Made by a program: the position numbers and the translations under genes. Of a DNA stretch of 47,932 nucleotides, positions 1 to 47,932 are shown in pieces (position 1 is the first letter of the stretch; every line of letters starts with the position of its first letter). The stretch is from the IMG/VR virus record IMGVR_UViG_3300025087_000012, positions 1 through 47,932 of that record. One strand, written 5' to 3'. The stretch is from a virus. Below the pieces are notes generated by a model. That model saw only the letters and a program-made list of their open reading frames with translations, had not been told where the DNA came from and made no database searches.

Positions 1-55
1 CATGGGTCAGTGTTTTTCTTTCTGTACCTACTAAAAACTTTTTTGCTTCGCTCAT
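1..55 (-). CDS. N-terminal fragment of the 75-aa hypothetical protein (duplicate of the gene at 47633-47860)
   Basis: The ATG is at 53-55 on the minus strand and only 18 codons are present before the window edge. The sequence equals the start of the complete gene at 47633-47860, because both lie in the terminal repeat. It is an artefact of linearising a circle, not a second gene. Confidence 0.85.
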   Translation of the reverse strand, partial: MSEAKKFLVGTERKTLTH

Positions 56-127
56 TTACATAGCCCTCAATTCGTAACTCGTGTAACGACCACTGCTATC
101 ACGATATGGATTATTATTATAGGCACC
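1..127. repeat. Terminal direct repeat, left copy (127 bp)
   Basis: Positions 1-127 are identical, base for base, to 47806-47932. An exact repeat at the two ends of a contig is what an assembler leaves when it closes a circular or circularly permuted molecule, and 127 is a common maximum k-mer length. It therefore most likely marks closure and not a biological terminal repeat. It holds the N-terminal part of one small gene and the C-terminal end of the HNH gene. Confidence 0.95.
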
Positions 128-433
128 ATGCCTACCCCTTACCATCCTATCCCTAGCATTGTCCAGGTCTGTACCAGCGTACAGATGAGAAGGTCGGACA
201 CACTTAGGATTATCGCACTTATGAAGAACATGCTTCTTAAGCCTCGGATGCAGGCTAAGATACACAAACCTATGAACCTTATAAACCCTGCCATTGTAAC
301 TCAACTGAGGATACCCCCTTTTGTGCATCTTGTAATTAGTTTCCCAACACGAATCCTCACCTGGACGCCACGCTTCCTTTAGCACGGCGTCCCTGACCTC
401 ACGCATTGTTCGTTTATGCGGTCCCGGTTTCAT
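56..433 (-). CDS. HNH homing-type endonuclease
   Basis: A 125-aa protein with the HNH fold seen in many phage free-standing nucleases: an HRFVYL segment near residue 56, then VLHKCDNPKCVRPSHLYAG with the paired Cys and His that hold the zinc and the metal, and a final DNARDRMVRGRHG helix. Such proteins nick or cut DNA and often act as selfish mobile genes or in packaging. I place the start at the ATG at 433, which overlaps the stop of the upstream exonuclease gene as ATGA; a TTG two codons further up (439) is less likely. It is not next to terL, so a packaging role is less likely than a homing or accessory role. The stop is 3 bases from the ATG of the next leftward gene. Confidence 0.85.
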   Translation of the reverse strand: MKPGPHKRTMREVRDAVLKEAWRPGEDSCWETNYKMHKRGYPQLSYNGRVYKVHRFVYLSLHPRLKKHVLHKCDNPKCVRPSHLYAGTDLDNARDRMVRGRHGAYNNNPYRDSSGRYTSYELRAM

Positions 434-1551
434 TTGCAAAGTCTAAGCTCGAAATGAGGTTTCGGGCTCTTCAGGAACTTCTTTTCGTACTTCAGTCCAT
501 CACTGGTTATAATATGAGTCAAGCCTTTTTTCTCCATTTCCAATAATATTCTTTCTTCTGCTTTCTCAACTTTTTTAAGGGCTATCTTATTGGTTCTAAA
601 GGATTTTTCAAGCTCCACATCCCCAATGACGCCCGCCTCTATTTTAGGGGAAACAGCGGCTTCCACTGCCGGGTTACACGCCCCATTGTACTCACAAAGC
701 CTGCATCGGGCTGAACCGCCGATGAATTCGCGCTGCACAGCTTCCGGTCCTTTTGTGAATACAGTGTCAAAGATATACTGAAACTTGTTTCTAGCGTGGT
801 CGAAGAGCCTGATATCAGGAATCCATCGAAGCTCGTAATGGACACAGGTGTTTTTATTTTCATAATATAGCGCCACCCCATCAATTCCGACTCTCCGGAC
901 CCACTCACTGAATGCATACGCGTTCAACTGGTAGTAGTAATCCACCATGAACTCTTCCGCAGGCACCAGATCAACAAGTTTTACAATATCCGTGATTAGG
1001 TAACAATTGTTTCCTAAGTCCTCCACCAGGCCAGTCTCCAGCAGCTTGCCAAAAAACTCGGAAGTAGAATCCCCGAACCCGGAAGAGTAGTAAGACCCTT
1101 TGGATTTGAAGTCAGTCAGAATTTTAAAATCATGCTCCCTTGACACCATTAGGGTGTCAATATCTCCTTCTATCGACCTATTTAGTGCCTGACCGCTAGC
1201 AGTCATATGAACTACGTCAAATAAATGCACACGTTGCTGTGTCAAAGTTGGTTTAAGATCAGTGTACTCTTTGATGTCCTGGATAAGTGATGTTTCAATT
1301 ACGTTTCCCCTCGCAAAGATGCGGCGAAGCTTTGCCGTAATTGGAGGCTTTGGATACTGCTTAACCCCATGGTAGTGGGCTACATCACGCGCCAGCTTAA
1401 GAGCACACTTGCCAATACCAGAAGGGGACAACGGGTAACGCTCAATATTCCCCGCATTGTGCCTCTCTGCCTCTTTCTTTGACTTCGCATCCATCCCCTG
1501 ATCCATCAACATTGTCATTGCAGGGGCTTTCCTTAATTTTTCTAAGTTCAT
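430..1551 (-). CDS. Cas4/RecB-like PD-(D/E)XK exonuclease with probable Fe-S cluster
   Basis: A 373-aa nuclease. Seen in order: Cys49, GNVIE (Glu86), SIEGDID with Asp130, DFKSKG with Asp147 and Lys149, and the QLNAY motif (Gln208, Tyr212) typical of the RecB/Cas4 clan. A second cysteine group follows, ARCRLCEYNGAC (Cys283, 286, 292). One early and three late cysteines match the Fe-S arrangement of Cas4, AddB and related phage exonucleases. It probably degrades or processes DNA ends during replication or recombination, beside the polymerase. The start is supported by AAGGA seven bases before the ATG. The C-terminal 60 residues are helical and Lys/Glu-rich. No Cas genes or CRISPR array are present, so this is a replication or recombination enzyme and not part of an adaptation module. 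Confidence 0.85.
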   Translation of the reverse strand: MNLEKLRKAPAMTMLMDQGMDAKSKKEAERHNAGNIERYPLSPSGIGKCALKLARDVAHYHGVKQYPKPPITAKLRRIFARGNVIETSLIQDIKEYTDLKPTLTQQRVHLFDVVHMTASGQALNRSIEGDIDTLMVSREHDFKILTDFKSKGSYYSSGFGDSTSEFFGKLLETGLVEDLGNNCYLITDIVKLVDLVPAEEFMVDYYYQLNAYAFSEWVRRVGIDGVALYYENKNTCVHYELRWIPDIRLFDHARNKFQYIFDTVFTKGPEAVQREFIGGSARCRLCEYNGACNPAVEAAVSPKIEAGVIGDVELEKSFRTNKIALKKVEKAEERILLEMEKKGLTHIITSDGLKYEKKFLKSPKPHFELRLCK

Positions 1552-1738
1552 CTTTTAATCCTTCATTCTCCGCTGATAGCAGATCAATTTGTTTATTAGC
1601 CTGGGACAGCGCGATGCTAAGCCTCTTTATTCTAGTCTCCACTAGCCAAGCCACGTCGCCTAGAAACCGCTGGTTACCTGCATCAGGGTCCAGCATCCTA
1701 TGGATTTTTACTAGCTGTTCACGCAGGTTGTGGTTCAT
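1442..1738 (-). CDS. Small coiled-coil protein overlapping the exonuclease start
   Basis: A 98-aa reading frame of unknown function. Residues about 30-70 form a likely coiled coil (RIKRLSIALSQANKQIDLL and on), and the last 30 residues are polar and Cys-containing. The 5' two thirds occupy a stretch (1552-1718) that no other gene explains, which is the main reason to accept it. It overlaps the upstream gene by 20 bp and runs 110 bp into the exonuclease gene in another frame. Its Shine-Dalgarno sequence is weak (GGTGG), so it may be translated by coupling to the gene before it. Confidence 0.6.
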   Translation of the reverse strand: MNHNLREQLVKIHRMLDPDAGNQRFLGDVAWLVETRIKRLSIALSQANKQIDLLSAENEGLKDELRKIKESPCNDNVDGSGDGCEVKERGREAQCGEY

Positions 1739-2072
1739 CGTCGTGGTCCACCGATTTCTTTACTGTCTTTTTCTTCCGCACCACTGGCTCCTTATTCCCA
1801 CCCTGAATAATGCCTTGGATAGACTTCAATTCAGAGTCATGCACAAGTGCGAAGTCACCGCCGGGAAATAACTTACCGAATACCACCTCATTGTCCATCG
1901 GTTTTCCACGACCAATTAGGGCAGCTTTCAACCCATCGATAGCTGGACCTTTGATGCGGTCAATTGATTTACCTTGATACTGGTCTACCAGGAAGTTTAT
2001 AACCTCGAAAGTCCTACCCTTCAACGGCCCGTTTTTAATGGAAACCATTGTTCCTGCTCTTTTATGCTTCAT
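1719..2072 (-). CDS. Conserved-looking hypothetical protein, 117 aa
   Basis: I do not recognise the family. The protein has a compact N-terminal domain (VSIKNGPLKGRTFEVINFLV from residue 10, later GKLFPGGDFALVHDSEL) and a basic tail (VRKKKTVKKS) ending in an acidic patch. The globular part with many short strands and the basic tail would fit a DNA- or RNA-associated protein, but that is only inference. The start has a strong Shine-Dalgarno (GAGGTGGA) at the right distance. It sits between the small PD-(D/E)XK nuclease and the coiled-coil gene in the leftward replication operon. Confidence 0.8.
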   Translation of the reverse strand: MKHKRAGTMVSIKNGPLKGRTFEVINFLVDQYQGKSIDRIKGPAIDGLKAALIGRGKPMDNEVVFGKLFPGGDFALVHDSELKSIQGIIQGGNKEPVVRKKKTVKKSVDHDDEPQPA

Positions 2073-2083
2073 TACTCCACCTC

Positions 2084-2494
2084 TTAGTTAGATAGCCCAT
2101 TTGGTTTTGCGTCACCAGTGTTGCTGGCATTCCTTATACGATACTCGTAGGCCATGCGCAATATCGTAAACAAGTCCTCAGCCTCCATAGCTGCATAAAG
2201 CTTACTATGGTTTCTACGGAAAACCAACACAGGCATGTGGCCCTCGCAATTGTCATCAGCCTGTTGGAGTGCTGACCAGATATTCAGCTTCTCTTGATTC
2301 TTGGCCTCAATTGAGATTGGTAGCATTGCCCTTGCGACGGGGGACAACACCATGTCCTCCCCCGATACCCCTCCCGATGTTCTTATTACATCCTCGTCCT
2401 GCAACTCCGGGAAGAAAGCGTGAATCAGAACCTTCACTTCGTTTGCTGCTCTTCGTCCTTTTGCTTTCGCTGCTGCTATTGATATCCGCGACAT
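2084..2494 (-). CDS. Small PD-(D/E)XK endonuclease (resolvase-like)
   Basis: A 136-aa protein with the catalytic pattern of compact PD-(D/E)XK nucleases: Glu19 in GRRAANEVK, Asp47 in SGEDMVLSP, then Glu63 and Lys65 in PISIEAKNQ. Size and motif spacing resemble phage Holliday-junction-resolvase-like or putative endonuclease families, which cut branched or specific DNA during replication and recombination. A GGAGG lies six bases before the ATG at 2494, so I reject longer upstream starts (2500, 2551). Its 5' end overlaps the 3' end of the preceding gene by 188 bp in another frame. Confidence 0.75.
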   Translation of the reverse strand: MSRISIAAAKAKGRRAANEVKVLIHAFFPELQDEDVIRTSGGVSGEDMVLSPVARAMLPISIEAKNQEKLNIWSALQQADDNCEGHMPVLVFRRNHSKLYAAMEAEDLFTILRMAYEYRIRNASNTGDAKPNGLSN

Positions 2495-2759
2495 CGGCAT
2501 CCTCCAACATGAATTGAACATTTTTGGTGATGAATACACGCCGCGATGCATCCTCCCCGGTTATAATCACAATACGGCCAAAAGCTACAAAATTATCCGG
2601 GTCATCAAACTTTTTTGGCTTAAACCAAAGATCAAAGTGCTTACCTACAACATGATGATGATAGGAGTAGCCATAAAAAACATCGGCCTCTTCATAACCG
2701 ATGTCACTATCGTTGCGGCTGCGCCCTACCCGCACCACAGTTAATTTGTACCGCTTCAT
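2307..2759 (-). CDS. Hypothetical protein with long out-of-frame overlap, 150 aa
   Basis: The N-terminal 90 residues (MKRYKLTVVRVG, later GYSYHHHVVGKHFDLWF and NFVAFGRIVIITG) look like a real folded domain with alternating strands; I do not recognise the family. The C-terminal 60 residues are Ser/Lys/Arg/Gly-rich and are encoded on top of the first 188 bp of the nuclease gene downstream, in a different frame. They look like sequence shaped by the other gene. The start could be the ATG at 2759, just after the polymerase stop, or at 2780 inside the polymerase gene; neither has a clear Shine-Dalgarno. Confidence 0.6.
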   Translation of the reverse strand: MKRYKLTVVRVGRSRNDSDIGYEEADVFYGYSYHHHVVGKHFDLWFKPKKFDDPDNFVAFGRIVIITGEDASRRVFITKNVQFMLEDADVADINSSSESKRTKSSKRSEGSDSRFLPGVAGRGCNKNIGRGIGGGHGVVPRRKGNATNLN

Positions 2760-2764
2760 GCCCT

Positions 2765-4774
2765 TTATTTTTTCCAGCATGTGTCCAGATTCCCCTCTAC
2801 TTCCAACGGCACCTTACCGTGTGGTGTTTCGAGAATATAGCAATTCATAAAATAGTCTACGGTTTTCCTGCAAAAATCTTCTTTCCCCTTCGGGAACCGC
2901 CACACTACCTCGTCGTGAATCCAGGCCAGCGGCTTTGCATCGATCTTGAACTTAGCGAAATGCCTGCGGGCCATCAGGGATGCATGGAAAATGGCCCTGG
3001 ATGCCATCCCCTGCACAAATGTATTGAACAAGGTCATATGTATCTTCCCTTCCCTGGCTTGCACCAAGGAGCCGAAGATATCGTGAATGGGGTAACCGGC
3101 TTTGTACTTATCCTCTAGGTTTCTCTTCCACTGAAAAACACCCTGCATACCCTGGCGGAAAGAGTAAACCATGTCCTGGCAACGCTCCAATGGAATATCC
3201 ATCTCCTCCCGCACCAGACACATCGTCTGGAAAGTAGCTGCTCCGGTACCATATATGATTGACAGGTCACCGATCTTCGCCGTTTTCCGCAGGTGACTGT
3301 TCTTGGACTTAATGTCACTCTCCGGCACATCAGCAGTCTCTGCTGGAAAAAACTTCTTAGTCGCATAGTTGTGGTAATCCCTTCCCTCTATGAACAACTG
3401 GACCATCTCGGGGTCCGCAGTCAGGTATGCTACCAACCTCGGTTCAATCTGGCTAGAGTCTACGGTGTAAATTGAATACTTTTCATTATCGGCGACGATG
3501 AAGGGCAATCTAAGTGATCCCTTAACATTCTGGAGATTAGGGCCTGAAGAACTAAGCCTTCCAGTTCTAGTTCCCGTGATGTTAAAGGTGCAGTGAATTC
3601 TACTTTCAGTGACAGCCTCAATGTACTGCTTGAGGTAGCTGACTTCCGTTTCCTTTTCGCGGTACGCGAGCATTTTTTCTGCAAACTTGTTCCCTTTGAC
3701 TTTCGCCCTGATGAGGACGAACTTGTCCGTACCTTCCGTTTCAATCCAAGCATTTGACTCCTTATCTCTTTTCTCCACGGTCATATCGATGCCGTGATTC
3801 TCTAAAATTACTTTGACCTGGATAGGCGATTGAAGATTAAATCTGCTAGGTAACTTCTCCAACTTAGCGGCCAGTCCTTCGTTGTACCTATCGACAACAC
3901 CCGCACACTTAGCCTGATCCTTAATCCTCGTGGCAATGAAAGCACTACACTTCGCGTCAGTTTGTTTTTTGATGAGTCTCTTTTTTCCTTCAATATAGCG
4001 TTTAAACGCCTCCTCTGAATCCTTATGAATGACCTCTTCGAGTTTTCCGGCGTCAAGTAACGCTTGCTGGTACATTGCATGCAACTGCACCGTATCGATG
4101 AGGATTCCTTCATACTCCGCCTCCGCAAGTAACTTCGACCAGGGCATTAAATATTTGTTGTAAAATTCAAGAGTCTCATCCTGCTCCGCGTGTTGTAGGA
4201 GAAGTTCGTGCAGCCTGTAGGTGTATACGCAGTCCTTTTTGTTGTACTCGGGGTCATCGTGGTTTGACGGGTTTTCCCAGAAGGGTTCGACTCCGAGATA
4301 AAACGGTGCCATAGTTTTAAGCGTGAGCGGCGTACCAGGACGATGACGTTGTTTTTGGGGGAGTGTGGCATTTAGGATTGCCCTTCTTTCGTTGTAGACC
4401 TTGAGAAAATCATCGGGAACTTTCTTAGCCACTGCGGAACCGAGAACTTGGGTATCTCCCATGATGTCTCGCGCTCGAATGGTGCTCCCGCCCGACTTGA
4501 GCGACTTATAGTCAAACTTAACTCCGTGCCCGACAAATCCAATTCGCGGGTTCTCACCCCTATACGAATCGAATTCTCGAACGGTGCGGAAAAGAAAATA
4601 ATCCTTGCCATCATAAACCCCTATGATCTTGATTTGGTTGTGCTTGAAGTGTACCGCGTGGTTACACTGCGAGCTGTTGCTGGCGTCATAACCAGGGCAG
4701 TCCTTTACCCCGCAGGCAGTCTCAAGGTCAAGTGATGCTACCTTATTTTCAAGTAGCTTACTGAAGTCGATCAT
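2765..4774 (-). CDS. Family A DNA polymerase with 3'-5' exonuclease domain
   Basis: The 669-aa replicative polymerase. Exonuclease motifs: Asp16 and Glu18 (SLDLETA), Asp88 (GHGVKFDYK) and Asp181 with Tyr177 (YNKKD). Polymerase motifs: GTRTGRLSSSGPNLQNV (401-417), motif A TVDSSQIEPR with Asp439, motif B RKTAKIGDLSIIYG with Arg496, Lys500 and Tyr508, and motif C IHDE with Asp621. All catalytic residues are present. Motif A is unusual: Ser replaces the usual Tyr and Pro replaces Leu of DYSQIELR. The O-helix position equal to E. coli Phe762 is Leu504. There is no 5'-3' exonuclease domain, as usual for phage enzymes. The start overlaps the lipoprotein stop as ATGA. It acts with the primase-helicase at 7194. 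Confidence 0.97.
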   Translation of the reverse strand: MIDFSKLLENKVASLDLETACGVKDCPGYDASNSSQCNHAVHFKHNQIKIIGVYDGKDYFLFRTVREFDSYRGENPRIGFVGHGVKFDYKSLKSGGSTIRARDIMGDTQVLGSAVAKKVPDDFLKVYNERRAILNATLPQKQRHRPGTPLTLKTMAPFYLGVEPFWENPSNHDDPEYNKKDCVYTYRLHELLLQHAEQDETLEFYNKYLMPWSKLLAEAEYEGILIDTVQLHAMYQQALLDAGKLEEVIHKDSEEAFKRYIEGKKRLIKKQTDAKCSAFIATRIKDQAKCAGVVDRYNEGLAAKLEKLPSRFNLQSPIQVKVILENHGIDMTVEKRDKESNAWIETEGTDKFVLIRAKVKGNKFAEKMLAYREKETEVSYLKQYIEAVTESRIHCTFNITGTRTGRLSSSGPNLQNVKGSLRLPFIVADNEKYSIYTVDSSQIEPRLVAYLTADPEMVQLFIEGRDYHNYATKKFFPAETADVPESDIKSKNSHLRKTAKIGDLSIIYGTGAATFQTMCLVREEMDIPLERCQDMVYSFRQGMQGVFQWKRNLEDKYKAGYPIHDIFGSLVQAREGKIHMTLFNTFVQGMASRAIFHASLMARRHFAKFKIDAKPLAWIHDEVVWRFPKGKEDFCRKTVDYFMNCYILETPHGKVPLEVEGNLDTCWKK

Positions 4775-4971
4775 CGTCGTCTGTAGCAGCGGGTTCTAGG
4801 TGTAGGGCTAGGCTTTACTACGATGATATCCGGCTCTTGCTCAGGTACCGGGGAAACCTCTGGCGCAGGGCAATCGCATTCAACGAACACTTCGTTGTCC
4901 ACAACAATATCCTGACCACTACCACAACCCGCCGAAAACAAAAATAGCCCTAAAACAAGTAACTTTTTCAT
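4771..4971 (-). CDS. Small proline-rich lipoprotein, probable outer-membrane spanin
   Basis: A 66-aa protein with a lipoprotein signal, MKKLLVLGLFLFSAGC, and a lipidation Cys at about residue 16. The mature part is short, acidic then Pro-rich (PAPEVSPVPEQEPD, KPSPTPR), and ends in Arg. Small Pro-rich lipoproteins next to an endolysin gene are the hallmark of Rz1-type outer spanins, which help break the outer membrane at lysis. The ATG at 4971 shares a base with the endolysin stop (TAATG), so the two are translationally coupled. The lipobox is not perfect (FSAGC), and no inner spanin is adjacent; the candidate partner lies at 43710-44090. Confidence 0.65.
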   Translation of the reverse strand: MKKLLVLGLFLFSAGCGSGQDIVVDNEVFVECDCPAPEVSPVPEQEPDIIVVKPSPTPRTRCYRRR

Positions 4972-5381
4972 TAGTATGTCCACTCCGTTATTTTTTCGCG
5001 TGTCATGTCAACATCGACATGTAGTTTTGTCTTACCCCATCCGATGCCCATAAGGGAAGTGCTCCAATGAATTTGTTTAACTTTTATTTTAAACGGCTTA
5101 TCGGCCAAGTCCATAACCATTCCATCCCAGTAGGGGTCAGCCGCCATGCCCATCAGGTGCTTTGATTCAGTAGCAGCCCCCGGAATGGATTCGTTATGCT
5201 TAGGGCACGAATACCCCCGCGCTATGCCTACGGGCTTACCTACCAGGGCACGCAGGGCCTCCAACACAACTATCAGCTCCATATCAATCAGAGCATAGTC
5301 ACAGCAAGGGCAAGCAAATTCTTTTGAATGGAAGTTTTGTGAAATGGGTTTATGAGTCTTGGTCGAATATAGCCGAAGCAT
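4971..5381 (-). CDS. Endolysin, peptidase M15 family (L-Ala-D-Glu or D-Ala-D-Ala type)
   Basis: A 136-aa zinc peptidase. The zinc ligands of M15 enzymes are visible: His75 and Asp82 in SKHLMGMAAD, and His121 in KLHVDVD. The fold signature SKEFACPCC near residue 19 and IARGYSCPKHN near residue 53 match the M15_3 type. Such enzymes cut the peptide of peptidoglycan and act as phage endolysins. GAGGA eight bases before the ATG at 5381 sets the start; a longer frame from 5423 has no support. There is no signal peptide, so it needs a holin. It lies directly upstream of the lipoprotein, forming a lysis pair inside the replication operon. Confidence 0.88.
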   Translation of the reverse strand: MLRLYSTKTHKPISQNFHSKEFACPCCDYALIDMELIVVLEALRALVGKPVGIARGYSCPKHNESIPGAATESKHLMGMAADPYWDGMVMDLADKPFKIKVKQIHWSTSLMGIGWGKTKLHVDVDMTREKITEWTY

Positions 5382-5817
5382 TGTACTTGTCCTCGTGGTT
5401 TTTGTTTTCACAGACAGCTTCACGTGGCCCTAACACCCCGTCAAGCGATTTATACTGGTCAAGTGGGATTGTGCAGGTTCTCCAAGTTTTGGTATGACCA
5501 GTCCAACAATAAAAATCAATGTCTACCGCGTGCAGCGTGTCGTCCTCTCTGGCGTAGCAGTAAGAATTGTCACAATTTATAAGTCGTGAGGCCCTGGCTG
5601 TTGTTCCGCCAAGGCCCCACCACTCCCCCTCTATTGAGAACTCTTTTACTATCCTTCGCCTGAAAATTTCACGGTATGGATGGCCAAAGGCTAAGTAAAG
5701 TAAACTGTCCTCATTCAAGAAATCAAAGCACTGAAGCCCTTGGTAGGGCTCTAGCAAAATCTGCCTTACGGCAGCTATCGTCTGTTTATCGCTTAGATCT
5801 TTTCTTCTTTTTCCCAT
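5350..5817 (-). CDS. Hypothetical protein, 155 aa
   Basis: I do not recognise this protein. It has a basic N-terminus (MGKRRKDLSDKQ), a helical part around residues 15-60, then a segment with several Trp, Cys and His (EGEWWGLGGTTARA, CDNSYCYARED, FYCWTGHTKTWRTC) that could bind a metal. It overlaps the endolysin start by 32 bp and the HTH gene before it by 32 bp. An alternative ATG is at 5835, six codons up; neither has a strong Shine-Dalgarno. Dense overlaps on both sides suggest coupled translation. Confidence 0.75.
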   Translation of the reverse strand: MGKRRKDLSDKQTIAAVRQILLEPYQGLQCFDFLNEDSLLYLAFGHPYREIFRRRIVKEFSIEGEWWGLGGTTARASRLINCDNSYCYAREDDTLHAVDIDFYCWTGHTKTWRTCTIPLDQYKSLDGVLGPREAVCENKNHEDKYNASAIFDQDS

Positions 5818-6046
5818 GATTCTTTTTGGTTTCATGGCTAGCTGACAGCACTTTTCCCATGGCCCCCGTCGGGTTCTTCAGCTCTTCCCAGCTAGCTAGC
5901 CATATTCGCAGTGTACGTGGAGTAATCCCCAATGTCACTGCAATTTTATCTTTCTGATCCAAACCGAATTCTTGAATAACTCGTTTAACTTCCGCTACCA
6001 TCACTTCGTGTAGGGTACCCCCTACCAGGTGTTTTTTCTGTTGCAT
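5786..6046 (-). CDS. Small helix-turn-helix DNA-binding protein
   Basis: An 86-aa protein with a helix-turn-helix at about residues 33-55 (DKIAVTLGITPRTLRIWL) and a strongly basic tail rich in Lys (KKNHGKKKKRSKR). The arrangement fits a small transcription regulator or a Fis/NtrC-like DNA-binding fold. It follows the first gene of the leftward operon, so an autoregulatory role is possible but unproven. A GTG start at 6064 would add six residues; no Shine-Dalgarno decides between them. Confidence 0.75.
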   Translation of the reverse strand: MQQKKHLVGGTLHEVMVAEVKRVIQEFGLDQKDKIAVTLGITPRTLRIWLASWEELKNPTGAMGKVLSASHETKKNHGKKKKRSKR

Positions 6047-6073
6047 AGCTTCGGAATATAGCACTGAATTTAG

Positions 6074-6838
6074 TTACCTGGCAACCCCTGTTCTGGAAGA
6101 AACTCTTACCCGCTTGGTGCTGCGGCTCCAGTGCCCACAATCGCGACACCTATATTGCTGGTATTTGCCGGTTAAAGTATAGTTATAGCCCTGGCGCTCC
6201 AAATCAGTACTGCCGCACTTGCATTGATGTTCGTCTTGATGAATACCAAAATGGGTGGAGGACCAGGGTTTCAACCTGTCATACAGCTCCTCGGTGGCTA
6301 GCACATCATGTTTATTGTACCTCTCCATTTCTTTCCATGCTGAAAGATTGCCCTTCAGTACCTCAGCCCATAACTCGAACCCAGGGAACTTGTCGTGTTT
6401 TAGTTTTTTAAATTTTTTGTTGATCTTGTCAGATAGAAATTCGAGGGAATTTGAGGTGAACCCGAAATATTTCTTTGCCATCACGCAGGTGTCCTCCTGC
6501 TTTGATACCTTTACCGGCTTAAACCCGTTTACGATCAATCTTGCGTTTACTTTCCGATTATCAAACTTCCTGCCGTTGTGAGTTACCACCACATCAGCCT
6601 CATTCAGCATAGCATAAAGTTCTGTAATTAATTCCTTATCATCTTCCATGTTGCCGGCCTTACGCTGGTCTCTGTAAAAAATCTTTTTCTCGCCGTGCCA
6701 CTTCGCGGCCCAGGCGATCACGTGCCAGTCCCGCACTATTTGCTTTACACCTATATTCTCTTTCCAAATTTTCCAAACAAAAGACAGAATTGGAGCAGTC
6801 TCAATGTCATAAATCAGAATCTTGGGGGATTTTTTCAT
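6074..6838 (-). CDS. DEDDy 3'-5' exonuclease with C-terminal zinc ribbon
   Basis: A 254-aa RNase H-fold exonuclease. Motif I LIYDIETAP (Asp11, Glu13), motif II THNGRKFDNRK (Asp93) and motif III YNKHD (Tyr174, Asp178) are all present. This makes it a DEDDy enzyme like the proofreading domain of family B polymerases or YprB-like nucleases. After residue 200 a four-cysteine zinc ribbon follows (CKC at 206-208, CRDC at 231-234), an unusual addition that could bind nucleic acid or a partner. It is the first gene of the leftward operon. A promoter-like pair lies so close (6847-6875) that the message may start at or within two bases of the ATG; no Shine-Dalgarno is visible. Confidence 0.88.
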   Translation of the reverse strand: MKKSPKILIYDIETAPILSFVWKIWKENIGVKQIVRDWHVIAWAAKWHGEKKIFYRDQRKAGNMEDDKELITELYAMLNEADVVVTHNGRKFDNRKVNARLIVNGFKPVKVSKQEDTCVMAKKYFGFTSNSLEFLSDKINKKFKKLKHDKFPGFELWAEVLKGNLSAWKEMERYNKHDVLATEELYDRLKPWSSTHFGIHQDEHQCKCGSTDLERQGYNYTLTGKYQQYRCRDCGHWSRSTKRVRVSSRTGVAR

Positions 6839-6846
6839 ACAGCCAA

Positions 6847-6875
6847 ATTGTAAGCCGCCTATTTTACAAGGTCAA
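6847..6875 (-). promoter_or_regulatory. Predicted sigma70-type promoter of the leftward operon
   Basis: On the minus strand, TTGACC (6870-6875) is followed after 17 bases by TACAAT (6847-6852), each one mismatch from consensus. Transcription would begin near 6840, only about two bases before the ATG at 6838, which predicts a leaderless message. This fits the absence of a Shine-Dalgarno there. Confidence 0.5.
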
Positions 6876-7193
6876 GCAAGCGGCGAAAAATGTTTTCTTC
6901 AACAAAAATCAGAGCGCTCAACCATTCGGAAAGAAAAAATGATGGACCATTACACTTTCTTCTTGACATCATTTTTCAAAGAGAGCTATATAAAGAAGTC
7001 TTCGCTCCCGTAGGTCGCTCAATTAGACCGTAGGGGCATTGCTCGCGCAGACGTGCAAAACTTCGTAGCGCAGAACACGTTGCTCGCGTCTTGTTATATA
7101 ACATATATATGTATACTGAAAATACCTGAAATTTGTAAAGTTCTTTCCCCCGATTTTATTTTACCCTTTTTGACATATCAGTAAACGTGCTAC
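6876..7193. other. Divergent intergenic control region
   Basis: There is no gene between the leftward DEDD exonuclease and the rightward primase-helicase. Besides the two promoter candidates it holds a 9-bp direct repeat TTGCTCGCG at 7039-7047 and 7080-7088, related CGTAG/GCTCGC blocks from 7009 on, and an AT-only palindrome ACATATATATGT at 7101-7112. The rest is AT-rich. It is the natural site for early transcription control and a secondary candidate for replication initiation. Confidence 0.6.
6963..6992 (+). promoter_or_regulatory. Predicted sigma70-type promoter of the rightward primase operon
   Basis: A perfect TTGACA (6963-6968) is followed after 18 bases by TATATA (6987-6992). It would give a leader of about 195 bases before the primase-helicase gene at 7194. 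A second TTGACA at 7170-7175 has no good -10 partner. Confidence 0.5.
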
Positions 7194-8888
7194 ATGCTTA
7201 AGACAATGGATATCGTTACTTTTTTGAGTTCCCAAGGAATTACCGTAAACCACAAAGAAGCAAACAATGCTTATATCGAATGCCCACGGTGTGGTAAGGA
7301 AAATCTTTCCATCAACGTATTCAATGGCGTATGGCACTGCTACTCAGCGGAGTGTGTAGTCGCCGGGGCAAAGGGTTCTTTTGCGGATTTGATGAAAACC
7401 TTGAGTTTGAATTCTGTTGAACTCCCTTCTTTTTCCGCTCCCCCAGTCCAGGATAAAACCCTGAGCGAGGAGGATATTTCAGCTATCAAGCACGCCAACA
7501 CGAACGTGGCTGAGATTTTGGAATGGGCTACTACTCGCAAGTTGGATGGAAAGTTCGTGTTAAGCCAGGGCGTGGGTTACGATTCTTCACAACGTGCTAT
7601 GGTGTTCCCATACCACGATGATCAGGGGAAGCTTGTAGGGGCAAAGTACAAGTCAGAGCGTGGCCAGTGGATTAAGGGGAAGGAACCAAAGCTGTATCTG
7701 CTTGACCATGCTGACCTGATGAAAGAGAAAATAGTTTTAGTAGAAGGGGAAGCTGACGCACTTACACTCAAACAACTTGGGATTGCTGTTGCTGCAACGC
7801 TTGGTGCTACAAAAAACAAGGGTTTTGATCTTCTTAGGGGGATAAGACAGATTTACCTTGGGTTTGATATGGACCCCGCCGGTGATACTGGCACCGAAAA
7901 GGCAGCACATGAACTCGGGAGATATCGCTGCAAGAGAGTCACATGGAAAGAAAAAGATGTAAACGATTGGCTTCAAGCCGGGGGAACCAGGGATGAGATT
8001 ATCAATGCAGTCCGTGATGCAAAGCCTATGGTCACAGATTCAAATTCACTTAATGGACTTTCGGCTCTTAATGCCTACTTTGACTCGCATAAGCGTGGCC
8101 TCAAGCCAAGACGTTCATGGGGATGGCCGCGTCTTGACGGCTTTACTAAGGGCCTATCAGGAGGGCAGCTCATTGGTGTACTTGCGGAATCCGGCACCGG
8201 GAAAACCACCTTCATCCTCAATGCTATTCGTAATCACGTGGCGCAAGGATATAATTGTGGGCTTGCATCCCTTGAAGAGCACCCTTTGTACGAAATTACT
8301 CCCAAACTTTATTCTTGTTTTATGGGCCGTAACATTAACAAGCTCAAGCTTGCGCGTGAGGATGCGAAAGAGGTTGAGGCAGACATGGGCAAGGTTCACT
8401 TGTTCACTAAGCAGGTGGACAGGACAGAAGTAATTGAATGGATTAAGGAGTGCTACTACCTGCACGATTGCAAAATGGTGGCAGTGGATTACTTTCAGCT
8501 ACTGGTAAGGGATGAGGAATCAACGCAGGACATCAAGGAAACGATATTCGCTCTGAAGAACCTGGTGGTTGAATGCCCAGAGCTGTGCATTCTGCTTGTG
8601 ATTCAGCCTAAGCAATCACAGCAGTGGCGTAGGTCCGATGGCTCTGAAGCAAAGCCTTTGAAGCTTGACGGTAAATCAGCTCGTGGTGGTTCAGCCATTA
8701 ATCAGACCGTGGATGCCATGCTTACAATCAAAGGGGTGGATGGCCAACCTAACATCACGCAGTATGAGTACACAAAAGTCAGAGGGCACTTGAATGTGGA
8801 CAAAAGAGATTGGCTTAACAAGTTTACACAGCTTGAATATAGCCACGACACGCTGCGTATGACAGAGAAAGTGAGCATGGTGTACTGA
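7194..8888 (+). CDS. Primase-helicase, T7 gp4/Twinkle type
   Basis: The 564-aa bifunctional replication protein. N-terminal zinc domain: Cys30, Cys33 (IECPRCGKEN), Cys49 and Cys54. TOPRIM primase core: VLVEGEADAL with Glu184 and LGFDMDPAGD with Asp225 and Asp227. The RecA-like helicase follows from about residue 310: Walker A AESGTGKTT (331-339, Lys337), Walker B KMVAVDY (Asp432), and SARGGSAINQTVDAML near 495. It makes primers and unwinds DNA for the family A polymerase. No clear Shine-Dalgarno precedes the ATG at 7194; the ATG at 7206 is an alternative. It is the first gene of the short rightward operon and its stop overlaps the next ATG (TGATG). Confidence 0.96.
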   Translation: MLKTMDIVTFLSSQGITVNHKEANNAYIECPRCGKENLSINVFNGVWHCYSAECVVAGAKGSFADLMKTLSLNSVELPSFSAPPVQDKTLSEEDISAIKHANTNVAEILEWATTRKLDGKFVLSQGVGYDSSQRAMVFPYHDDQGKLVGAKYKSERGQWIKGKEPKLYLLDHADLMKEKIVLVEGEADALTLKQLGIAVAATLGATKNKGFDLLRGIRQIYLGFDMDPAGDTGTEKAAHELGRYRCKRVTWKEKDVNDWLQAGGTRDEIINAVRDAKPMVTDSNSLNGLSALNAYFDSHKRGLKPRRSWGWPRLDGFTKGLSGGQLIGVLAESGTGKTTFILNAIRNHVAQGYNCGLASLEEHPLYEITPKLYSCFMGRNINKLKLAREDAKEVEADMGKVHLFTKQVDRTEVIEWIKECYYLHDCKMVAVDYFQLLVRDEESTQDIKETIFALKNLVVECPELCILLVIQPKQSQQWRRSDGSEAKPLKLDGKSARGGSAINQTVDAMLTIKGVDGQPNITQYEYTKVRGHLNVDKRDWLNKFTQLEYSHDTLRMTEKVSMVY

Positions 8889-9097
8889 TGGATATTAAAA
8901 TTACGCTTGTCAGGCCCAGTCGAGAAGTTACTACTGTGTTCCTCGCAAACCAAACCAAAACCGATTTGAAAGAATATGCACAGCATTTTTTAAATGACCC
9001 AGTTCTGGGGCCACTTGTCACAAAACTCAATGCTGGTAGTATCAAGGAAGTAGCGCAGCGGTTAGATTGGGAAATCACGTGGGAGATTATTAGATAA
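8888..9097 (+). CDS. Hypothetical protein, 69 aa
   Basis: A small protein of unknown function, coupled by TGATG to the primase-helicase and by TAATG to the next gene. It reads as a compact alpha/beta domain: strand-like MDIKITLVRPSREVTTVFL, then helices. The tight coupling suggests it is made together with the helicase, but no motif shows a task. Confidence 0.75.
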   Translation: MDIKITLVRPSREVTTVFLANQTKTDLKEYAQHFLNDPVLGPLVTKLNAGSIKEVAQRLDWEITWEIIR

Positions 9098-9768
9098 TGG
9101 CTACAAAACTGTACATGAATTACGGTATTGCTCCAGGTGTGGACGTTTCTGGCATCATACCGGATGCTGCGTGGGAAGCTAATGCTGCGGCGATGACCTA
9201 CTGCAGTATGACACCCACCAAACTTGGTGGCACCATGACCAGTATTGCAGATACCAGAACGGGTACCAGTGGTGATGACGTGGCCATGTTGGTACTGGTA
9301 AGTCCGCCTATGGATGGCGCTTACTCTTTGGATACTACAAATTTTGATCCCATAACATGTATCAAAGGGGCGCAATCAAGTAACAGCTCGAATTCGTCCT
9401 TGCGTGTTGACTGTTATATCGTGAATCAAGCCGGTGATACCGTTGTTACAGTTGATGGTGGTACCGATGGTGTTGAGCTGGCCTTGACCACGCCTACAGC
9501 ACGTGGTCACAGTATGCCGTGGGACCCTACGCTGACCACTACAGATGGGGATCGTATTGTGATGGTTGTAGGCTATAGAAAAGCGTCTACAGGGTCCTAT
9601 ACTCAAACACTGGTGGCCGGGAGTGATTCGGCAACTGATCTTACGAATGACGATGCTGATACGGGAACTGATAACCCGTGGGTGGAGTTTATTTCTAATA
9701 TTACTTTTAAGGCTGAAGCCAGCTCTGGTACACCTAATCAGTTGATGATGATGGGATGTGGGATTTAG
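9097..9768 (+). CDS. Virion-type beta-rich protein encoded in the early operon
   Basis: A 223-aa Ser/Thr/Gly/Asp-rich, beta-strand protein with the style of a capsid or fibre accessory protein. It resembles the N-terminal 200 residues of the Ig-domain protein at 25331: both start MAT, carry a D-[VI]-x-P/G-x-I...AWE/SWE-x-N segment near residue 20, and end in NPWVEF...NITF against DPWIEF...DITSW. I infer a common origin. Its place behind the primase gene, far from the structural operon, is odd. The 3' end overlaps a minus-strand gene by 35 bp. Confidence 0.8.
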   Translation: MATKLYMNYGIAPGVDVSGIIPDAAWEANAAAMTYCSMTPTKLGGTMTSIADTRTGTSGDDVAMLVLVSPPMDGAYSLDTTNFDPITCIKGAQSSNSSNSSLRVDCYIVNQAGDTVVTVDGGTDGVELALTTPTARGHSMPWDPTLTTTDGDRIVMVVGYRKASTGSYTQTLVAGSDSATDLTNDDADTGTDNPWVEFISNITFKAEASSGTPNQLMMMGCGI

Positions 9769-9949
9769 TCCAGCGCGGCGGATTGTCGGGGCATTCTAGC
9801 CTTGGTATTATTGCCTTAATCGGCATGAAACAGCCACATACCTTGCATACTGGCTTTAGGTACTTAGGGCAGGCATTACATATTGCTAGCCTTGCCTCCC
9901 ACATGCTAATCCATTCGCTCTTCGATTTTTCGCAGCTTGTCCTGTTCAT
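9734..9949 (-). CDS. Small Cys-rich protein, DUF6171-like
   Basis: A 71-aa protein with the pattern CNACPKYLKPVCKVCGCFMP...LECPDNPPRW (residues about 24-60). Phage proteins of this kind (Cys pairs, GCFM, then CP..xW) are widespread and probably bind zinc; their task is unknown. GGAGG nine bases before the ATG supports the start at 9949. The last 11 codons overlap, tail to tail, with the rightward gene ending at 9768. Confidence 0.8.
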   Translation of the reverse strand: MNRTSCEKSKSEWISMWEARLAICNACPKYLKPVCKVCGCFMPIKAIIPRLECPDNPPRWTKSHIPSSSTD

Positions 9950-10091
9950 CTGCTATGGCCTCCATGACCTCCTCGTATTCGGTATTGCATTGCGCACAGC
10001 AAACGTGGTCCGCGAATAGATCCGGTTCGATGATTTCACTGTTGCATATGACGCACCTTTGCTCAATCAATAGTTGACTTATTTTTCCCAT
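9906..10091 (-). CDS. Small zinc-ribbon protein, 61 aa
   Basis: Two Cys pairs (CVIC near residue 13 and CAQC near residue 32), with His and Cys beside the second, predict a zinc ribbon, followed by an acidic helix. The family is not recognised. A GGGGGTG Shine-Dalgarno precedes the ATG. A strong terminator-like hairpin ends only about a dozen bases upstream, so expression may depend on read-through. The 3' end overlaps the next small gene by 44 bp. Confidence 0.7.
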   Translation of the reverse strand: MGKISQLLIEQRCVICNSEIIEPDLFADHVCCAQCNTEYEEVMEAIADEQDKLRKIEERMD

Positions 10092-10103
10092 ATTTCACCC
10101 CCA

Positions 10104-10146
10104 ATAAAAAAGGGTAGCAGGTAGAATGGAGAACACCCTGCTACCC
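10104..10146 (-). terminator. Rho-independent terminator or attenuator
   Basis: On the minus strand a 10-bp perfect stem (GGGTAGCAGG at 10112-10121 against CCTGCTACCC at 10137-10146) with a 15-base loop is followed by TTTTTT (10106-10111). This is a textbook intrinsic terminator for the leftward transcript from 10512. Because a gene starts at 10091, it may act as an attenuator. Confidence 0.8.
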
Positions 10147-10168
10147 CCTCTAGCGCCGAGCCGGTTTT

Positions 10169-10183
10169 CACCTATAATAGGTG
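10169..10183. promoter_or_regulatory. Palindromic site CACCTATAATAGGTG (operator or RNA hairpin)
   Basis: A perfect 15-bp palindrome with 7-bp arms lies between the stop of the gene at 10195 and the terminator. It contains TATAAT on the plus strand. It could be an operator or, as RNA, a small hairpin next to the terminator. No -35 is visible at the proper distance. Confidence 0.45.
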
Positions 10184-10194
10184 GTTCCCAGGGT

Positions 10195-10512
10195 TTACGC
10201 CGCCAAAAGTTTAGCTGCCTTATTCACGATATGTCTATGGTTCACTGTACGGCTTGCTGTAGCTTCCCCGAACGAAAGCACCATGTCTTTGATGATTTGG
10301 TTTGTCATGATTTGGCCCTTCTTCAGTCTGTAGTAAGCATAGGTGTCATTGTGTGCGAACAGTTTTATTCTGTCCTTTTTGCTATTAAGGAATACAATGA
10401 ATGTACCTTTTTGCAGGGCGCCTAGGTCGATATCATCTTCCGCCGCAATTTGATGTAAGCCATCATGCCCATTAGCCATGTTAACGTGGTGATAAATTTC
10501 AATAACTTTCAT
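10195..10512 (-). CDS. IS66 Orf2/TnpB-like small protein
   Basis: A 105-aa protein. The segment LQKGTFIVFLNSKKDRIKLF and the following YAYYRLKKGQI resemble the core of IS66 family TnpB (a GxxFVFxNRRxDRxKLLxxD pattern, then a Leu/Tyr-Arg-Leu-xx-Gly). This is a resemblance seen by eye and not a firm assignment. In IS66 elements TnpB works with TnpA and the TnpC transposase; no TnpC is present here. The ATG has a GGAGAAGG site and overlaps the HTH gene upstream as ATGA, matching the tnpA-tnpB order. It ends before the terminator at 10104-10146. Confidence 0.65.
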   Translation of the reverse strand: MKVIEIYHHVNMANGHDGLHQIAAEDDIDLGALQKGTFIVFLNSKKDRIKLFAHNDTYAYYRLKKGQIMTNQIIKDMVLSFGEATASRTVNHRHIVNKAAKLLAA

Positions 10513-10766
10513 GTTGCCTTCTCCATTATTCTGGTTAGAGCATCAGCATCCCCTATTAAGATAATGACGCGATTGTTTGCCACCTCGGGGATACTGATAG
10601 TAACCCGCTGATGGTTTTTAGGCTTCGAATCTTTCTTTGCCTGTTTCCTGGCCGTATAGTAGGTTGCGTATTTAATCCCGGCCTTTTTTGTGGCTTCTAG
10701 CACCGACATACCGGGGTTTTCATTTCTAAGCTTATCCACTTGTGCGGCTTTTTCACTGTTGCTCAT
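10509..10766 (-). CDS. HTH protein, possible TnpA-like partner
   Basis: An 85-aa protein with a helix-turn-helix at about residues 10-40 (NPGMSVLEATKKAGIKYATY) followed by a basic linker and a beta-rich end (VTISIPEVANNRVIILIG). It probably binds DNA. Coupling to the TnpB-like gene by ATGA suggests the two work as a pair. Phage-borne HTH proteins of this kind are common and most are uncharacterised. Confidence 0.65.
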   Translation of the reverse strand: MSNSEKAAQVDKLRNENPGMSVLEATKKAGIKYATYYTARKQAKKDSKPKNHQRVTISIPEVANNRVIILIGDADALTRIMEKAT

Positions 10767-11071
10767 TCTTTAATCTCCTTTGTTTTATGTACAGGAATTT
10801 CCTTCCTATTACAAGTGTTTTTATATGGGCATCCATTGCAGATATTACCGCTAGGTTGACCGGCTGCTCTGAGTCTTGTTGCAATCGGGCTGATTTCAAC
10901 CTCGTATAAGCAATCGGCCCAACACCCTAGCGTGGTACCGCAGCTGCAATTCCTCAGCGATAGCCCGAATGAATCACAGTGTGATACTTCAACTGTTCCC
11001 TCAACATATTCACTAGGGGATGTCCATTTTTTGTTACATTTACTGCACTTCTTAAAATATGTAGTAGGCAC
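10763..11071 (-). CDS. Cys-rich zinc-binding protein, 102 aa
   Basis: Ten cysteines are visible in pairs: CSKCNKKW (residues 9-16), NCSCGTTLGCWADC (around 42-55) and CNGCPYKNTC (about 78-87), so one or two zinc ribbons are likely. The function is not recognised. The start is a GTG at 11071 with GGGAG seven bases upstream. The 3' end overlaps the HTH gene as ATGA. Confidence 0.7.
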   Translation of the reverse strand: MPTTYFKKCSKCNKKWTSPSEYVEGTVEVSHCDSFGLSLRNCSCGTTLGCWADCLYEVEISPIATRLRAAGQPSGNICNGCPYKNTCNRKEIPVHKTKEIKE

Positions 11072-11165
11072 TGGTCATCTCCCAGGGCAGACTATTTAAA
11101 GGGCGTAGGTATTGCGAACCAAGCATTTAAGCACGTGTTACGGATAGTCCGTGCCCCTTTTTTAA
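11072..11165. other. Intergenic spacer with hairpin and T-run
   Basis: The spacer holds ACGGA-TAG-TCCGT (11139-11151) followed on the plus strand by GCCCC and TTTTTT, a weak terminator shape facing the leftward genes. It also contains the 11-mer ATAGTCCGTGC (11144-11154), repeated at 12866-12876 in another spacer of this cluster. No gene is visible. Confidence 0.45.
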
Positions 11166-11981
11166 TCATGCTGCCTTCTTAATTGTCTTCATGCCTTCGG
11201 CCAGTGTCCAAAGTGCTTTGTTGAGTTTAACGTTTTCATCAATTCCTTTGATGGGTCTGGTACGTGTAAAGCGCGGTTTGTTGGTACGTGCCGTGATTGT
11301 GCGCCCTGTGATTCCACCCTTTTCAATCAAGTTCTCCTGAACGCGGTTGAAAGTGTGCCATAGGTCCGGCTTCCTGTCGTCGTATCGGCGAGGATATAGC
11401 AATTGAGCCGGGTCAATAGTTGAGTGATTGTGATCCTTGAGCTGTAATGCGCTTGCAGCAAATACCTGCTGTTCATCGTAGCTCAATTCAATCTCCTCTA
11501 GTTCTTCGACTTTCTTCTGAATTAGTGGCACGTTGTCAATGACCCGATAGCTTGCCTCTAGTACTTCACGCGGGTCAAATCCAGCATGCTTAAATCGAAC
11601 GCTCTCGAATGTACTATCTGCAATCACCAGGCCATTGCTACACACTAATCGGAATAGACCGGCTTGTAGTTGATAGGCGCTTGACCCGTCGTGGCTGTTC
11701 ACTAACACGAGTTCAACCAAGCTGTCCCCTACTTTTAGGGTAGGCTGTGTGCCATCATATTTGCGGAATCTAAGCATATGCTTTTGAAACCCGTGGCGCT
11801 CAATTGTTCTCACTCTCTGTTGTGAGGCCATGACTGGTTGCCATCCCTCGGTGGCCAATTTTTCAACTACGCTGATTGTTGGGAAGAACTTATATTGCTC
11901 GCTTCGTGTACTCGCTTTGTTTTCCGCGAATACGCTAGGCGCAACTAGTTTTAAATGTTCTCTGCTAAGTGGATCTTTCAT
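11166..11981 (-). CDS. DUF932-like phage/plasmid protein
   Basis: A 271-aa protein of the DUF932 kind found in phages and plasmids. Typical parts are visible: the LRFRKYDG segment near residue 70, VELVLVNSHDGSSAYQLQAG near 88-107 and LVCSNGLVIA near 112-121, then a long helical half and a basic end. Members have no settled role and are often expressed early. The ATG overlaps the stop of the gene before it (ATGA). It is the largest gene of this accessory cluster. Confidence 0.8.
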   Translation of the reverse strand: MKDPLSREHLKLVAPSVFAENKASTRSEQYKFFPTISVVEKLATEGWQPVMASQQRVRTIERHGFQKHMLRFRKYDGTQPTLKVGDSLVELVLVNSHDGSSAYQLQAGLFRLVCSNGLVIADSTFESVRFKHAGFDPREVLEASYRVIDNVPLIQKKVEELEEIELSYDEQQVFAASALQLKDHNHSTIDPAQLLYPRRYDDRKPDLWHTFNRVQENLIEKGGITGRTITARTNKPRFTRTRPIKGIDENVKLNKALWTLAEGMKTIKKAA

Positions 11982-12217
11982 GTTTTTACCCCTTGTTTGT
12001 TTGGATATTCAACGCCTTCGTTGCACGCTTCAATAAATTTGCTTCTATTAAAACGCGTGTTGGTTGCTTGTAGTTCATCAGCTAGCTTAAAAACTGTTTT
12101 CTCCCATTGTGCTGCTGATGGGCTTTTCGTTATCATTACTGGCCTTGTTTCTGCCATTATCCTGGCCAGTAGAATATAATGCTGTCTAGTCATCATGCTT
12201 TTTGTTTTGTCTCCCAT
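11978..12217 (-). CDS. Small conserved phage-type protein, 79 aa
   Basis: A 79-aa helical protein. After MTRQHYILLARIMAE comes a pattern ending TNTRFNRSKFIEACNEG that is frequent in small phage proteins of unknown function (NPRFDRxRFxxAC). AAGGA seven bases before the ATG at 12217, sharing a base with the upstream stop (TAATG), sets the start; a longer frame from 12247 is rejected. Confidence 0.8.
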   Translation of the reverse strand: MGDKTKSMMTRQHYILLARIMAETRPVMITKSPSAAQWEKTVFKLADELQATNTRFNRSKFIEACNEGVEYPNKQGVKT

Positions 12218-12783
12218 TACTTTGTCCTTTCCTTCCACGTAAGCCACGTGATAGCCTGCAATTCGAACGGCTGCAGTCCGTTTTTGATAGCCACTTCTTT
12301 GACGGCTTCTTCAATTTCCCGGTACATTTTGTCGGTCAGTGAAGGTCGGTCCTTTTCTTTGAGATATGAACCAAGTGCTACCAGTTGCATATGCACGTCA
12401 ACTGTTACGCGGCTGCTCGATGGGTCATAGATGTTATCAAAGAATGCCGTGATTTTCTTGCCGCTCAGTATTGCAGTGATAGCCGTTTTATCGCTTGTAC
12501 CCATGATTCGAATAGCCTTATGAACGTTAGCTTTGAATGTTGCGCATTTATGGAACTCGTTGCTTCTACAAATCTGTTCTGCATCTAGCAGATTACGTGC
12601 CCATTTGTTGCGCGGTGATAGTGCTGCGATAACTCCGCAAACGGTGATTAGTGGCACGCCAGTTTGTTGGCTGATTTGGAATGCCGCTATACGTGCAGCT
12701 ATATACCATTCTTTGCCTCGTTTCTTATTTTCGATTGATGCCATATCGAACACCGTACGAATGTTTTTTGTGTACTGATTCAT
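12217..12783 (-). CDS. Conserved phage protein, helix-hairpin-helix-like (DUF7178-like)
   Basis: A 188-aa protein. The segment VIAALSPRNKWARNLLDAE (about residues 53-71), GKKITAFFDNI (about 108-118) and SSRVTVDVHMQ (about 122-132) form a pattern known from many phage proteins of unknown task. Its layout recalls HhH-GPD DNA glycosylases, where a helical hairpin is followed by a conserved Asp, so a DNA-repair or DNA-binding role is a reasonable guess. GAGGG upstream supports the ATG at 12783 over a TTG at 12798. It precedes the 79-aa gene with a one-base overlap. Confidence 0.75.
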   Translation of the reverse strand: MNQYTKNIRTVFDMASIENKKRGKEWYIAARIAAFQISQQTGVPLITVCGVIAALSPRNKWARNLLDAEQICRSNEFHKCATFKANVHKAIRIMGTSDKTAITAILSGKKITAFFDNIYDPSSSRVTVDVHMQLVALGSYLKEKDRPSLTDKMYREIEEAVKEVAIKNGLQPFELQAITWLTWKERTK

Positions 12784-12976
12784 TTGTTGTTCCCTCAATT
12801 CTGTTTAATTAGTTATTTGCCAATTAGGATAAGCCATCAACTGTTGCCCTGGAAACGAACCGTTTATAGTCCGTGCAGCCGTTAGTCTGCGATGCCCGGT
12901 CGGCAGGTAGCTCAAGCTGTACTTTTTAGCGTGACGCCTTATTTAGCTATCGGGTATTGCTGGTAGCCATTGCTGG
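12784..12976. other. Intergenic spacer, likely structured leader
   Basis: About 190 bp without a credible gene. It holds the 11-mer ATAGTCCGTGC (12866-12876) shared with 11144-11154, the palindrome GCTAGC and a GCTGGC direct repeat (12972-12985), next to a T-run on the plus strand (12989-12995). It may be the 5' leader of the gene at 12783. I find no complete tRNA or known riboswitch in it. Confidence 0.4.
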
Positions 12977-13159
12977 CTAGCTGGCATCTTTTTTTCCTCT
13001 TGTAATCGTCTGGTCGATGGCTTCTGGCTTTATTCTTAAGTCATCCTGGAATAGTCGTCCTGGCCAACCATATCCATCCAACCTTTTGATTACCCGGGGG
13101 TCCAGCTCAACTTTATCCGCTTCCCGCTTCCATTCTCGCCTAGTTAAAGTGTCTGTCAC
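12977..13159 (-). CDS. Small hypothetical protein, 60 aa
   Basis: Starts with GTG at 13159 and has no clear Shine-Dalgarno. The protein is charged with a central DGYGWPGRLFQDDLRIK segment that looks like real protein and not noise. The function is not recognised. It would be the first gene of the second leftward cluster, next to the large non-coding region. Confidence 0.5.
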   Translation of the reverse strand: MTDTLTRREWKREADKVELDPRVIKRLDGYGWPGRLFQDDLRIKPEAIDQTITRGKKDAS

Positions 13160-14480
13160 GTATCGCTTGCCGGTATCCAGTAGAACCTACCAAGTTATTG
13201 GTTCAACTGTTTGGTGGCTTATTTAATTGTCAAAGAACCCAGGGTTTGCTTTCCTCCTTTCTTCCTACCCTATTTTACTTCTATATATGCTATTGGCATG
13301 CCATTCAATAAGTCATTTAAAGGCATTTTATTGGCATTTAATGGCTTTAGTTGTGCGATGCATTGCACGCCGATTGCGTATTGCAATTGCAAAATGAATT
13401 CTTGTATTCGAGCAAGGTTTTCAAGTATTTTGATCAATAGTTCAAAGTGCCTTGTTTATAGTTCATTTAATTGCTGGTTCTTAACAATACCTGTTAAGAT
13501 TGTTTAGGTTGTCTTTAGTATTGTACTTGTCATATTTTGTCAAGTACCTATTCTGGATGTGTTCATTGTTAACCAATTACTAAGTTGATTTTGCTGTGCT
13601 TAGCTAGGTTGAATAAGAAGCGTATAGCAAGATAATACTTGACAAATGAATACTATATAACCGAACCATGTTTTCAAGTATTACGATGCTTATTATTATT
13701 GGGAATTTCATTCCAGAATAGATTGATTAACTATTTGACGGCAATTAAATGAATTTAATTCAATCTTGACTCTTTTGGTATTGACAAGTATTCGAGCAGT
13801 TCCCAGGATTTGTGTCAAGTATTGCGGTAGGGCGGGCGGTCGGGAAATTCATACTTTATCGCTCTTTGGTCGTTCACATCACTTGGCTAGCTGATGTGGA
13901 AATTCATTCCTTTTTCCGAGCACAGGTAGGTCATTTGCTTAAAATAGTGTGTAGGGGATATCAAGCCTGCATCAATCGGGGAAGAAGGCGAGTAATATCA
14001 TAGGGCTTATATGTGCTAGGGGCTTATAGATAGTGGGGCGGATGTCAAGCGAAATTGGGAGCCGCCGCTTGCTTGTATTATCGGTCATGGTACATAGGTA
14101 TAATACACTCATAGGCGCGTACGCGGACTGTATGACAAGTGTAATGCGCGTGAGTGAGCGGTATAAGAGGGGCTTGGTGGGCATGAGAGGGTCAGTGCAG
14201 CACATATATAGCCATTTTAAGCCTATTTTGAGCATATTTATGCACTATACAGGCGATTTAGGGGGCGCGTTCAGCCCCTTGGGTACTTGGATATGTACAT
14301 TCGTGGGGGTGCAAAGCGAAGCGATGTGCGAATCTAATTTTCCCCCGCCAGAATTCCCCCCACCCATAAATATAAGGAATGATATTCTGAATAAAGTTCC
14401 CTCCCTCGCACAATGGCCCCGTTCCTTGATGAGGCTCGGTCGGGGATCGGGGGCAACGCTATACTTTCCGAGGTGTTTTT
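13160..14480. other. Large non-coding region with repeats and palindromes (origin, packaging or control region)
   Basis: About 1.3 kb lies between the leftward accessory cluster and terS. Frames in it are short, with unlikely composition and no Shine-Dalgarno. It contains repeated TCAAGTATT motifs (listed separately), palindromes TGGCATGCCA (about 13293-13302), imperfect GTGCGATGCATTGCAC (13353-13368) and TTGCAATTGCAA (13381-13392), inverted arms GTACTTG/CAAGTAC (about 13523-13547), CACATCA/TGATGTG arms (13875-13881 and 13892-13898), direct repeat GGAAATTCAT (13843-13852, 13898-13907) and GGGCTTATA twice (14003-14028). A consensus TATAAT sits at 14099-14104. Position before terS and repeat content fit an origin, a packaging site or a promoter array. 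Confidence 0.7.
13421..13823. repeat. Dispersed iteron-like motif TGTCAAGTATT
   Basis: TCAAGTATT occurs at 13421-13429, 13674-13682 and 13815-13823 (the last as TGTCAAGTATT from 13813), in reverse as AATACTTGACA at 13634-13644, and with one change at 13539-13547 (TGTCAAGTA) and 13783-13792 (GACAAGTATT). A further related block, GTATTCGAGCA, is shared by about 13404-13414 and 13788-13798. Copies lie in both orientations with no fixed spacing. Confidence 0.7.
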
Positions 14481-14927
14481 ATGGCTAGAAATGGTAGACA
14501 GTCAAAAAGTAAGAACAATTCTGACTCGCGAGGGTTAGCGGAATCAAGAATGGCTCGTAATCTTGATTCACTAGCTGAATTCGATCTGTTCAATGAAAAC
14601 ATAATGCCCCAATTGAAAAGGATGGTTTTGGAAAACTGGCCCCCAGACAAAATTAGGAAAGCCTTTGCTCCGCTAATGCAAGCAAGAATGATTCAAGCCG
14701 GTCTAATTGGCCGACCGGATTCAACTAGTACCCAACGGGCCATCCGGGATACACTCGACCGGCACGAAGGAACTGCTGTACAGCGGGTCGATAACGTGAC
14801 ACGCTATGGCAAGATGGATAAACGGGAGCTAGCAGCCCTAGCCATTCAAAAACTGCTGGACGCTAAGATTATTGACACGACCGGTCGGGTAATTAAAAAT
14901 GTCGATGAAGAAGAACCGACCGATTAA
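14481..14927 (+). CDS. terS: Terminase small subunit (putative)
   Basis: A 148-aa protein directly before terL, the usual place of the DNA-recognition subunit of the packaging motor. The N-terminal part is basic and polar; residues about 40-80 (MPQLKRMVLENWPPDKIRKA) form helices of the helix-turn-helix kind, and the end (RELAALAIQKLLDAKI) is helical and acidic. The assignment rests on position, size and helical content and not on a motif. AGGTG precedes the ATG. It opens the rightward structural operon and overlaps terL by 29 bp. Confidence 0.7.
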   Translation: MARNGRQSKSKNNSDSRGLAESRMARNLDSLAEFDLFNENIMPQLKRMVLENWPPDKIRKAFAPLMQARMIQAGLIGRPDSTSTQRAIRDTLDRHEGTAVQRVDNVTRYGKMDKRELAALAIQKLLDAKIIDTTGRVIKNVDEEEPTD

Positions 14928-16452
14928 AGACCTGATTCTCACCAGGGAATTTTTAGAGCAGCTTGACCCGGCTGAATTGGCTGACCTGGTGGAGCTGGCT
15001 GAGGAAACAGAAAAGCAGAACTCACCTGATTTAGTTTATGTTGAAAACCCTGTCCAAGCTAAGTTCCACCGCAGTCAGGCATTTATCAGGGCACTATTCT
15101 CTGGTAACGGCGTTGGCAAAACCACGGCTTGTATCAACGAGGCAATTTGGACTTCGTTGGGAACACACCCTTATCGACCTACTTCACGAATCCCCAACAC
15201 CACTATCATCGTGCTGGATGACCCGGCTAAGGCGGATACGGTCTACCTCTCCCAGCTCAAAAAGAAAAGGTGGTATGACCCAAACAACCTCGAAAAACTC
15301 AAGCACGGACGCTCCCACACCGTAGAGATTATTTTCCCAAACGGATCGAATTGGGTATTCATGACCCATGAAATGCTCGAAGACAAGTGGGAGTCTATCG
15401 AGTGTGCGGCTGTAATCTTTGACGAACCACCCCCTAGGTTTATTTATATCGCGCTGCTTCGCGGTATGCGCGAAAAGGACATGAAGCCTTGGATAGCTTT
15501 TGCCGGTACCCCCAGGGGCCGGAACTCGCCTTGGATGTACCGGGAGATTTACAGGCCCTGGAAGTTCGCGCAAGACCCGGATATCGAGTGTTTCTTTGGC
15601 ACGACCTTTGACAACCTGATGAACCTGGACCCGGAAACCATTGAACGATGGAAGAAGCGGTACACAGAACAAGAACTCAAGACCCGCGTGTATGGGGAGT
15701 TCGAATTCTTGTCAGGGCGCATCTTCGATACTTTCTTTCGGGACCACCACGTGGAAGAGTCTTTTGTGTGGCCAAAGTCATGGCCAGTTATTCTAGCAAT
15801 GGACCCCCACCTCAGAAAGAACCATGTCGCAGTGCTTCTAGGAATTGACCGCGACAAGGAAATCCATGTCATCCGGGAGCTGGAAACCTCACTGGCAGGC
15901 AAGAAGGCGGCTGAGTTCTTCATTCGTGCCTGTGAACCGTATTCGGTGAAGGCAGGAATCTGCGATAACTTCGGCTCCATCAAGATGTACGAGGGGAAGG
16001 GTAAAGAGAAACGTAAGAGTTTCATCGACCTGTTCAACGATACGTCCAGGGAGATGGGCTCGAAGGTTCGCATCAGACCCACCACGAACAAAGAAAAAAA
16101 AGATGATGAGTGGATTGAGGATATGCGGGACTGGCTCAGAGTAGAAGCCGACCGTAGTGGTCAAGAACGTGGCCGGTTTCATATTTTCGAGGATTGCATA
16201 AAAACTATAGACAATTTCGAGTCTTACGTGTGGGATGAACACAGGGGCGCGGCTGCAGATGGTAAGGACATCAAAGAAGAGCCCTTAGGTACTGACTGTG
16301 ATTACCTGATGTGTGTTAAGTATGGGATTTCCATAAAGCCTGATAAGCTGGGGGAAGATAAGATTTTCAGCGGCAAATTACGAAGGCGCTACGCGAACTC
16401 CCCCAGGGAATACGAATCAGATGGTAAGCCAAGACCTTGGAGTAAAGACTGA
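14899..16452 (+). CDS. terL: Terminase large subunit
   Basis: The 517-aa packaging ATPase and nuclease. Walker A is SGNGVGKTT (68-76, Lys74), Walker B AAVIFDEPP (170-178, Asp175 and Glu176), and the coupling motif FAGTPRG lies at 201-207. The nuclease domain starts with ILAMDPH (Asp302), the first metal-binding acid of the RNase H fold, and continues with AGICDNFG. It cuts replicated DNA and drives it through the portal. The start is the ATG at 14899, inside terS, with another ATG two codons on; the Shine-Dalgarno is weak, so translation may be coupled. The stop overlaps the portal ATG (TGATG). Confidence 0.95.
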   Translation: MSMKKNRPIKDLILTREFLEQLDPAELADLVELAEETEKQNSPDLVYVENPVQAKFHRSQAFIRALFSGNGVGKTTACINEAIWTSLGTHPYRPTSRIPNTTIIVLDDPAKADTVYLSQLKKKRWYDPNNLEKLKHGRSHTVEIIFPNGSNWVFMTHEMLEDKWESIECAAVIFDEPPPRFIYIALLRGMREKDMKPWIAFAGTPRGRNSPWMYREIYRPWKFAQDPDIECFFGTTFDNLMNLDPETIERWKKRYTEQELKTRVYGEFEFLSGRIFDTFFRDHHVEESFVWPKSWPVILAMDPHLRKNHVAVLLGIDRDKEIHVIRELETSLAGKKAAEFFIRACEPYSVKAGICDNFGSIKMYEGKGKEKRKSFIDLFNDTSREMGSKVRIRPTTNKEKKDDEWIEDMRDWLRVEADRSGQERGRFHIFEDCIKTIDNFESYVWDEHRGAAADGKDIKEEPLGTDCDYLMCVKYGISIKPDKLGEDKIFSGKLRRRYANSPREYESDGKPRPWSKD

Positions 16453-18770
16453 TGGCCATTATTCAAAACGATGCAGAGCAGTTACAGTTTCGGTCCAAAG
16501 GCGAACCCCTTGGAAAGGAACACAAGGTTCAGCTACGTGACGCAGTTGTATCCAACCTCATGGAGAAGTGCCGGGAGAAACAGGTAGGGCTCAAGATCAT
16601 CAAGATGTGGCGCTCCCATAATACCAATATCTCCGATTACACAGAGCGGATGGAAAAGCTTCAGAACTGGGACGAGTACGTTGACGATATCAAGCTGGAT
16701 TACGACGGGGAAGCCAACCTCCATATCCCAATGCCCATGATTGTCCTGAAAACTTTCCATGCGCGTATGTATCAGGCCCTGTTTTCGGTGGACCCCCCGT
16801 TCGCGGTTCGCGCCATGCAGGAAGCCTACCAGGATGACGTGGAAATGGTTTATGGTCTGATGCGCTGGACCCTGACAGACTGGTGCAATTACAACGAGGG
16901 CGTGGAAGACGTAGTGGACCGATGGCTATGGCATTGGTGTGCGTTCGGCTCTGGATGTCTAAAGCTTCGTTGGGACCGCAAGTTCACCAGGTACGTGGAT
17001 GTTACCGACGAGTATGTGCAAGGCCCGTCCAAATGGGAAGTGGTCATTGACCCAGAATCAGGCCAGATCGAGGAAGTGGAATCCCCTTCAATCATCAAAA
17101 CCCAGATCGAGAAGCCCGTTACTGAGAAAGTATTCGAGGGTCCAGTATTCGAGTATGTGGAAAAGAAGGATATTGCAATCATCGGGGGTAGGGATATTCA
17201 GCTCTGCGATGCTGTCATTCATCGTGAGTGGTTCAACGCTGATGAATTAAACTCATTCGCCATGCAGGGCAAGTTTGACGCTGAGGTTGTAAAAGAGATT
17301 GTTGGTGGTGGTCCCCATGCTGAGGCTGGCAAAGAGGGCATGAACATCGCTCAGGACCGTGAATTGAATTCTGGTGTGAACACACTAGACATCGAAGAGG
17401 ACTTGAGCAAATATGAAATCCTTGAGGCCCACCTGGAAATGGACATCAATAACGATGGGCTTAATGAGGCGCTAGTAGTGTGGGTAGACTCCAAGTCAGG
17501 TAAGGAACTACGCGCTACCTATGCGCATAGAATTTTCAAGAACGGTAAACGTCCGTTCGTGAATATTGAGTTCATCCCGCGTGAAGGTCATGGCTACGCG
17601 ATGGGGCTACTTGAAATTTTGTTTCCTCTGTCAGTGGAAATGGACTTCATCCACAATGTCAAGGCTGACATTGGAATGCTCGCGGCGCAACCGTTCGGGT
17701 TCTATCGCGCAGCATCGGGTATGGACCCGGTGAAGCTGAAGATTAAGCCGGGGGACATGATTCCTGTTGATGACCCCCAGTCCCATGTATTTTTTCCGAA
17801 CTTAGGAGATAGAAGTGGATTCTTTCAGCAAGAAGAAATGTTTCTCATGCAGTATGTTGAAAGACTTACTGCGATTAATGACATCAACACCGCCACACTT
17901 GGGCGGCAGGGAGTCGCTAGAACGGCTACTGGTGTCTCTGCCCTTGTTTCTGAAAATTCAGCCAACCTGGACATCTTTATCAAGCGAATGCAGCGGGGGT
18001 GGCGCCAAGCTCTTAGGCTTATGTGGGGAATGCTCCAGCAACGTATGCCTGACGGTACAGAATTTCGTGTCACAGGGACGGATGGTAGGGAGTATTTCGA
18101 TAGAGTTAACAGAGCAGACATCCAATCTCGTGTCGATTTCATCCTGGAAGCAACATCAGCAAACTCAAATCGAATGATTCTTTTAGAGCAGACCCAGCAG
18201 GTTCTTGCTCAATGCATGAACCCTTTCTTTATGCAGATAGGCATCATTGAACCTGACAACGTGTTTGAAGCACTGAAAGATTATTTACAGGCCCTTGGAC
18301 GTAGGGACTACTCGCGCTTTATCAAGAAATCGAACCTCCAGAGTTCGCGTGTTCTTACGGCAGCGGAAGAATTACGAAGACTTCTGGCAGGAAAGAAGAT
18401 TGATGTTATGCCGGAAATGGAACACGAGGCATTCATCAAACTGGCGGATGCACTGGCCGAACAAGAGGGTGTTGAACAGCTGTACAGTTCTGACTCGCTA
18501 AACGCCGTGTCGTCGCAAAAAGAACAGCATCAGGCTATGCTCGAATCCATGCAGGCGCAGGCAGGACAAATTCAGCAGGCTCAGCAACAAATGTTCAACG
18601 GGATGGGTCCGGGAGGTGGCATAGCCCCGGGGTCGCCACCGCTATTGCCAAATAATGGCATGAATGCCTATAATGACTTTCAGATCGGAAGAAGCAATCT
18701 GAACCAGTCAATACAGGCTAACTCGGGGCAACAAGTGCCCGGAATGGCGAATCCTAAACAGACTCAGTAA
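16452..18770 (+). CDS. Portal protein
   Basis: A 772-aa protein following terL, of the size of podovirus portals of the P22 type. Seen parts: an N-terminal helical domain, a central region with GHGYAMGLLEILFPL (near 390) and the conserved RTATGVSALVS segment near 495, and a helical C-terminal half rich in Gln (QAGQIQQAQQQMFNG) ending in a Gly/Pro/Asn tail. Twelve copies form the ring that takes in DNA and anchors the tail. The long Gln-rich end may form the barrel inside the head. It is coupled to terL by a one-base overlap. Confidence 0.9.
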   Translation: MAIIQNDAEQLQFRSKGEPLGKEHKVQLRDAVVSNLMEKCREKQVGLKIIKMWRSHNTNISDYTERMEKLQNWDEYVDDIKLDYDGEANLHIPMPMIVLKTFHARMYQALFSVDPPFAVRAMQEAYQDDVEMVYGLMRWTLTDWCNYNEGVEDVVDRWLWHWCAFGSGCLKLRWDRKFTRYVDVTDEYVQGPSKWEVVIDPESGQIEEVESPSIIKTQIEKPVTEKVFEGPVFEYVEKKDIAIIGGRDIQLCDAVIHREWFNADELNSFAMQGKFDAEVVKEIVGGGPHAEAGKEGMNIAQDRELNSGVNTLDIEEDLSKYEILEAHLEMDINNDGLNEALVVWVDSKSGKELRATYAHRIFKNGKRPFVNIEFIPREGHGYAMGLLEILFPLSVEMDFIHNVKADIGMLAAQPFGFYRAASGMDPVKLKIKPGDMIPVDDPQSHVFFPNLGDRSGFFQQEEMFLMQYVERLTAINDINTATLGRQGVARTATGVSALVSENSANLDIFIKRMQRGWRQALRLMWGMLQQRMPDGTEFRVTGTDGREYFDRVNRADIQSRVDFILEATSANSNRMILLEQTQQVLAQCMNPFFMQIGIIEPDNVFEALKDYLQALGRRDYSRFIKKSNLQSSRVLTAAEELRRLLAGKKIDVMPEMEHEAFIKLADALAEQEGVEQLYSSDSLNAVSSQKEQHQAMLESMQAQAGQIQQAQQQMFNGMGPGGGIAPGSPPLLPNNGMNAYNDFQIGRSNLNQSIQANSGQQVPGMANPKQTQ

Positions 18771-18778
18771 GGGGGATT

Positions 18779-19084
18779 ATGGGGCCGGAAGAAAAAGAAG
18801 CATTGGTGGAAGTTTTGCGTCACAATGGAATGACTCATGTATTTAACATTATTGAGGAAATCGTCCAAAGGATGCAGCGGGAACTGGTGACTGTGCCTAT
18901 CCCGGAAGATGCGGAAAAGGCGGCATTCGTGGTACTTGGTAAGCGTTTGGCAGTGCAGGGGGCAGTGTCCTTGCAAAATGCTTTGTTTACACAATTGAAC
19001 AACATACGGTACAGTGATGAAGAAGAGGGAGAATCACATGGCAATAGACGAACGAAAACTGAAACAACAGCTCGACGCAAATAG
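18779..19084 (+). CDS. Small protein between portal and scaffold, 101 aa
   Basis: An unrecognised 101-aa protein, helical in its first 75 residues and charged at its end. It has a GGGGG-type Shine-Dalgarno. Its last 47 bp overlap the following gene in another frame. Its place suggests a role in head assembly, but no motif proves it. Confidence 0.7.
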   Translation: MGPEEKEALVEVLRHNGMTHVFNIIEEIVQRMQRELVTVPIPEDAEKAAFVVLGKRLAVQGAVSLQNALFTQLNNIRYSDEEEGESHGNRRTKTETTARRK

Positions 19085-19745
19085 TGCGGCAATCCAGCGT
19101 ATGCAGATGCAAATGCAGGCGCGGCCAGACCCGTACCAAGAGCCGGTATACGAGGATGATGATGGTGGATCGACACCAATGGCAGGGGCACCAACTGGTG
19201 ATGATTACGGAAACCAGGTGGACCCAAATCAGCTGATTCTTCAGGCTATCACAGCCCAGGCGGCAAGACAGGCCGCGCAGGTTGTGAACAAAGGACAGAA
19301 GATAGAAAAGAATTTTGAAGACGGTGTGAAGCGCCGCATGGAACGCCTTGTCAAAGACTTCCCTTCGTTGGCTGAGGAAGGGTCCGAGCTGGTGAATCGA
19401 GCCCGCACTATTTACTCACGCATCGCGGTAGAAAATCCCGGGATAGACGAGCCGACTAAATACGAACTGGCCGTGAGAGAGGCCGCAAGCGTAATTGGTG
19501 CCAGGCCCGTTACCCTTCCGGCAGAAGACCCGTCGTGGACGATGCCTTCGGGGGGCACTAATCCGGCGCTGCCTTCCAAGTCTTCTCGGTCTAGGCTTAC
19601 TCCTGAGATTGTTACCTTTGCGAAGGTTATGGGGATTGACGTTGATCCCCGGTCGAAGTTGGGCCAACAAAACCTAAAGGAATTATCTGAGAATTCTGCG
19701 CGGTTTAATGCGGATCAGGATGAATCAGCGTTTAAGTATCGGTAA
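19038..19745 (+). CDS. Putative scaffolding protein
   Basis: A 235-aa hydrophilic protein between the portal and capsid genes. The N-terminus is a Gln/Met-rich helix (LKQQLDANSAAIQRMQMQMQ), followed by a disordered acidic part, a helical middle (QAITAQAARQAAQVVNKGQ and on) and a C-terminal helix-rich part. Length, charge, helices and position match phage scaffolds, which guide capsid assembly and leave the head. AGGGAG before the ATG at 19038 decides against the frame start at 19014. No protease gene is evident beside it. Confidence 0.6.
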   Translation: MAIDERKLKQQLDANSAAIQRMQMQMQARPDPYQEPVYEDDDGGSTPMAGAPTGDDYGNQVDPNQLILQAITAQAARQAAQVVNKGQKIEKNFEDGVKRRMERLVKDFPSLAEEGSELVNRARTIYSRIAVENPGIDEPTKYELAVREAASVIGARPVTLPAEDPSWTMPSGGTNPALPSKSSRSRLTPEIVTFAKVMGIDVDPRSKLGQQNLKELSENSARFNADQDESAFKYR

Positions 19746-19757
19746 AAGGGGGAATTT

Positions 19758-20195
19758 GTGACTGAAAGTGAAAACAAAGGTAAAACTAAGTTGAACCCGA
19801 TCTATGAAGATACCCAGAGTGAATACGATATTGACTCGGTACTCAAAAAAGAATTAGATGCTCATGGTTTGGAGTACCGCTTCATTGATTTCAAGAAAGC
19901 GAAGTTGAACGGTGGTCGATCCAGGGCAGGGTGGATAGTATACAAGCGCCAATCGGAAGACCCCAGACTACAAGGAATTCAGTCACTTGCAGACGCCGAC
20001 GGTTTGGTTCGTCAAGGTTCCATGGTTTTGGCTGTGAAAACCAAGCAATCTGCGGAACGCCAGCGCCGCCAGCGGGATGAGCAAAGTAGGGCTCTCACGC
20101 AGTATACTAAGAACGTGGCGGATGAGTTAGACGGGCAAGCTCGCAAGCTTGGTGGTAATACTAGAATTATTCAAGGTTACGATAAAAATCGGTGA
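19758..20195 (+). CDS. Head-region hypothetical protein, 145 aa
   Basis: Starts with GTG after a strong AGGGGGA. The protein has a small alpha/beta domain (LEYRFIDFKKAKLNGGRSRAG, then WIVYKR) and a long charged helix (KQSAERQRRQRDEQSRALTQ). I do not recognise the family. Its place between the scaffold and the decoration protein suggests a head protein. Confidence 0.75.
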   Translation: MTESENKGKTKLNPIYEDTQSEYDIDSVLKKELDAHGLEYRFIDFKKAKLNGGRSRAGWIVYKRQSEDPRLQGIQSLADADGLVRQGSMVLAVKTKQSAERQRRQRDEQSRALTQYTKNVADELDGQARKLGGNTRIIQGYDKNR

Positions 20196-20209
20196 AGGAG
20201 TTTTAGAGT

Positions 20210-20728
20210 ATGGCAAACGTATCACGACCCACGGGTTTTAAACCTTTCAAAGAATTACTTCGCGTTACGCCGTACCGTTCGGCGGGTGCTATCTATCCGG
20301 GTGACCCGGTTACGCTTGACGTAGGCGCCGCGAATACTACGGACATGTATGCCCGTGTTATTTGCGCGACTGCTCAGCAGGCTTTAATCGGTGTGGCCAT
20401 CGGTTATGCCAGCGCGGCTGGGAAAGAAATCCTTGTTGCCGATCACCCTGATCAGCTTTTCATTGCGGAAGCAGATGAAGCTGATCTGGACGATAATGCT
20501 GACTTGGGGCAGACCCATGCATTTGTCGCAGCCTCCCCGGATACGACCTACAAAGTTTCTCGGGCAGTTCTGGATAGTTCAGAAGTCGGTACGGCAACCT
20601 ATCCTTTCCGCACGTTGGGCTACCTCCGTGCAGCGGCTGGGGATAACGTACCAGGTGCCGACGTGAAAGTGATCGTTGCAATTAATAACCACCAGCTCAA
20701 GGGTGGAACTGGAACAGCTACGGTTTAA
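20210..20728 (+). CDS. Probable capsid decoration or cement protein
   Basis: A 172-aa beta-rich protein beginning MANVSRPTGFKPFKEL, a start shared by many small head proteins encoded just before the major capsid gene in podoviruses. The sequence PYRSAGAIYPGDPVTLD then GVAIGYASAAGKEI and VLVADHPDQLFIAEAD fits a beta-tulip or cement fold. Such proteins coat and stabilise the shell. AAGGAG upstream gives a strong start. The assignment is by position and resemblance. Confidence 0.65.
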   Translation: MANVSRPTGFKPFKELLRVTPYRSAGAIYPGDPVTLDVGAANTTDMYARVICATAQQALIGVAIGYASAAGKEILVADHPDQLFIAEADEADLDDNADLGQTHAFVAASPDTTYKVSRAVLDSSEVGTATYPFRTLGYLRAAAGDNVPGADVKVIVAINNHQLKGGTGTATV

Positions 20729-20753
20729 GAGTTTAGTTAAGGAGTAAAGGCGT

Positions 20754-21680
20754 ATGGGTCCACAATTTGTCAAAAGTAATTTTGGTGATTTATACGGCAG
20801 CGGGATGTTGCCAGCGTTGGAGTTCCTGTTTCGCCACGAACTCCCGATGCACGAAGGTATTCGTGGGTCGCTCTCGAATGTGAAAAGCACTTCGAGGGAT
20901 ATCTGGCAGATGACTGCTACGCACGACGTTGACCTGTTCGTGCAGGTTTCTGAAGGTGAAGATTACACTTTCGTGACCAATAAGCAGGGTGCATCCAAGA
21001 CGCTGGTAATTAACAAATACGGCCTGGGCATCAGCATTTCCGAAGAGGCCATCAACGATGGCAAGTTCGATGAACTGGCTGACCTGTTGAAGAAGCTGGC
21101 CCGGTCTGCTCAGGAATCTCGGGAGATTGCTTTTGTAAACCTCATCAATAACGGGTTCTCAACTGAAACGACCCCGGACGGTGTGGCTGCATTCTCGGCC
21201 TCACACACGCTCCCCTCTGGTGGAACATACTCGAACGTGCTTCCGGTGGCTTCGGACTTGTCAGAGTCTTCGGCTCAGACGGCGCGGTACCTGTTCTCCA
21301 CGGCGTTCGTGGGTGATACGGGCATTAAGTACAAGCTGAAACCCCGTAAGGTTCTGGTGCACCCGGCAAACGAGGCTTACGCCGAGGAAATCTTTGGATC
21401 GACTGGCAAGCCTGACTCCAACGATAACAACCTGAATTCGTTGCTCCGGCACCGTATCGAAGTTGTTTCCAGTCCGCACCTTACCGATGAGGATGGGTGG
21501 ACCATGATGGGTGAGAAGTCCGACACGGGCTTGACCATTATTGAGCGCGAAGGCATCGTGACCAAAGCAGGTGGACCTGCAGTTGGATTCCTTAATGACT
21601 CGGTTCTGTACAAGAGCCGGTATCGTGAAGCAATGGGATGGCTACACGCCTACGGGTGTATTGCGACCCAGGGAGCGTAA
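20754..21680 (+). CDS. Major capsid protein (HK97 fold, Mu-like type)
   Basis: A 308-aa protein with the look of Mu-like major head proteins: a helical N-terminal arm, GLGISISEEAINDGKFDELADL at 102-123 region (spine helix side), LPSGGTYSNVL near residue 155, KPRKVLVHPANEAYAEEIFGS near 203-220 (P-domain to A-domain), and a C-terminal DSVLYKSRYREAMGWLHAYG. It lacks a long N-terminal extension, in keeping with a separate scaffold. AAGGAG nine bases before the ATG gives a strong start. It should be the most abundant virion protein. Confidence 0.88.
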   Translation: MGPQFVKSNFGDLYGSGMLPALEFLFRHELPMHEGIRGSLSNVKSTSRDIWQMTATHDVDLFVQVSEGEDYTFVTNKQGASKTLVINKYGLGISISEEAINDGKFDELADLLKKLARSAQESREIAFVNLINNGFSTETTPDGVAAFSASHTLPSGGTYSNVLPVASDLSESSAQTARYLFSTAFVGDTGIKYKLKPRKVLVHPANEAYAEEIFGSTGKPDSNDNNLNSLLRHRIEVVSSPHLTDEDGWTMMGEKSDTGLTIIEREGIVTKAGGPAVGFLNDSVLYKSRYREAMGWLHAYGCIATQGA

Positions 21681-21683
21681 TCA

Positions 21684-22394
21684 ATGTCACAGACAATTCC
21701 AGGCCCTTTGGTTTTTGACTCAAGGTCTAGTTCTGCGAGCCGTGAAATCTTTGCCGGTCTTCCGGTGGGCCTTGAACTCCTGATGGACTACTCGGTTTTC
21801 TTCGAGGACTTCACTGGGATTGCAATTGACGCCACCAATGACTGGACCAAGATCGTCGACACCTCTGGCACCATTCTGATTAAAGCAGACGCTTTGTTCG
21901 GTATCGCAGAGTTCTCCAACGTGGGAGCTGCGGACAATGCCGGGGCTTCGATTCAGGCCAACGAAACCTTCTCTTTCGTGGCTGGAAAGAAGACCTTGTT
22001 TGAAGCACGGGTATCCGTGCTCGACGCTGACGATGTGGACTTCTTTGTGGGGCTGGTTGAAAACCATGCCACGGACCCAGAAGCGGTTTATGCCGCGACA
22101 GGTGCTGGCTTCCGAATTGCGGAAGGTAGCGCGGTCATTCTGGCAAAGGCAGGTACGGCTCTGGCCTCTTCGGAAAGCACTGGGGTCAGTGCGGTGGACG
22201 ACACGTTCATTGTGCTCTCGATGCTCTACGACGGTACGGACCTTCACTTCTATGTGAACCGCACCAAGAAAGCCACGATTACTGCAGCGAACATCCCCTC
22301 TTCTTTGCTAACGCCGAGTATGGGGTTCATTGCTGGTGCAGCGGCTGCTGATACGATTGCGTGTGACTACATTCTAGTTGCGCAAGAGAGGTAA
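21684..22394 (+). CDS. Jelly-roll-like head accessory protein, copy 1
   Basis: A 236-aa beta-rich protein. The segment LFEARVSVLDADDVDFFVGL with later DDTFIVLSMLYDGTDLHFYV has the pattern of concanavalin/LamG-type jelly-roll domains. It is clearly a paralogue of the next gene: both have VFF[ED]DF near residue 38, FEARV, ENxATxPEAV, DDTF, HFYVNR or RFYVNR and end DYxLxxQER. Position after the capsid gene suggests an outer head fibre or decoration that may bind sugars. GGGAG precedes the ATG. Confidence 0.75.
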   Translation: MSQTIPGPLVFDSRSSSASREIFAGLPVGLELLMDYSVFFEDFTGIAIDATNDWTKIVDTSGTILIKADALFGIAEFSNVGAADNAGASIQANETFSFVAGKKTLFEARVSVLDADDVDFFVGLVENHATDPEAVYAATGAGFRIAEGSAVILAKAGTALASSESTGVSAVDDTFIVLSMLYDGTDLHFYVNRTKKATITAANIPSSLLTPSMGFIAGAAAADTIACDYILVAQER

Positions 22395-22396
22395 AT

Positions 22397-23125
22397 ATGA
22401 AAAGCACGGGACCACACATTAATCCAGATTTAGGGGGGTTTGATAGGCCCCGGGCTTTGTTCTCGAAGATGCCTATCGGGGTGGATCAGCTCTGCGACTA
22501 CGCCGTATTTTTTGATGACTTCGTAACCAGCGTAATCAATGTCACAGACACCTATCTTGGTACGGTTGTAGACACCTCACAAGAGCCTTTACTCGGTACG
22601 GACCTAGAAAACGGGCAGTTGAAACTCCCTTCTGCCGCTACTACGGACAATAACGGCTCATCCATCCAAATGGTTCAGACTTCGTTTTTGGTTAAGTCGG
22701 GTAAAAAACTTTGGTTTGAAGCCAGAGTCAAAGTGTCTGATGCTGACCAGGGTGAGATGTTCATCGGGCTAGCCGAGAACTTCGCAACCAACCCGGAAGC
22801 TGTGATTGTTGACGGTATTGCACGCGTAGGCTTCGAGCTGGTAGATGGACTGGCTACCATCAACACGGTAATTGACGATGATACAACTCCGACTCGAACG
22901 GTACTCAGCTCATCCATGGCGGATGACACTTTTGTGAAACTAGGATTCAGGACTGATGGTGGCCACATTCGGTTCTACGTGAACCGGGCTCTTGTTTCCA
23001 CGCAGGCTATTCCTTCCGCAATCGCAGCAATCACGCTGGGGCCAGCGTTTATGCATATTTCCGGTAATGCTACCGGAACGCATTCGGCACATATGGACTA
23101 TTGGTTAGCAGTTCAGGAGAGATAA
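22397..23125 (+). CDS. Jelly-roll-like head accessory protein, copy 2
   Basis: A 242-aa paralogue of the gene before it, with the same order of segments (FFDDF, LWFEARVKVSDADQGEMFIG, DDTFVKLGF, RFYVNR, DYWLAVQER). The two have drifted far apart in sequence, so the duplication is old. Only two bases separate the genes, and the stop overlaps the next ATG (TAATG). A GAGG site lies before the start. Confidence 0.75.
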   Translation: MKSTGPHINPDLGGFDRPRALFSKMPIGVDQLCDYAVFFDDFVTSVINVTDTYLGTVVDTSQEPLLGTDLENGQLKLPSAATTDNNGSSIQMVQTSFLVKSGKKLWFEARVKVSDADQGEMFIGLAENFATNPEAVIVDGIARVGFELVDGLATINTVIDDDTTPTRTVLSSSMADDTFVKLGFRTDGGHIRFYVNRALVSTQAIPSAIAAITLGPAFMHISGNATGTHSAHMDYWLAVQER

Positions 23126-23406
23126 TGGCCGTAACAGGACGCAGCATCATTAAATTCACTGAAGACAATGACACCTTTGATTCTGGCCAGAAACGGTTGA
23201 AGATCAAGGGTGTCAGACTAGTGACAGCTTTGGCGGATTCAACGGCGTCAATTAGGGAACTGAATTCCTCTGGTACTGTTATTTACAGCCTAACCGCGCT
23301 GGCTAAGACCTCTGATGAAAGCCAGATTTGCACAATAGTAGACTCAGGCATACTTCACGTTGATTTAAGTGGGGCATCTGCTGAGGTATTCGTCTACGTG
23401 GAGTAG
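23125..23406 (+). CDS. Small virion protein candidate, 93 aa
   Basis: A 93-aa beta-rich protein (MAVTGRSIIKFTEDNDTF and on) without recognised motifs. GGAGAGA precedes the ATG at 23125, which overlaps the stop before it, so the longer frame from 23101 is rejected. Its place in the structural operon makes a virion or head-completion role likely. Confidence 0.75.
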   Translation: MAVTGRSIIKFTEDNDTFDSGQKRLKIKGVRLVTALADSTASIRELNSSGTVIYSLTALAKTSDESQICTIVDSGILHVDLSGASAEVFVYVE

Positions 23407-23409
23407 GCG

Positions 23410-23721
23410 ATGGCAGTAAAAGTCAAAACCATACAAGTTGTGACGGTGGAAACTGCAGGGCAAAGAAAGCCTTTGTCTGACTCACCTATGATGGTGTACG
23501 GGGCCTCTGTACAATCCCTAAGAACCAACACAGGATATCAATACATTGGGGATGACTCTGTTACCAGTGCCAACGGTCAGGAGTTCGGACCCTCAGACGT
23601 GGTGGAGATTGACGGTCCCCCCAGCGCCAAGGGTCAGGAACAATTTGACCTGGCAGAGATTTACGTGGATTCTAGTACGGACGCTGCTGAGTTCAGGATA
23701 TCGGCATGGATTAGAAAATAA
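23410..23721 (+). CDS. Small virion protein candidate, 103 aa
   Basis: A 103-aa beta-strand protein (MAVKVKTIQVVTVETAGQRK, later YQYIGDDSVTSANGQEF and AEFRISAWIRK). It looks like a small fibre- or head-bound barrel. I do not recognise the family. It is three bases after the previous gene and shares its style, including a MAV start. Confidence 0.72.
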   Translation: MAVKVKTIQVVTVETAGQRKPLSDSPMMVYGASVQSLRTNTGYQYIGDDSVTSANGQEFGPSDVVEIDGPPSAKGQEQFDLAEIYVDSSTDAAEFRISAWIRK

Positions 23722-23730
23722 GGAGGGGAC

Positions 23731-25074
23731 GTGGCCTTCAAAATTCGCAAGCACGGCACGGTAATCGCCTCCTTCGCTACAGCCCAGGCAGTTGACATCA
23801 GCCACGCAAATGACTCCATTGCAATTGGTGACGGCACAGACTTGCTGGACCTGGTTGACGTTACCGGGGTAAAGAGCATTCCAGTCAAAGTTACTGCATC
23901 GGACGTTTCGATGGGAGGGGACGCATCGGCTTCCAACCAAACCAGTGGTGCCCAGAAAACCCAGATAGTGGACAGCGGCGGTGTGGTCGCAGGTATCTCG
24001 GACGTAGCCGGGGCCAAGGCCATCAAGGTTGATGTCATTCAGATGGTGTCGGGCGCATCGGGGTTAACTGATGCAGAACTCAGAGCTACCGCCGTACCAG
24101 TCTCAGGCACATTTTACCAAGCTACACAACCCGTATCGGGTACCTTCTGGCAGGCCACACAGCCGGTGTCAGGCACGTTCTGGCAAGCCATACAACCAGT
24201 CAGTGCTGCTTCTCTTCCGCTTCCGACCGGGGCTTCAACAGAAGCCACACTTGCCTCCATACTGACTGCGGCACAACTTCTCGACGATCTTGTGGCAACG
24301 GATGATGCCGCTTTCGCAGTCGGAAGCAAAGTGATGCCATTCGGCGCGGTGATGGATGACGCCGCTACTGACTCAGTTGATGAGGGTGACATCGGGTACC
24401 TTCGAATGACCTCGAGCCGCCAGCTATGGACGGTGGTAGGCGGTATCTCTGCTGGTGATAATAACATCGGCAACGTGGATATTGTTACTCTTCCGGGCAC
24501 AGTGGAAACGGACATTGCGGCCATCAAAACTGCCATTCAACTTTTGGATAATGCCGTGTCAGGTAATGAGTACCAGGTTGACGTGCTGACCCTACCAGGC
24601 GTGGCCGGGGACGTGGCCAACGATGGTGCAGATTCAGGTAACCCCATCAAGGTTGGAGGTATTGCCAAGAATGCAAATCCAACAAGTGTTGCAAATAATG
24701 ACAGGGTGAACGCCTACTTTGATTTGGCGGGACGATTAGTAGTCACAGAATCCCCTCGTGAACTGGTAATCAAAGGAAACTGCACACTTACCAATACGAC
24801 GGAAACTACCTTGGTAGCTGCGGCTGCATCCATTTTCCATGACTTGGCATTTTTGATGCTGACTAACACTTCTGCCACAGCGGTTAGAGCCGACATCAGG
24901 GACACTACTGCGGGCACGGTGCTTTTCTCAGTAGCACTAGCTGCAAACGGCGGAGCAGTGATTCCATTCCCGGTACCAATACCACAAACTACGGTGAATA
25001 CTAACTGGACAGTTACGCTTTCAGCCTCTGTAACTGATGTTAGGTGTTTAGGTGTTGCAGTTAAGAGGGTGTAA
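23731..25074 (+). CDS. Virion protein with VSGTFWQATQP repeats
   Basis: A 447-aa protein starting at GTG after a very strong AAGGAGGGG. Residues about 124-156 hold three tandem 11-residue repeats of VSGTF[YW]QA[TI]QP, a repeat known from fibre-like proteins of many unrelated phages. Around it lie beta-rich parts (IDVIQM-, IVTLPGTVETDIAAIKTAIQ-type segments) and a C-terminal domain from about 340 (LVIKGNCTLTNTTETTLV) with an adhesin-like look. It is probably an outer head or fibre protein. Confidence 0.75.
   Translation: MAFKIRKHGTVIASFATAQAVDISHANDSIAIGDGTDLLDLVDVTGVKSIPVKVTASDVSMGGDASASNQTSGAQKTQIVDSGGVVAGISDVAGAKAIKVDVIQMVSGASGLTDAELRATAVPVSGTFYQATQPVSGTFWQATQPVSGTFWQAIQPVSAASLPLPTGASTEATLASILTAAQLLDDLVATDDAAFAVGSKVMPFGAVMDDAATDSVDEGDIGYLRMTSSRQLWTVVGGISAGDNNIGNVDIVTLPGTVETDIAAIKTAIQLLDNAVSGNEYQVDVLTLPGVAGDVANDGADSGNPIKVGGIAKNANPTSVANNDRVNAYFDLAGRLVVTESPRELVIKGNCTLTNTTETTLVAAAASIFHDLAFLMLTNTSATAVRADIRDTTAGTVLFSVALAANGGAVIPFPVPIPQTTVNTNWTVTLSASVTDVRCLGVAVKRV
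24100..24198 (+). repeat. Three tandem 33-bp coding repeats (11 residues each)
   Basis: Units at 24100-24132, 24133-24165 and 24166-24198 code for VSGTFYQATQP, VSGTFWQATQP and VSGTFWQAIQP. The bases differ mainly at third codon positions, so the protein repeat is kept by selection and is not a fresh DNA duplication. Confidence 0.9.
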
Positions 25075-25077
25075 ACC

Positions 25078-25341
25078 ATGGCAATGATTTACCTCAAGGA
25101 TACAGACCCCTCCAAGGTAAAGCGGTATATAGATAAACGCGCCGCGAAGCGGTTCATGGAAAAGCAAAAGAAGGAGATTGAAGAGCTGCGACTTAAGCTC
25201 GATTTTGCAGAGCGTCGATTACCTGATTTGGAGGAGTCAAATAAAAATTATATCCATAGACACAAGATTATGGTCAGGCTTTGTGTTTTTACATATATGC
25301 TTTTGGCCATATCACTGCTATTGATGCACTATGGCTACTAG
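25078..25341 (+). CDS. Coiled-coil protein with C-terminal membrane helix, 87 aa
   Basis: Residues about 20-60 are charged and helical (KRFMEKQKKEIEELRLKLDF), followed by a single hydrophobic helix near the end (LCVFTYMLLAISLLLMHYGY). It would be tail-anchored in the membrane with the coil in the cytoplasm. Such a protein inside a structural operon could be a lysis-timing or membrane protein, or part of the ejection channel. The Shine-Dalgarno is GAGGGTG. It overlaps the next gene by 11 bp. Confidence 0.75.
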   Translation: MAMIYLKDTDPSKVKRYIDKRAAKRFMEKQKKEIEELRLKLDFAERRLPDLEESNKNYIHRHKIMVRLCVFTYMLLAISLLLMHYGY

Positions 25342-26530
25342 ATTTTACATAAAATCAACAGGCTCGACCGACATCACGCCTTCTATATCCGCTTCGTGGG
25401 AGCGTAACGGTAGTAGCTCGCGAAGGGCCGTAGCCGTAAAGAGCAAGGCTAGCACGGCTTCGGCAACTGTTGATGAAACTGCGAATTTTCAGTGGCTTAG
25501 CGGGGCTCAGAATTTTTTATTGCAGGTCATTTACGGACCTTTGAGTGCTCAAACAATCTCGGGAACAGTTGGGTCAAACTTCAAATATTCAGAAAATAGT
25601 ACTATCAGCCTTAACTCCACAATAGGCGTCAGGATTATTAAACCTGATGAAACTACTCGTTATACTCTTTTGGCGTTAAGTGACGACGCCGGTGTAATTG
25701 ACGGCACAACCTACGTTTCAGAGGAAACCGGCACTTCCGGCCTTACGAGTAATGACTCCACCGCCGGGGATTATCTTGTAATTGAGATAGGGTTGTCAAA
25801 CAACTCTGGTTTTGATGTACTTCGCGACTGGGTTTATGGGCTCAAGATCGGCGACGACGCTGGATCTGATCTGGTGGGTGACGGTGATACCACCGGTGAC
25901 CCCTGGATTGAATTTTCGGATGACATTACCAGCTGGGCGCCCGCTGGCCTTACCTATGGCTCACTTACAGTTAACGTAATCAAAGACGCGATGGCCCCTA
26001 ATAACGATCCGTCCAGTACTGGTGGCCCAATTAGTGACTATGGTACTCAAACCGGGTCCATACCTCCTGGTACCTCCTTAAGTTCCACTACAGGTAGAAT
26101 TTCAGGTACCCCCACCACGGTAGGAACGTATGCTTTTACCATTCGAGGGACTGGTTTAGAGGGTCAATATGATGATTCCCCGACTATTACGTACAACATT
26201 TACGAGGTGCCTGCCGGACTAACTTACTCCAGTATGTCTACCAGGGCAAAGCGGGGTAAGGCCATCACGAACAATACCCCCAGCTCAACGGGAGGGGCCA
26301 TTGCAAGCTACGCAATCCAGACCGGTAGCCTACCCCCTGGCTTGAGCATCCACGCCACTACAGGCGTCATTTCTGGCATCCCTACCCTAACTGGTACATA
26401 CACCTTCACAGTAAGGGCAACTGGACCCTATGGGGAAACAACAGACTCTGCTACAATCACATATGTCATATTTGCCGGAAATTCGCTGGACGTGTTTTCA
26501 CTAGCGAAAGTGGAGGTATCAATTGGCTAA
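25331..26530 (+). CDS. Virion protein with two Ig-like (He_PIG) domains
   Basis: A 399-aa protein. The first 200 residues form a beta-rich domain related to the protein at 9097 (MAT start, SxSASWERN, DPWIEFSDDITSW). Two tandem Ig-like domains of the He_PIG kind follow: about 202-295 (PAGLTYGSL, IPPGTSLSSTTGRISGTPT) and about 293-385 (PAGLTYSSM, LPPGLSIHATTGVISGIPT). Ig-like domains on virions usually aid weak binding to cell-surface sugars. It precedes a gene that starts inside its last codons. Confidence 0.85.
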   Translation: MATRFYIKSTGSTDITPSISASWERNGSSSRRAVAVKSKASTASATVDETANFQWLSGAQNFLLQVIYGPLSAQTISGTVGSNFKYSENSTISLNSTIGVRIIKPDETTRYTLLALSDDAGVIDGTTYVSEETGTSGLTSNDSTAGDYLVIEIGLSNNSGFDVLRDWVYGLKIGDDAGSDLVGDGDTTGDPWIEFSDDITSWAPAGLTYGSLTVNVIKDAMAPNNDPSSTGGPISDYGTQTGSIPPGTSLSSTTGRISGTPTTVGTYAFTIRGTGLEGQYDDSPTITYNIYEVPAGLTYSSMSTRAKRGKAITNNTPSSTGGAIASYAIQTGSLPPGLSIHATTGVISGIPTLTGTYTFTVRATGPYGETTDSATITYVIFAGNSLDVFSLAKVEVSIG

Positions 26531-26840
26531 TGCTAGGACCAAAAACATTATTTTCGTTGACGCTACCGGGGATATAACGGTTGACGCAGCACGCCCAAGA
26601 ATATGGGGTGTCCTGGTTACCCCAAGTGCAGCGAACAGCGTTGTGGTAATCAAAAATACTAGCGCAGCCGGTCAAACTATTTTCAATCTCAAGATCGAGG
26701 GTATAGAATCCAGGTACGTGGACTTCTCTGGGATGGAGGGTACCGAAATTACCAGTACGTTCAATATTACTACGCTTACGAATGTCACTTCGGTGATGCT
26801 ATATGGGGAATTCATGACCAAAGCCGGGGAGGTGCTGTAA
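26523..26840 (+). CDS. Small beta-rich virion protein, TTG start
   Basis: A 105-aa beta-strand protein (KNIIFVDATGDITVDAARP and on). The start codon is TTG at 26523 with GGAGG six bases upstream. It overlaps the Ig-domain gene by 8 bp and the adaptor gene by one base (TAATG). The function is unknown; position suggests a fibre or head accessory. Confidence 0.72.
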   Translation: MANARTKNIIFVDATGDITVDAARPRIWGVLVTPSAANSVVVIKNTSAAGQTIFNLKIEGIESRYVDFSGMEGTEITSTFNITTLTNVTSVMLYGEFMTKAGEVL

Positions 26841-27778
26841 TGGCTACCGTAACATTAGTTGACTTTGAAGATATTTACACAGCCATTGCGGAAGAACTCA
26901 AGGTTCAGATTTCTGATGGTACGACCATCGGGCGCATCAAGCGCGACATCAACATGATATACCTCAACGAGGTAGTCCCGTACAAACCACGTGCATGGTG
27001 GTGGCTGGAAAAGACCCAGGACATTCAAACCTACGCTAAAATCACTACTGGCACCGTAACTATTGCAGACGGGTCCACCACGATCACGTTTTCCTCAGCC
27101 CCGGCCTCATCGGTGGCAGGATATTGGTTTAAGGTGGAAGGATTTCAGGAAGTAATCAAAATTTCATCTCACACAGGCGGGGTAGCGACGGCTACTCTTA
27201 CTTCCGCATGGCGCAGGGGCGCTGTTACTGCGGAAGGTTACGCAATTTGGAGAGATTATCTAGCGCTTGACTCTGACATGAAGGAAGTTACCCAAATTAC
27301 TCATGAAAAGATGGGCAGGCCCATGGATTCTGTGAATAGCGCCAAGTTCGATGAAATGCGGGCTAGATTACCTGATTACAATAGCCACCCTACCCTATTT
27401 AACGTAGGGGACTTTGACAGCAGCGGTAACCGGGTGCTTAGGTGGTTCCCGTCGTGCGATACGACGCAACATACGATGCATGTTCTCGGGGTTCAGGAAG
27501 CTACTAGGCTAAGTGCTGATGGTGACGAGCCCTTGATGCCTGTAGAGGACCGAATCGTGTTGTTTTACGGCGGGTGCTCCAGAGCCTGGGCCAGGGAGCG
27601 TAACGGCACCGAAGTCACTAGAAACTGGAATATGTTCATGAGTAAATTGACTCAGATGGCTGGAAAAAGTCAAAATGCTCCGCAGACTACGGAAATGGGA
27701 ATGGACCGGGACTGGTTGCTGAACAAGAGATACCGAAGGCTCCGAAGGAATCGTGGTCCACGGTGGGAGAGTGACTAA
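26840..27778 (+). CDS. Head-to-tail adaptor (P22 gp4 / T7 gp11-like)
   Basis: A 312-aa protein with the layout of podovirus adaptor proteins: an N-terminal helical domain (TAIAEELKVQISDGTTIGRI, DINMIYLNEV), a beta domain about 60-140 (TGTVTIADGSTTITFSSAPA) and a helical end with a basic tail. The WWW at about 55 and the beta hairpin with TxTFSSA are common in this group. It would close the portal ring and seat the tail nozzle. The next gene, the tail protein, starts at its stop (TAATG). Confidence 0.7.
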   Translation: MATVTLVDFEDIYTAIAEELKVQISDGTTIGRIKRDINMIYLNEVVPYKPRAWWWLEKTQDIQTYAKITTGTVTIADGSTTITFSSAPASSVAGYWFKVEGFQEVIKISSHTGGVATATLTSAWRRGAVTAEGYAIWRDYLALDSDMKEVTQITHEKMGRPMDSVNSAKFDEMRARLPDYNSHPTLFNVGDFDSSGNRVLRWFPSCDTTQHTMHVLGVQEATRLSADGDEPLMPVEDRIVLFYGGCSRAWARERNGTEVTRNWNMFMSKLTQMAGKSQNAPQTTEMGMDRDWLLNKRYRRLRRNRGPRWESD

Positions 27779-29415
27779 TGCCGAAAGAGGCACACGTAAG
27801 AGAATTTGTAGTGCTGCCTTGGCTGAAAGGGGTGGATACGTGTACCGACGAAGGCATTATGCACTTCACAAAAGGAAAAGAGTTCCTCACTTCGGCTACA
27901 GATATCGTGTACGAACTCGACGGCTCAAAGGTGAAGCGCGAAGGCTTTGCGTACCACGACGACGCGGCAATTACAGGCGCGGAGGACTTAGTAGGCGGGT
28001 TTGACTACTGGGCCAATTTGACTAACACCAAAACACAGAGGCTAGTGGTGTGGGATAACGGTGCTACCAGTCAATGCTGGTTTAAGACTCCCACCGCTGC
28101 AAGTTCATGGACAGAGCTAGCCAAGGATGCCACCGCTACCGCTCCCACGGTCGTGTCCCGTGTGGTGTTCGAAGTTTTCAATGATGACCTGATTATGGCC
28201 GTGACTGACTCAGCCGCAGCGGGTCGAATACCGGTAAAGTGGAATAATCAGGAAGCTGGGAATACTTACAAGCCACTTGGGGGTACGCCTCCAATGCTCA
28301 AGTTCATTCGTACCCACCAGGGCAGACTCTGGGGAGCTGGTGACCCTGTACGTCCTGACAGGCTGCATTTCTCCGGTCCTGGAAACCACGAAGAATGGAA
28401 CGGGGACGGGGATAGCGGGGCTCTCGATATCGACCCCGGCGATGGAGATTCACAGGGTATCACTGCAATCTTCCCTAGCTTCAAGGGCAGACTTATCGTA
28501 GCCAAGGGTACCAGGCTGTACCAGATCGAGGGAACTACCCCGGAAGATTACAAGGTGGTCCCAATTTCCAAGGGCATTGGCTGCGTTTCGCATAATAGCT
28601 GCGTTGCTGTTGACCTTGACGACATTTACTTCATGAGTGACAGAGGTTTTCATTCCCTGGCCGTAACAGAAAAGTACGGAGATTTTGAGGGCGCCTATCT
28701 TTCCGCTGATATTCAAAAAACTTTTAATGCTTGGAGCAAAAGTAAACTGCAATTCAGCCAGGGGGTGTGGATTCCTACCTTGAACTCAGTCATGTGGGCA
28801 ATATCTGAGAATGGTACTACCCTGGATTGTTTCTGGCTGTATGACATCCGGTTCAAAGCTTGGTATAAGTGGACTGGCGTAAATCCTACTTGCCTTTTTC
28901 GCGTTCAGGACGCGGCCACTGGTTTAAAGAAAGCCTACTTCGGAGACAGTGTTGGACGGCTTTCGTACACCCAACGCGGAACGGGCGCGACTGATTACCA
29001 CGATTACGCCTCCACCGTGATTACTCAGAGCGTAACTACTCCGTTTCTTTACCCCGACATGGACCCGCGTGCCGTTAAGGGCTTTAAGAAACTCGGGGTG
29101 TGGGTAAAGATGAACGCAGACGTGGTGCTCACTGCCACGTTCAGACAGGCAGGACGAAACACCACGCAGACCCTTTCATTATCCACTGCATCAGAAGGTA
29201 CGCCGACACTTGACGTTGACTTCATTTTAGGCACCTCAGCACTAGACGCTACGGCGGCACCCAGGATGACACCACTTCAGCTTCCGGTTGATGGCTTCTC
29301 CACGTCGTGTCAGATTACCTTGTCTAATGCTGTACTGAATGAGAAGTGTGCCATATTCGGATTTTGGATTGAGTGGGAACCTGCCGGTGACTCACAAGAA
29401 ACGGTAGGTTACTAA
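27778..29415 (+). CDS. Tail nozzle / DNA-stabilisation protein (P22 gp10 / T7 gp12-like)
   Basis: A 545-aa protein after the adaptor, in the place of the nozzle. Repeated blade-like segments are visible, such as RTHQGRLWGAGDPVRPDRLHF, FKGRLIVAKGTRLYQIEG and DDIYFMSDRGFHSL, which fit the beta-propeller-like fold of these proteins. The C-terminal part (about 415 on) is a beta domain. Six copies form the tail tube that holds in the DNA. Four bases before it end the adaptor gene. Confidence 0.78.
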   Translation: MPKEAHVREFVVLPWLKGVDTCTDEGIMHFTKGKEFLTSATDIVYELDGSKVKREGFAYHDDAAITGAEDLVGGFDYWANLTNTKTQRLVVWDNGATSQCWFKTPTAASSWTELAKDATATAPTVVSRVVFEVFNDDLIMAVTDSAAAGRIPVKWNNQEAGNTYKPLGGTPPMLKFIRTHQGRLWGAGDPVRPDRLHFSGPGNHEEWNGDGDSGALDIDPGDGDSQGITAIFPSFKGRLIVAKGTRLYQIEGTTPEDYKVVPISKGIGCVSHNSCVAVDLDDIYFMSDRGFHSLAVTEKYGDFEGAYLSADIQKTFNAWSKSKLQFSQGVWIPTLNSVMWAISENGTTLDCFWLYDIRFKAWYKWTGVNPTCLFRVQDAATGLKKAYFGDSVGRLSYTQRGTGATDYHDYASTVITQSVTTPFLYPDMDPRAVKGFKKLGVWVKMNADVVLTATFRQAGRNTTQTLSLSTASEGTPTLDVDFILGTSALDATAAPRMTPLQLPVDGFSTSCQITLSNAVLNEKCAIFGFWIEWEPAGDSQETVGY

Positions 29416-30677
29416 TGGGAGTTTTAGGTATAACCAAAACCTACGCGGCTCTGGATGCTCTGATGGAGTCAGACATTGACAACTTCAGAACGGGTCTGCT
29501 TACTTTGTTCAACACCGATGGCTTTGCGGCAGCGAACTTCTCTGCTGCACTTACTTTTACTTCCGACAAGTTTAGCAGCACTGAACTGACCACGACCGAC
29601 GGTACTTACCTAACCTTTGGTACTGACAGTGATGGGTTACTAGGGGTGGCTGCAACTAAGGATTTGATTTTCAATACAGTTACTGCAAGCATTATCCTGA
29701 AGTGTGGCTCTGACAACAAGACGGTGGAAATGAAGTCAACCCAGTTCGACAGCGGGGACATCATACCGGGGGCTGGTGGTGCCGGATACGGCATCTTGTA
29801 TTTGCTCGGGAGGTATCGAAAACCAGTGCTTGAGTACCACGGCGCTACCACTGTACGTCTTGAGCGAAACACAGAGCCAACGGACGCAACTTTGATTGTG
29901 TTCCCGGATTGGGTAATACAGGTTACAGAAGATCTTGGTACTACCCAGAAATATCGTCATGCGGACATTTCTGTTACCGCGAACGGATACGCGGTATCAC
30001 ATACCGGGGCTGCAAGGGGTGGTATACGCGACGGTTTGTCCTTAACCACGAATTCCTGGTACGCGGTTTACGCGGCCCGCGTCAGGTACGGTACGAACGC
30101 AGGTAACAACTTCATCATGGTTTTTGACAGTATCCTCCCTACCCAGGCTAACGAGGCTACCCTGGACGGCAGATATGGTGAAGGTCAGTGGGTTTACTTG
30201 GGGATGGTACGTTACGGCTTCGGTGCTGATGGCACCAGCAGTAATTTAATCGGGTTCAAGTATAGCAACAAGGGCTGGTGCTACTTCAATACAAACGACG
30301 GGGGCGCAACGCTTGGTGGTCTGACCCTCGCACAGTCCACACTAGACGCAAATGACGCGCCGCTCTATAATATAGCCGACGGAATGGCGGGAAATGTAAT
30401 CCCGGTGGATGCTGTTTCAATGGGCCAGTTCAACGTAAGCAGGGCGCGAGTATCAAATTGGTACATTCGGGATACCGCCGATAGCACGATATGGCGCGGG
30501 GGCTGGCAGGAAGAGGAATCAGCAGTACCGCATGGACATCAGGTGGAAATACCGGTTCAGGCTGGCATTGATTTTTGTCAGACCAGGATAAGCACAGGTG
30601 CGGTGGATAAAAGGGTTGTGCTTACAGGATTTTGCGATAGGTTTGTAGGAGTACGGAGGCACGGTAAAGGTATATGA
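29415..30677 (+). CDS. Tail fibre protein, copy 1 of 3
   Basis: A 420-aa protein and the first of three tandem paralogues. N-terminus: LGITKTYAALDALMESDIDN, a docking helix pattern shared by all three. Middle: RYRKPVLEYHGATTVRLERN and later NSWYAVYAARVRYGTNAGNN with QWVYLGMVRYGFGADGT, conserved across the set. The C-terminal 130 residues differ between copies. This is the architecture of fibre or spike proteins, with a constant base and varying tip. It starts at the stop of the nozzle gene. Confidence 0.75.
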   Translation: MGVLGITKTYAALDALMESDIDNFRTGLLTLFNTDGFAAANFSAALTFTSDKFSSTELTTTDGTYLTFGTDSDGLLGVAATKDLIFNTVTASIILKCGSDNKTVEMKSTQFDSGDIIPGAGGAGYGILYLLGRYRKPVLEYHGATTVRLERNTEPTDATLIVFPDWVIQVTEDLGTTQKYRHADISVTANGYAVSHTGAARGGIRDGLSLTTNSWYAVYAARVRYGTNAGNNFIMVFDSILPTQANEATLDGRYGEGQWVYLGMVRYGFGADGTSSNLIGFKYSNKGWCYFNTNDGGATLGGLTLAQSTLDANDAPLYNIADGMAGNVIPVDAVSMGQFNVSRARVSNWYIRDTADSTIWRGGWQEEESAVPHGHQVEIPVQAGIDFCQTRISTGAVDKRVVLTGFCDRFVGVRRHGKGI

Positions 30678-31903
30678 GTACCCTCAATATCACTCGTAGT
30701 CTAGTTTCCGCCACGAATCCTACTGAAGACCAGTTCGATACGATTCGTGATGAACTCCTGGCCTACTTCAATGGCACAGAGCTGGAAGCTACGAACATCG
30801 CTGATGGCGGGATGTTATATACCAGTCTGACTTTGGCTGCGGATGATGACCCGCTACTCTGGGAGGACAGTGATTCACGCCTTGAGTATGTGTCTGCAAC
30901 CAATAACTTTCTTATCCGCTGCAATACCGGTGAGATTGTGTTTCAAAACAAGATCGGCACTACCAGTGCGGAATCTCTCAGAATGGAAACCACCGGGGCC
31001 TTAACCATCGGGGCTGGTGGGATACCAAAGATAGGCCAAGGTAACAGTTCTACGGCCATGGACCTGGTGCACGCGCTGGCACGCTACCGCAAGCCGCGTC
31101 TGGAATACACTGACGATGACATTATTACGATAGAAAACAACACAGGTACCAGCGGACAAACCGTGTTGTTTCAGCGGGACCAGGTTACCGCCGTAGTTGA
31201 TCGTACACTCAGCCTTGCGGTCGAGGCCAACGGTTACGCCGGGGCTCACACGGGGGCAGCCGTGAGCGGAAGAAAAGTGGCCCTGGCCCGCGCAACTAAT
31301 ACCTGGTACTACATTTACGGCGTGCAAGTTCAAGGCGGTGACGACATTGGCGGAAATAGCATCATGGTGGCGGATACCACAAGCCCAGTGCAAGCAAATT
31401 GTGCTGGGCTCGACACGGCCTACGGCGCCGGTAAGTGGGTTTACCTTGGGATAATCAGGAACGGCTACAATGATGGCACCAACACCAACATAATTGTGCC
31501 TTTCCAGTACGACGAATATGGGGAGCTACGGTTCACCAAAACTACCTCGCAGGCTAGTGACGGTATGGGTATTGTTTTAGCTTCCGCGACTGCCTCTACT
31601 GATCTAGATTACGCGATGGCATTTGGCACGGGCGCCGCTGAAATTCCTGTTGTGGCACTACGCGGCACACTTATGGGCTACCGCTCCGGGTATGGTTTTG
31701 AAATGTATTACATAGATGATTCAACTGCTGAGGTGCATGCGCTGAATACGAACTACCAGCATACTAGTGGCGAGTCACAGCTTACTGCAACAGCGGTGTT
31801 GGATATTCCATTTATGAACAGTTACACTATAAGACTGAAAATCGGCTCTACTTCGACCACAAATAAGATACGACTAGCAGCACTGGTGGATCATTATGTC
31901 TGA
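30674..31903 (+). CDS. Tail fibre protein, copy 2 of 3
   Basis: A 409-aa paralogue of the fibre before it. It keeps the N-terminal docking pattern (LNITRSLVSATNPTEDQFDT), the ARYRKPRLEYTDDDI segment, NTWYYIYGVQVQGGDDIGGN and KWVYLGIIRNGYNDGTNT. It has its own C-terminal tip (HALNTNYQHTSGESQLTATA) and the same final LDHYV-like ending (VDHYV). It overlaps copy 1 by four bases (ATGA) and copy 3 by eight. Confidence 0.75.
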   Translation: MSTLNITRSLVSATNPTEDQFDTIRDELLAYFNGTELEATNIADGGMLYTSLTLAADDDPLLWEDSDSRLEYVSATNNFLIRCNTGEIVFQNKIGTTSAESLRMETTGALTIGAGGIPKIGQGNSSTAMDLVHALARYRKPRLEYTDDDIITIENNTGTSGQTVLFQRDQVTAVVDRTLSLAVEANGYAGAHTGAAVSGRKVALARATNTWYYIYGVQVQGGDDIGGNSIMVADTTSPVQANCAGLDTAYGAGKWVYLGIIRNGYNDGTNTNIIVPFQYDEYGELRFTKTTSQASDGMGIVLASATASTDLDYAMAFGTGAAEIPVVALRGTLMGYRSGYGFEMYYIDDSTAEVHALNTNYQHTSGESQLTATAVLDIPFMNSYTIRLKIGSTSTTNKIRLAALVDHYV

Positions 31904-33152
31904 TTTAAGCCTCACCAAGAATTACGCTGACACTGAACTGCTTTATAAAGCAGACATTGACGACATGCTAACGGAGCTGGAAGCCAAGACTAATGGCATG
32001 ATTGACTCTGATAACGTGGCATCTGGCTGGGCCACCCTTGGGCAGCTCACCATCGACAAGGATTTAACGCTCACGATGGGTACCACCGATTCCTCTTCAG
32101 TGGAACTTGATTCAGTCACACTGGATTTCACCTTCTCAAACACATACTCCACTGGAAACACAATCTTTAAGGTGGCCAGTGCTGAGGTTGCCCGCATTGA
32201 CGGCACCTCCAATAACCTAGAAATTCAGGACGACGTATATTTCAAGGATCGTAACACCACCTACAGTCTGTTTCGGCTACTGGGTACCTACAGAAAACCG
32301 GTTTTGGTGTATATTGACGGTGACTCCATTGACATGGAGAATAACACAGAGACTGCAAACCAGTCCTTGGTAGTGTTTCCGTCTGGACCAGTGGCGGTTA
32401 CGGAAGACACCGCAGCAGCACACAAGTACCGCAGGCTAGAAACCGGAGCTACTGCCAACGGGTACGGCTCGACGCATACAGGGGCCGCAGACTCTGGGCT
32501 CAGAGTCGATGTAACACTTGCGGCCAATACCTGGTACTTCATCTATGCCGTCAGGGTCCGGTATGGTGACAATGCTGGAAACAATTTCATCATGGTGATG
32601 GACACTACAGAGCCTATCTCATCTAATGAAACCACCCTGGATAGCAGATACGGGTCAGGAGAGTGGGTATACCTCGGTACGGTCAGAAGAGGTTTTGGGG
32701 ATACCGCTACGACCACCTTGGTATCCTGGCAGCAGGACCACCAGGGCTGGACTTACTTCGTGGATAGAGGTACAGCGGACGACTTCTTTGGCATCAGAGT
32801 TGCCTCGGAAACCATATCCAGCACTACCTATTCCAACTTGTTTACCATAGCAGCAGGTACCGATGGTGAGAGTATTCCTTCAATCTTTTCGGCACTTAAG
32901 CTCGATATTCGTGCAATTGCAGACGGTGACAGCGATATCGGTGCTAATTTCGAGTTCAGAACTGCCGCCGGTAACTCCCTGCATAACCTACCCTCTATCG
33001 GAAATGAGCAGATTGCTGATGGAGCACAAGGGTTTATCATAAAAGTACCCAACACCGTAGGGGCAGCACTGGGGGCAAAAAGGTTAAGTACTTCAGGGGA
33101 CGATTATACTGTAAAGCTTTTCGTTTCAGGATTTTTAGATCATTATGTGTGA
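31896..33152 (+). CDS. Tail fibre protein, copy 3 of 3
   Basis: A 418-aa paralogue: LSLTKNYADTELLYKADIDD at the N-terminus, TYRKPVLVYIDGDSIDMENN, NTWYFIYAVRVRYGDNAGNN and EWVYLGTVRRGFGDTATT in the middle, and FLDHYV at the end. It is closer to copy 1 than to copy 2 in the middle part (compare VRYG.NAGNNFIMV in both). The tip from about 300 is again different. Confidence 0.75.
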   Translation: MSDLSLTKNYADTELLYKADIDDMLTELEAKTNGMIDSDNVASGWATLGQLTIDKDLTLTMGTTDSSSVELDSVTLDFTFSNTYSTGNTIFKVASAEVARIDGTSNNLEIQDDVYFKDRNTTYSLFRLLGTYRKPVLVYIDGDSIDMENNTETANQSLVVFPSGPVAVTEDTAAAHKYRRLETGATANGYGSTHTGAADSGLRVDVTLAANTWYFIYAVRVRYGDNAGNNFIMVMDTTEPISSNETTLDSRYGSGEWVYLGTVRRGFGDTATTTLVSWQQDHQGWTYFVDRGTADDFFGIRVASETISSTTYSNLFTIAAGTDGESIPSIFSALKLDIRAIADGDSDIGANFEFRTAAGNSLHNLPSIGNEQIADGAQGFIIKVPNTVGAALGAKRLSTSGDDYTVKLFVSGFLDHYV

Positions 33153-33164
33153 TAGGGTGGTTTT

Positions 33165-33962
33165 ATGGGAAGTTCCGATTTTTCTAACATTCAAAAGTAT
33201 GTAACCGGCGGGCTCCAACAGGGTACCGCTGCGACTGGGCCGGATGAACTTTCCCAGGTGACCACCTCACCCGCAGCACCGGAAGCGAACGTATATTCTA
33301 CTAGGCCCATGGTGGCCCCTACTCCCCAACCGGGAGTGTACGGCGATTTTCAGCCAAGCTTACCCAAAGCCAGTAACAACGTACCATGGAGCAAATTTAG
33401 GGAAGAGCCGTTTAAACGTAAGCAGTTACCTAAGTTCAGCAATGGCCCCGGCTCCAGGATGTTCAACTATCTTACTTTCCGAAAATTCGTCAAAGAGCCC
33501 AAATTCTTCAACCCCGCTGGTGAAAAAAGCCCTATCGCTGACATTCTTACCCAGACCCCAGAGGCTCTAAGAGCAGCTTTGCAGGTGCTCGGCATATCTG
33601 GGGAGAACAACCCCCCTGGACTCGGTTTGAATATTGACACGGCACGTAAAATTTGGTTTGGGGAAAATGAGGTAACCGATGCTGATGAGGCCGAGTTTCG
33701 GTCCATGATGGGTGGAACGGTGGACAGCAAGGCAGTTAGACAGTTTGTAAATCACGATGGGTCCACCACATGGGAAGTAATGAACCAAGACAAAACCGTT
33801 ATGTCACGCTTCACACTTGGGGAGCACAAAGGCAAGAAATTATTTGTTCAGGGCGGATATTCCGCCTATGCTCAGGAACTGCGGAAGCTAGCACAGCAGC
33901 TCCAAGGGTCTGACAAGTGGGAAGCAGATTTTAATAGAATACGATCTTCAATATTGGGGTAA
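33165..33962 (+). CDS. Virion-region hypothetical protein, 265 aa
   Basis: Not recognised. The first 100 residues are disordered and Pro/Ser/Thr-rich; a structured part follows (FNYLTFRKFVKEPKFF, then SPIADILTQTPEALRAALQV), and the C-terminal helix (SAYAQELRKLAQQLQG) is charged. It opens the block of internal or ejection-type proteins behind the fibres. AGGGTGG precedes the ATG. Confidence 0.72.
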   Translation: MGSSDFSNIQKYVTGGLQQGTAATGPDELSQVTTSPAAPEANVYSTRPMVAPTPQPGVYGDFQPSLPKASNNVPWSKFREEPFKRKQLPKFSNGPGSRMFNYLTFRKFVKEPKFFNPAGEKSPIADILTQTPEALRAALQVLGISGENNPPGLGLNIDTARKIWFGENEVTDADEAEFRSMMGGTVDSKAVRQFVNHDGSTTWEVMNQDKTVMSRFTLGEHKGKKLFVQGGYSAYAQELRKLAQQLQGSDKWEADFNRIRSSILG

Positions 33963-33965
33963 ATT

Positions 33966-35579
33966 ATGGGATGGATCTTACCGGTTCTTGGTGCAGTTAG
34001 TGCAATAGCATCGTTAAAGGGTTCCAGTAATAACCGAAAAGCTGCGGAAACCAACGCTAAGGCGGCTGCGAATACGACCTCCACCACCGAAGAAATAATT
34101 CACCGCCCACCGATTGATTTTGGAGCAATGGGCGTACAGGGCTATGACATGGCTCAGCAATGGGCCGCGCTTATGGAAATGGTTAGACAAGCTGCGGGTT
34201 CAGACCTCATGCCGGGAATGGGATTTGAGCCAGGTGCCGGGCAAGGTGCGTTATCCGCGTTTGACCAGGTATCAAGTGTTGGCGATGACGGCAGGGAATC
34301 TGAGTATGCCGGTTATGAGGTGCTTCGTAAAGCAAAGCAGGCTTTGGAAGTAAAACTGAAATACCTTGGTATTGACAACGGCATGGGTACAAACCCATCA
34401 GGCGTGAAAATGACGCTCCAGGAGTTCATCCAACTTAGGCTTGCCAACGATCCCTCCGGCATGGTGTCCAAGGGCTTGTCAATGTCAGACCCAGTTCAGG
34501 AAGAAGAGTTTGTCAGTGTAGCTGGGCGCATGGGAATTCCAGAAAACGCAGTTAGGGTGGTGTCCATGCTTGCCGATGACCTCCAGCTTGCTGGCAAAGA
34601 ATCAATGGACGCACTTGCCGGTGACCCAAAACACGCGGAAGGTATCGCTTATCTCAAAACACAGGGCGTTATTCGTACCGACGGTATGGTAAACCAAGGC
34701 CAGCTAAAGAAACATGCCAGTAAATTGGTGGAGGCTACCGTAGCAAACCGAAGTTCGGCTCCAGAAACCCCTGAAATGCTGGCTACTCTAACCGACGAGT
34801 TCACTCGGCTCTCGGGTAAGGTCATGGACCCAAAACTAGTGAAGCAAGAACATATTGGGGACGGTTTAGTTCGCACACGAATTTTGAATTCCGATGGTAC
34901 CCCAGCAGTGTCGCTACTGGAAGGAAGTGTGAGCCTTCCAAATGGCCAAGTTCTTCGGGATGTTGACCTAATCGGAGAGGGCGTTCAGGACTGGAAGAAA
35001 CTTCAACAAATGGTGGGAAATACAGGCAGTATGTTTGAACAATCCTCCCCTACTCCTACCCCGGAATCACCAGCTAAGGCCAAAAAACCAGCAAAGCCCG
35101 CAGGGGCTGAGGGAATGGCTGACCTTTCTACGGGTGGAGCTTCTCCTGGTGGGGCTGCAACAGCCACAGGCGGTGAAGGCGATCTAGTGGCTCAGATTGC
35201 CGCACTACTTGGTGGGAGTGCTGGTGCACCTGGTGCGGCGCCAACTAGCGCCGATACACTTGACCCAACTGGTATGCCGGGTTACGATACAGGAAAACCC
35301 ACCGGGATGCCGAACTCATTTGGTGTAGCAGATTTGGGCGGCGGAAATATGGCGGACCCGGCTATGGACCCGTTCGGGATGATGGCAGGACAGCCGGAAG
35401 AAGAAAACCAAATGGCAGGAATGGAAGCGGACGGTACGGGTGGTGGACAGGACATGGAACAGATGATGGGCATGTTGATGAAAAATCCAAAAATGATGCA
35501 GCTTCTACTCATGATGATGATGCAAAACCAGAAAAAACCGGCAGGGTATTCCGGTTCACCGCTGGCAGCAGGAGGGTAA
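33966..35579 (+). CDS. Internal virion / ejection protein candidate, 537 aa
   Basis: The N-terminus (MGWILPVLGAVSAIASLKG, then Ala-rich polar helix) is like the hydrophobic start of T7-type internal core proteins that insert into the host membrane during ejection. The middle is helical (residues 60-330). Residues about 350-500 are Pro/Ala/Gly-rich linker, and the end holds a run of methionines (MMGMLMKNPKMMQLLLMMMM, about 497-516) before a polar tip. The assignment is by position and layout. Confidence 0.65.
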   Translation: MGWILPVLGAVSAIASLKGSSNNRKAAETNAKAAANTTSTTEEIIHRPPIDFGAMGVQGYDMAQQWAALMEMVRQAAGSDLMPGMGFEPGAGQGALSAFDQVSSVGDDGRESEYAGYEVLRKAKQALEVKLKYLGIDNGMGTNPSGVKMTLQEFIQLRLANDPSGMVSKGLSMSDPVQEEEFVSVAGRMGIPENAVRVVSMLADDLQLAGKESMDALAGDPKHAEGIAYLKTQGVIRTDGMVNQGQLKKHASKLVEATVANRSSAPETPEMLATLTDEFTRLSGKVMDPKLVKQEHIGDGLVRTRILNSDGTPAVSLLEGSVSLPNGQVLRDVDLIGEGVQDWKKLQQMVGNTGSMFEQSSPTPTPESPAKAKKPAKPAGAEGMADLSTGGASPGGAATATGGEGDLVAQIAALLGGSAGAPGAAPTSADTLDPTGMPGYDTGKPTGMPNSFGVADLGGGNMADPAMDPFGMMAGQPEEENQMAGMEADGTGGGQDMEQMMGMLMKNPKMMQLLLMMMMQNQKKPAGYSGSPLAAGG

Positions 35580-36683
35580 ATGGAATACAGGAGAGACAGA
35601 GACAATACCAGACCTGAAGGAACCACCGGCAGACCACCAGGTGAAAACCCGTCGTCCCCGCCTCGTACGCACCAACAATACGCGCCTTCATGGGCTCCGC
35701 CACGCGTACCGGCACCTTCGTGGAGAACCCCTCCCCCGGCTTTTCAAAGGCCGGGAGGCTCAGGGCACGGCCAAAGACCAGTCCATACCCGTAACTGGGA
35801 GGGCGAGGGCGATACCCGCGTTAGGATGAGCACGCGCAACGATTATGACCGGAACAGAGGAAGATATGACGATGAGCGTTACGCTCCAGGCGCGGTGCGT
35901 TTGATCGCAAAAGCAGGAAATCAGCCCTTCCAGATTCTAGGGCTCAAAAACCGCACCGATTACCAACCAAATTCGGTGGTAATCAAAGGTAAGGATGGCA
36001 ACTGGTACCGTGCAGTTCCCTACGGCAGCAACAGCATGGGCGGTAGACAGCTTGACAGACTAAAAGGAAGGCTTGACTATTATGACCGTGATGGGGGCTC
36101 CCGATGGGGAGGACACGGTGGTGGACATTGGGGTGGAGGCTGGGGTGGGCGTAGCCACTGGGGTCCGCCGTCTTGGGCTCCAGCATGGGGATTCAGAAAT
36201 CATGGGGGATGGCGGGATGGTGGACATTCTCGTGGCGGTGGCTGGGGCAGTAATTATTCACATGGTGGTAGCCGCCGGGGCGGGCACGGCGGTGGTAGTA
36301 GGTTCTCCAACGTCCACTACCTCGGGATGTCAAGTCCGGGAGCGCCACGCAATGTTTGGTATAACGGCAGAACCATGTACTATAGTGGAGAGGGCGGTGG
36401 AACCTACCTCGTTACACCAGGCTCTTATGGGTATATTTCTCCATTTAGACATGGTGGACACGGCAGAAGGGGCCGGGGTCATGGCGGTAGGGACAGAGGA
36501 CACGACCGCGAACGGCGCGGCGGGCATGACCGGGACCGAAGAGATAATGATCGTGGAAGCAGCAGCCGAAGAAGCGACGGCTGGAAAAGGTATCAGTCCG
36601 GTGAGCGTGATTTTGACCGATCACGGGAACGCGACAGCAGGCACGGTAGTTGGTTCAAGGATTGGTGGAGAAGGTGGCACTAA
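35580..36683 (+). CDS. Gly/Arg/His/Trp-rich low-complexity protein, 367 aa
   Basis: A highly unusual protein with few ordinary domains. Residues 1-100 are Pro/Arg/Asp-rich; about 105-165 hold a possible small fold (VRLIAKAGNQPFQILGL, WYRAVPYGS). From about 175 on come RGG- and GGH-like stretches (GGHGGGHWGGGWGGRSHW, GGSRRGGHGGG), a small YLVTPGSYGYISPF core, then a strongly basic Arg/Asp/His tail (RGHDRERRGGHDRDRRDND). Composition of this kind predicts disorder and RNA or DNA binding. The start is one base after the previous stop. Reading frames in the other phases here are shadows. Confidence 0.75.
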   Translation: MEYRRDRDNTRPEGTTGRPPGENPSSPPRTHQQYAPSWAPPRVPAPSWRTPPPAFQRPGGSGHGQRPVHTRNWEGEGDTRVRMSTRNDYDRNRGRYDDERYAPGAVRLIAKAGNQPFQILGLKNRTDYQPNSVVIKGKDGNWYRAVPYGSNSMGGRQLDRLKGRLDYYDRDGGSRWGGHGGGHWGGGWGGRSHWGPPSWAPAWGFRNHGGWRDGGHSRGGGWGSNYSHGGSRRGGHGGGSRFSNVHYLGMSSPGAPRNVWYNGRTMYYSGEGGGTYLVTPGSYGYISPFRHGGHGRRGRGHGGRDRGHDRERRGGHDRDRRDNDRGSSSRRSDGWKRYQSGERDFDRSRERDSRHGSWFKDWWRRWH

Positions 36684-37673
36684 ATGAGTTATCTTTCGAG
36701 GTGGGCAAATAGCTATCACGGTAGACGACGGGGCCACGACAAGGATTCTTGGTGGAACCAGGGCAGGCATCGTCAAGGAAGACGGCGAGAACCAACTGCG
36801 TCCAGAACCTACAATGGGCATCCTTCAAACCCCTTCCCGCAGGTTCAGTCCAGTAAGCCTTCGTCAACATCGTCCAGAACGTCAAGTCGTCAACAGCCTG
36901 CACCGGCTCCGAACCCTCGTTGGGCTAACCTAGAAAACAACCAACCGCTCCCGCAGGGGTGGCAAAGGCCGTATGCGCAACCTACCTCCATCAGTTCCTT
37001 AATTACTGGGCTTTTGTACCAGTCCAGGCAAGACCCTATGGATGTATGGAACAATTTCTTCGGAAATAAAAGATCCAGTAATCCTACTTATTCCGGTGGT
37101 ACCACCGGTAAAAACCCATGGGGTTATGATAAAGGGGCTTCCAGCGGGTCCACTGGGGCATCCCAGGGAAACCTATCTCAGGCCGCGATGCAGTCCCTAC
37201 AGCTTGCGGATGCCTACTTCAGTCCTAAGCGGCTGGAACTGGCCTACGAACTCGGGGACATGGAAACCGATATGCGAAGGCTTTCGGTCAATCTTGGTAG
37301 GCAGGTGGATGACCCTATTCTCCAGGCCAAACTATACAAGGAAGCCATGCGATCAATCAGAACACTTGATTCTGAACAGAACTCCTTTGCCATCCAAATG
37401 GTGGAACAACGCCGGAAAGAAGAGCTGCAAAACTCCCAGTTCTATGACCAACTAGCGCTCGAAGAGCGCAAGACCACAATGCAGGATGATCAGTTCTATT
37501 CCAACCTATCTCTCCAGCGCGACCAGGCTGAGGACCAGAATAAGCAGTTCTATGCTAATCTGTCAGTGCAGCAACAGCAGGTTAGGAACCAGAATAACCA
37601 GTTCTATGCACAGCTGAATAAAGGTACCGGTACAACCTCTAGCAGCGGGTACGGGTACACAACGGGGTGGTAA
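36684..37673 (+). CDS. Virion-region protein with 18-residue QFY repeats, 329 aa
   Basis: The N-terminal 100 residues are basic and polar (YHGRRRGHDKDSWWNQGRHR). A helical part runs from about 165 (SQAAMQSLQLADAYFSPKRL), then a coiled-coil tail contains QFY at residues 252, 270, 288 and 306, each exactly 18 residues apart (QFYDQLALEERK, QFYSNLSLQRDQ, QFYANLSVQQQQ, QFYAQLNKG). A Gly/Ser/Tyr end follows. Such a regular coil suggests a filament or internal core assembly. It starts in the last codons region of the preceding gene with no gap. Confidence 0.72.
   Translation: MSYLSRWANSYHGRRRGHDKDSWWNQGRHRQGRRREPTASRTYNGHPSNPFPQVQSSKPSSTSSRTSSRQQPAPAPNPRWANLENNQPLPQGWQRPYAQPTSISSLITGLLYQSRQDPMDVWNNFFGNKRSSNPTYSGGTTGKNPWGYDKGASSGSTGASQGNLSQAAMQSLQLADAYFSPKRLELAYELGDMETDMRRLSVNLGRQVDDPILQAKLYKEAMRSIRTLDSEQNSFAIQMVEQRRKEELQNSQFYDQLALEERKTTMQDDQFYSNLSLQRDQAEDQNKQFYANLSVQQQQVRNQNNQFYAQLNKGTGTTSSSGYGYTTGW
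37437..37625 (+). repeat. 54-bp coding repeats (18-residue QFY unit), four starts
   Basis: Repeat starts at 37437, 37491, 37545 and 37599, exactly 54 bases apart, all with CAGTTCTAT at the front; the fourth is partial. Between the fronts the bases and residues differ while Gln/Asn/Asp richness is kept, so the unit is old and held by selection. Confidence 0.85.
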
Positions 37674-37676
37674 ATC

Positions 37677-39338
37677 ATGGCTATTAACTTTCAGGGCAAA
37701 GGTGCAACAGGTGGGGCTAGTCTTCAGGAACAGCTTGCAAAGATGCTTGCGAACCTTCAGAAGTTCGCTGGGCCTATCTATGAGCAGGCTACCAAAGAAG
37801 GCTGGGGTGGTAGCAGCACCGAAACAACCCACGACCCGTCAAAAACCGCAGAGCTGATGCAGGATATCCCTTCCGCAGGGGAGGCTTTGTTAGGCGCCGC
37901 GCAGGGTGCCTTGGCTGGCTTCCAAACTGCCCGTTCTTTTACTCCCGGTAGTCAGGGTAAGGGCAGAACCGCTGCCGATATCATCGGCGGCACCTTGGGG
38001 ATGCTGGCAGGCGCAGGAGGCTCCAGCTCTAGCCGACGCGGCGCAGTAGCCACCACTGAGGCGATGCGTGGACTGACTGAACAGGCTGCGAAGTTTGAAC
38101 AGGGTACCAGGCAGAAAATGGCCAATGACGCAGTTGCTTCGCTTTCTCAGCGCATGGGTGAACTCCAGAACCCACAGAACCCAAAAGAGGCCGCTATGTT
38201 TGCAGCCGAAAAGGACAAGCTTGTGGCCCAAACCGCGCAACAGCTCGCATTGGCAGGGGTGGCTCCTGATAAGGCAGTTGAAACCTCCAGAATGCTTGCA
38301 GCTATCCATGACCCGCAGGGCAGATTCTCAGACTCCAGAACCAAGGCGGCATCGGCATGGGCCGAATATGCTGCGATTCCTGAGAGTGAAAAGACTGAAG
38401 CCGATAAGGAAATGCTACGGCAGAAATTAAATGGTATCGTAGTTTCCGAAGCGATTGCCACGGGTAAAATGCCCGCAAATATGGGCACGATGATTTTTGG
38501 CGGCTCACAAGGCGTTCCAGGTGGGGCGCCCGCAGGTCCGATGTCTAGTGCCCCTCCTACTAATCCTGGACAGGCACCAGGAATGGCCCCTGAACAAAAC
38601 GGTGCGTGGCATCCCCCTATGACCGCGCCCGGTGGTGCCCCCGGCGCTCCCCCCTCTGGCGCTGGGGGTCAACCAGCAAACTCGGCATACCTGACACAGG
38701 AAGATACGCTTGGATCTGAACAGACCGGATTAGCTATCGGGGCAATTGAGGACATGTTGAATTTGATAGACACGGCTCCACTACCTGCTGGACCTATGGA
38801 GGGTGCAGCATACAACTTTTATGAAGAGGGCCTTTCCGGAGCACAAGGCTCTGCAATTGGAGCTGGACTTGGAGCAGTAGCTGGCGGCGTTGCTTCTGGT
38901 GTCCCAAGTCTTGGTGTGGGTGCAGCTGCGGGGGTCACAGGTGGAGCGGTGGCTGGTGGCACAATGGGCAGGGGCTTGGAAGGCATGGGTGAAGGTATGC
39001 CCCCCTGGATGATTCCAGGACTGTCAGGGGAACAGGTTGAAGGCATGCAGCAAATGAAGTTCCTATCTCAGGCGCTTTCATCGGCAATCGCAAAGGCCAC
39101 TGACCCTAAAACTGGTGTTCAGCGGTATGAAGGTATAGCATGGCAGGAAATGCTCTATGATCCGACAAAATCACTTGAAGTAAATCGTGCCGGACTTTTG
39201 ACACTACTTGACCAAATGAAGGCCCGTGATGCGCAGTACTCTGCGAAAGCCGCAAGAGGCTACCCAGGTGGTAAACTCCCGGCGGCGCCTAAGGCCAGGA
39301 CTACGACAAGGGGACCAGGATACATATTATTTAATTAA
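37677..39338 (+). CDS. Internal virion protein candidate with glycine-zipper membrane segment, 553 aa
   Basis: A long helical N-terminal half (ALLGAAQGALAGFQTARSF near 75, KMANDAVASLSQRMGELQNP near 150, long Ala/Lys/Glu helix to about 275), a Pro/Gly linker (about 280-345), and a glycine-zipper region about 391-440 (GSAIGAGLGAVAGGVASG, AGVTGGAVAGGTMGRG) that could pair in a membrane. A helical end follows. Glycine zippers occur in proteins that form channels, which would fit DNA ejection. No enzymatic motif is visible. Confidence 0.68.
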   Translation: MAINFQGKGATGGASLQEQLAKMLANLQKFAGPIYEQATKEGWGGSSTETTHDPSKTAELMQDIPSAGEALLGAAQGALAGFQTARSFTPGSQGKGRTAADIIGGTLGMLAGAGGSSSSRRGAVATTEAMRGLTEQAAKFEQGTRQKMANDAVASLSQRMGELQNPQNPKEAAMFAAEKDKLVAQTAQQLALAGVAPDKAVETSRMLAAIHDPQGRFSDSRTKAASAWAEYAAIPESEKTEADKEMLRQKLNGIVVSEAIATGKMPANMGTMIFGGSQGVPGGAPAGPMSSAPPTNPGQAPGMAPEQNGAWHPPMTAPGGAPGAPPSGAGGQPANSAYLTQEDTLGSEQTGLAIGAIEDMLNLIDTAPLPAGPMEGAAYNFYEEGLSGAQGSAIGAGLGAVAGGVASGVPSLGVGAAAGVTGGAVAGGTMGRGLEGMGEGMPPWMIPGLSGEQVEGMQQMKFLSQALSSAIAKATDPKTGVQRYEGIAWQEMLYDPTKSLEVNRAGLLTLLDQMKARDAQYSAKAARGYPGGKLPAAPKARTTTRGPGYILFN

Positions 39339-39350
39339 AGGAGGACAGCT

Positions 39351-39410
39351 ATGAAAAAGTGTAAGAAATGTAAAATGCCGATGAAAAGCTGCAAATGTAA
39401 AGGGAAATAA
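39351..39410 (+). CDS. 19-residue Cys/Lys microprotein
   Basis: A 20-codon frame reading MKKCKKCKMPMKSCKCKGK. It is preceded by a near-perfect AAAGGAGG six bases before the ATG and its TAA directly abuts the ATG at 39411. Four cysteines in a C-x2-C-x6-C-x-C pattern among lysines could bind one zinc or contact nucleic acid. The Shine-Dalgarno and the exact fit between two genes argue it is translated. It could alternatively serve only to couple translation to the next gene, which has no Shine-Dalgarno of its own besides sequences inside this frame. Confidence 0.65.
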   Translation: MKKCKKCKMPMKSCKCKGK

Positions 39411-41465
39411 ATGATTTACTTCAAGACGCCGGAAGGACAAAGTGGGGCACTGGATATAGTACAGATGCTGCGTGCAGATGGGCTCATTCCAACTGGCGTT
39501 CAGGACGGAAATGTAATGTACACCTCAGAAGACGGGGTGGAAGAGGGCATGTTCTCGGTGGCCGACTGGGCCATGCAAACTGGGCATACAATCAGTAAGA
39601 TTGACGGGTTTAACTCTCCTGTTACTGCACTTCCGCTTCCTCCAACTGGCATGAACTCACTGGATCAGTCTGTGTGGTTCATGGATGGTGGCAACATGCA
39701 GGCCCTTCAGGAAATGTTCCCCCAGGCACAGAGGCTTTCCGATGGCAGAGCAGTGGTGCTAGACAAGGACGGGCTCTGGAAAACCATGTGGTCAGACAAC
39801 TGGTCCCCTCCGGCCAAGTTCCCCACCTACCAGGATTTGGCAGACCGGGGGCAGGCCCTGGATGTCAAAGAGGGCATGAAGAGCGCCGGAATAGTTTTCT
39901 TGTTTGGGCTTTCAGGACAAGACTTGGATATCAGCAAGACCGGTGGAGCTACTCCTAAATCCATAACCAAGTGCCTGCGAGCAGTAAGCAATAATGCCCC
40001 CACTGAGAACAAAATGATGATCGGTAAGATCATGCACCAGACCACCGGGATTGATGAGTGGAAGTTCATGAACGCGCTCTACAGCCCAGAAGAGGTTGGT
40101 GCATGGCTCGACCAGACCCAAAAGAGCAGCACATTTCAGTTCCGCATGAAACAAGTTTCCGTAGCCGACATGGTAATTAAGTCCATGCACCAAATTGCTG
40201 TAAGACAATTCATTGACGCCATGAATGCGCTCTCAAAAATGCCTGAAGCTAAACACATGATTATCAACCTCAAAGAGGTAACCGACGAATTCATTACGAT
40301 GCTCGACAGGCTTGACGTTATTCGGGACATGGGCAAAATTACTGGTTTAGAGGAATGGAAATCCATAGCGGAAGATAAGGCCGTGGACCCCTCCAAGCTC
40401 CCTCCGATGCCTGCCTTTGTACCAAAACTCGTTAAGCTTCTGAAGTGGATCATGCCGGTATCCCAGAACAACGTGCTTGCATTCGCCAAAGGCCAGCGGG
40501 GCTTCAAGGCGATCATGTCACTGATGGTGATGGTGGACAACTGCCTCTATTCACTTTCCGATGTGCCAGATTCCACAGCTAAACAGAAAATGTTTATGGC
40601 CCTGAAGAACATCCAAACACGAATGGAAAACAAACTGGCTATTTACTTCCATCCCGAAAAGAACCCCGATGGAATGAAGAGCAATCTTTTCCATGAAGCC
40701 AAAAAGAATTACGGCGACAAGCGGGAAGTAGTGTATGCGATCGTGCAGAGCTCTAAAGAAACATGGGCTCAACTCATTACAGAAACCCTACGTAAGGAAC
40801 CCAACCTCGAAGCATTCTATGACACACTGCCCAAAGATTTCGCTGGGCTGCTCAAGACCTTCCTGGCAATGGACGTGGCATATGACATGCAACCTTGGAT
40901 TGACCCGGAGTATCGCAAGCGCATCAATGACCCCCTGGCCATGATGTCTGACATCTATGGGGCGCCTCCCCCAGAATTCGGCTACCTGGCAGATAACAGC
41001 CCCAGGGCCGCGCTGAATATCATTGAAACCTTAACCCAGACTGCGGCAATGTTTAACACCATGGGGGACCGCCAACGGCTACACGTAGTTAGGTCCCCTC
41101 TCCTGTTCGCCAATATGATGAACATGCTCCAAACTGCTGCGGTGCAGCGCGAGGTGGGTACGGTAGAAACCTTGACTCGCATGGGCATGATGGCCAACAA
41201 TGACCCGTACACCTCGGTGGACCCGCGCAGGATATGGGAAGACCCGGTGGCCGTGGCGGAAGATCAAAAGGCACAAATGGCCGCATATATGGAACAAATG
41301 GCATCAGAAAAGGCTGCAGAAGACGTGGCAAAACTGGACCAGAACGCACAAAGTGCTATGATGGCAGAGCAACAGGGCGCTCCGGCTGCTGCTGCACCAG
41401 CGCCACAAAGCGCAAATTCGGCAGCCCCTAACGGGGCTCCGCCAATGATGGCAGCAGGAGGATAG
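39411..41465 (+). CDS. Large virion-region protein, 684 aa
   Basis: Not recognised. The protein is largely helical (ALSKMPEAKHMIINLKEVTD, VPKLVKLLKWIMPVSQNNVL and on), with an N-terminal alpha/beta part of about 140 residues and a C-terminal Ala/Gln/Pro tail (QQGAPAAAAPAPQSANSAAP) of the same kind as the neighbours. Its end MMAAGG is like the LAAGG end of the protein at 33966. Long helical proteins at this place in podoviruses are usually internal core or ejection proteins. Confidence 0.68.
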   Translation: MIYFKTPEGQSGALDIVQMLRADGLIPTGVQDGNVMYTSEDGVEEGMFSVADWAMQTGHTISKIDGFNSPVTALPLPPTGMNSLDQSVWFMDGGNMQALQEMFPQAQRLSDGRAVVLDKDGLWKTMWSDNWSPPAKFPTYQDLADRGQALDVKEGMKSAGIVFLFGLSGQDLDISKTGGATPKSITKCLRAVSNNAPTENKMMIGKIMHQTTGIDEWKFMNALYSPEEVGAWLDQTQKSSTFQFRMKQVSVADMVIKSMHQIAVRQFIDAMNALSKMPEAKHMIINLKEVTDEFITMLDRLDVIRDMGKITGLEEWKSIAEDKAVDPSKLPPMPAFVPKLVKLLKWIMPVSQNNVLAFAKGQRGFKAIMSLMVMVDNCLYSLSDVPDSTAKQKMFMALKNIQTRMENKLAIYFHPEKNPDGMKSNLFHEAKKNYGDKREVVYAIVQSSKETWAQLITETLRKEPNLEAFYDTLPKDFAGLLKTFLAMDVAYDMQPWIDPEYRKRINDPLAMMSDIYGAPPPEFGYLADNSPRAALNIIETLTQTAAMFNTMGDRQRLHVVRSPLLFANMMNMLQTAAVQREVGTVETLTRMGMMANNDPYTSVDPRRIWEDPVAVAEDQKAQMAAYMEQMASEKAAEDVAKLDQNAQSAMMAEQQGAPAAAAPAPQSANSAAPNGAPPMMAAGG

Positions 41466-41467
41466 AA

Positions 41468-41647
41468 ATGCTCACGATTAATGAAAAAGCAAAATTCTCG
41501 CTGAGTATCGTAATTTCAATCGTGGCTCTGGCTTTTAGCGTCGGATTAGCGTGGGCCAAGGTAAATCAGATTGCAGAGTTGGAAAAAGTGATTAGAAGTG
41601 TAGACACACGACTCTCCCGAATTGAAGGCAAATTGGGTGTACATTAA
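41468..41647 (+). CDS. Small membrane protein with coiled coil, 59 aa
   Basis: A 59-aa frame with GGAGG six bases before its ATG and TAATG coupling to the next gene. It has a short charged start, one membrane helix at about residues 10-30 (FSLSIVISIVALAFSVGLAW) and a coiled coil to the end (VNQIAELEKVIRSVDTRLSR). The form is that of an inner-membrane protein with a soluble coil and would suit a lysis accessory, an inner spanin-like partner or an ejection adaptor. No further homology is claimed. Confidence 0.8.
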   Translation: MLTINEKAKFSLSIVISIVALAFSVGLAWAKVNQIAELEKVIRSVDTRLSRIEGKLGVH

Positions 41648-43089
41648 TGGGTGCAGAAAGTGATCCAAAATTTTTAGCCGCGATGGCCAACGTGAAGTCC
41701 TCCCCGTATTACACGGGAGGGGCACCTCTGGCCACACAACAGGCCCAACAGGTGGCGTACGCTAGTAATCCTGCTTACTATAACAACACGGCTGCACCGG
41801 CTCAGCCCATCATAAATAACCCGGCAGCACTGGATGCTATCAAAAACGCCAAACCAGGAGTGGATTTGGCTCCGATTCTCAAGAACCTTGGGCTATCTCC
41901 TTTAGCTATCAAGTCAGTCCTGAATGACCCCACCAGGAAAGCTGCGGGCACAGATGCCCCGGCTAATGGCGACCCAAAAGACTCGCCGTTAATTGACGAA
42001 AAAGAATTAGGCAACCGTACCGACGTAAACAAGGACGGCAAGGTAGACAACGCTGACGGTATGCCGCGTACCTCTCCTGAACTATTGGCTATGCTGAACC
42101 AAGGTCAAATTGACCAGGCCGCGCTACCTAAAGTTCTAACTATGTTCGAATGCACGGGCTGCAACGAAGCCCAAAAATTAGAGCTGGGATTCTACCTTCA
42201 GCGCTTCATCGTCGACGGAATGATTAGGGGCGAGGACGTAATAAAAAACATACAAGACCAGGGCGGTTTAAAATTCAACATGGACTACACACCAGGAAGA
42301 GGCATTGGCGGTATGGCCGATACCGGGGGTGGAGTAAATGTATCCCTTTACGGCTGGGGTGATTATTCCGATGGCTGGAAATTCGATGACTTCTACCACG
42401 AGGTGGGTCACAACCTGCTAGAGCGCGGACATAACTACGACCCCAATTCCGTAATGTACGGCCCGGGAGACGTAGGTCAGTTGAAGGGTCCTGAATGGCT
42501 TTCTGGGGTCTACGACTATGCAATGGGCGAGCTGTACAACCCGGATAATTGGGCTAAAACGCAAGCACCACCAGGTGTGGCCCCAAAAGTAGATCCTAAT
42601 GCATACCCTCAGACCACTCCCGGTACCCCGCTACCTCCGGCTGGCCCTGTTGACCCTAATCCAGTCGGTCAAGGCGCGCCTCAAACCGCCGCTCCGCCCG
42701 TCGCAGCTCCCGCTCCAAATGTTGCACCGATCGGGCCGACTTCCTTGATTGGTCCTGCAGGTCCCACTGTTGGAGTAACTGGCTCGCCCTACTACCAGGG
42801 GCCACCAACCAGAATGGCATCCAGTAATCAGGCTCAGCAGGCCGTGGCTCAGCAATTTGTTGAGTTTGGTGAGAATGCCCCGCGCGGCTCAGAGTCTCTT
42901 GAGTCTGCGATCGCCGAGATGGAGGGCGGATCATTTTCGCCTCCAGGTTCGGCTGGATCGTCACGGGCTCCCCGTGGGGCGGGAGCAAATATACCGAATC
43001 CGTTTCGGGATGAGCTTGGCCGTATGCTTCAACAGGGTGCGCCGATGTTGAGAGGCTTAGGGGGAGCGTTAACCAAATGGCGTAAGTGA
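41647..43089 (+). CDS. Virion-region protein with EF-hand and metzincin-like motifs, 480 aa
   Basis: The last gene of the structural operon. Residues 126-137 read DVNKDGKVDNAD, an EF-hand calcium loop. Residues 251-262 hold HEVGHNLLERGH, an HExxH zinc motif with a further His, and PNSVMYG (267-272) has the form of a Met-turn. Together they suggest a metzincin-type zinc protease, although the third His is one residue later than in the classic HExxHxxGxxH. The C-terminal 180 residues are Pro/Ala-rich linker and a helical end. It could cut virion proteins or host-surface proteins. The 3' end overlaps a minus-strand gene by 61 bp. Confidence 0.78.
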   Translation: MGAESDPKFLAAMANVKSSPYYTGGAPLATQQAQQVAYASNPAYYNNTAAPAQPIINNPAALDAIKNAKPGVDLAPILKNLGLSPLAIKSVLNDPTRKAAGTDAPANGDPKDSPLIDEKELGNRTDVNKDGKVDNADGMPRTSPELLAMLNQGQIDQAALPKVLTMFECTGCNEAQKLELGFYLQRFIVDGMIRGEDVIKNIQDQGGLKFNMDYTPGRGIGGMADTGGGVNVSLYGWGDYSDGWKFDDFYHEVGHNLLERGHNYDPNSVMYGPGDVGQLKGPEWLSGVYDYAMGELYNPDNWAKTQAPPGVAPKVDPNAYPQTTPGTPLPPAGPVDPNPVGQGAPQTAAPPVAAPAPNVAPIGPTSLIGPAGPTVGVTGSPYYQGPPTRMASSNQAQQAVAQQFVEFGENAPRGSESLESAIAEMEGGSFSPPGSAGSSRAPRGAGANIPNPFRDELGRMLQQGAPMLRGLGGALTKWRK

Positions 43090-43340
43090 TCAGCTTGTTC
43101 ATGATTTTTTACCTCTTTAGACAATCGTTTCTGCAATTGGTATACCCGCTGCTTCTCTCTAATGATTTCCCGATTAGCGTAGTACCTAACCTTGTTGTAG
43201 CTTGACCAGCACAAAGGACAGGTGGCATTCATCCACCTACTACCCTTTTCGTCGCGAAATATCTTATCCCCTCGACTATTTAAGCCACTTAATATTGCTA
43301 CGCCTTGCACCCTGCAACGGCTGCATTGCTTTTTGTCCAT
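43029..43340 (-). CDS. Cys-pair zinc protein, 103 aa (HNH-like neighbourhood)
   Basis: Residues CSRC (about 6-9) and CPLC (about 41-44) with a Trp and His-rich surround predict a zinc knuckle pair; the central part (KVRYYANREIIREKQRVYQL) is a charged helix. Small Cys-pair proteins with this layout are common in phages and some belong to recombination endonuclease or HNH-like groups, but I see no catalytic His pair here. It is the last gene of the leftward operon, after the tRNAs, and overlaps the metzincin-like gene tail to tail. Confidence 0.72.
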   Translation of the reverse strand: MDKKQCSRCRVQGVAILSGLNSRGDKIFRDEKGSRWMNATCPLCWSSYNKVRYYANREIIREKQRVYQLQKRLSKEVKNHEQADHLRHLVNAPPKPLNIGAPC

Positions 43341-43358
43341 TACTACTCCAATGAAAAA

Positions 43359-43444
43359 TGGTGTGGACGGTGAGACTCGAACTCACAACGGGCATAACCC
43401 GCAGATGATTTACAGTCACCTTGCTTTCCATTCGCTTCGGCCAC
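43359..43444 (-). tRNA. tRNA-Tyr (anticodon GTA)
   Basis: Read on the minus strand, an 86-nt cloverleaf with encoded CCA (43359-43361). The anticodon arm is GGTGA-CTGTAAA-TCATC with anticodon GTA, the variable arm is long (CGGG/CCCG stem) as in bacterial tRNA-Tyr, and the T arm is GTGAG-TTCGAGT-CTCAC. The acceptor stem pairs GTGGCCG with CGTCCAC with one mismatch. The D arm is poorly paired. A phage tRNA-Tyr could supply codons or replace a host tRNA cut by a defence nuclease. Confidence 0.88.
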
Positions 43445-43451
43445 ACAAAAA

Positions 43452-43564
43452 TGGTGGAGGCGGGAAGGAGTTGCACCCTCCGTTTTCGGCTAGGATTGTC
43501 TTGCTGGGAATCGAACCCGCCGCTGGGCGGCGCAATTGCCTCTCCTACTCTTCTACTCGCCCCC
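43452..43564 (-). ncRNA. tRNA-like element, 113 nt, with CCA end
   Basis: On the minus strand GGGGGCG (43558-43564) can pair along seven positions with CGCCTCC (43456-43462), followed by A and CCA, and a T arm GAGGG-TGCAACT-CCTTC precedes it. A second T-arm-like hairpin GGG-TTCGATT-CCC lies inside, and a strong GC hairpin (CGCCGC-CCA-GCGGCG) sits before it. The length is about 25-40 nt more than a tRNA, the D arm is purine-only and no good anticodon arm is visible. It begins right after the TGA of the 114-aa gene and ends 7 nt before tRNA-Tyr. It may be a tRNA fused from two, a tRNA with an insertion, or a tRNA mimic. Confidence 0.5.
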
Positions 43565-43909
43565 TCAGAGGACATTACCTGCTACGAACCCTACCAGGAT
43601 TGACAGCGGGATGAAAGTCCAAAGATTATTCCGTTTGTTAGCGGCCCGCAAGTCCACGATTTGGGTTGACATGAGATTTATCTGCTGCTCGGCAGCTACC
43701 TGGTAAGCCTCAAAAATCTTCACCCGGTCCCGGCACACCAGGGAAAACTCCAGACACTTTTTCAGTTCCTGGCTCTGCGTCATCCATACCGGGACGGTGG
43801 AATTGAGATTGCCCTGGCTGACCAACAAAGGGCTGGCCAGCGAGTTCGTCGGGGTTGTGAACAGAAGTGCGACTCCAAATAGCTTCCATTTCTGCCATTT
43901 TATCTTCAT
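43565..43909 (-). CDS. Exported membrane-anchored protein overlapping the coiled-coil gene, 114 aa
   Basis: The N-terminus (WKLFGVALLFTTPTNSLAS) is a signal peptide with an SLA-S cleavage site. The middle is a charged helix with Cys52 and Cys59, and the end (LWTFIPLSILVGFVAGNVL) is a membrane helix. AGAGGGA precedes the ATG at 43909. Its first 200 bp lie out of frame inside the gene at 43710-44090. This nested arrangement is like Rz/Rz1 spanins, but it has no lipobox, so a true outer spanin is not shown. The TGA touches the tRNA-like element. Confidence 0.7.
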   Translation of the reverse strand: MKIKWQKWKLFGVALLFTTPTNSLASPLLVSQGNLNSTVPVWMTQSQELKKCLEFSLVCRDRVKIFEAYQVAAEQQINLMSTQIVDLRAANKRNNLWTFIPLSILVGFVAGNVL

Positions 43910-44090
43910 ATTCCCTCTTATTTTCCATCAAAATCTTGCGGTGCTCTTCAAGGAACCAGTTGTTTCTAGCTAACTCAGCGCTTATTTTAGCATCCCTGGC
44001 TTCCTTGGCTATTTTCCTGTAGGTCAGAAACAGCCCTAAGATAACTGCCAATAAAACGATTGTCTGTATTGCTTCCGCGCTCAATTGCAT
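43710..44090 (-). CDS. Membrane protein with periplasmic coiled coil, inner-spanin candidate, 126 aa
   Basis: One N-terminal membrane helix (TIVLLAVILGLFLTY, residues about 10-24) is followed by a coiled coil (KIAKEARDAKISAELARNNW through KREYEDKMAEMEAIW), the form of inner spanins (Rz). The last 50 residues are Gly/Pro-rich and lie where the 114-aa gene overlaps in another frame. GGGAGGGA precedes the ATG. It overlaps the preceding gene by 10 bp. A Pro-rich lipoprotein at 4771-4971 could be its outer partner, though distant on the map. Confidence 0.72.
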   Translation of the reverse strand: MQLSAEAIQTIVLLAVILGLFLTYRKIAKEARDAKISAELARNNWFLEEHRKILMENKREYEDKMAEMEAIWSRTSVHNPDELAGQPFVGQPGQSQFHRPGMDDAEPGTEKVSGVFPGVPGPGEDF

Positions 44091-44299
44091 TCCCTCCCCA
44101 GGGTATATATGGTATTCCGCGTTTCCGCAGTACCTTTATTAAAGTCGATCTTAATTAAGGATGATGTTCTTAACGAGGTGCATCCAAGTTTGGGGTGATC
44201 AGGTGTATGCCCGATTAGTACAAATGTTTCCCCGGCACAGATAAGCTTCCAGTCATCGATGCGGGCCTTCTGTTTCTTAGGCTTAAATAACTTAAGCAT
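44081..44299 (-). CDS. Hypothetical protein, 72 aa
   Basis: A small protein, basic at its start (MLKLFKPKKQKARIDDW), then beta-rich (LICAGETFVLIGHTPDHPKL). Not recognised. The start at 44299 has GAGGTG and lies 8 bp inside the GroES-like gene end. A longer frame up to 44485 lies inside the GroES-like gene and is rejected. Confidence 0.75.
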   Translation of the reverse strand: MLKLFKPKKQKARIDDWKLICAGETFVLIGHTPDHPKLGCTSLRTSSLIKIDFNKGTAETRNTIYTLGRECN

Positions 44300-44735
44300 T
44301 AAGCACCTCGAACGCTTTCTTGTAGTCCTGGAACCACATCGGAATAAGAGTATCCCTGACACGACCGATTGAGTAGGGCTCATAACCTGCAATATGTCCA
44401 AAAGCCCCATACCAATACGTCGAACCGGGCAAAAGTATGACATCTCCCACCTTTGAATCACACGGAAAGGTATTACCCTGCTCATCCAACTGACCGGGAC
44501 CAGTCATTAGCACAATGCCGAACTCAGTCATGGTGTCTTCTATGGTATCCCGGAACGTCTTGGCACCTTGCAGGATGATACCGGATTTGGTTTTCATCTC
44601 GATAGCCGGGAGGCGCTCCACCAGCAGGTGGTCCCCCTTTAGTTCCATAATTCCTGGAAATTCCAAAGTAAGCCTTCGAAATTTCTTGAGGTACTTGCTT
44701 GACCCTACTGCATCCCCAGTAAAAAACTCACTCAT
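44292..44735 (-). CDS. GroES-like co-chaperonin (Cpn10 fold)
   Basis: A 147-aa protein. From residue 31 the pattern LKGDHLLVERLPAIEMKTKSGIIL matches the first strand and mobile-loop entry of GroES (DRVLVKR.E.EEKTxGGI). Later GIVLMTGPG and KVGDVILLPGSTYWY match the core strands GxVVAVGxG and VGDxVxF. It could bind GroEL and fold the capsid protein, as T4 gp31 does. The N-terminal 25 residues and the long C-terminal tail are extra. The ATG at 44735 overlaps the preceding stop (ATGA) with GGAGA upstream. Confidence 0.68.
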   Translation of the reverse strand: MSEFFTGDAVGSSKYLKKFRRLTLEFPGIMELKGDHLLVERLPAIEMKTKSGIILQGAKTFRDTIEDTMTEFGIVLMTGPGQLDEQGNTFPCDSKVGDVILLPGSTYWYGAFGHIAGYEPYSIGRVRDTLIPMWFQDYKKAFEVLNA

Positions 44736-44941
44736 TCGCCAATTCTCCATCTCTCGATTATGTTATCCAACGCGTTCATCTGCGACTCTGTTACATACCC
44801 AACTTTTTGAATTCGGTCGTACACACTCTCAACAAACTCTGTATCAAAGTCAGCATCCGTATCTGAAGCCCATTCTAAGATATTTTCGATCTTTGTTTCG
44901 GCTTCATGAAAATCCAGCAAGTTCGGCTTAATCACTCCCAC
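44732..44941 (-). CDS. Small acidic helical protein, 69 aa
   Basis: A 69-aa protein starting with GTG at 44941 (GGTGG upstream). It is acidic and helical (NLLDFHEAETKIENILEWAS, MNALDNIIERWRIGE). The function is unknown. It is coupled to the GroES-like gene by ATGA and follows the two-helix membrane gene with only two bases between them. Confidence 0.72.
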   Translation of the reverse strand: MGVIKPNLLDFHEAETKIENILEWASDTDADFDTEFVESVYDRIQKVGYVTESQMNALDNIIERWRIGE

Positions 44942-44943
44942 GA

Positions 44944-45405
44944 CTAGGCCACCGGTGCCTTCGGTGCAGTCATGCGCTGGTTCAGGAGCTGCACAATCTG
45001 TGTGGTGTTTTGGGCCTGAAGCTGTAGCTTCCGCTCAAGGTCTTCCATCTTTGCATGAGTGTCATTCAGGAACTGGTTCATTGACTCGAACTGTTCTGCG
45101 ACCGCAGGTTGTGCAACCACAGCAGCACCTGCCTTACCAAGCCCCTGATCCCCGGGAATAATGTCCTCAATAATTTGACCAACCTTCGACCCTTTTAATC
45201 CCTCCATCGCTTTGGCGAGGTGTTCCATAACATTTCCGCCAGTGAAGATACCCACTGCGGCGATAATCAGAACCTGAGTTTGGTCAGTCAGACCGCCGCC
45301 CAACTTCTCAATAGCAATACCTATGGCCAACCCGACCAGGGAAACCATAAGTTTTCTGTGTCCTTCAGGAAATAAAGCTTGAATCAGTTTTGTCATTATC
45401 GTCAT
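44944..45405 (-). CDS. Two-helix membrane protein, holin candidate, 153 aa
   Basis: Two hydrophobic helices lie close together (LMVSLVGLAIGIAIEKLGG about 19-37 and QVLIIAAVGIFTGGNVMEH about 43-61), then an amphipathic part and a C-terminal coiled coil (QFESMNQFLNDTHAKMEDLE and on). Two helices and a short loop are the layout of class II holins, which open the membrane for the M15 endolysin. The long tail is unusual for a holin. ATG at 45405 or 45396; AAAAAGG fits the second better. Confidence 0.6.
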   Translation of the reverse strand: MTIMTKLIQALFPEGHRKLMVSLVGLAIGIAIEKLGGGLTDQTQVLIIAAVGIFTGGNVMEHLAKAMEGLKGSKVGQIIEDIIPGDQGLGKAGAAVVAQPAVAEQFESMNQFLNDTHAKMEDLERKLQLQAQNTTQIVQLLNQRMTAPKAPVA

Positions 45406-45601
45406 CCTTTTTCTCTACTTTCTTCTTTTTTGTTTTTCGTGAGTAATGCCCACGACGTGCCATCTTACGAGTACCACCACCATAAAATTCCCAACAATTA
45501 AAACAACACCACTTTTGGGAACTGGAAGTCATTGTCCAGTAAACGGACTTGCATCCCGAACAATGACGTTCCTCCAACGTGAACCCGTATCGTACTCTCA
45601 T
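45365..45601 (-). CDS. Small zinc-ribbon protein with Lys-rich tail, 78 aa
   Basis: Cys pairs CSGC (14-17) and CCFNC (about 32-36) predict a zinc ribbon. The rest is very basic (RKMARRGHYSRKTKKKKVEKK) and ends acidic. It may bind nucleic acid. The Shine-Dalgarno is weak. It overlaps the holin-candidate start by 32-41 bp in another frame. Confidence 0.68.
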   Translation of the reverse strand: MRVRYGFTLEERHCSGCKSVYWTMTSSSQKWCCFNCWEFYGGGTRKMARRGHYSRKTKKKKVEKKDDDNDKTDSSFIS

Positions 45602-45606
45602 AATTT

Positions 45607-46401
45607 TTAAATCTCTACGTCATCCTCCCCGCCCATTTCTGGGATTGGCGGGCCTCCCTGTTGCTGAGTATAACCCGCAGTTGCACCCTGTTGCTGCGTG
45701 GCGTTTTGCTGCTGCTGCACGGGTGGCTGGTAAGCCCCTTGTGGCGGCGGAAGCGGTGCGGGGCTTCCTTGTCCCGGTAGAAACGGCTGCTGAGGGTGTG
45801 GCTGCTGCGGACCCGGCACAAACTGTTGACCGTATTGGGGCTGATAGTGTGCCTGTTGCGGACCCTGAACCGGTAGTACCCCCGGAGTTTGTTGAGGGGG
45901 GTACTGTTGCTGCTGGGGTACCCCCATCTGAGGGTTTTGAGCGCCCTGCTGTACAAAAGAAGGTGGGTACTGCGGTGCCGACCACTGCTGCCCAGGCTGC
46001 TGTTGAGTCTGTTGCTGCGGCGGGTACTCTCTTCGGCCACCTTGCTGGCCCCATTGACGGGGCTGATCCGGGTTTTTGGGGGCCACTTGCATGTTAGTGC
46101 CTGCAAAGGGCCTACCACCGTTTTTAGGGTGTCGTGGGCTAGTGTACATCGTGATATGGGCACCTAGCTGGCCATTGTTGTTCAGGATTTCATTCAACTT
46201 TACAATTAGCTTATGAAGCTGCTCTGGGTCCAACACGAATGAAATTGTAGACTCTGCCTCTGGGTCCAAAACCTGCTTATTTACAGTGCGTTTGCCAGTC
46301 TTTCTGGTCCGCACGTAATCGATAGGAGCCTTATTACTTTGTTGCGGTTGAAACCCACCCTGATTCTGCGGAGGATAGCCCCCGCCGTTTCCGTAACTCA
46401 T
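45607..46401 (-). CDS. Pro/Gln-rich protein with acidic C-terminal tip, 264 aa
   Basis: The first 110 residues include a folded part (ESTISFVLDPEQLHKLIVKL, GQLGAHITMYTSPRH) and the remaining 150 are Pro/Gln/Gly-rich low complexity (PPQQQTQQQPGQQW and alike), ending MGGEDDVEI. A small N-terminal fold, a Q/P linker and an acidic tip is the architecture of single-stranded DNA-binding proteins, so an SSB-like role beside the polymerase is an attractive guess. No OB-fold motif could be confirmed by eye. The CAG/CTG-type codon runs make it easily misread; other long frames here are shadows. Confidence 0.65.
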   Translation of the reverse strand: MSYGNGGGYPPQNQGGFQPQQSNKAPIDYVRTRKTGKRTVNKQVLDPEAESTISFVLDPEQLHKLIVKLNEILNNNGQLGAHITMYTSPRHPKNGGRPFAGTNMQVAPKNPDQPRQWGQQGGRREYPPQQQTQQQPGQQWSAPQYPPSFVQQGAQNPQMGVPQQQQYPPQQTPGVLPVQGPQQAHYQPQYGQQFVPGPQQPHPQQPFLPGQGSPAPLPPPQGAYQPPVQQQQNATQQQGATAGYTQQQGGPPIPEMGGEDDVEI

Positions 46402-46691
46402 TCCTTCTCCTCGCCTTTCTGAAGTTCGTTTTGAACCTCTTCTTTTACATCCCCCTCAAGGAAACTTGCAAGCATGTTCGCATCAAGCGATATCGCTGCC
46501 TTGAGTAAATAGTTAATCATTAACAACCTTCCACGAAGAAACTCTGCCGGGGTTTGACTTTTGAACCACTGCCCTACGGCTTCGATCTTTAAACCTGGCA
46601 CGCCTTGTTCTAGCACTTCGTGCAAAATAACTTTTCGCCCCGTAGGCCCACTAGTGGATAATTTCTTACCATTCAATCCAACCAAGCTCAT
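46398..46691 (-). CDS. Hypothetical protein, 97 aa
   Basis: An unrecognised protein with a beta start (SLVGLNGKKLSTSGPTGRKV) and a helical end (LLMINYLLKAAISLDANMLA), closing in an acidic tail. It shares ATGA overlaps with both neighbours, so the three genes at 46870-45607 are translated as a set. Confidence 0.75.
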   Translation of the reverse strand: MSLVGLNGKKLSTSGPTGRKVILHEVLEQGVPGLKIEAVGQWFKSQTPAEFLRGRLLMINYLLKAAISLDANMLASFLEGDVKEEVQNELQKGEEKE

Positions 46692-46870
46692 TTAATCCCC
46701 ATAGGCATTGCCTCTTCTGTAAAGATTGCGTCAACAAGATACCCACACTGCGGACACCTAACGGCTGGGTACCCCGCGCAACAATCGCATGGATTGGATT
46801 TCAAATCACTTTCCTTGGCCGTTTCAACTACGTCTACTTGGGCATTACAGTTTGCACATAGCACCAGCAT
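46688..46870 (-). CDS. Small zinc-ribbon protein, 60 aa
   Basis: CANC (5-8), CDCC (28-31) and CPQC (about 39-42) predict a zinc ribbon. The function is unknown. It is one of several Cys-rich microproteins in the leftward operons and is coupled to the next gene by ATGA. Confidence 0.72.
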   Translation of the reverse strand: MLVLCANCNAQVDVVETAKESDLKSNPCDCCAGYPAVRCPQCGYLVDAIFTEEAMPMGIK

Positions 46871-46873
46871 TTT

Positions 46874-47452
46874 CTATAGCCTTTTCTCCAGCTTCTTTAA
46901 CAACTCTTCCAAGATCGTTTTTGAAGCGGTGTTTTTGTTAATATAATAACTACGCGGTCGCATCCTATCTTTGTAATACGAATCATCCCGTTTTTCAATA
47001 GCAGGAAGAATGCTCGAACGAATTAAATCAATGTCATCGTGGACCAATTTAATCAAAGCTTTGAGCATGGCACGGTCAATAATCCAGGCATCATAGGATT
47101 CACGCCTTGCCACTAGCTCTTTTTTATGCGCCTCAGCCAAGTCCCTGGCTTCACCTTCCGTAGCGTACTGCACGATTTCATCCAGCTCATGAATGTCCTT
47201 AGCTCTGGCTTGTCTTTCTTTGACTCCTTTAGTAAGGATAGCTTCCAGCTTTTTGTGATGCTCAGCAATCAAAGCGCCAGCTTCTTTGGCCAGCTGCAGT
47301 TTGAATGCCTGCTCATCGGAAAGATTAGGCTTACCGTCAAAACGCTTTGTAATCTCCGTAGCATTCATCAGGGCCTTGGTTGTCTTGACGTAGGCCCACT
47401 GGATTTCCTCCCGGTCCAGCGGAATAGCAACGGTGCGTACTTTACTTGCCAT
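46874..47452 (-). CDS. Helical charged protein, 192 aa
   Basis: Almost entirely helical and charged (EITKRFDGKPNLSDEQAFKL, AEHHKKLEAILTKGVKERQA, TILEELLKKLEKRL). No motif is recognised; it could be a structural or regulatory coil. GGGGGT precedes the ATG at 47452; the TTG at 47458 is less likely. It overlaps the small gene upstream by 11 bp. Confidence 0.75.
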   Translation of the reverse strand: MASKVRTVAIPLDREEIQWAYVKTTKALMNATEITKRFDGKPNLSDEQAFKLQLAKEAGALIAEHHKKLEAILTKGVKERQARAKDIHELDEIVQYATEGEARDLAEAHKKELVARRESYDAWIIDRAMLKALIKLVHDDIDLIRSSILPAIEKRDDSYYKDRMRPRSYYINKNTASKTILEELLKKLEKRL

Positions 47453-47636
47453 CTTCAAATACCCCCGCTTTTTTCAGCTCGTCCCAAACCATTGTCGTTA
47501 ACTCTGCTACTATTTCAGCATTCAGTTCCTTTCCAATGACACCAAATAAATGGCCAAACCCAGAGCGTCCTTTAAGTTCTTTGATGGACTTCGTAACGAT
47601 AGTGTTAACCAGCTTCATTTGTTTTTGTTTGGTCAT
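47442..47636 (-). CDS. Hypothetical protein, 64 aa
   Basis: A small helical protein (SIKELKGRSGFGHLFGVIGK, IVAELTTMVWDELKKAGVF). Not recognised. It is coupled to the 75-aa gene by ATGA and to the helical gene downstream by an overlap of 11 bp. Confidence 0.7.
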   Translation of the reverse strand: MTKQKQMKLVNTIVTKSIKELKGRSGFGHLFGVIGKELNAEIVAELTTMVWDELKKAGVFEDGK

Positions 47637-47860
47637 ACAGTCACCACGTGATTTTCAATCCACCTACGGAGAGAAAGATCATTAGTGCCGATCATCTCTA
47701 TGACCTTATCATTCCCTGACCGCCATCCAGAGACAACTAACACCTTCACAGTGTCACCTGAATTAGACATTTCAACCGCCTCCACGTCGGAAATCGGGAT
47801 AGCTACATGGGTCAGTGTTTTTCTTTCTGTACCTACTAAAAACTTTTTTGCTTCGCTCAT
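47633..47860 (-). CDS. Hypothetical protein, 75 aa
   Basis: A beta-rich small protein (TLTHVAIPISDVEAVEM, DTVKVLVVSGWRSGN) with a C-terminal helix. Not recognised. Its ATG lies next to the stop of the HNH gene. The first 18 codons are repeated at 1-55 because the contig is circular. Confidence 0.75.
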   Translation of the reverse strand: MSEAKKFLVGTERKTLTHVAIPISDVEAVEMSNSGDTVKVLVVSGWRSGNDKVIEMIGTNDLSLRRWIENHVVTV

Positions 47861-47932
47861 TTACATAGCCCTCAATTCGTAACTCGTGTAACGACCACTG
47901 CTATCACGATATGGATTATTATTATAGGCACC
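47806..47932. repeat. Terminal direct repeat, right copy (127 bp)
   Basis: Identical to 1-127. One copy should be removed when the molecule is circularised. Confidence 0.95.
47861..47932 (-). CDS. C-terminal fragment of the HNH endonuclease (duplicate of 56-127)
   Basis: The last 24 codons of the HNH gene, cut at the window edge. It is the terminal-repeat copy of the complete gene at 56-433 and not a broken gene. Confidence 0.85.
   Translation of the reverse strand, partial: GAYNNNPYRDSSGRYTSYELRAM

What the first reader, a model, noticed from the sequence alone, without database searches (positions are those of the whole stretch)
41647..43089. Possible virion-borne metzincin-type protease with an EF-hand
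HEVGHNLLERGH plus PNSVMYG match the zinc site and Met-turn of metzincins except for one extra residue before the third His, and DVNKDGKVDNAD is a calcium loop. A calcium-set zinc protease at the end of a structural operon is unusual; it could clear surface proteins, trigger ejection, or act inside the host.
Basis: partly seen in the sequence, partly recalled or inferred. Interest (0 to 1): 0.65.

Follow-up and report, generated by a model that had tools for sequence, protein, structure and literature searches.

The report
Metzincin-like protease in phage structural operon
The last gene of this phage's structural gene block encodes a probable zinc-dependent protein-cutting enzyme of an uncharacterised family that also occurs as small lipoproteins in many bacteria; it may be carried in the virus particle or used at lysis, which no sequence data here can decide.

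Summary
The 480-aa ORF at 41647-43089 contains H251-E-x-x-H255-(x6)-H262, a Met-turn-like S-V-M270 and one EF-hand/dockerin-type loop. The extra residue before the third His is not a defect. It recurs in the only annotated phage relative (MW202601, same gene position, labelled "neutrophil collagenase") and in over 100 bacterial and viral-contig proteins, mostly 150-200 aa lipoproteins. Their shared signature is F...W...HExGHxxLxRxH...S[ILV]M...Y..EL. Profile-profile comparison ties the window protein to that family (98.6%, E=7.5e-16).

AlphaFold gives a small zincin-type domain with the helix ending where the metzincin glycine sits. Sequence searches rank metzincins (matrilysin, snake-venom adamalysins) first, but none is significant, and Foldseek is split between minigluzincins and ADAMs. 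I therefore call it a metzincin-like zincin with an expanded zinc motif, not a proven metzincin.

"Calcium-set" is not supported: the loop is outside the domain and absent from the relative. "Virion-borne" is plausible (end of a colinear podovirus-type structural operon, no signal peptide, disordered tails like its neighbours) but unproven. A coupled small membrane gene directly upstream makes a lysis role the main rival.

The parts
41647..43089 (+). ORF for the 480-aa metzincin-like zincin protein (P0001); no signal peptide or lipobox apparent
   Evidence: relative at same place in MW202601
41647..41976 (+). N-terminal region, residues 1-110, Ala/Pro/Asn-rich, probably disordered
   Evidence: composition; missing in the relative
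42022..42057 (+). single EF-hand/dockerin-type calcium loop DVNKDGKVDNAD (residues 126-137), outside the conserved domain
   Evidence: not conserved in P0002
42151..42162 (+). CxxC pair (C169, C172), the only cysteines of the protein, just before helix A
42094..42540 (+). conserved zincin domain, residues 150-298
42166..42225 (+). predicted helix A (residues 174-193) with family-invariant F187
42355..42357 (+). W237, conserved in at least 90% of the family
42397..42432 (+). zinc site H251-E-V-G-H255-N-L-L-E-R-G-H262 on the active-site helix; E252 the predicted catalytic base
42448..42456 (+). Met-turn-like S268-V-M270
42490..42537 (+). predicted C-terminal helix with family-invariant E295-L296 (Y..EL)
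42547..43086 (+). C-terminal Pro/Ala/Gly-rich tail, residues 301-480, probably disordered
   Evidence: a differing low-complexity tail in the relative
41468..41647 (+). 59-aa membrane plus coiled-coil protein with AGGAGG ribosome site; its stop overlaps the protease start (TAATG), suggesting translational coupling
39411..41465 (+). 684-aa putative internal virion (ejection-type) protein, 48% identical to its MW202601 counterpart

Best explanation
The gene encodes a zinc-dependent endopeptidase of an uncharacterised metzincin-like family. H251, H255 and H262 hold the zinc, E252 activates the water, and S-V-M270 forms the floor below the metal. Flexible Pro/Ala-rich arms flank the domain. It is made late as the last product of the virion structural operon of a podovirus-type phage. 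Most likely it is packaged with the internal (ejection-type) virion proteins encoded just upstream and cuts host envelope proteins during DNA entry, as an enzymatic ejection module comparable in role to the transglycosylase domain of T7 gp16. Shown by sequence: motif, family membership, gene position, colinearity with MW202601. Supported by model: zincin-type fold. Inferred only: activity, packaging, substrate and timing.
For: Homologue with the same expanded motif at the same locus. Family profile match 98.6%, E=7.5e-16 over 123 columns, window pair excluded from the family profile (similar). Conserved positions outside the search pattern: F187, W237, Y292, E295, L296. Profile-retrieved members that were not selected by the DNA pattern keep His3, Met and Glu. 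Model: helix A, active-site helix ending at L257, Met loop, C helix; family model pLDDT 87.6. Metzincins rank first by sequence. 24 structural genes from terminase to protease are colinear with MW202601. Enzymatic ejection-protein precedent: T7 gp16 transglycosylase (PMC8954989). No export signal, and tails of the same composition as the neighbours' tails.
Against: No curated family reaches its cut-off for this protein. With the 12-residue motif masked, the family HMM gives no match, so most of the signal is the motif. Foldseek on the window model gives no significant hit. There are no proteomic data. A coupled small membrane gene directly upstream fits a lysis cassette as well. An M15 endolysin-like gene exists elsewhere, so the gene is not needed as the only lytic enzyme, but that does not place it in the virion.
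Confidence: 0.4

Rival explanations
1. Late lysis or egress factor: the small membrane protein encoded immediately upstream lets the signal-less protease reach the envelope (holin-endolysin style), where it cuts envelope proteins to help lysis or prevent re-adsorption.
For: TAATG coupling to a 59-aa membrane/coiled-coil protein with a strong ribosome site. MW202601 has a 79-aa coiled-coil/TM protein and a 36-aa lipoprotein-like ORF in the same place. Published precedent for a phage-derived metzincin that aids lysis: Listeria Mtz/Tim (PMC8235301).
Against: The membrane proteins match no holin or spanin family. A separate endolysin-like M15 gene is present. The tails resemble those of structural neighbours.
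Confidence: 0.3
2. Intracellular processing enzyme that acts on host or virion proteins during late infection without being packaged.
For: Late operon position; cytoplasmic by default for lack of a signal peptide.
Against: Much less conserved (30%) than MCP (84%) or portal (72%), which is unlike a core maturation protease. Family relatives are exported lipoproteins.
Confidence: 0.15
3. The domain is a gluzincin-like enzyme in which the invariant Glu of the C-terminal helix (E295), not H262, is the third zinc ligand. (This concerns the chemistry and can be true together with any of the roles above.)
For: Glu invariant in the family. Foldseek places minigluzincins selecase and abylysin first (prob 0.99/0.97).
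Against: His3 and the Met are equally invariant, also in profile hits not selected for them. The active-site helix ends where metzincin helices end. Sequence hits are metzincins; the window pair scores 18% against M48 and 78-82% against M10/Reprolysin_3. The invariant Arg260-Glu295 could instead be a salt bridge (inference).
Confidence: 0.15
4. Inactive zincin remnant or chance motif in a structural protein.
For: Weak scores against every curated library.
Against: All catalytic positions kept in two diverged phages and in the whole family; 0.02 chance occurrences expected.
Confidence: 0.07

Closest known systems
MW202601/MW202604 'neutrophil collagenase' (UOF79068), uncultured Caudoviricetes, Manatee Spring
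   Same: same genomic place, same HExxHx6H spacing, IM after the third His, shared helix A and EL end; neighbouring structural genes colinear
   Different: 30% identity in the domain only; no EF loop, no long N-terminal region, shorter tail; its label is a deposited annotation, not a tested function
Uncharacterised bacterial and viral-contig lipoprotein zincins with HELGHCxLxRxHD...SIM...YYxxELF (Saprospiraceae and other Bacteroidota, Bdellovibrionota)
   Same: full signature F, W, HExGHxxLxRxH, S[ILV]M, Y..EL; profile match E=7.5e-16
   Different: they mostly carry a lipobox and are 150-200 aa; the window protein has no lipobox and has long disordered arms
MEROPS clan MA(M) metzincins (matrixins M10, adamalysins M12B)
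   Same: HExxH, third His, Met 8 residues after it as in matrilysin; best sequence-ranked hits
   Different: one extra residue; Leu in place of the conserved Gly; smaller sheet in the model; no significant fold match
Minigluzincins (selecase, abylysin)
   Same: best Foldseek hits of the family model; minimal domain size
   Different: third ligand Glu in gluzincins; here a His3-Met pair is invariant
Pfam PF18894 PhageMetallopep
   Same: 15 of 35 family members match, over the HExxH helix (best E=5.8e-7)
   Different: the window domain itself does not match; only about 35 of 134 profile positions align
Listeria Mtz (LMRG_00713) phage-origin metzincin (PMC8235301)
   Same: metzincin-type protease of phage origin linked to phage lysis
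   Different: Sec-secreted, classical HExxHxxGxxH/D motif, paired with a TIMP-like lipoprotein, not in a structural operon

Membership tests
Zincins (HExxH metallopeptidases) | HExxH on an active-site helix below a small beta sheet, with a downstream third ligand | tested here: met
   motif; predicted helix carries H251-H255; best fold hits of the family model are zincins
Metzincins, clan MA(M) | HExxHxxGxxH/D consensus | tested here: not met
   HExxHxxLxRxH: one residue more, Leu for Gly, in the whole family
Metzincins, clan MA(M) | Met-turn after the third His | tested here: inconclusive
   Met invariant at matching spacing in sequence; position below the zinc not measurable without coordinates
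Metzincins, clan MA(M) | significant fold or profile match to known metzincins | tested here: inconclusive
   Foldseek window model none, family model TACE prob 0.82 E=0.042; hmmsearch BaP1 E=0.018; hhalign 78-82% over 25-28 columns
Gluzincins / minigluzincins (M48-like) | third zinc ligand Glu on a downstream helix | tested here: inconclusive
   invariant E295 exists but His3 is also invariant; ligand identity needs a structure
HExxHxxLxRxH family (outlined here) | F...W...HExGHxxLxRxH...S[ILV]M...Y..EL signature and profile match | tested here: met
HExxHxxLxRxH family (outlined here) | N-terminal lipobox, as in the 27 viral-contig members (a common trait, not necessarily a defining one) | tested here: not met
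   absent from the window protein and from P0002 by inspection; present in A5
EF-hand calcium-regulated metzincin | conserved calcium site affecting the catalytic domain | tested here: not met
   loop outside the domain and not in the relative; 1 of 116 family domains
Podovirus internal virion / ejection proteins | present in purified virions and ejected | not testable with these tools
   only gene position and composition

The most novel reading that the evidence does not exclude
A phage carries a protease of a previously undescribed metzincin-like family inside its virion and ejects it into the cell envelope to cut protein barriers during DNA entry. The family's expanded HExxHx6H site would be a new zinc-binding variant of the metzincin fold, shared with widespread uncharacterised bacterial lipoproteins.
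Probability: 0.3. Interest if true: 0.72.

Novelty: new variant of a known kind. Interest (0 to 1): 0.5.

Why it matters
Known virion enzymes that help phages enter cells mostly cut sugars or peptidoglycan; a packaged protein-cutting metalloenzyme would widen that list. The same analysis also outlines a sizeable uncharacterised family with a consistent one-residue expansion of the metzincin zinc motif, found in Bacteroidota and in Bdellovibrionota, so that one solved structure would settle whether it is a new metzincin family or a bridge to the gluzincins.

Tried and rejected
Single-protein and two-sequence scans of viral contigs for relatives found none. A stricter DNA pattern with a preceding Phe-Tyr found none in viral contigs or in genomes. 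Portal relatives in viral contigs are fragments that do not reach the protease locus, so presence there cannot be judged. The motif-masked HMM test failed. Archaeal and cyanobacterial M50/S2P-like proteins hit the DNA pattern but are another family and were dropped by the S-x-M/E-L filter. An apparent internal repeat (SPYY...QAQQ) between the N- and C-terminal arms is not significant. A 148-aa antisense ORF at 42656-43102 was considered and left aside: no counterpart in MW202601. NCBIfam acetylglutamate-kinase hits are far below cut-off and rejected. Capsid-maturation protease rejected as primary reading because of low conservation against MCP and portal. No coordinates of the models are available, so zinc-ligand geometry could not be measured.

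Full report
What is there. The ORF at 41647-43089 on the + strand is real and encodes 480 aa. It is the last gene of a rightward block that runs from the large terminase (14899) and portal (16452) through the major capsid protein (20754), tail proteins and a set of large, low-complexity proteins. The zinc motif is H251-E252-V-G-H255-N-L-L-E-R-G-H262, followed by S268-V-M270. The calcium-type loop is at residues 126-137. A zinc-site-plus-Met pattern of this kind is expected 0.02 times in the window's ORFs after residue shuffling and occurs once.

Relatives at the same place. The only annotated phage relatives are MW202601 and MW202604, uncultured Caudoviricetes from Manatee Spring, where the product is called 'neutrophil collagenase'. 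Identity is 30% over residues 150-297 (E=5e-14 for the pair alone). The structural genes from terminase to this gene are colinear, with identities of 84% (MCP), 72% (portal), 48% (upstream 684-aa protein) and 30% (this domain). The relative's site is HEMGHAALARPHDDDGIM: the same extra residue, and a Met six residues after the third His.

A family with the same signature. Aligned with the window protein, they share positions that the pattern did not select: F187, W237, Y292, E295 and L296 (window numbering). hhalign of the two phage proteins against the family without them gives 98.6%, E=7.5e-16 over 123 columns. The caution is that with the 12-residue motif masked the family HMM no longer finds the phage proteins, so the motif carries most of the signal. 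Profile searches of Bacteroidota and Bdellovibrionota genomes, which did not require the third His, again return strong members with the third His, the Met and the Glu. Further out they reach a protein with the classical HExxHxxGxxH spacing and an EIM turn (L181).

Fold. AlphaFold on the window domain with 27 relatives gives pLDDT 74, pTM 0.72: helix A, short strands, the active-site helix ending at residue 257, a Met loop and a C-terminal helix. A family lipoprotein gives pLDDT 87.6. Foldseek finds no significant PDB match for the window model, but its top five hits are zincins. The family model matches selecase and abylysin (prob 0.99 and 0.97), BlaR1, SPRTN, TACE (0.82) and ADAM-8, all with E above 0.01. 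In BFVD the best match is an uncharacterised Caudovirales protein (prob 1.00, TM 0.50), followed by several viral zincins.

Metzincin or not. By sequence the nearest solved proteins are metzincins: matrilysin for the window protein (E=0.33) and snake-venom adamalysins for the family profile (BaP1 E=0.018), each aligned with a one-residue gap inside the motif. The phage pair scores 78% and 82% against bacterial M10 and Reprolysin_3 alignments and 18% and 5% against M48 and SprT, over short stretches; the family alone is ambiguous (79, 41, 69 and 78%). The invariant Glu of the last helix leaves a gluzincin arrangement open. The consensus test for clan MA(M) fails literally, so I describe it as metzincin-like, and file it only in the family outlined here.

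Calcium. The loop lies before the conserved domain, in the part of the model with pLDDT of 60 or less. It is missing in the relative, and such loops occur in 1 of 116 family domains. The portal of both phages also has a DINNDGLNE stretch. Calcium control is therefore unsupported; the loop may be a local stabiliser.

Role. No export signal or lipobox is apparent, unlike in the bacterial relatives. The long Ala/Pro/Gly-rich arms resemble the tails of the neighbouring structural proteins. [quoted passage not shown] This makes virion packaging the leading inference. The main rival is egress: a 59-aa membrane/coiled-coil protein with a strong ribosome site overlaps the protease start by one base (TAATG), its counterparts in MW202601 are a small membrane protein and a 36-aa lipoprotein-like ORF, and a phage-derived metzincin in Listeria promotes lysis (PMC8235301). 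The window has an M15 endolysin-like gene elsewhere. Nothing available here decides between these.

Verdict. A real, conserved, probably active zinc peptidase domain (my estimate 0.85 for the chemistry), a new variant of a known kind, in an unusual genomic place; packaging about 0.5, role at entry lower.

Noticed in passing
41468-41647 (+): 59-aa ORF with a membrane segment and coiled coil, AGGAGG ribosome site, overlapping the protease start by one base; no PHROG match above noise.
   Followed up: partly
4971-5423 (-): Peptidase_M15_3 / endolysin-like gene in the leftward operon that also holds the DNA polymerase (Pfam E=7.5e-9; PHROG endolysin E=6e-17).
   Followed up: partly
44292-44750 (-): GroES/cpn10-like gene, 65% identical in MW202601, in the convergent operon next to the protease gene.
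   Followed up: no
29415-33152 (+): Three tandem paralogous proteins of about 410 aa (30-38% identical), also three in MW202601: probable tail fibre or appendage paralogues.
   Followed up: no
21684-23125 (+): Two adjacent paralogous proteins (37% identical) just after the major capsid protein.
   Followed up: no
42151-42162 (+): CxxC, the only cysteines of the protease protein, directly before helix A; the MW202601 relative has a CxxC at residues 9-12 instead.
   Followed up: no
35580-37673 (+): Two unusual proteins in the structural block: one Gly/His/Arg-rich (RGG/GGH repeats), one with four QFYxxL repeats.
   Followed up: no
L002:9559-11043: MW202601 protein in the internal-protein region carries an EF-like DTDGDGDFDDDD stretch.
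   Followed up: no
11166-12798 (-): DUF932 and DUF7178 proteins, both strong Pfam matches without known function, in neighbouring positions.
   Followed up: no
L046-L164 (genome loci): Many Bacteroidota and Bdellovibrionota genomes carry one or more HELGHCxLxRxHD...SIM...YYxxELF proteins without a dedicated Pfam or NCBIfam family.
   Followed up: partly
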